From: a virus | Length of the DNA stretch: 25,870 bases | Virus record (IMG/VR): IMGVR_UViG_3300030109_002884 | Span: 14,620 to 40,489 of that record | Direction: 5' to 3' (one strand) | Shown: piece after piece, positions 1 to 25,870 of the stretch | How the letters are laid out: every line of letters starts with the position of its first letter | Position numbering within the stretch: position 1 is the first letter of the stretch | Position numbers and translations under genes: made by a program | Notes under the pieces: model-generated | Told to the model about the DNA's origin: nothing | Database searches by the model: none | Seen by the model: only the letters and a program-made list of their open reading frames with translations

Positions 1-1
1 T

Positions 2-865
2 GTAAACAAACCAATTATCATCAAAGATAAATTTGAAGTTAGTGGTTCTGATGCAACCGCGATTGGTTGGGTTGAAATTTCAGGTGAAGAAGGTCAAAAC
101 GGTTACCTATGGTATTTGAAAGCTGAAGGTGATACAAGAGCTAGATTCACTGATTATTTAGAGATGGCATGTTTAGAAGGTGAACTTGGTGTACCTGGTA
201 CTTCTACAGTGGATTCACAATTAAGTGGAGCTGGTGCAGATTTTGGTACTGAAGGTTTATTCGCAGCTATCAACGATAGAGGTCATGTTACTTCTGGTAT
301 TAAAGGCAATAGTGCTTCAGACGATTTAGGATCATTTGATAATATCCTTAAAAAGTTTGATGGACAAGGTGCAATAGAAGAAAACATGTTATACTGTAAC
401 AGAGCAGTATCTTTGGCTATTGATGATATGCTTGCATCTCAAAATTCTTATGGTGCAGGTGGTACTTCTTATGGGGTATTCAACAACGATGAGGATATGG
501 CATTAAATTTAGGTTTCTCAGGTTTCAGAAGAGGTTCTTATGACTTCTACAAATCTGACTGGAAATATCTAAACGATGCTTCTTTAAGAGGTCAAGTTGA
601 CGGAGATTATGATGACGTGAGAGCGGTTATAATCCCAGCTGGTGTATCAAACGTTTATGATCAAGGTTTAGGTAAAAATATCAAAAGACCTTTCTTACAC
701 GTAAGATATAGAGCTTCTCAAACTGATGATAGAAAAATGAAAACTTGGATCACTGGTTCAGTTGGTGGAAACATCACTTCTGATCTTGATGCAATGGAAG
801 TACATTATTTATCAGAAAGATGTTTAGTTGTTCAAGGAGCTAATAACTTCATGATCCTTAACTAA
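2..865 (+). CDS. Major capsid protein, C-terminal part (5' end outside window)
   Basis: The frame is open from the first bases of the window, so the N-terminus is missing; 287 residues are present. It probably forms the icosahedral shell (HK97-fold expected, by inference). The visible core includes WVEISGEEGQNGYLWYLK, then RARFTDYLEM, a stretch NLGFSGFRRGSYDFYKSDW, and the ending KRPFLHVRYRASQTDDRKMK followed by SDLDAMEVHYLSERC. From memory these blocks match capsid proteins of crAss-like and related marine podoviruses. A TTG at 116 is inside the same open frame and is not a real start. An intrinsic terminator follows 20 bases after the stop, as expected for a very highly expressed gene that needs its own transcript end. 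Codon use is richer in GGT/GCT/TCT than in the neighbours, consistent with high expression. Call firm as a capsid-type structural protein, less so for the phage family. Confidence 0.85.
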   Translation, partial: VNKPIIIKDKFEVSGSDATAIGWVEISGEEGQNGYLWYLKAEGDTRARFTDYLEMACLEGELGVPGTSTVDSQLSGAGADFGTEGLFAAINDRGHVTSGIKGNSASDDLGSFDNILKKFDGQGAIEENMLYCNRAVSLAIDDMLASQNSYGAGGTSYGVFNNDEDMALNLGFSGFRRGSYDFYKSDWKYLNDASLRGQVDGDYDDVRAVIIPAGVSNVYDQGLGKNIKRPFLHVRYRASQTDDRKMKTWITGSVGGNITSDLDAMEVHYLSERCLVVQGANNFMILN

Positions 866-884
866 TACATTATTATTATAAAAA

Positions 885-921
885 GTTAGGTGCTTCGGCA
901 CCTAGCCTTTTATTTTTTTTT
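885..921 (+). terminator. Rho-independent terminator after the capsid gene
   Basis: A 9-bp stem (885-893 with 898-906, one G-T pair) is closed by a TTCG tetraloop at 894-897 and followed by a T-rich run at 908-921. This is a textbook intrinsic terminator, the strongest on the plus strand here. It separates capsid transcription from the downstream connector and tail genes; readthrough would give graded expression. Confidence 0.95.
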
Positions 922-943
922 AACTATTTAATTATATTATATT

Positions 944-1774
944 ATGGCAAAAAAGAAGAAAAAAGAAGAAGCTGTATTTGACACAATTAACATTGCAAAG
1001 TCTACAGCTACAAAAGAAACTCCGGTTAAAACGGATGCAAAGATAAGTAAAGATACTTGGGAAATAAAAGATCGTACTTATTATTTAAGAGATGGATTAT
1101 CTCCATTAACATACACAATAAATAGTAGAGGTATTTATTGGTTTGATGAAGAAAAAGGGTATGAAAGAGAATTAAAGCATACAATGAATCAAAAAACTCC
1201 ATTTGTTGATGAGTTTAAAGGTGATGCTATTCTTGGACATATTACTTTTATTGATGGTGTACTAAATGTACCCAAAGAAAAACAAACACTACAGAAGTTG
1301 TTATCTTTATATCACCCTCAAAAGGGTAGATTATTTAATGAATTTGATCCGGTTGAAACAGCTGTTGATGAACTTCAGGATATAGAGATTGAAATAGAAG
1401 CTTTAAATGTGGCTAAGAATTTAGATATAGATTTAGCTGAAGCAGTGTTAAGGGTTGAACAAGGTAATAAAGTAAGTAATATGACATCTAAAGAAATAAA
1501 AAGAGATGTGTTACTTTATGCTAAGAATAATCCTAGTTTGTTTTTAGAATTAGCTAATGATGACAATGTTCAATTAAGAAACTTTGGTATAAAAGCTGTT
1601 GAAGCTGGATTACTAAAACTTTCTGCTGATAATAGAACATTTAATTGGGGTAGCAATGATAGAAAAATCATGACAGTTCCATTTGATGAACACCCATATT
1701 CTGCATTGGCAGCATTTTTCAAAACCGATGAAGGTTTAGAAATATATAAAAACATAGAAAAAAGATTACAATAA
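944..1774 (+). CDS. Structural or morphogenesis protein of unknown function, next to capsid
   Basis: A 276-residue protein starting at an ATG in the context ATTATG. The first ten residues are a lysine cluster (MAKKKKKEE). Residues about 40-130 form a compact mixed region (TWEIKDRTYYLRDGLSPLTY, then IYWFDEEKGYERELKHTMNQ), followed by an acidic helical stretch (VDELQDIEIEIEALNVAKNL) and a helical C-terminal half. I do not recognise a family. Its place between the capsid gene and the connector genes, and its lack of signal peptide or membrane segment, suggest a head-completion, scaffolding or minor virion role. This is inference from position only. Confidence 0.6.
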   Translation: MAKKKKKEEAVFDTINIAKSTATKETPVKTDAKISKDTWEIKDRTYYLRDGLSPLTYTINSRGIYWFDEEKGYERELKHTMNQKTPFVDEFKGDAILGHITFIDGVLNVPKEKQTLQKLLSLYHPQKGRLFNEFDPVETAVDELQDIEIEIEALNVAKNLDIDLAEAVLRVEQGNKVSNMTSKEIKRDVLLYAKNNPSLFLELANDDNVQLRNFGIKAVEAGLLKLSADNRTFNWGSNDRKIMTVPFDEHPYSALAAFFKTDEGLEIYKNIEKRLQ

Positions 1775-1782
1775 TTAATCAC

Positions 1783-1821
1783 TTATAGAGTAGTCATCTC
1801 TATGGGGTGACTACACTATAA
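1783..1821 (+). promoter_or_regulatory. Long imperfect RNA hairpin with an alternative fold between two structural genes
   Basis: Positions 1783-1796 pair with 1808-1821 over 14 positions with a single A-A mismatch (1789/1815), leaving an 11-base loop. Within it, 1785-1790 (ATAGAG) can instead pair with 1798-1803 (CTCTAT), so two folds exclude each other. No T-run follows, so it is not a normal intrinsic terminator. It ends 13 bases before the next start codon. It may be an RNA-processing, attenuation or translation-control element. Confidence 0.6.
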
Positions 1822-1834
1822 ATAAAAAGAAATT

Positions 1835-2572
1835 ATGGCAGTAAGTATAGATACAGTATATCAGAGAGTTTTAGCAATAGCTAACAAAGAACAAAGAGGT
1901 TATCTAACACCACAAGAATTTAATCTATTAGCTAATCAAGCTCAAATGGATATATTTGAACAATATTTTTACGATCTTAATCAATTCAGTAGAATTAAAC
2001 GTAATAAAACAGAATATTCAGATATGGTTGATATTATTAATGAAAAATTAAAACCATTTCAACAATGGAGAACAGTTATGTCTGTAAGTTCAGGTAGTGT
2101 TGGTACGTTAGCTACAGATCTACACAAACTTGGTAAAATTGTTTTTACAGGTAGATCAGCAACTGGATCAGCAGCATCATCATTTTTATTAGAAATAGAA
2201 GAGGTACAACCTAATGATTTAGCTCAATTAGAAATGTCACCACTTACAAGATCCACAGAAGAAAGACCTTTCTTCGTTAGAAAAACAGCAACAACTATAG
2301 ATTTATATCCAACATCAAGTTTCGCAAGCTCATCTGCTGTTAATTATAATTATATTAAAAAACCCACAAAAGCAGTTTGGGGTTATGTTGTTGTAAAAAA
2401 TGAATCATTATACGATTCAAATTCAGCAACAGACTTTGAATTACATGCTTCTGAAGAAACCGAATTAGTTATAAAAATATTATCTTTAGCTGGAATAACT
2501 ATAAAAGATCCAAGCTTATATCAAGTAGGTGATAAAGAAGAAATAGAAAAAATACAACAAGAAAAATTATAA
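1835..2572 (+). CDS. Head-tail connector / ring-type structural protein
   Basis: A 245-residue protein with start context AAATTATG. The N-terminal block VYQRVLAIANKEQRGYLTPQ followed by FNLLANQAQMDIFEQYFYDL is one I recall as strongly conserved in crAss-like and marine podovirus structural proteins encoded just after the capsid gene. The first 70 residues look helical; residues 80-200 are Ser/Thr-rich and beta-like; the C-terminus is a charged helix. It is followed after four bases by the next structural gene, so the two are probably translated together and act in the same portal-proximal assembly. Role as a ring or adaptor protein is inferred from family memory and gene order. Confidence 0.65.
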   Translation: MAVSIDTVYQRVLAIANKEQRGYLTPQEFNLLANQAQMDIFEQYFYDLNQFSRIKRNKTEYSDMVDIINEKLKPFQQWRTVMSVSSGSVGTLATDLHKLGKIVFTGRSATGSAASSFLLEIEEVQPNDLAQLEMSPLTRSTEERPFFVRKTATTIDLYPTSSFASSSAVNYNYIKKPTKAVWGYVVVKNESLYDSNSATDFELHASEETELVIKILSLAGITIKDPSLYQVGDKEEIEKIQQEKL

Positions 2573-2576
2573 ATAA

Positions 2577-3707
2577 ATGGGATTACTAGGAACAACAACA
2601 CAAGAGTCATATTATAATTTAACACAATCATTTACCGGTAATGGTTCAACAACAGCGTTTGCTTTAACAACAGCTTCATTTGATCCTTTACCAACAGCTG
2701 AAACTCAATTTAATGTTTTCATCAATGATGTTCAAATATCAAGTTCTAATTATAGTTACTCATCACCAACATTAACTTTTAGTTCAAGTGATGTTAATAC
2801 TGATGTACAAGAAAGTACTGGTGCTCCTAAAACTGGTTTAACTATATTAGTTCAACAAACAGATGTAGACGAAAAATTTGGTAATTATCAGTTTATAAAA
2901 TTAAAAGACATTATCAACAACTTTTTAATTGCTTATGTAGGAGAAGATAAAATTATACCTCATGCATCTAGATCTACAGTTGCTTTTCACGCACAAAGAG
3001 CTTTACAAGAATTAAGTTATGATACGTTTAAGTCTATAAAATCACAAGAAATAGAAATAGCATCTAATTTAATAATGACATTACCACATGATTACGTTAA
3101 TTATGTTAAAGTTAGTTGGTTAGAAAAAGCTGGTATAGAACATATATTATACCCAGCAATAAAAACAAGTAACCCAACAGCATTATTACAAGATTCAAAT
3201 TATAATTATTTATTCGATGAAACAACAGGTGCTTTATTAAGAGCTGGTGATTCAAACACTTGGGAAAATTATAAAAATAATACAACAGAAGATGCTACAA
3301 ACGATGTTAAAAACGACGAAATAGTAAATGATTTAATTGTTGGTGGTAGATATGGGTTAGATCCACAGCATTCACAAAACAACGGTAGTTTCTTTATAGA
3401 CGAAAATAAAGGAAAAATGTATTTCAGTTCTAACATGAGTTCTAAAACTGTTACGTTAAAATATATTAGTGATAGTTTAGGAACTGATGATGAAATGAGA
3501 GCACACAAGTTTGCTGAAGAAGCAATGTATAAATGGATGGCTCACGCGATATTATCAACAAGAATTAATATTCCAGAATATATAATTGCAAGATTTAAAA
3601 AAGAAAGATTTGCTGAAGTTAGAAAAGCTAAATTAAGATTATCAAATATTAAATTAGAAGAGATAACACAAGTAATGAGAGGTAAGTCGAAACATATTAA
3701 ACACTAG
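2577..3707 (+). CDS. Head-tail connector / tail-tube type protein with fibre-like N-terminal module
   Basis: A 376-residue virion protein candidate. Residues about 18-80 have the pattern of beta modules found in phage tail fibres (FTGNGSTTAFALTTASFDP, then FNVFINDVQI, then a YSSPTLTF strand). Residues about 110-200 are the conserved core (INNFLIAYVGEDKIIPHASR, then FHAQRALQELSYDTF, then MTLPHDYVNYVKVSWLEKAG), which I recall from connector/tubular proteins of crAss-like phages. The C-terminal 60 residues are helical and basic (FKKERFAEVRKAKLRLSNIK). It starts four bases after the previous stop and ends six bases before the giant tail gene, forming a compact connector operon. The exact ring or tube position cannot be decided from sequence. 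Confidence 0.65.
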   Translation: MGLLGTTTQESYYNLTQSFTGNGSTTAFALTTASFDPLPTAETQFNVFINDVQISSSNYSYSSPTLTFSSSDVNTDVQESTGAPKTGLTILVQQTDVDEKFGNYQFIKLKDIINNFLIAYVGEDKIIPHASRSTVAFHAQRALQELSYDTFKSIKSQEIEIASNLIMTLPHDYVNYVKVSWLEKAGIEHILYPAIKTSNPTALLQDSNYNYLFDETTGALLRAGDSNTWENYKNNTTEDATNDVKNDEIVNDLIVGGRYGLDPQHSQNNGSFFIDENKGKMYFSSNMSSKTVTLKYISDSLGTDDEMRAHKFAEEAMYKWMAHAILSTRINIPEYIIARFKKERFAEVRKAKLRLSNIKLEEITQVMRGKSKHIKH

Positions 3708-3713
3708 TAGGAT

Positions 3714-6700
3714 ATGCCAGAAATTAAACATCATTTTAGAGCCGGTAGAATGAATAAGGATCTAGATGAAAGACTAGTTCCTAATGGAGAATACCGTGAT
3801 GCTCAAAATATAGAAGTAGTTACATCAGAGGGTTCAGATGTTGGTTCTGTTCAAAATATTATTGGAACAACATTGAAAGATGGTAAGACATACGATCAGA
3901 ATACACAAGCATTAACTGATTGGGGTCTTGTGTCTAACTCAATAAAAGACTTAACTAACCCAGAGTGTGTTGGTGCTATTGTTGATAGTCAAAATGATAA
4001 AATATATTGGTTTATAGCTACATCAGATCAAAGTGTTAGTGCTATAGCTGAATACAATTATTCTACAGGTGAAATAGCTCCAGTGTTAGTTGATGTTAAA
4101 TCTACATCTGGTGGTATACTAAACTTTAGCTCTGATTATTTAATTACTGGTATAAACGTTGTTGAGGGTTTATTATTATTTACAGACAATCAATCAGAAC
4201 CAAAAAAAATAAAAATAGATACGTTTAAATTAGGTTCAACTAATTTTAGTACACATACATTATATAAAGTTATTCTTAATGGCACAACAATTAGTAGTGC
4301 TAACTTTACAGAAAATCATATTACAGTAGCAAAATTATCACCGCTACAAGCTCCAACATTAACAATGTCATCTAGTAGAAGATCTGGAAACGGAACTGGA
4401 ACATCACCGGTTTCTACAAAAAAATCATTTGTTGATAGTGGTAATAATAATGCGGTATTAGCTACGCAAGTATCAGTTCAACTTACTTTTCAAGGTGTAG
4501 ACAATAATACAACAGAAGGACCTCTTTATCAACAAAAAGATACTTTAGTATTAACACATACAGATTCTGATGGGGATGATTATGAGGTTAGGGTTGTTAT
4601 TACTAGAATAGACTCTATAAATAGCAATAGTTGCGTTCAAACAGTTACGACTAAAATACAAACAATACCAGATGCTGTTCCTACAACAGATGTTGTTTGG
4701 GATGTATTATTGGAAGAAGAAGAACCTTTATTTGAAAATAAGTTTGTAAGATATGCTTATAGATGGAAATATAGAGATGGTGAATATTCAGTATTTTCTC
4801 CTTTTTCTGAAATAGCATTTTTACCAAATACATTTGAATATAAATCTGCTGAAGGTTATAATGAAGGTATGGCTAATAATTTAAGGTCATTAACTATAAA
4901 TATAAATGAATCAAGGCCGTCTGATGTAGATGAAATAGATATATTATATAAAGAATCAAGTAATAATACCGTTTATGTTGTTGAGACATTAAAAGAAAAA
5001 CCAGATGGTACTTTTCCTTCATTATCATATGAGGTTAAATCTGAAATTATAGGCGCTGTTGTAGAGTCAAATCAAATATTAAGACCTTGGGATAATGTAC
5101 CTATAAAAGCAAAATCTCAAGAAGTTACAGCAAATAGATTAATTTACGCTAATTATTATCAAAATTATAATGTACCATCCGATAGATTACCTAACATTCA
5201 AACAACAGTTAGGCAAAAGAAAATAACAGAATCAACAACACCAGAGGGAACTTCTATTACAGCGCCTGGTAAGCCTGCTAAATCTTTAAAATCACAAAGA
5301 ACGTATCAAGTTGGCGTGGTATATCAAGATGCTTATGGTAGACAAACACCAGTATTTTCAACTGAAAAAGCAACAAATCAAATTGGTAAAAAATATGCAG
5401 AAACCGTTACGGGTCTTGATTGTAGACTATTGAATGATCCACCTATATGGGCAACGCATTATAAGTATTTTATAAAAGAAACATCTAATGAATATTATAA
5501 TTTAGCATTAGATAGATTTTATGAAGCAGAAGATGGTAATGTTTGGTTAAGTTTTCCATCATCAGAAAGAAATAAAGTTACTGAAGAGCATTATTTAATA
5601 TTGAAAAAACAACACGATAGTAATAGAGTTGTAAGTGATCCAGCTAAATATAAAATTTTAGATATTGCAAATGAACCGCCAAAATTTATATCAGTTGAAA
5701 GATCTTCAATAGCTTCAGCTACATGTAAGATATTAAGTACCAATGCCAATAAACCTGGTGTTGGCGTGAGTGAATTTCAAGTAAGAGGTCCATCTGCAAC
5801 TGAAAACCCATCATTTGCAGAGGGTTTTACATCTGATACTGTATTAGAAATACAAACATCAGGTGGAACAACACAAAAATATAAAGTTTCCAGTGGTGGA
5901 TTAAATGGTGAATTTAATGGTGGTAGTAGTCCAAAAGATATTTATGTTATACGGTTAGAAAAAGGATTTAAAAACACTGATTCAACAACTTTAGCTGACA
6001 CGTATCTAGAGGCTAACGATAGTATTACAATAAAGTTATATCAGGAAAAAGAAGTAAACAAGCCTGAGTTTGCTGGAAAGTTTTTTGTTAAAATAAATAG
6101 AGATTCTGTTTTTGATACAAATATTATAGCAACATTCCCAGCTTCAACAGCTGACTATAGCGTTACAAAGAGTAGAAAAATATATGAAGTAATACCAAAT
6201 AATGGTACCCCAACTATATCAGATGATGGTAGAACTACTTTACAAGCTAGACAAGATTTAGGTTGGAAAGATAGCAGCAGTTGGTTTGATGCGAATAAAG
6301 CAAAACCTCAAATAAAAAATCCTAACCTAGACGTAAAAAATCACCCAAATAAAAGTGGTTTTGCAAAAAAAATGATATTTTATTGGGCTGGTGTAGATTA
6401 TGGCGTAGATTGGAAAGATAATCCATCAAGTGATAAAGGTAAAAATCACGATGAAACCAATACAGTAAATCCTTTTCTTGAAGAAATATCATCAGCTGGC
6501 ACTTTATTTAGTTTTGCTAATGACAAAAAAGATAGTGATAATGTATATAAAGTAACTAATTCTACTATAGATTACCAATATAGATCGACAAAAGATGCTG
6601 ATAAAAAATTTATATATGGCAAAAGAAGACAGTATACAATTGAGTTTGAACAAGCTGAAAATTCAACTGGTGGGTATCAAGATGAATTTGTAGGAAACAC

Positions 6701-9700
6701 AAACCAAGGTGCTGATAGTTCAAGAATATCTGAAATACGTATCATGAGACTTAATATTGAAACTGGTGAAGCTACAATATCATCTTCAAATCCAGCTGTT
6801 TTTGAAACAAGACCAATAGATTCTGCTGAATTAGATTTATATTACGAAATAAGTGATGCAATACCAATAATAAGATCTGGTATGACAGTGACCGGAACAA
6901 ATATAGGTAGTGGTAACACGAACATTGTAGATTCAGCATTAAGAAATAACGTGTTTACAGTTAAAAATAGTTTAGGTGGTACTGTTGCTGATAATACAGA
7001 ATTAACATTTACCCATTCAAAAAGTATATATAGTTTTAAAGCAACTGTAAATGGAGCAGTTAGTAGCGGTACAGATATAACAATAGATGACGGTAAAGCA
7101 CATGGTCAAACACAATCTTTAGATTGGTTTAATTGTTATTCATTTGGACAAGGTGTTGAATCAAATAGATTAAGAGATGATTTTAATGCTGTATTTATTG
7201 ATAAAGGAGTAAAAGTATCTACAGTATTAGCAGAACAATATAAAGAAGATCATAAGAAAAATGGATTTATATGGTCGGGTATATTTAACTCTACATCAGG
7301 TATAAATAGATTAAATCAATTTATTCAAGCAGAACCAATAACAAAAGATTTAAATCCATTTTATGGTAGTATACAAAAAATACATACAAGAGATAATGAT
7401 TTAATTGCTTTATGTGAAGATAAAGTTTTAAATATCCCAGCAAATAAAGATGTATTATTTAACGCTGATGGTAATACAAATCTTACCGCTAGCAATAGGG
7501 TATTAGGTGTTGCACAACCGTATGCTGGTGAATATGGTATATCTAAAAATCCAGAATCATTTGTGTCACATGCATATAGAGTGTATTTTACTGATAAAGC
7601 TCGTGGCGCTGTTTTACGTTTATCAAGAGATGGATTAACTAATATAGCTCAAAAGGGTATGACCGATTGGTTTAAAGATAACTTAGCTAATTCTACAACA
7701 TTAGTTGGTGGTTATAATGAAAGTAAAGGATCTTATAATTTAACATTAAAAGGAACAAGCAATTATACATTAAGTTATGATGAAAGAGTTGATGGTTGGA
7801 CAAGTTTTAAATCATTTATACCTGAATTTAGTGTATCATTAAATAACAAATACCACTCATTTAAAAATGGAGATTTATATTGCCATAACAATACAATAAG
7901 AAATGTATTTTATCAAAGAATAGGTAAAGTTAATGGCGCTGTTAGTAACAGCACTTCAGTAACATTAGATACCGCTGATAGTAAAATATTAGCTGGTGAT
8001 ATAGTAACAGGTACTGGTATAACAGGAACCGATGTAACTGTTTCAGCGATTAGTGGAACAGGTGTAACATTATCTTCAGCTCAAACAATATCTGATGATG
8101 TTGTATTAACATTTCACCCAACATATCAAACTTCTTTAAATTTACTTTTAAATGATAGTTATGATTTAGTTAAAGGATTTAAAACTATAAACTATGAAGG
8201 TTCTGATTCAAGGGTTTATAAGTATTCTGGAACAATTAGTAGCGTTGCTTACACTGATTTATTAATTGATGAGGTTATATCAAAATCGCCAACTTCATCA
8301 GAAGCAAACTCATTAACGTCAACAAACACAAAGGGTTGGTATTGTAATGCGGTAACTACAGATCAACAAACTGGATCGGTAAAAGAATTTATTGAAAAAG
8401 AAGGTAAGTGGTTTAACTATATTAAAGGTGATTCAACAACTATAGATAATTTAGATAGTCAAGAATTTTCTGTTCAAGGTGTTGGTAAACCATCTGGTGT
8501 TACTGGTGATACTAGTATAACTGGGTATGATGTTATAATAACATTAGCAGATGAAACAGGGTTAACTTTATCTAGTGTTGCTTCAGCTAGTGGTAATCAA
8601 TCATGGGAACAAAGTGGTAATGTTATAACTCTTTATGATATTGCTAACAGCACTAACTTAAATACATTTGACCATTTATTATTAACATTTACAGCTGACA
8701 CTGGTTTCACGCTACCAAGTAGTCAAAGTATAACATCACAAAGCCCAACTAGTTTTGAAGCGGTTGGTTCAGGTAGCTCAGCTTGGAATAGTACAACAGG
8801 TGTATTAACTCTTGATTTTACTAGTCAAACAATATCAAGCGCTGATAAAAGTATAAGTTTAAATTTAGCAAATGGTGGTACAGCTAAAACTTATTCTGTA
8901 AGCGGTACATACTTTACTGAAGAAGAAAATACAACAGGTGGTAACTCTGAAGTATCATATACTTCAACTGGCGCTTTTGATGCTACGTCAACAGTTGACT
9001 TAGAACCAGATGGTGGTGCTACAACAAAAACATTTACAGCAGATAGTGGATTTTATTTTAAAGATAGAGCAACCTGCGTTATCTATAAAGAAAGCGATGA
9101 GACAAAAAACTCATCCACGCTTGGTTATACTATAACACAAACAACACCAACACTAGGAAATGGTGGAAAAGATAGTGATGATAATGTAATTAAAGAAGTA
9201 TTTACAATAACATATAGACACCCAGCTGCTACTATAACTGGAGATGAAATAATGTTTACCGCTAAAGCAGAAAAAATATTTGTTCCACCTACATTAGCAG
9301 AGCAAGGTATAACAGCATTTAAAGCTTTAAATACAACCATACCTCAAGCTGGTGAACCTAATGGTAGAACACTTGAAATTATTGGTACTAATAATTCTAA
9401 ATTTTTCTTTAGAAGAAAAATATTTAATTCTAATGACGATAAAGCTGAAGAAAAATATTGGAATGGTTCAAGATGGAAAGATGCCGCAACTGAATTAACT
9501 ATACCTTCAAGTAATTCATTTAAAGTAGTTGAATATTACCCAGCAACAAGTACTAAAGTAAAATTTGTATATGATATAATACCATCAGATCCAGGTAGCG
9601 TATCTACTTTGTATGTTGGTCCTAATCCCGATGACACTTCAAGTAAAGAATTAACTTTATTTCAATATGGTAGCGTTACATTAACGTTTTTAGCAAAAGA

Positions 9701-10775
9701 TGATAATAATGATCACGATGGTGATGCAACAACAATTAGTAGGGTTGTAATGGCTGATGGAACTATTGTATTAAAATATACACAAGCTGATGGTAGTTTC
9801 TCAACAACATCACCAAGTAGTACATTAACATATCAAGCTTTAGGTCAACCAGAAATTGGTTCCGCTGCTGGTACGTTAGAAGCTACAATTACTATTGAAA
9901 ATAACAACAATGACACAGATGGTTATAAGGTTGTAAAAAATGTTGATACAAATGATTTTGTTGGTAGCGAATGTACTGGCGTTGTTTCAGCGAGAGTTGA
10001 GGCAAGTACAACAGTTGTTTTAGATGAACCTATTAGAGCATTAACAGCTGGTATGGTTGTAACTGGTGGTGGTGTTACAGCTAAAGGTGCTGATACTAAT
10101 GTTACAATTGCATCAATGAATACTGATCAAAAAACAATAACATTATCTTCAAACCAACAAATATCAGAAGGGGAAACATTAACGTTTTCACCAGCTAATG
10201 ATTGGAAGTTTGATCCTGTAATTGTATCTCAAACAGATAGTGACACATCAGGTGGAGCTGGAACAAGTGGAAAAACAGTTATAGTATTACAAATAAATAT
10301 CGAGCAGTATGGTACAACAAATTTAACACTACCACTTAATGTTTTTGATTGTTTTTCGGAAGTGCCTGCCACTGGTATTCCTGGTACTGGTATTCAAAAA
10401 ATAGGTATGGTTAAATCTGGCAGCGATACAACAATTCAAGGCTTTGGTATTAGTAGTGGAAAAAGGGTTGCTGTTGGTACAGCAGATAATACTATTCTAG
10501 CTGGTACAGTAAGGATATTTGCTGATTTAACGGGTAAATACTCTGATGATATTATAGTTGGTATATCCGCGGCTGAAACTACTGGACTTGATACATACAC
10601 TGGTGATACGTCAGTTACAGCGGCTAAGTATTCAGCTGGTACAGGCGAGGGAACAGGTGATGATTATATAGATGTAAACTGGCAGGTACTAACAGATGGT
10701 CAAGTTACAGCATCAAGTAGTTTACAAATATCTTGGACAGTATCATACCCAAGTTATGAAGACGCATCAAGTTAA
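3714..10775 (+). CDS. Giant tail stabilisation / muzzle-type protein with beta-repeat C-terminal extension
   Basis: A 2353-residue virion protein. The N-terminus (HHFRAGRMNKDLDERLVPNG, then EYRDAQNIEVVTSEGSDVG) is the hallmark of phage tail stabilisation or tubular proteins that cap the short tail. Further core blocks are KFVRYAYRWKYRDGEYSVFS near residue 345, GEYGISKNPESFVSHAYRVY near 1272, and YNLTLKGTSNYTLSYDERVD just after it. The core ends at about residue 1405. After that come about 950 residues of Ser/Thr/Gly-rich beta material with at least three copies of a repeat reading roughly AG-x-x-VTGTGI with a closing TLSS and LTF (one copy at residues 1050-1099 lies inside the core; others at 1406-1467 and 2090-2158). 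The family's core is usually much shorter, so the extension is notable; it may project outward for host or glycan contact (inference). The start is preceded by TAGGAT, but too close to be a good ribosome site. Confidence 0.75.
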   Translation: MPEIKHHFRAGRMNKDLDERLVPNGEYRDAQNIEVVTSEGSDVGSVQNIIGTTLKDGKTYDQNTQALTDWGLVSNSIKDLTNPECVGAIVDSQNDKIYWFIATSDQSVSAIAEYNYSTGEIAPVLVDVKSTSGGILNFSSDYLITGINVVEGLLLFTDNQSEPKKIKIDTFKLGSTNFSTHTLYKVILNGTTISSANFTENHITVAKLSPLQAPTLTMSSSRRSGNGTGTSPVSTKKSFVDSGNNNAVLATQVSVQLTFQGVDNNTTEGPLYQQKDTLVLTHTDSDGDDYEVRVVITRIDSINSNSCVQTVTTKIQTIPDAVPTTDVVWDVLLEEEEPLFENKFVRYAYRWKYRDGEYSVFSPFSEIAFLPNTFEYKSAEGYNEGMANNLRSLTININESRPSDVDEIDILYKESSNNTVYVVETLKEKPDGTFPSLSYEVKSEIIGAVVESNQILRPWDNVPIKAKSQEVTANRLIYANYYQNYNVPSDRLPNIQTTVRQKKITESTTPEGTSITAPGKPAKSLKSQRTYQVGVVYQDAYGRQTPVFSTEKATNQIGKKYAETVTGLDCRLLNDPPIWATHYKYFIKETSNEYYNLALDRFYEAEDGNVWLSFPSSERNKVTEEHYLILKKQHDSNRVVSDPAKYKILDIANEPPKFISVERSSIASATCKILSTNANKPGVGVSEFQVRGPSATENPSFAEGFTSDTVLEIQTSGGTTQKYKVSSGGLNGEFNGGSSPKDIYVIRLEKGFKNTDSTTLADTYLEANDSITIKLYQEKEVNKPEFAGKFFVKINRDSVFDTNIIATFPASTADYSVTKSRKIYEVIPNNGTPTISDDGRTTLQARQDLGWKDSSSWFDANKAKPQIKNPNLDVKNHPNKSGFAKKMIFYWAGVDYGVDWKDNPSSDKGKNHDETNTVNPFLEEISSAGTLFSFANDKKDSDNVYKVTNSTIDYQYRSTKDADKKFIYGKRRQYTIEFEQAENSTGGYQDEFVGNTNQGADSSRISEIRIMRLNIETGEATISSSNPAVFETRPIDSAELDLYYEISDAIPIIRSGMTVTGTNIGSGNTNIVDSALRNNVFTVKNSLGGTVADNTELTFTHSKSIYSFKATVNGAVSSGTDITIDDGKAHGQTQSLDWFNCYSFGQGVESNRLRDDFNAVFIDKGVKVSTVLAEQYKEDHKKNGFIWSGIFNSTSGINRLNQFIQAEPITKDLNPFYGSIQKIHTRDNDLIALCEDKVLNIPANKDVLFNADGNTNLTASNRVLGVAQPYAGEYGISKNPESFVSHAYRVYFTDKARGAVLRLSRDGLTNIAQKGMTDWFKDNLANSTTLVGGYNESKGSYNLTLKGTSNYTLSYDERVDGWTSFKSFIPEFSVSLNNKYHSFKNGDLYCHNNTIRNVFYQRIGKVNGAVSNSTSVTLDTADSKILAGDIVTGTGITGTDVTVSAISGTGVTLSSAQTISDDVVLTFHPTYQTSLNLLLNDSYDLVKGFKTINYEGSDSRVYKYSGTISSVAYTDLLIDEVISKSPTSSEANSLTSTNTKGWYCNAVTTDQQTGSVKEFIEKEGKWFNYIKGDSTTIDNLDSQEFSVQGVGKPSGVTGDTSITGYDVIITLADETGLTLSSVASASGNQSWEQSGNVITLYDIANSTNLNTFDHLLLTFTADTGFTLPSSQSITSQSPTSFEAVGSGSSAWNSTTGVLTLDFTSQTISSADKSISLNLANGGTAKTYSVSGTYFTEEENTTGGNSEVSYTSTGAFDATSTVDLEPDGGATTKTFTADSGFYFKDRATCVIYKESDETKNSSTLGYTITQTTPTLGNGGKDSDDNVIKEVFTITYRHPAATITGDEIMFTAKAEKIFVPPTLAEQGITAFKALNTTIPQAGEPNGRTLEIIGTNNSKFFFRRKIFNSNDDKAEEKYWNGSRWKDAATELTIPSSNSFKVVEYYPATSTKVKFVYDIIPSDPGSVSTLYVGPNPDDTSSKELTLFQYGSVTLTFLAKDDNNDHDGDATTISRVVMADGTIVLKYTQADGSFSTTSPSSTLTYQALGQPEIGSAAGTLEATITIENNNNDTDGYKVVKNVDTNDFVGSECTGVVSARVEASTTVVLDEPIRALTAGMVVTGGGVTAKGADTNVTIASMNTDQKTITLSSNQQISEGETLTFSPANDWKFDPVIVSQTDSDTSGGAGTSGKTVIVLQINIEQYGTTNLTLPLNVFDCFSEVPATGIPGTGIQKIGMVKSGSDTTIQGFGISSGKRVAVGTADNTILAGTVRIFADLTGKYSDDIIVGISAAETTGLDTYTGDTSVTAAKYSAGTGEGTGDDYIDVNWQVLTDGQVTASSSLQISWTVSYPSYEDASS
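6861..7010 (+). repeat. Protein-level beta repeat, copy 1 in the giant tail protein
   Basis: Encodes residues 1050-1099: SGMTVTGTNIGSGNTNI and a closing ELTF. It aligns by eye with the copies at 7929-8114 and 9981-10187. The DNA has diverged, so this is an old duplication or repeated acquisition of a module. Immediately after it, VNGAVSSGTDITIDD echoes the first residues of copy 2. Confidence 0.6.
7929..8114 (+). repeat. Protein-level beta repeat, copy 2 in the giant tail protein
   Basis: Encodes residues 1406-1467: VNGAVSNSTSVTLDTADSK, then ILAGDIVTGTGITGTDVTVS, then GVTLSSAQTISDDVVLTF. This is the clearest copy and marks the junction between the conserved tail core and the C-terminal extension. 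Confidence 0.65.
9981..10187 (+). repeat. Protein-level beta repeat, copy 3 in the giant tail protein
   Basis: Encodes residues 2090-2158: VVSARVEASTTVVLDEPI, then LTAGMVVTGGGVT, then TITLSSNQQISEGETLTF. It has the same order of strands as copy 2, with a short insertion (AKGADTN) in the middle. Confidence 0.65.
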
Positions 10776-10786
10776 AATAAAATAAT

Positions 10787-11119
10787 ATGGCTACAATAAC
10801 ATTAACATTCGCAAAAGATATAAATAAATCAGTACAAGTTGGTGATATGATTTACCATTGTACTATGTCTGGAACAGTTGCCTCTGATCCTATACAAATA
10901 GGTACAGTAACAGCTGTAACAGCTACAACAATAACATGTAATATTTCTATTGCGTCTGCAAGACCAACAACTAGTAGTTTTATAATGTTTAGTAAAGATA
11001 ATCAAGCTAATTTATCATCAATAGATGGTTATTATGCTGAAGTTGAAATGAAAAATGATAGTAATAGTGCTGCAGAAATACACGCTGTAAGCTCTGAGAT
11101 ATTTGCGAGTAGTAAATAA
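10787..11119 (+). CDS. Small beta-rich structural protein, unknown function
   Basis: A 110-residue protein 11 bases after the giant tail gene. It is predicted almost wholly beta (ITLTFAKDINKSVQVGDMIY, then IGTVTAVTATTITCNISIA) and ends with FSKDNQANLSSIDGYYAEVE and a charged SSEIFASSK tail. I recall the ending as common in small proteins of marine phages, with no established role. No signal peptide or membrane segment is present. Tight spacing to the tail gene suggests it is a virion component, perhaps a decoration or fibre-associated protein; that is inference. Confidence 0.6.
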   Translation: MATITLTFAKDINKSVQVGDMIYHCTMSGTVASDPIQIGTVTAVTATTITCNISIASARPTTSSFIMFSKDNQANLSSIDGYYAEVEMKNDSNSAAEIHAVSSEIFASSK

Positions 11120-11171
11120 ACAAAAAAAAGTGTAATTATAATATGTATAAGAAAATTAAAATTTAGAAATT

Positions 11172-11951
11172 ATGTCTTTAACAACCGAGCAACAAGAGCA
11201 ATTTAAAGTATGGCAAGAGTATAGACCGGGTGGTACTGTTGAAGATTTTATGTCAGAAAATAATATAAAAAGTAGTAATATGAGTACAATTTCAAATCAA
11301 AGTTCAGGAACAAATCCAGGAATGGCAGCCTCTGGTATAGGTGGTGTTGCTAGCGGTTTAGCTAGCATAGCTAGTGGTATAATAGGTGGTGGAGCTAGAA
11401 GAAGAGAACAAAAAGCTGCTCAGCAAGAGTATGGTAGAGAAATGGCTTCATTTAGGCGTATGGATACTTCTAATTTAGCTGCTGGTATGCAAAATACCTT
11501 TGAAGATCTAACGGTTAACCAACAACAAGCTCAATTTGAAGCACAACAACAACAACAAGGTTTAGCAAATACACTTGGTGCAATGCAAGGTGCAGCTGGT
11601 GGTAGTGGTATTGCGGCGTTAGCTCAAGCTATGGCTGGTCAACAATCAGCAAACCTACAACAAGCAAGTGCTAGTATAGGTCAACAAGAAGCTGCAAATC
11701 AAATGGCAGCAGCAAAAGGTGCTCAAAACGTTCAACAAATGCAATATGCTGGAGCAGAACAAGCAAGAGGTTTAGCACAAGATAAACAAACTCAACTTTT
11801 AGGTATGGCAATGGAAAGAAAATCACAAGCTGATGCTGCTAGACAACAAGCAACGCAAGCTATAGTTGGTGGTATTGGTGGTGTAATTGGTGGTGCTGCA
11901 ACGGCAATGGCTGGTGGAGTTGGTGGAGATAATTTCTTAAGTGGTGATTAA
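11172..11951 (+). CDS. Gly/Ala/Gln-rich internal virion (ejection) protein candidate
   Basis: A 259-residue low-complexity protein. The N-terminus (MSLTTEQQEQFKVWQEYRPG) is soluble. It is followed by a Gly/Ala/Ser hydrophobic stretch around residues 50-75 (GIGGVASGLASIASGIIGGG), a long Gln/Ala-rich helical middle (QQQAQFEAQQQQQGLANTLG), and a second Gly-rich hydrophobic segment at the C-terminus (IVGGIGGVIGGAATAMAGGV). The pattern of membrane-compatible glycine segments flanking an amphipathic helix resembles small ejection proteins of podoviruses such as T7 gp14, encoded before larger internal proteins exactly as here. The similarity is in composition and gene order, not in alignable sequence. 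The upstream gap of about 50 bases holds only A/T-rich sequence. Confidence 0.55.
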   Translation: MSLTTEQQEQFKVWQEYRPGGTVEDFMSENNIKSSNMSTISNQSSGTNPGMAASGIGGVASGLASIASGIIGGGARRREQKAAQQEYGREMASFRRMDTSNLAAGMQNTFEDLTVNQQQAQFEAQQQQQGLANTLGAMQGAAGGSGIAALAQAMAGQQSANLQQASASIGQQEAANQMAAAKGAQNVQQMQYAGAEQARGLAQDKQTQLLGMAMERKSQADAARQQATQAIVGGIGGVIGGAATAMAGGVGGDNFLSGD

Positions 11952-12016
11952 TAATATTAATAAACAATTATGACAAATTTACAAGAAGCGGCGAGACGAA
12001 TGTACTCGGCAAAAGG
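11951..12016 (+). repeat. 66-bp direct repeat, copy 1
   Basis: Positions 11951-12016 are repeated at 12035-12100 with a single mismatch (T at 11961, C at 12045). The unit covers a short leader, the start codon and the first 15-16 codons. The offset is 84 bp, a multiple of three. Such near-identity in a fast-evolving genome indicates either a recent duplication or active conservation. Confidence 0.97.
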
Positions 12017-12038
12017 CTCTGGTACAATAGGAGGATAA
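11970..12038 (+). CDS. 22-residue micro-ORF sharing the N-terminus of the next gene
   Basis: Starts at an ATG in the context ACAATTATG, identical to that of the downstream gene. It encodes MTNLQEAARRMYSAKG, the same first 16 residues as the 518-residue protein, followed by its own tail SGTIGG and a stop. It could be a real small virion peptide, a leader peptide that tunes translation of the next gene, or a by-product of the duplication. The leader is duplicated with the coding part, so it should be translated if the next gene is. Confidence 0.5.
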   Translation: MTNLQEAARRMYSAKGSGTIGG

Positions 12039-12100
12039 TATTAACAAACAATTATGACAAATTTACAAGAAGCGGCGAGACGAATGTACTCGGCAAAAGG
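12035..12100 (+). repeat. 66-bp direct repeat, copy 2
   Basis: Second copy of the 11951-12016 unit, providing the leader, start codon and first codons of the 518-residue gene. The stop codon of the micro-ORF lies in the leader of this copy. Confidence 0.97.
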
Positions 12101-13610
12101 TTTTACAGATTATGGAAAAATTCTTGGAGCTGGTTTAAAAGAAGCAACTAGAAATATAGCTATCGCTAGAGAACAAGAGGAAAAAGAAGCTAAAGCGGAA
12201 CGCAAACAAAGGGATGCGTTTGCGCTTGATTTGTACGCCAAAAGACCATCAATTAATGAAGGTGCTGTTCCACCTGAGATGTTACCTGTTATTAAAAATT
12301 GGCTTTTAGATACAAGAAATCAATATAACGAAGCGGTACAAAATTTATCTGGAGATATTAGTGATCCATCTTACAGAGCTGCTATTGATATGGCTAACAA
12401 AGTTAAAACCAACTACGCAAATTTGAGTAGTCAAATGAGTATGTTTAGGGAAGGTCAAAAGGAGTATTTAGAGACAGTTGGAACAACTGATTTTTCTAAT
12501 AGCAATAGCCAGACAGATATTGATTTAGTTTCATCAGTTTATAATAAAGATTTTTCAAACTTTACCGTAGATAATAATGGTAAAGTTGTTTTAGAAACAA
12601 AACAGGGAATTAAAACATTAGATGAAATAAATGAGCTGTTTAATTCATTAAATCCTAAAACACCAAAACAAACACAGGGTTTATCTAAAATAACTAATCA
12701 AGGAAAAAAGAATGGTATGGATGGTTACGAGTTAACGGAATCAGATTTTAATGATATATCTGCTGATCTTGGTATGTTATTTGCAGATAGACAAAATACA
12801 ATTTCTTATGTTTTTGATAACCCAGGAGCAAAACAGTTTATAAGTAATTCATTTAAATTGGAAGATGGTTCTTTTCCTGATGAAAAAATGGATCTTGCTG
12901 ATAAAAAAGATGGAATTATAGATGATGAATGGATTAGAAATCCTGAAAACTATGATTTAATATATGATAAGGTTATTGAACATGGAATTGATCTAGCTAA
13001 ACGTTCTAATCAAGAAGGTTTATCAAGATATAACATGAAACAAAAAGAATCTAAGAATCAACGAGAGGGAGAAAATCCTTACTCTAATATTCAAGGTGAA
13101 ATATCTACTATAATAAATTCAAATAATTTAGATCAGTATTTGTTGGCGGCGGAAGATGAATTCCATCCACCAATCTGGGAGGCTAACTTAGGTCCGGGTT
13201 CAGGTAAAAGTAGTGGTAATTATCGTTTAGTTTGGGATTCTACAGAAAAAGAGTTTCAGGTACAAAAAGGTCAAGGAAGTTCAGCGGGAGATTATAGATG
13301 GGTTATACAAGATTCCCTTCCATTTCCAAATACTAATAAATTTTATAAAGAAGATAGACAGGAGTTATTAAATTTTTTAGAAAAAGAAATTGGTTGGATT
13401 CAAAATCGACAAACATCTAACATTGAAGTTGATGAACAATTTGGTGCTAAACCCGCTGATGTTATCGAGGAAATTGAATATGATCCAGATAAAGATATAA
13501 ACGTAAAATCAGACGCAACAAATATTAACATCACTGGTATACCTAGTGGAGAAGACGCTAGAAATTTTGGTAAAGAAGTAAGAAAAAATATTCTTAATAT
13601 ATTTAACTAA
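12054..13610 (+). CDS. Candidate internal virion / ejection protein, 518 residues, unknown family
   Basis: The start is fixed by the duplicated ACAATTATG leader. Residues about 30-60 are a highly charged helix (IAREQEEKEAKAERKQRD). The middle is mostly helical with Asn/Ser-rich loops; residues about 255-300 are acidic (EKMDLADKKDGIIDDEW). Around residue 380 is a Gly/Ser stretch (EANLGPGSGKSSGNYRLVWD). No catalytic motif, signal peptide or membrane segment is visible. It lies between the small Gly-rich candidate ejection protein and the 2253-residue protein with only two bases before the latter, matching the order of the gp14-15-16 ejection genes of T7-like phages. A role in genome ejection is inferred from order alone. 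Confidence 0.55.
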   Translation: MTNLQEAARRMYSAKGFTDYGKILGAGLKEATRNIAIAREQEEKEAKAERKQRDAFALDLYAKRPSINEGAVPPEMLPVIKNWLLDTRNQYNEAVQNLSGDISDPSYRAAIDMANKVKTNYANLSSQMSMFREGQKEYLETVGTTDFSNSNSQTDIDLVSSVYNKDFSNFTVDNNGKVVLETKQGIKTLDEINELFNSLNPKTPKQTQGLSKITNQGKKNGMDGYELTESDFNDISADLGMLFADRQNTISYVFDNPGAKQFISNSFKLEDGSFPDEKMDLADKKDGIIDDEWIRNPENYDLIYDKVIEHGIDLAKRSNQEGLSRYNMKQKESKNQREGENPYSNIQGEISTIINSNNLDQYLLAAEDEFHPPIWEANLGPGSGKSSGNYRLVWDSTEKEFQVQKGQGSSAGDYRWVIQDSLPFPNTNKFYKEDRQELLNFLEKEIGWIQNRQTSNIEVDEQFGAKPADVIEEIEYDPDKDINVKSDATNINITGIPSGEDARNFGKEVRKNILNIFN

Positions 13611-13612
13611 TT

Positions 13613-16600
13613 ATGGAAAGATATATAGTAGATGGTCAAATATATAAGGTTAAACCTGAAAATATTGAAATATTTTTACAAAGATTCCCTACGGCTCAAA
13701 AAATATCTCAAGAGCAAAATACAATAAATGACATACGAAACGCACCTGTTATACGTAAATCAGAAGTTGAACAAGAATATAAACCTAATGGTTTTGAAAA
13801 AGGATTTGCATTTATGGTTGATTCAGCAACAGAGGGGTTTACTGATACACCAGCAACAGATTGGTGGGTTGGAAGAGACGGTGATGCGAGAACAGCGCTG
13901 TATAATGGTAAATTAAGAGCGAACGCTTTTGATGGTATTAATGATGTTTTTGGTTTATCTGAAGATGATTATATGACAGAAGAACAAGCTGAGAAATTTC
14001 AAAAATCCCTTAATTCTATGGGTAGTATGAAAGAAGTTCAATCATTTAAACAGTGGCAGTTTGATTATGATGAAATTTTAAATAAATATGTTGATCAATC
14101 TAAAGATTCTAAAGAATTTTCACCAGCACAACAAATAAGAGGGCATTTAGCTGCGGCTGTTGGCGCTACAACAAAAAATGGTCCTGGAGCAATGATGGGT
14201 GTTATGTTAGAATCACTACGTGGAATGGGTGATATGGATATTATAGCACCTGGTATAACAACCGCTGGTGGTGTTTTTGCAAAAACTAGAAATCCATTAA
14301 TGAGTTTGGCTGCGGGTTGGGGAGCAATGAATTACCAAGCGGAATCAATAAATACATTTTCAGAATTAGTAAGAGAAGAATTAGGTGAAGATATTTCAAC
14401 AGAAAATATATTAAAGTTATTTAATGATAAAGAAAAAATTGATGAACTAGAAACAAGATCAAGATTAAGAGGTGGTGTTATAGCTTTGTCGGAAGCAGGT
14501 GGTGCTGTATTTGGAGGAAAAGCCGCTGGAATAGTTAGCAAGCAAGTTAGTAAAAAGGTTGGTACAAGTTTACCAGGTAGACTTGCCGCGGGTACAGCGG
14601 GTGTTGGAGCTGCAGGTGCTGTTGAAATGCCAGCAAGTTTTGTTGGGGAAATAGGTGGTCAGGTTGTAGCTGGTCAAGATATAGATATAAAAGAGGGTGT
14701 TGTTGAATCATTAGCAAGTATTGGAACCGCTGCAATAAGTGGTCCGCTTGGTATGGGGCGATCTATATTACAATCCCCCTCATATAAGATAGGTGGAAAA
14801 AACGTTACCAGACAAGATATATTAAAATCTATAAAACACGCTAAAGATTCTGATTTACTTAGTCAGTACGCGGCAAATGTTGAAATTAAAAATGATCCTG
14901 TTTTAAAAGAAATGTTTAATAATAGATTTTTAAAATCTGCTATAAAACTTCAGGTTGATAAAAGAATTACCAACGAAAGCGATAGAAATGATATTACTGA
15001 ATTAGAATTAGAAAAAAGAAAATTAAAAAACAACGAAACACATACAGCTAAATTACGATTAAAAGAAATTGAAACAGAGATAGAAAATATAAGAAATCAA
15101 TATTCTAAAACAGGTAGATTAACACGTGAGGCGCAGGCGATAAGAGATAAACAAGCTGATTTAATGAAATCGTTAGGTGATGTAAAATTTAAAAGAGGAT
15201 TAGAGTTTGCTAAAGAATACAGTAGTTTATATAACCTAACTGTAGATGACAGCATGACGGTTGAAGAAATAAGAAATGAATTTGGTGAAACCGCGGCTAA
15301 GAGTAGTGGGCTTGTTGATCCTGAATCTAATAGAATAATAATAAATACTGAAGTAGCCAAAACAAAAGGAATAAGTGGTGCTAATGTGGGTAATCACGAA
15401 CTTTTACATGGCATATTAAATGCTAGTGGTATTAAAATAAAAAAATCTATGGTAACAGAATTTTTAAATATCATAGGTTCTGATGCTAAAGCAAAAATAC
15501 TAGAAAGAAAAAAAATATATGGAAAAGATTGGAATGATCAAGAGTATTTTACAATATATTCTGATATGTCAGCTGATCCAAATTTTGAATATAATAGCAA
15601 TGTTTTTGATTCATTAAAAGACTATTTTAGAAGATTATTTCAAGATTTAGGTGTAAAAAAGGTGGACTTTAAAGATATGAATGCTAAGGGAATGTATAAT
15701 TTTATAAGAGATTATAATAGAAGTATACATAAAGGTGTTTTAAGTAAGGGTTTAATTAAACAAGGTGAAGGTAAAGGAAAATCAAAACAATTTTCTTTAT
15801 CAATGACTGGTTCACAGAACATAAACGACATATATAATACAAAGGGTATAGAAGGTGGTTGGCAAGATATGGAAAGATTGTTAAAACCTACAGCAAAAGG
15901 ATTAGCTAATAGATACAGAAATGTACCTGGGTATAATCAAACAAAAGATATTTTAGTTGATGAAATATTAACAGGGCCAAGGGGTATGTTTGATGTTATA
16001 ATGGATTATGATACTAAAAAGAAAGCTGGTCAAGATATGGGTGAGTTGTCTGGTTATATTAACAATTCATTTTCAACAAAAACTGGATTTAAAAGATATA
16101 TAGAAATTGCAAATAGAATATTAGGTGAAGAATTTACAACTGATATAACTGAAGTAAAAGACATAGCGGTTGAAGAAACAAAAACACCAAAGGTTACTAA
16201 AAAACCTGAAGCAAGAAAAATAAAACCCATTGATTTAGTTGATGATGTTAAATTAAAAGAAAAATACACAAAAGATGTACAAGAAAAAATAAAAGATATT
16301 GATATAAATAATTTAACATTTAAAAACCTAAAAGATTTATCAGCTAAAAATACAGCAGAAATATTTGGTGTGGCTATGAAAAAAGTAACTGATCCTGCTG
16401 CAAATTTAACTAAACAAGAAAAAGAAAACGCGTTAATATTTATACGTAAAAACGCTTTAGACTTAATAGATTTATTACCAGAAGGTGCTATTACAGAAGC
16501 TGCATCAGAAAGTTTATTAGGCACATCAACTGGTGTACCCAAAAGTTTATTAAATAAATTTTATACTAAACAAGATAGAATAACTAAAGGAGCTGGATTA

Positions 16601-19600
16601 TCACCATACACTAAAAATAAAAATATATCTAAAACTAAATTTTTAGAAGCTTTTGGTGTAGTTGAAGGTAAAAAATCTACAGACTTTGGGCCAAGAACAC
16701 CAGAGGCTCAGGCTGTTAAATCGATAATGTCATTATATGGTAAATTAGCAACCAATACAATTGTAAGGCAAGAGTTATTAAATAGAGTTAATTCAGAAAA
16801 AGCAATACAGAATATTGGTGCTGGAAGATCTGCCACTCAGTTTAGCATAGATGATAATAAAGTTGCTGTAGAATTAAAGCAAAAATATTATAAGTTAGAT
16901 ACAATAAAGGGTGTTGAGAATTATATAAAAGATTTTACTGAAAAAATATCTCCATTATTTGAAGATGGATTTTTAAATTCAACAATATCTGTTAATGCTG
17001 CTATAATACCTAATAAAGAATTAAGAGATTATGCTAGAACACAAATTAAAAAATTAAATAAAAATTTAAGCAAAAGAAATCCTAATTTTGCTAAAACAAA
17101 ATTTGATGCAAAGTTAATACGTTCTAAATCATCAAAACAAATACAAGATTTAAATAAAAGAAATGTAGCTAATTTTACTTATATGTGGAACACGATTTAT
17201 GATGCTGTGCAAGACGATAAATCACTTGTAACACCATTATTACATTGGCTTAGAAACTCACAAAATGAAGGAACACACCCACATAGATTAGGTGCTGAAT
17301 ATTTAGGTGGTGTTGTTACTGATGGAAAATTATATTTTGAACATGCATTACAAAACGCTAGAGCATACAGGTTATTAATGAAAGCAGCGGTAACACAAGA
17401 CAAAAAACAATTTAACAAAACTTTAAAAGCATTAAAAAATAATTATAAACTAATAGCATTAACAAGTAAACAAAATACTAAAATAGATAAAGGTGGACTT
17501 AAGAATCTTATGGTTATCGATGGTGAATGGAATGTGTTTGATAACAATTGGTGGGAAAGATATTTTAATAAACACGTTGCTGCTATAGACGGTGGTATTG
17601 ATCCTAATAGTATAATAGATCTTGCAACTGGAAAAACACTTGGTGAAATATTAGGTATTGATAATTTTGGTAATCCAATAAATAATGATTTAAATACTTC
17701 AAAACAAAAAACAAGAAAACAAATAAAAGAAGTTTTAGATTCAGCGTTTAAACAACCTGAAAATATAACGCAAACTGAATTATTAAGTAAATCAAAAATG
17801 TATGATAAAGCAATAGCTTATTCAAGATCAACAAACCCTGAAAAAGGTATAAGTGTTTTTGATTTTGATGATACGTTAGCTAGAACACAAAGCCGGGTTA
17901 TTGTTACAATGTCAGATGGAAAAGAAATAAAAATAGATGCAACTGAGTTTGCTAAAAAATCTGTTGAACTACAAGAGCAAGGAGCTAAGTTTAATTTTGA
18001 AGAATTTAAAAAAGTTATAAAGGGTAAAAAAGGTCCTTTCTTTGAACTAGCTCAAAAAATAAAAGGTAAGTTTGGTAACAAAGATATTTTTATATTAACA
18101 GCTAGACCGCAAGAAGCAGCAAATGCTATACACGCATTTTTAAAAGGTTCAGGGTTAGACATTAGACAGGATAATATTATTGGACTAGAAGATGGTAGAC
18201 CAGAAGCAAAAGCAGAGTGGGTACTTGGTAAAGTTAATGAAGGATATAATAACTTTTTATTTGCTGATGATGCGTATAAAAATGTTAAAGCAGTTCAAGA
18301 TGTTTTAAATGAGGTTGATGTTAAGTCGGATGTTCAACAAGCTAAAATACAATTTAGTAAAGACTTAAATAAAGAATTTAACAATATACTAAGTGATACT
18401 AAAGGTATAGATCCAAACGCTATATTTTCAGATGCAGCAGCGAGAGTTAGAGGTGCTAAAGCCGATAAGTTTTGGAAAAGAATATTTATACCACCATCAG
18501 CTGAAGATTTTATGGGTTTAATGTATCACTTTGTTGGTAAAGGTAAACAAGGCGATAAACATTTAGCATTTATTAAAAAAGCTTTAATTGATCCGTTTGC
18601 TAGAGGATTTAGAGATATTAATGCTGCAAAACAAAGATTAGGTAATGACTATAATGAGTTAAATAAATCATACACAAATGTTAAAAAGAAATTATTAAGA
18701 GCAACTGATTACAGTAATTTTACTTTTGATGCCGCTGTAAGGGTTTACTTATGGGATAAAAATGGTATTGATATACCAGGTATATCTAAAAGAGATTTAA
18801 AAGCTTTAACAGATATAGTTAAAAATGACAATGAATTAAAATCATACGCAGATCAATTAGGTGTTATAACTAAACAAACAGATGGTTATATACAACCAGA
18901 TGAAAATTGGGTTGCTGGAACAATACAAACTGATTTAAACGATATTAACGTCAAAGTAAATAGATCACAATACCTAGCTGAGTGGATAGAAAATAAAAAT
19001 AAAATATTTAATAAAGACACGTTAAATAAAATAGAAGGGTTGTATGGTACTAGTTTTAGGGAAGCTATGGAAGATATATTGTATCGTATGGAAAATGGCA
19101 CAAACAGAACATTTGGTCAAAATAAATTAGTTAATGAGTTTACAGACTGGGTGAATAATTCTGTTGGTACAATTATGTTTTTAAATGCTAGATCAGCTAC
19201 ATTACAAACAATATCGTTTATAAACTTTATTAATTGGACTGATAACAACCCATTAAAAGTAGCACAAACAATACTCAATTTCCCTCAATTTGCTGAAGAT
19301 TTTGCAATGATATTTAATTCAGACATGTTAAAACAAAGAAGAAAAGGATTGCAGACTGACGTTAGTGCTTCTGAAATAGCTAATCAAGCTGCTACTTCTA
19401 AAAATAAAGTAAAAGCAATGATCTCTCATTTATTGAAAAAGGGATTTGTACTTACTCAAATGGCTGATAGTTTTGCTATATCTCTTGGTGGTGCTAGTTT
19501 TTATAGGAATAGATATAACACATATATAAAACAGGGTTTAAGTGAAGCTGATGCTAAAAGTAAAGCTTTTAATGATTTTCAAGAAACATCAGAGGTATCA

Positions 19601-20374
19601 CAGCAGTCAGCAAGACCAGATCTTATATCACAGCAACAAGCTGGTCCACTTGGTAGATTAATACTGTCTTTTCAAAATACACCAATGCAGTATACTAGGT
19701 TAATTAAAAAAGCAGCATTAGATTTAGCTAATAACAGAGGTGATAGAAAAACTAATATATCAAAGATATTATATTATGGTGCTGTTCAAAACTTTATATT
19801 TACAGCATTACAATCAGCATTATTTGCTTTAATGTTCACTGATGAAGAAGAAGAAAAAGAAAAAGAAAGGTATGCAAACTTAGTAAATAACATGGCTGAT
19901 ACTATATTAAGAGGTACGGGTGTTTATGGTGCCGCGGCATCAACTATAAAAAATGTAGCGTTAGAATTTATAAAGCAAGAGAAAAAAGGTTGGAGAGCTG
20001 ATCACGCTTATACAATGCTTGATGCAATTAATATATCACCACCCATTGGTAGTAAAGCTAGAAAAATATATGGTGCAACGCAGACTATGAAATTTAATAG
20101 AGATGAAATAAAAGAAAAAGGATTTAGTTTAGATAATCCTGCTTACGAGGCTGTTGGTAACGTTGTTTCTGCAACTGTTAATGTTCCGTTAGATAGAGCA
20201 ATAAGAATAACAAATAACACTAAAGAAGCATTAAATAAAAACAACGAAGCATGGCAACGTATTGCTTTAGCTCTTGGTTGGAATACTTGGGATTTAGGTA
20301 TGAAGCCAGTTAAGGTTAAGAAAGAGAAAGAAGAAAAAAAGAAAAGAAAAAGATTAAAAAGAATAAAATTATAG
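13613..20374 (+). CDS. Large polyvalent-type protein: zincin motif, HAD-like domain, membrane helix
   Basis: A 2253-residue multidomain protein. Residues about 175-385 contain glycine-rich hydrophobic stretches (HLAAAVGATTKNGPGAMMG, then AAGTAGVGAAGAVEMPASFV), as in ejected proteins. Residues 595-599 are HELLH within NVGNHELLHGILNASG, the metal-binding and catalytic signature of zincin metallopeptidases; the third ligand is not assigned. A HAD-like domain spans about 1412-1570: motif I is FDFDDTLA (D1417, D1419), motif II ILTARP (T1496), motif IV FADDAYKN (D1552, D1553). The C-terminal third includes a hydrophobic helix near 2052-2078 (YYGAVQNFIFTALQSALFAL) and ends in a basic tail (KEEKKKRKRLKRIKL). 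This architecture fits the large polyvalent proteins described by Iyer, Burroughs and Aravind, thought to enter the host with the genome. It starts two bases after the preceding gene. The domain calls are firm by motif; in-cell targets are unknown. Confidence 0.7.
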   Translation: MERYIVDGQIYKVKPENIEIFLQRFPTAQKISQEQNTINDIRNAPVIRKSEVEQEYKPNGFEKGFAFMVDSATEGFTDTPATDWWVGRDGDARTALYNGKLRANAFDGINDVFGLSEDDYMTEEQAEKFQKSLNSMGSMKEVQSFKQWQFDYDEILNKYVDQSKDSKEFSPAQQIRGHLAAAVGATTKNGPGAMMGVMLESLRGMGDMDIIAPGITTAGGVFAKTRNPLMSLAAGWGAMNYQAESINTFSELVREELGEDISTENILKLFNDKEKIDELETRSRLRGGVIALSEAGGAVFGGKAAGIVSKQVSKKVGTSLPGRLAAGTAGVGAAGAVEMPASFVGEIGGQVVAGQDIDIKEGVVESLASIGTAAISGPLGMGRSILQSPSYKIGGKNVTRQDILKSIKHAKDSDLLSQYAANVEIKNDPVLKEMFNNRFLKSAIKLQVDKRITNESDRNDITELELEKRKLKNNETHTAKLRLKEIETEIENIRNQYSKTGRLTREAQAIRDKQADLMKSLGDVKFKRGLEFAKEYSSLYNLTVDDSMTVEEIRNEFGETAAKSSGLVDPESNRIIINTEVAKTKGISGANVGNHELLHGILNASGIKIKKSMVTEFLNIIGSDAKAKILERKKIYGKDWNDQEYFTIYSDMSADPNFEYNSNVFDSLKDYFRRLFQDLGVKKVDFKDMNAKGMYNFIRDYNRSIHKGVLSKGLIKQGEGKGKSKQFSLSMTGSQNINDIYNTKGIEGGWQDMERLLKPTAKGLANRYRNVPGYNQTKDILVDEILTGPRGMFDVIMDYDTKKKAGQDMGELSGYINNSFSTKTGFKRYIEIANRILGEEFTTDITEVKDIAVEETKTPKVTKKPEARKIKPIDLVDDVKLKEKYTKDVQEKIKDIDINNLTFKNLKDLSAKNTAEIFGVAMKKVTDPAANLTKQEKENALIFIRKNALDLIDLLPEGAITEAASESLLGTSTGVPKSLLNKFYTKQDRITKGAGLSPYTKNKNISKTKFLEAFGVVEGKKSTDFGPRTPEAQAVKSIMSLYGKLATNTIVRQELLNRVNSEKAIQNIGAGRSATQFSIDDNKVAVELKQKYYKLDTIKGVENYIKDFTEKISPLFEDGFLNSTISVNAAIIPNKELRDYARTQIKKLNKNLSKRNPNFAKTKFDAKLIRSKSSKQIQDLNKRNVANFTYMWNTIYDAVQDDKSLVTPLLHWLRNSQNEGTHPHRLGAEYLGGVVTDGKLYFEHALQNARAYRLLMKAAVTQDKKQFNKTLKALKNNYKLIALTSKQNTKIDKGGLKNLMVIDGEWNVFDNNWWERYFNKHVAAIDGGIDPNSIIDLATGKTLGEILGIDNFGNPINNDLNTSKQKTRKQIKEVLDSAFKQPENITQTELLSKSKMYDKAIAYSRSTNPEKGISVFDFDDTLARTQSRVIVTMSDGKEIKIDATEFAKKSVELQEQGAKFNFEEFKKVIKGKKGPFFELAQKIKGKFGNKDIFILTARPQEAANAIHAFLKGSGLDIRQDNIIGLEDGRPEAKAEWVLGKVNEGYNNFLFADDAYKNVKAVQDVLNEVDVKSDVQQAKIQFSKDLNKEFNNILSDTKGIDPNAIFSDAAARVRGAKADKFWKRIFIPPSAEDFMGLMYHFVGKGKQGDKHLAFIKKALIDPFARGFRDINAAKQRLGNDYNELNKSYTNVKKKLLRATDYSNFTFDAAVRVYLWDKNGIDIPGISKRDLKALTDIVKNDNELKSYADQLGVITKQTDGYIQPDENWVAGTIQTDLNDINVKVNRSQYLAEWIENKNKIFNKDTLNKIEGLYGTSFREAMEDILYRMENGTNRTFGQNKLVNEFTDWVNNSVGTIMFLNARSATLQTISFINFINWTDNNPLKVAQTILNFPQFAEDFAMIFNSDMLKQRRKGLQTDVSASEIANQAATSKNKVKAMISHLLKKGFVLTQMADSFAISLGGASFYRNRYNTYIKQGLSEADAKSKAFNDFQETSEVSQQSARPDLISQQQAGPLGRLILSFQNTPMQYTRLIKKAALDLANNRGDRKTNISKILYYGAVQNFIFTALQSALFALMFTDEEEEKEKERYANLVNNMADTILRGTGVYGAAASTIKNVALEFIKQEKKGWRADHAYTMLDAINISPPIGSKARKIYGATQTMKFNRDEIKEKGFSLDNPAYEAVGNVVSATVNVPLDRAIRITNNTKEALNKNNEAWQRIALALGWNTWDLGMKPVKVKKEKEEKKKRKRLKRIKL

Positions 20375-20395
20375 TGATATATATGTGATATATAT
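20374..20395 (+). repeat. Short 11-bp tandem AT repeat between genes
   Basis: GTGATATATAT occurs twice in tandem (20374-20384 and 20385-20395), followed by ATAGTGTA. It lies just after the stop of the 2253-residue gene and 30 bases before the next start. It may be part of a promoter or simply AT-rich spacer. Confidence 0.6.
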
Positions 20396-20424
20396 ATAGT
20401 GTAACAACAACAATTAACAAAATT

Positions 20425-20709
20425 ATGGAAGAAATTTTAGACAAAAAAGTAGGTATAGATATAGATGGAGATAAAAAACCAGATATAAAACTTGACATCA
20501 AGAGTATTCTAATAGTAGGTGGTTTCCTAATATCTGGGGCCATGTCATACTCAAACCTAAAACAAGAAATAGAAATAGCAAAAGAACTACCTGAGCAAGT
20601 TCAAATTGATGTAAAAGCATTTGATACAAAGATAGAGTACCTTCAAAGAGAAATCGATAAGTTAGAAAAAACAATTGATGATCTTGAGGATAAAGTTTAT
20701 AAACGTTAA
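20425..20709 (+). CDS. Single-membrane-helix protein with coiled-coil tail (holin or spanin candidate)
   Basis: A 94-residue protein, start context AAAATTATG. Residues 12-20 (DIDGDKKPD) have Asp spacing like a calcium-binding DxDxD loop. Residues about 27-42 (SILIVGGFLISGAMSY) form one membrane helix. Residues 45-92 are a charged heptad-like coiled coil (KIEYLQREIDKLEKTIDDLE). A membrane anchor plus coiled coil fits an inner-membrane spanin or a holin-associated protein, but the endolysin is 1.3 kb away and the function is unproven. It opens the small-gene region and is followed after five bases by the first basic microprotein. Confidence 0.6.
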   Translation: MEEILDKKVGIDIDGDKKPDIKLDIKSILIVGGFLISGAMSYSNLKQEIEIAKELPEQVQIDVKAFDTKIEYLQREIDKLEKTIDDLEDKVYKR

Positions 20710-20714
20710 TAATT

Positions 20715-20843
20715 ATGAAAGATAAAAAGTATAAACCACACATGATGTATTGTAAAGATGGTACAGGTAAAAAAGCAATGACATACAAAGAACATCTAGC
20801 GCTTAAAAAGAAAGGCTGTGGTCACACAAAACCTAAAAAATAA
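20715..20843 (+). CDS. Basic microprotein 1 (42 residues)
   Basis: ATG in the context AATAATTATG. The product is Lys-rich with two Cys: YKPHMMYCKDGTGKKAMTYK, then EHLALKKKGCGHTKPKK. I recall the AMTYKEHLALKKKGCGH block from other aquatic phages, without known function. The Cys/His pattern could bind zinc (inference). It is first in a row of eight basic small genes spaced 0-10 bases apart or overlapping. Confidence 0.6.
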   Translation: MKDKKYKPHMMYCKDGTGKKAMTYKEHLALKKKGCGHTKPKK

Positions 20844-20847
20844 TATT

Positions 20848-21000
20848 ATGGCTATAAAAAGAACAAAAATAAGTTCACCTTGTAAGGCAGCAGCAAAAAG
20901 AAAATTTAAAGTTTGGCCTAGCGCTTATGCTTCTGGATGGGGCGTAAGATGTACAAAGGCTGGTGGGCCAGGTAAAATGGGTAAATCTAAAAGTAAATAA
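20848..21000 (+). CDS. Basic microprotein 2 (50 residues), WPSAYASG type
   Basis: The ATG at 20848 (AATATTATG) is preferred over an in-frame GTG at 20818, which would overlap the previous gene by 26 bases. Core CKAAAKRKFKVWPSAYASGW followed by GVRCTKAGGPGKMGKSKSK. I recall the WPSAYASG core with flanking Cys from many phages and large DNA viruses; no biochemical role is known to me. Two Cys may form a metal site. Confidence 0.65.
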   Translation: MAIKRTKISSPCKAAAKRKFKVWPSAYASGWGVRCTKAGGPGKMGKSKSK

Positions 21001-21001
21001 C

Positions 21002-21130
21002 ATGGGATATACAAGTGCAGCTCAACGTAAAGCGGTGTGGGCATCAAAAAACGAAAAGAAAGCAGCTAAAAGAAAAGCTAGAAAAACTACAAGAAAAGCT
21101 AGAAAAACTACAAGAAAAAAGAAAAGATAA
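21002..21130 (+). CDS. Basic microprotein 3 (42 residues), histone-tail-like with tandem repeats
   Basis: Nineteen of 42 residues are Lys or Arg against one acidic residue. The C-terminal half repeats KARKTTR twice (AAKRKARKTTRKARKTTR then KKKR), encoded by an exact 21-bp tandem repeat. The composition resembles histone H1 tails or protamines, so nucleic-acid binding or DNA compaction is a reasonable inference. It overlaps the next gene's start by one base (TAATG). Confidence 0.6.
   Translation: MGYTSAAQRKAVWASKNEKKAAKRKARKTTRKARKTTRKKKR
21071..21112 (+). repeat. Two exact 21-bp tandem repeats inside basic microprotein 3
   Basis: Two identical 21-bp units (21071-21091 and 21092-21112) encode the RKARKTT repeat; six further bases begin a third unit. 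Being a multiple of three, unit gain or loss would keep the frame. Confidence 0.95.
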
Positions 21131-21231
21131 TGAAAAAGAAAAAAGGTAGATGTTGGGCAGGTTACGCGCCTGTAAAAGGTAAAAAACCATATTCACCTGG
21201 TAGTTGTAGAAAAATTAAAAGAAAAAAATAA
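21130..21231 (+). CDS. Basic microprotein 4 (33 residues)
   Basis: Starts in a TAATG overlap with the previous stop and ends in another with the next start, so it is translationally embedded in the array. Sequence blocks MKKKKGRCWAGYAPVKGKK and PYSPGSCRKIKRKK. The CW-x-GY ... GSC spacing is one I recall from short phage proteins. Function unknown; the two Cys may be a metal pair. Confidence 0.55.
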   Translation: MKKKKGRCWAGYAPVKGKKPYSPGSCRKIKRKK

Positions 21232-21473
21232 TGGCAATAAAAGGTGGAGGAACTAAGAAAGTATGTTTACCTTATGCTAAATATAAAAGCATGAGTAGAG
21301 CTGAAAAGCAAAAAGTCATATCAGCTAAAAGAAGAGCTGGTGCAGCAGGTAAATATAAGAGAGCAAAATCTAGCTTTGTTAAAGGTGCAAGAAAAAAGGG
21401 TGCAACATTAAGAGATTGGTTTAAAAAAGAAAGGTGGGTTAACATAGCCACTGGAAAACCATGTGGAGAATAA
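21231..21473 (+). CDS. Basic microprotein 5 (80 residues)
   Basis: TAATG overlap with the preceding gene fixes the start. The product has Lys/Arg-rich helical segments (SMSRAEKQKVISAKRRAGAA, then YKRAKSSFVKGARKKGATLR) and ends in DWFKKERWVNIATGKPCGE. The ending resembles, from memory, the WV-x-I ... CG signature of small viral proteins grouped as DUF5872; not verified. Helical basic proteins of this kind could bind nucleic acid. Confidence 0.65.
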   Translation: MAIKGGGTKKVCLPYAKYKSMSRAEKQKVISAKRRAGAAGKYKRAKSSFVKGARKKGATLRDWFKKERWVNIATGKPCGE

Positions 21474-21482
21474 ATTAATATT

Positions 21483-21662
21483 ATGAAATCAAGAGGACTA
21501 GGAGATACAGTACATAAATTCACTAAAGCAACTGGTATAAAAACTATGGTAGATAGATTATCAGATGGTTTAAATATACCGTGCGACTGTGAAAGCAGAA
21601 GAAAATTATTAAACAATCTAGTTCCTTATGATCAAAAATTTAAATTAGGTAGAAAAAAATGA
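21483..21662 (+). CDS. Basic microprotein 6 (59 residues), GLGDT ... CDCESRRKLLN type
   Basis: ATG in the context AATATTATG. Blocks MKSRGLGDTVHKFTKATGIK, then NIPCDCESRRKLLNNLVPY. I recall GLGD-x-(V/I)-x-K-x-TKATGI with a C-x-C-x-x-R motif from many aquatic phages; function unknown. The CDC pair may coordinate metal. Less basic than its neighbours but with a basic C-terminus. The next gene starts inside its stop codon. Confidence 0.6.
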   Translation: MKSRGLGDTVHKFTKATGIKTMVDRLSDGLNIPCDCESRRKLLNNLVPYDQKFKLGRKK

Positions 21663-21772
21663 AAAGCAAATACAAAAAACTAACTGGTAAACAAAAAAAA
21701 ATAGCTATGGCAGCACCACCTTTTAATAAAATAACAGGCGCTGATTTTAAAGCTTTAAAGAAAAGAAAATAA
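21659..21772 (+). CDS. Basic microprotein 7 (37 residues)
   Basis: The ATG overlaps the previous stop (AATGA). Blocks KYKKLTGKQKKIAMAAPPFN and KITGADFKALKKRK. I recall the LTxKQKKIA ... ADFxALRxKK pattern from other phage small proteins. No Cys. Function unknown. Confidence 0.55.
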   Translation: MKSKYKKLTGKQKKIAMAAPPFNKITGADFKALKKRK

Positions 21773-21774
21773 AA

Positions 21775-22026
21775 ATGGCTGAACCAAGGAAAACTACAAA
21801 AGGTAAAGGGCGTAACTTTCGTACCGTAAAAGAAGGTGCTGGTATGACAAAGACTGGTGTAGCAGCGTATAGACGTAAAAATCCTGGTAGTAAATTAAAA
21901 ACAGCTGTAACTGGCAAAGTTAAATCTGGTAGTAAAGCCGCAAAAAGAAGAAAGTCATTTTGTGCTAGATCAAAAAATTGGAAAGGACCAAGGGGTTTAG
22001 CAGCTAGAAGAAGGTGGAAATGTTAA
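21775..22026 (+). CDS. Basic microprotein 8 (83 residues), KSFCARSKNW type
   Basis: Starts two bases after the previous stop. Blocks MAEPRKTTKGKGRNFRTVKE, GVAAYRRKNPGSKLKTAVTG, GSKAAKRRKSFCARSKNWKG and a C-terminal AARRRWKC. The KVKSGSKAAKRRKSFCAR block is one I recall as highly conserved among cyanophages and other marine phages (DUF6321-like, unverified). Very basic, two Cys. The presence in unrelated phages argues for a shared function, perhaps in the virion or on nucleic acid. Confidence 0.7.
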   Translation: MAEPRKTTKGKGRNFRTVKEGAGMTKTGVAAYRRKNPGSKLKTAVTGKVKSGSKAAKRRKSFCARSKNWKGPRGLAARRRWKC

Positions 22027-22035
22027 ATAAAAAAT

Positions 22036-22491
22036 ATGATAAGCGATAACATAAGTTTTAAAGAAGGTACATTTAGTGCTACTGCTATGCGTTTGGGTTT
22101 ACCTAATGCACCAAGTAAACAACATTTAACAAACATGCAGGTGTTGGCTAGAAGAATATTTCAACCACTTAGGGTTTATGTAGGTGGTCCAATAAAAATA
22201 AACTCATTTTACCGAGGACCACAGCTAAACAAAGCAATTGGTGGATCTAAAAAATCACAACATTGTTACGGGCAAGCAATTGATATTGATGATGTGTTTG
22301 GTCACAGAACAAACTCACAAATGTATCATTGGATTAAAGAAAATCTTGATTTTGATCAAATGATTTGGGAGTTCGGAGATGATGATAACCCTGATTGGGT
22401 ACACGTTAGCTATGTTGATAAAGAAACTAACAGAAACAGATGTCTAAGAGCTTCTAGGAGCAACGGAAAAACTACATACGAAGTAATATGA
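22036..22491 (+). CDS. M15-family peptidase, probable endolysin
   Basis: A 151-residue protein matching the M15 (D-Ala-D-Ala carboxypeptidase/L,D-endopeptidase-like) zinc peptidases. Visible metal ligands are H76 and D83 in SQHCYGQAIDID, and H123 in DWVHVS; E112 in MIWEFG is the likely catalytic base. SFYRGPQLN (57-65) is the usual preceding block. It would cleave peptide cross-links of peptidoglycan at lysis. No signal peptide, so it needs a holin or similar to cross the inner membrane. It is followed after two bases by a membrane micropeptide and then a lipoprotein, consistent with a lysis cassette. A role in virion entry is possible but less likely given the position. Confidence 0.85.
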   Translation: MISDNISFKEGTFSATAMRLGLPNAPSKQHLTNMQVLARRIFQPLRVYVGGPIKINSFYRGPQLNKAIGGSKKSQHCYGQAIDIDDVFGHRTNSQMYHWIKENLDFDQMIWEFGDDDNPDWVHVSYVDKETNRNRCLRASRSNGKTTYEVI

Positions 22492-22493
22492 TA

Positions 22494-22586
22494 ATGGCTT
22501 TTTATGGTTGGGAATTTTTATTCCTATCAGTTGTCGGTGTATATTTGTTTCTTGTTGTAAAAATAATAACTAAAAGTAAAAGATAA
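22494..22586 (+). CDS. 30-residue single-helix membrane peptide (holin or spanin-like candidate)
   Basis: ATG two bases after the endolysin stop. The product is a short N-terminus (MAFYGWE), one hydrophobic helix (FLFLSVVGVYLFLVV) and a basic tail (KIITKSKR), the usual layout of a tiny inner-membrane protein with its tail in the cytoplasm. Its stop is one base before the lipoprotein's TTG. It may be a pinholin-like or regulatory peptide of lysis; position and topology are the only evidence. Confidence 0.55.
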   Translation: MAFYGWEFLFLSVVGVYLFLVVKIITKSKR

Positions 22587-22587
22587 A

Positions 22588-22986
22588 TTGAATAAGTTAA
22601 AAGAATTTTTTTTGTTGTTTGTTATATTATGTATTGTCTCTAGTTGTACTGTATATACTAGGCTTTCTAATCCAATTGATGTATTAGCTATAACACTTAG
22701 TGGTGATACTGTAAGAATACCTATTAGAGAATTAAAACCAAATTATAATCTTCAGCATTATATAAATCAATTATATAATAATAGCAACTCCTACAATACA
22801 TACAATAAATATTATCCTTATTTAAACAATACGTATTATCCTTATGATTATAATTATAACAGATGGAATAACACAGTACATTATGATCGTTCTATTGGAG
22901 GGAATAGTATTAATACAAATTCCTCATCAATAGCAATTAGAAAACACACTAGCAATAGTGTATCTAAGAAGGCAAAGATACAATAA
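22588..22986 (+). CDS. Small lipoprotein, Asn/Tyr-rich (outer-membrane spanin candidate)
   Basis: Start at TTG, because no ATG lies upstream or within the signal peptide. Residues 1-20 form a lipoprotein signal: MNKLKEFFLLFVILCIVSSC with lipobox Cys20. The mature part starts TVYTRLSNPIDVLAITLSGD, then has an extremely Asn/Tyr-rich segment (YNNSNSYNTYNKYYPYLNNT) and a basic Ser-rich end. Lipidated and secreted, it may be the outer-membrane half of a spanin pair or a superinfection-exclusion lipoprotein. It sits directly after the endolysin and the membrane peptide. 132 residues. Confidence 0.65.
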   Translation: MNKLKEFFLLFVILCIVSSCTVYTRLSNPIDVLAITLSGDTVRIPIRELKPNYNLQHYINQLYNNSNSYNTYNKYYPYLNNTYYPYDYNYNRWNNTVHYDRSIGGNSINTNSSSIAIRKHTSNSVSKKAKIQ

Positions 22987-23037
22987 AATAGTTTAATGGA
23001 CTATAATTAAATAATGTCAAACTAAAACAATAACAAT

Positions 23038-23250
23038 ATGTGGGCAATATTTAAAAACAAAAATGATATAAATGAAAAATCTATTATAGGTTTTGTGTCA
23101 TTTTTTATGATGGTTCTTTTTGGAATCGTAGATTTAGGTAGTAGTATAGCGGTTGGTAAAGATCTTGTAATAAACGAGGTTATTTACAACTCATTTGTAT
23201 GGGTTACTTTAGGTAGCTTTGGTATAAGTGCTTACGAACATAAAAAGTAA
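23038..23250 (+). CDS. Two-helix membrane protein, holin candidate
   Basis: A 70-residue protein with two hydrophobic helices (IIGFVSFFMMVLFGIVDLG at about 16-34, and IYNSFVWVTLGSFGISAY at about 49-66) joined by a short loop (SSIAVGKDLVINEV), with a charged N-terminus (MWAIFKNKNDINEK) and a basic C-terminus (EHKK). This is the classic layout of class II holins, and it lies 550 bases after the endolysin. The 51 bases upstream are AT-rich with a weak inverted repeat only. Other two-helix small membrane proteins cannot be excluded. Confidence 0.6.
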   Translation: MWAIFKNKNDINEKSIIGFVSFFMMVLFGIVDLGSSIAVGKDLVINEVIYNSFVWVTLGSFGISAYEHKK

Positions 23251-23260
23251 ATCTACATAA

Positions 23261-23296
23261 TTAAATTAAATTAAATTAAATTAAATTAAATTAAAT
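23261..23296 (+). repeat. Seven TTAAA repeats abutting the glutamine synthetase start codon
   Basis: Seven perfect TTAAA units (23261-23295) plus one T run directly into the ATG at 23297. A pentanucleotide tract in the leader could change length by strand slippage and so change promoter spacing or ribosome access. It also keeps the leader free of structure, useful for starts without a Shine-Dalgarno. Confidence 0.98.
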
Positions 23297-24316
23297 ATGA
23301 AATCAAAATTAGAATATATATGGCTTGACGGGTATAAGCCAACTCAAAGCTTACGCAGCAAAACCCGAATAATCAATAATTTTAGTGGTAAATTAAAAGA
23401 CTGTCCTATGTGGAACTTTGATGGGAGTTCAACAAGGCAAGCTGAAGGTGGTGAGTCTGATTGTTTACTAAAACCTGTAGCTATATATACAGATCCATGT
23501 AGAGATGGTGGTTATTTGGTAATGAATGAAGTGTTAAACGCAGATGGTTTACCTCATGAATCTAATGGTAGAGCTACTATAGATGATGATGATGATGATT
23601 TTTGGTTTGGTTTTGAACAAGAATATTTTTTCTGGGATACTAAAATAAATAAACCTTTGGGTTGGAAAAACGCTATGTACAATGAACAAGGTCAATATTA
23701 TTGTAGTGTAGGTGCTAATAATACTTTTGGTAGAAAAACTGTTGAATCACATTTAAATCAGTGTTTAAAGGCTGGATTGAATATTGAAGGTATTAACGCT
23801 GAAGTAGCTGTTGGTCAATGGGAGTTTCAGGTGTTTGCTAAAGGTGCAAAAAATGCTGGTGATCAAGTTTGGGTAGCTAGGTACTTAGCTGAAAGAAATG
23901 CAGAAAAATGTAATATAGCTATTAATTGGCATCCAAAACCTGTTAAAGGTGATTGGAATGGTTCTGGTATGCATGCAAACTTTTCTAATTCATTATTAAG
24001 AAAATGCTGTAATGATAGGGTATTTTTTAAAATATGTGAGGAATTTGGAAAAAATATAAATAGACATATGGATGTTTATGGCGCCGATAATGATCAAAGA
24101 TTAACAGGCAAACATGAAACTCAATCGATAAATGAATTTAGTTATGGTATATCTGATAGAGGAGCTTCAATTAGAATACCTATAAGTACAGTTGAAGATG
24201 GGTGGAAGGGAAGATTAGAAGATAGAAGACCCGCTTCAAATGCAGATCCTTATTCTGTAGCGGCTGCTGTGATTAAAACTACAAAAGAAATAGTAATTCA
24301 ACACCCAACAGTTTAG
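23297..24316 (+). CDS. Glutamine synthetase, type II (GSII)
   Basis: A complete 339-residue enzyme joining ammonia and glutamate to glutamine with ATP. Family blocks in order: LEYIWLDGYKPTQSLRSKTR, WNFDGSSTRQAEGGESDCLL, the metal site GFEQEYFFWD, GINAEVAVGQWEFQ, the ATP/glutamate region HPKPVKGDWNGSGMHANFS, RLTGKHETQSI, DRGASIRIP and LEDRRPASNADPY. All expected catalytic blocks are present, so it should be active. The sequence follows, from memory, the Bacteroidetes GSII form far more closely than GSI, implying capture from a flavobacterial host. GSII lacks the adenylylation loop of GSI, so it would escape that control. It lies between a holin-like gene and a lipoprotein, opposite ribonucleotide reductase; glutamine is the nitrogen donor for purines and CTP, so both feed DNA synthesis. 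Confidence 0.97.
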   Translation: MKSKLEYIWLDGYKPTQSLRSKTRIINNFSGKLKDCPMWNFDGSSTRQAEGGESDCLLKPVAIYTDPCRDGGYLVMNEVLNADGLPHESNGRATIDDDDDDFWFGFEQEYFFWDTKINKPLGWKNAMYNEQGQYYCSVGANNTFGRKTVESHLNQCLKAGLNIEGINAEVAVGQWEFQVFAKGAKNAGDQVWVARYLAERNAEKCNIAINWHPKPVKGDWNGSGMHANFSNSLLRKCCNDRVFFKICEEFGKNINRHMDVYGADNDQRLTGKHETQSINEFSYGISDRGASIRIPISTVEDGWKGRLEDRRPASNADPYSVAAAVIKTTKEIVIQHPTV

Positions 24317-24317
24317 T

Positions 24318-24422
24318 ATGTATTTATATATATCAAAAACATTTAAAAGGTTTGTAAAAAAAACTATAAACGTAAGTTTTAATAAAATTAAATCAGCTTA
24401 CAAAAAAATAACAATTTGGTAA
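24318..24422 (+). CDS. Tiny basic ORF of 34 residues after glutamine synthetase
   Basis: ATG one base after the glutamine synthetase stop (TAGTATG), so reinitiation is plausible. The product is Lys-rich and amphipathic (MYLYISKTFKRFVKKTINVS, then FNKIKSAYKKITIW). No family is recognised. It might be a membrane-active or nucleic-acid-binding peptide, or chance coding in AT-rich spacer. Confidence 0.35.
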   Translation: MYLYISKTFKRFVKKTINVSFNKIKSAYKKITIW

Positions 24423-24447
24423 CATAAAGTTTATTATATTGATAAAT

Positions 24448-24467
24448 AATAGAGTGATTACTCTATT
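24448..24467 (+). promoter_or_regulatory. Perfect hairpin ending at a start codon
   Basis: AATAGAGT (24448-24455) pairs perfectly with ACTCTATT (24460-24467) around a GATT loop, and the lipoprotein's ATG begins at the next base. The hairpin would cover the ribosome landing site in RNA; as DNA it is also a palindrome suited to a dimeric repressor. A flavobacterial-like promoter (TTTG at 24415, TATATTG at 24435) may lie just before it; weak. Confidence 0.65.
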
Positions 24468-24716
24468 ATGGAAGAAGAAAATAAATATACACACCCTCAT
24501 TTTATAGCATTAGTTACTATAATTATGTTGTTAGTATTAACAACGTTAATAACACAGGGTTGTGCAACTACCGCTCAATTATATGTCGATCCTAGATATA
24601 AAATTCAACCAACACAAAACAAATCATACCCAGAAATAAATGTTGGTGTGAAAATAAATGTTGGTCCTAAAATTACATTCAAAAAAAAGGGGGAAATAAA
24701 TCCCCCTCCTAATTAA
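24468..24716 (+). CDS. Small lipoprotein, unknown function
   Basis: An 82-residue protein. The N-terminus is charged (MEEENKYTHPH), then a hydrophobic helix (FIALVTIIMLLVLTTL) leads to the lipobox-like ITQGC with Cys32. The mature part is short and beta-like (QLYVDPRYKIQPTQNKSYPE, then INVGVKINVGPKITFKKK) and ends GEINPPPN. The long acidic N-terminus is unusual for a lipoprotein signal; an inner-membrane anchor is the alternative. Its last codons overlap the terminator of the convergent nrdA gene, and its stop overlaps the nrdA stop. Possible spanin or exclusion role, unproven. Confidence 0.6.
   Translation: MEEENKYTHPHFIALVTIIMLLVLTTLITQGCATTAQLYVDPRYKIQPTQNKSYPEINVGVKINVGPKITFKKKGEINPPPN
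24681..24706 (-). terminator. Rho-independent terminator of nrdA, inside the opposite lipoprotein gene
   Basis: GGGGGA (24689-24694) pairs with TCCCCC (24701-24706) around a six-base loop. Read on the minus strand it is followed by eight T (24688-24681), directly after the nrdA stop. On the plus strand no T-run follows, so it acts in one direction. It encodes the lipoprotein ending KKKGEINPP. Confidence 0.85.
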
Positions 24717-25870
24717 CCATCACAACTTAAACAAGTCTCATCAAGAGCCTGTTCAGCTATATCTCCTCTGAGAACTGATTCTGTTCTCATATAATACAAA
24801 GTTTTAATACCTTTTTTCCAAGCTTCTAAATGTACTTTATTAATAAATTTAGGATCAGCTTGAGCAGGAAACGCTAGATTTAAGCTTACAGCTTGATCTA
24901 TATATTGTTGTCTTATACCTGCTTGATTAACTAAATCTAGTTGATTAATCTCTTTAAAAGTTTTATATACTTCTTTTATTGGTATGTCTTTTTCTGGACC
25001 TACCATAACTTTATCAAGTTCTTTAATACCTTGAACAGATCCTCCATCAGCTAATATTTGATCCCATATTTTATCTGTATTAAGATTTAAATCTTTTAAT
25101 ACATTTTCGAGCGTAGGGTTCCTACGTATGAAAGTACCCTTAGCAGACTGATCAGTAAAAACGTTAGCGGCCCAAGGCTCAATACCAGGGCTAATATTGC
25201 CACTAAGCTTGCTATTACTAACAGTAGGAGCAATGGCACGAAGATGAGTATTCCGCATCCCAGTACCAACACACCAAAGAGGTTCATTAAATGCCTCAGC
25301 AAGCGCCATTGAGGCTCTTTCGCTTTCAATTTTAATTTGACTAAATATTCTTCTAGTTTCATATTGTGCTAATAATCCTTCGAAAGGAAATCCTTTCTGT
25401 TGTAAATATGTGTGCCATCCAAGAACTCCTAATCCTAAAGCTCTACCTTTTTCAGCAGATCTTATAGCATTTTCAAATCCCCTTACGTTTTTAGCTCTTT
25501 GTATAAACTCTTCTAATACACCATCTAAAAACCATATACTATCATAGATTAAATTACTATCTTTCCACTCATGATATTTAGCTAGGTTTAAACTAGATAA
25601 ACAACACACAAAACTATGTGATTCATCAGTGTGCAATACAATCTCTGAGCATATGTTTGTCATAAAGACTTTCAGAGCATTATCCTTATACATACTAGGG
25701 TTTTGTTTGTTTACATTACCCTTAAACATAACATAAGGTTCTCCAGTTGCTTTACGTTTTTGTAATAACTTACTCCATTTACGTCTTGCAACTTTATCTC
25801 CAGCGGCTAACTTTCTCATAAACTTATCACTAACAACAGTACATTGATGCATGTTTAATGATTGTCTATT
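24713..25870 (-). CDS. nrdA: Class I ribonucleotide reductase, large subunit, C-terminal part (5' end outside window)
   Basis: The open frame continues past the window's end (the residues before MHQC read NRQSLN), so 385 C-terminal residues are present. The enzyme reduces ribonucleoside diphosphates to deoxy forms for DNA synthesis, using a radical from the small subunit, which is not in the window. Visible active-site features: the N-x-C-x-E motif (TNICSEIVLHTDE) for thiyl radical, acid and hydrogen bonding; the following redox Cys in FVCCLSSLNLAKY; the paired tyrosines of radical transfer in KTLYYMRTE; and the C-terminal redox pair CLSC just before the end. All key residues are present, so it should be active. 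It runs opposite to the structural genes and probably belongs to a replication/nucleotide module beyond the window. Confidence 0.95.
   Translation of the reverse strand, partial: NRQSLNMHQCTVVSDKFMRKLAAGDKVARRKWSKLLQKRKATGEPYVMFKGNVNKQNPSMYKDNALKVFMTNICSEIVLHTDESHSFVCCLSSLNLAKYHEWKDSNLIYDSIWFLDGVLEEFIQRAKNVRGFENAIRSAEKGRALGLGVLGWHTYLQQKGFPFEGLLAQYETRRIFSQIKIESERASMALAEAFNEPLWCVGTGMRNTHLRAIAPTVSNSKLSGNISPGIEPWAANVFTDQSAKGTFIRRNPTLENVLKDLNLNTDKIWDQILADGGSVQGIKELDKVMVGPEKDIPIKEVYKTFKEINQLDLVNQAGIRQQYIDQAVSLNLAFPAQADPKFINKVHLEAWKKGIKTLYYMRTESVLRGDIAEQALDETCLSCDG

Follow-up and report, generated by a model that had tools for sequence, protein, structure and literature searches.

The closest described counterparts of the locus reported here are the cyanomyovirus protein gp114 (phrog_727; S-RIM8 and S-RIM2) and the mosaic proteins P-SSM4_156, P-SSM4_160, S-CREM2 ORF160 and S-CRM01 g34. 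These gp114-type mosaics are cyanophage proteins of 300-600 aa with acidic linkers, and several of them are encoded between TerS and TerL. Two Pfam families are also concerned, DUF6321 (PF19846), for which no function is assigned, and DUF5872 (PF19197), which was annotated in an algal giant virus (PMC12085832). Through a limited open-access literature search, we found one mention of DUF5872 and none of DUF6321 or of the WPSAYASG core described below.

Small basic proteins are known inside other viral particles. The internal proteins of T4 are small and basic, present in about 300 copies per head and DNA-binding in low salt, and several of them are ejected (PMC9026906). The PBCV-1 virion DNA-binding proteins A278L and A282L contain a short basic module, the PBCV-specific basic adaptor domain (PMC3281028). 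For phages, cations and polyamines are thought to do nearly all of the neutralising of the DNA (PMC3281028).

The array and its surroundings

The window (the whole stretch of 25,870 nucleotides that was analysed) makes up the final 25.9 kb of a viral record 40.5 kb long; the part upstream of it contains TerL, the portal and the beginning of the capsid region. TerL lies at 7629-9848 of the record and the array at about 35334-36645. TerL showed 63% identity with the metagenomic podovirus MW202828 and about 44% with Flavobacterium phages. One metagenomic record aside, the phages of the collection with the closest TerL have Flavobacterium, Cellulophaga and Tenacibaculum as hosts, so the host of this virus is likely a marine Bacteroidota. 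A GroES-like co-chaperonin gene was also seen near TerL in the same virus (L162:6813-7403; phrog_13932, 2.2e-17).

The array is composed of eight tandem ORFs at 20715-22026. Together with their neighbours, in whole-window coordinates, they are:

13613-20374, + strand: 2253-aa protein, virion/ejection-type by size and position
20425-20709, + strand: 94-aa holin- or spanin-like protein with one probable membrane segment and a coiled coil
20715-20843, + strand: s1, 42 aa, net charge +11, two Cys; MYCKDG...HLALKKKGCGHTKPKK
20848-21000, + strand: s2, 50 aa, net charge +14, two Cys; core KVWPSAYASG
21002-21130, + strand: s3, 42 aa, net charge +18, no Cys; GYTSAAQRKAVWAS and a Lys/Arg tail
21130-21231, + strand: s4, 33 aa, net charge +14, two Cys; CWAGY...GSC
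21231-21473, + strand: s5, 80 aa, net charge +20, two Cys; GGGTKKVCLP... / ATLRDWF...PCGE
21483-21662, + strand: s6, 59 aa, net charge +8, C-x-C; GLGDT..FTKATGI...IPCDC
21659-21772, + strand: s7, 37 aa, net charge +12, no Cys
21775-22026, + strand: s8, 83 aa, net charge +26, two Cys; DUF6321 (PF19846)
22036-22491, + strand: M15 peptidase endolysin, directly 3' of the array (PF08291, 2.6e-13; phrog_894, 7.9e-30)
23297-24316, + strand: glutamine synthetase-like gene, type II by eye (weak phrog_21628 match, 1.5e-18)
24713-25852, - strand: ribonucleotide reductase large subunit fragment (phrog_84, 8e-94)

An earlier note on this DNA had described eight genes of 33-83 codons, nearly all Lys/Arg-rich, with five tight junctions, set between virion and lysis genes, and this layout was confirmed. 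All eight ORFs were located on the + strand, and the spacing from s1 to s8 is +4, +1, -1, -1, +9, -4 and +2 bases, of which five (+1, -1, -1, -4 and +2) are overlaps or gaps of at most 2 bases. Upstream is the 2253-aa virion-type protein and downstream the M15 endolysin. The 2253-aa protein precedes the array in 29 viral loci, and its first 963 aa gave no PHROG match and no match in the phage record collection. The 94-aa protein, which showed a weak phrog_10340 holin/anti-holin match (3.5e-5), is also near the array in sister loci.

All eight proteins are strongly basic, with a net charge of +8 to +26 each, pI 10-12 and K+R of 24-45%; the summed net charge of the set is +123 over 426 residues. 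The window is AT-rich throughout, yet 16 further genes checked in it range from -0.064 to +0.061 net charge per residue, so base composition alone is no explanation for the basicity. The claim that most members carry one or two Cys was correct for the pairs only: s1, s2, s4, s5, s6 and s8 contain exactly two, but none contains one, and s3 and s7 contain zero.

Both Cys were present in every copy of s4 and s6, and in 126 copies of s8 (one Cys in 2). Among distinct copies of s2, 49 have both, 27 have neither and 2 have a single one; the 16 distinct copies of s1 comprise 13 with both, 3 with neither and 0 with a single one. This coupling points to a joint role of both residues. The Cys-less s2 class is largely one V/T variant, which argues for few independent Cys-loss events in s2, and the coupling may have few evolutionary events behind it. 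The paired Cys are probably linked by an intramolecular disulfide, or else bind one metal together, which would stabilise a mini-domain in the particle. The joint gain and loss of the pair agrees with a disulfide no less than with a common zinc site.

By score, s8 is a full member of DUF6321 (42.4 bits, gathering cut-off 28.5), and the members other than s8 are unclassified or below cut-off against known families. In s3, no Pfam match to DUF3008 (PF11450) was found at E up to 1; S-RIM2 gp114 is sub-threshold for this domain (21.8 vs 24). The search of solved structures gave none for s8, none for s2 and one doubtful match for s5 (0.022). AlphaFold models of s5 and s8 reached a mean pLDDT of only 67-68, so their fold matches were used solely as sequence-family confirmation.

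Module distribution, fusion and permutation

A total of 161 loci were assembled, consisting of the record that holds the window and of loci retrieved from marine viral contigs by baiting with s8 and s5. Profile search in these loci found s8 in 137, s5 in 131, s2 in 122, s6 in 58, s4 in 24, s3 in 20 (21 ORFs), s1 in 19 and s7 in 13. The members s1, s3, s4 and s7 show accessory turnover between relatives. In addition, s8 was found in 42 phage records, including SAR11, Synechococcus and Methylophilales phages among others. A genome scan for s5 gave only two metagenome-binned contigs, both viral-looking, one with a gene of the 2253-aa virion type (L183) and the other with an M15 gene (L184).

For co-occurrence, 22 non-redundant s5 loci with full flanks were used. 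They contained s2 in 22/22, s8 in 14/22 and s6 in 12/22, and every array member found in them is on the same strand; these figures are conditional frequencies, s8 and s5 having served to retrieve the loci. The earlier note had asked for such a search of aquatic virus contigs and had hinted that the gathering was special to this virus. Members co-occur on the same strand in most relatives, which speaks against that hint: finding the members together is the norm for this group of phages and the operon is therefore typical, not exceptional.

Gene order varies, with s8-s6-s2-s5 in 21 loci, s2-s5-s8-s6 in 3 and others besides. Fusions were found for s3-s2 (L002 and L158), s4-s5 (L004, L005, L006 and L158), s1-s5 (L151 and L154) and s5-s8 (L018 and L160). 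Moreover, s5 exists in two circularly permuted forms, with 64 direct and 35 permuted distinct copies; examples of the permuted form are HTVC027P gp50 (L164:3622-3885) and the copies in L072, L080, L034 and L037. Its two Cys are near each other in sequence, and they are at opposite ends in the window's s5. Judged from these arrangements, the genes are modules that are reordered, fused pairwise and, in the case of s5, permuted.

Some sister clusters contain extra tiny basic two-Cys proteins outside the eight families (L104:3486-3773 and 3754-3999; L114:3290-3556). Small basic genes also adjoin s6/s2 relatives in MW202828 (L171:3673-3963) and CRP-207 (gp71, L179:2705-2983); by eye these two resemble another shared viral module, perhaps DUF5754.

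Isolated phages were searched with profiles made from the window's families alone, for which the best match in shuffled proteins was 0.056. The s2 profile matched S-RIM2 (2e-16), S-RIM8 (3e-16), P-SSM4, CRP-207, C75C1 and HTVC027P at E 1e-14 to 2e-16 and the virion protein S-CREM2 ORF160 at 3e-18, and the s2 core gave 373 loose matches in ocean phage records. The s5 profile matched HTVC027P (5e-20) and C75C1 (1e-7), both in the permuted form, and P-SSM4_160 (0.0012). In Pelagibacter phage HTVC027P, gp49 corresponds to s2, gp50 to permuted s5 and gp52 to s8. Many isolated-phage matches were found for s8, and relatives of s6 are present in MW202828 (1e-20) and Nonlabens phage P12024S (3e-7). The cores WPSAYASG, KRRKSFCAR and GLGDT...TKATGI do recur in unrelated aquatic viruses, as had been suggested, but the s1 core AMTYKEHLALKKKGC has significant matches only in viral contigs (19 loci).

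In T4-like cyanophages, the s2 and s8 cores are joined in one protein, gp114, and phrog_727 was matched by s2 at 3.6e-5 and by s8 at 1e-7. In S-RIM8 and S-RIM2, gp114 is encoded between TerS and TerL and contains weaker s4-like and s5-like motifs as well, the s5-like motif of S-RIM8 being read by eye. The s4-like motif (CW.GY...C) occurs in cyanophage gp114 and in the virion proteins S-CREM2 ORF160 and S-SZBM1_139, and is marginal against the s4 profile proper (best domain E 0.02). In other marine phages, one long protein has several of these modules as its domains, so the conserved unit is the module and not the gene boundary. L/I-x-E prohead-protease sites in the linkers of gp114-like proteins are in excess only in some proteins, partly explained by acidic runs.

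DUF5872 was reached from two sides. s2 scored 17 bits over profile positions 8-43 only, below the cut-off of 27.5, and the permuted s5 of HTVC027P scored 21 bits over positions 53-109 of the 116-position domain, also below cut-off. The DUF5872 model looks like an s2 half joined to a permuted-s5 half.

Virion evidence and possible role

The earlier note had proposed that the set neutralises or compacts the packaged genome, is injected with it, or rewires host RNA/DNA. Virion data are available for module-bearing proteins of two cyanophages. In CsCl-purified virions of S-CREM2, ORF137 was detected with 4 unique peptides (4.1% coverage) and ORF160 with 7 (13.1%), and its authors pointed out that CsCl-purified particles can carry contaminants (PMC10665884). 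The C-terminal domain of ORF137 is DUF6321 (s8), and ORF160 contains s5-like, s4-like and s2 modules; a six-frame scan of the whole S-CREM2 genome found these two as the sole family matches below E 0.01. Given that 52/219 ORFs were detected, finding 2/2 module ORFs by chance has p of about 0.056. Taken over its full length, ORF137 is not basic (net charge -0.04 per residue), and its peptides need not fall inside the module.

In S-SZBM1, virion proteomics detected gene 139 but not gene 192 (PMC9146016). The former contains the s4-like motif and a histone-H1-like Ala/Lys/Gly stretch, the latter is a DUF6321 protein, and s2 is absent from this phage. Thus 3/4 of the known module proteins in the two phages were virion-detected, and the virion part of the earlier proposal is indirectly supported by homologues of s2/s4/s5 and s8 in S-CREM2 and by the s4-like protein in S-SZBM1, but not by the DUF6321 protein of S-SZBM1. 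S-SZBM1_195 (87 aa, abundant in virions, beside TerS) was considered and is not one of these modules. The virion-detected S-CREM2 cargo ORFs 6, 14, 136 and 154 (L185, L187), which include a SAM hydrolase, a kinase and a cytidylyltransferase, have N-termini that by eye resemble the T4 capsid-targeting leader (e.g. MKNFSSFLTEA).

For the present virus, we infer a virion location from these homologues in other phages. Since several array members correspond to building blocks of large ocean-phage proteins, some of which are virion-detected, the array proteins would most likely travel with the viral DNA. We therefore lean, with a little better than even confidence, towards the set being virion-internal, DNA-associated proteins delivered with the genome; the late location beside virion-type and lysis genes supports the virion reading. 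The array genes would be expressed late, each product being one short module, and the products packed into the virion alongside DNA, to which their excess positive charge would bind them. They would then enter the host together with the genome, in the manner of the basic proteins inside the T4 head. DNA binding, delivery and the disulfide are what we infer in this proposal, and among charge neutralisation, injection and host rewiring, delivery with the genome seems to fit best. As a guess, single members may have a defence or takeover role after entry.

As an indication of scale only, 300 copies of each protein (the T4 figure, PMC9026906, assumed here) would carry about 37,000 positive charges against about 80,000 phosphates in 40 kb DNA. 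A further-reaching idea, which we consider quite unlikely, is that in many marine tailed phages a protamine-like virion chromatin is assembled out of exchangeable two-Cys basic modules of 30-80 aa, as an operon in some, concatenated in cyanophages and possibly also in algal giant viruses. Such modules would compact the packaged genome and offset part of its charge by means of mini-domains locked by disulfides, which would come open once inside the reducing cytoplasm of the host.

The proteins might instead be intracellular only, as late small RNA-/DNA-binding proteins that would silence, protect or redirect the nucleic acids of host and virus without ever entering the particle. Small size and strong basic charge would suit such a role, as would the turnover of s1, s3, s4 and s7, which resembles that of host-interaction genes; in addition, the virion data come from module-bearing homologues, not from stand-alone forms, and S-SZBM1_192 was undetected. 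However, relatives with these modules were detected in the virions of S-CREM2 and S-SZBM1, the set is located in the late virion-lysis region in this phage group, and coupled Cys pairs would be more at home in an extracellular particle than in a reducing cytoplasm. We give this explanation a minor but real share of credit.

A role as head-assembly or packaging helpers, i.e. transient scaffold, portal or terminase partners that neutralise DNA during pumping and then leave, is unlikely. It would be suggested by the relatives that directly precede TerL or are set between it and TerS in S-TIP28, Venkman, S-N03, S-CRM01, S-B68, S-CREM2, S-RIM2 and S-RIM8, and by s6 lying two genes before TerL in P12024S. 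As a general rule, TerL adjacency was rejected and is not used as main evidence, because TerL is within the fetched flanks of only 5/80 s8 loci and 0/80 s5 loci; in this virus TerL is about 26 kb upstream of the array. Where it occurs, adjacency may mean little, since the space between gp16 and gp17 is a recognised hot spot for insertions (PMC3037559).

The M15 endolysin and the holin/spanin-like gene adjoin the array, and this position directly before the endolysin could be read as that of lysis-associated basic peptides acting on the envelope; no signal peptide or membrane segment was seen in the eight sequences and the same modules are far from lysis genes in other phages, which makes this very unlikely.

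The eight array ORFs are real, conserved genes. Median pairwise dN/dS (Nei-Gojobori, pairs with dS 0.1-1.5, kinship among sequences not corrected for) was 0.26 for s1, 0.33 for s2, 0.38 for s3, 0.27 for s4, 0.28 for s5, 0.18 for s6, 0.30 for s7 and 0.20 for s8, indicating purifying selection in 8/8 families (range of medians 0.18-0.38); homologues free of such selection, which the earlier note had named as an outcome speaking against its proposal, are thereby excluded. ATG-ORFs of at least 33 aa cover 98.8% of 20715-22026; across 2000 dinucleotide shuffles the maximum was 5 ORFs and 48% cover (0/2000 near the observed value). Although the AT skew peaks at the array (0.37), as expected if the ORFs were a spurious product of an A-rich strand, that reading is rejected and keeps practically no credit in view of the selection in every family, the conservation across unrelated phages and the shuffle test.

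Comparison with known systems

The families are known so far only as DUFs or unclassified phage clusters, and in hundreds of ocean phage records the modules are annotated merely as hypothetical. If they are DNA-associated virion proteins, a protein component would be added to phage DNA neutralisation (cf. PMC3281028). A cultured SAR11 phage with stand-alone s2, s5 and s8 genes within about 850 bp makes this component testable. The split, fused and permuted forms offer a rare view of the evolution of very small protein modules. Our limited open-access search did not find the split operon, the gp114 module link, the permutation or the Cys coupling in the literature.

With gp114 and the cyanophage mosaics, the array shares homologous s2 and s8 cores and the s4-like and s5-like motifs; there they form a single fused protein, whereas here each has a gene of its own, linkers are lacking, and the phage is podovirus-like and from a different lineage. 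Its s8 belongs to DUF6321 proper; s2 and permuted s5 match different parts of DUF5872, and in this virus the two halves are separate genes. The PBCV-1 proteins A278L and A282L are alike in having a short basic module in DNA-associated virion proteins, and their basic adaptor domain gave no Pfam match in any of the eight at E up to 1. T4 IPI, IPII and IPIII are similar in size, basicity (33-83 aa and pI 10-12 here) and a variable accessory set (PMC9026906). The T4 proteins are cut by the head protease and have a capsid-targeting leader; such a leader is, by eye, absent from all eight N-termini, none of which is like the MKxFxxFLxE-type starts of the S-CREM2 virion cargo. On balance, we rate the array as probably belonging with the phage internal basic proteins.
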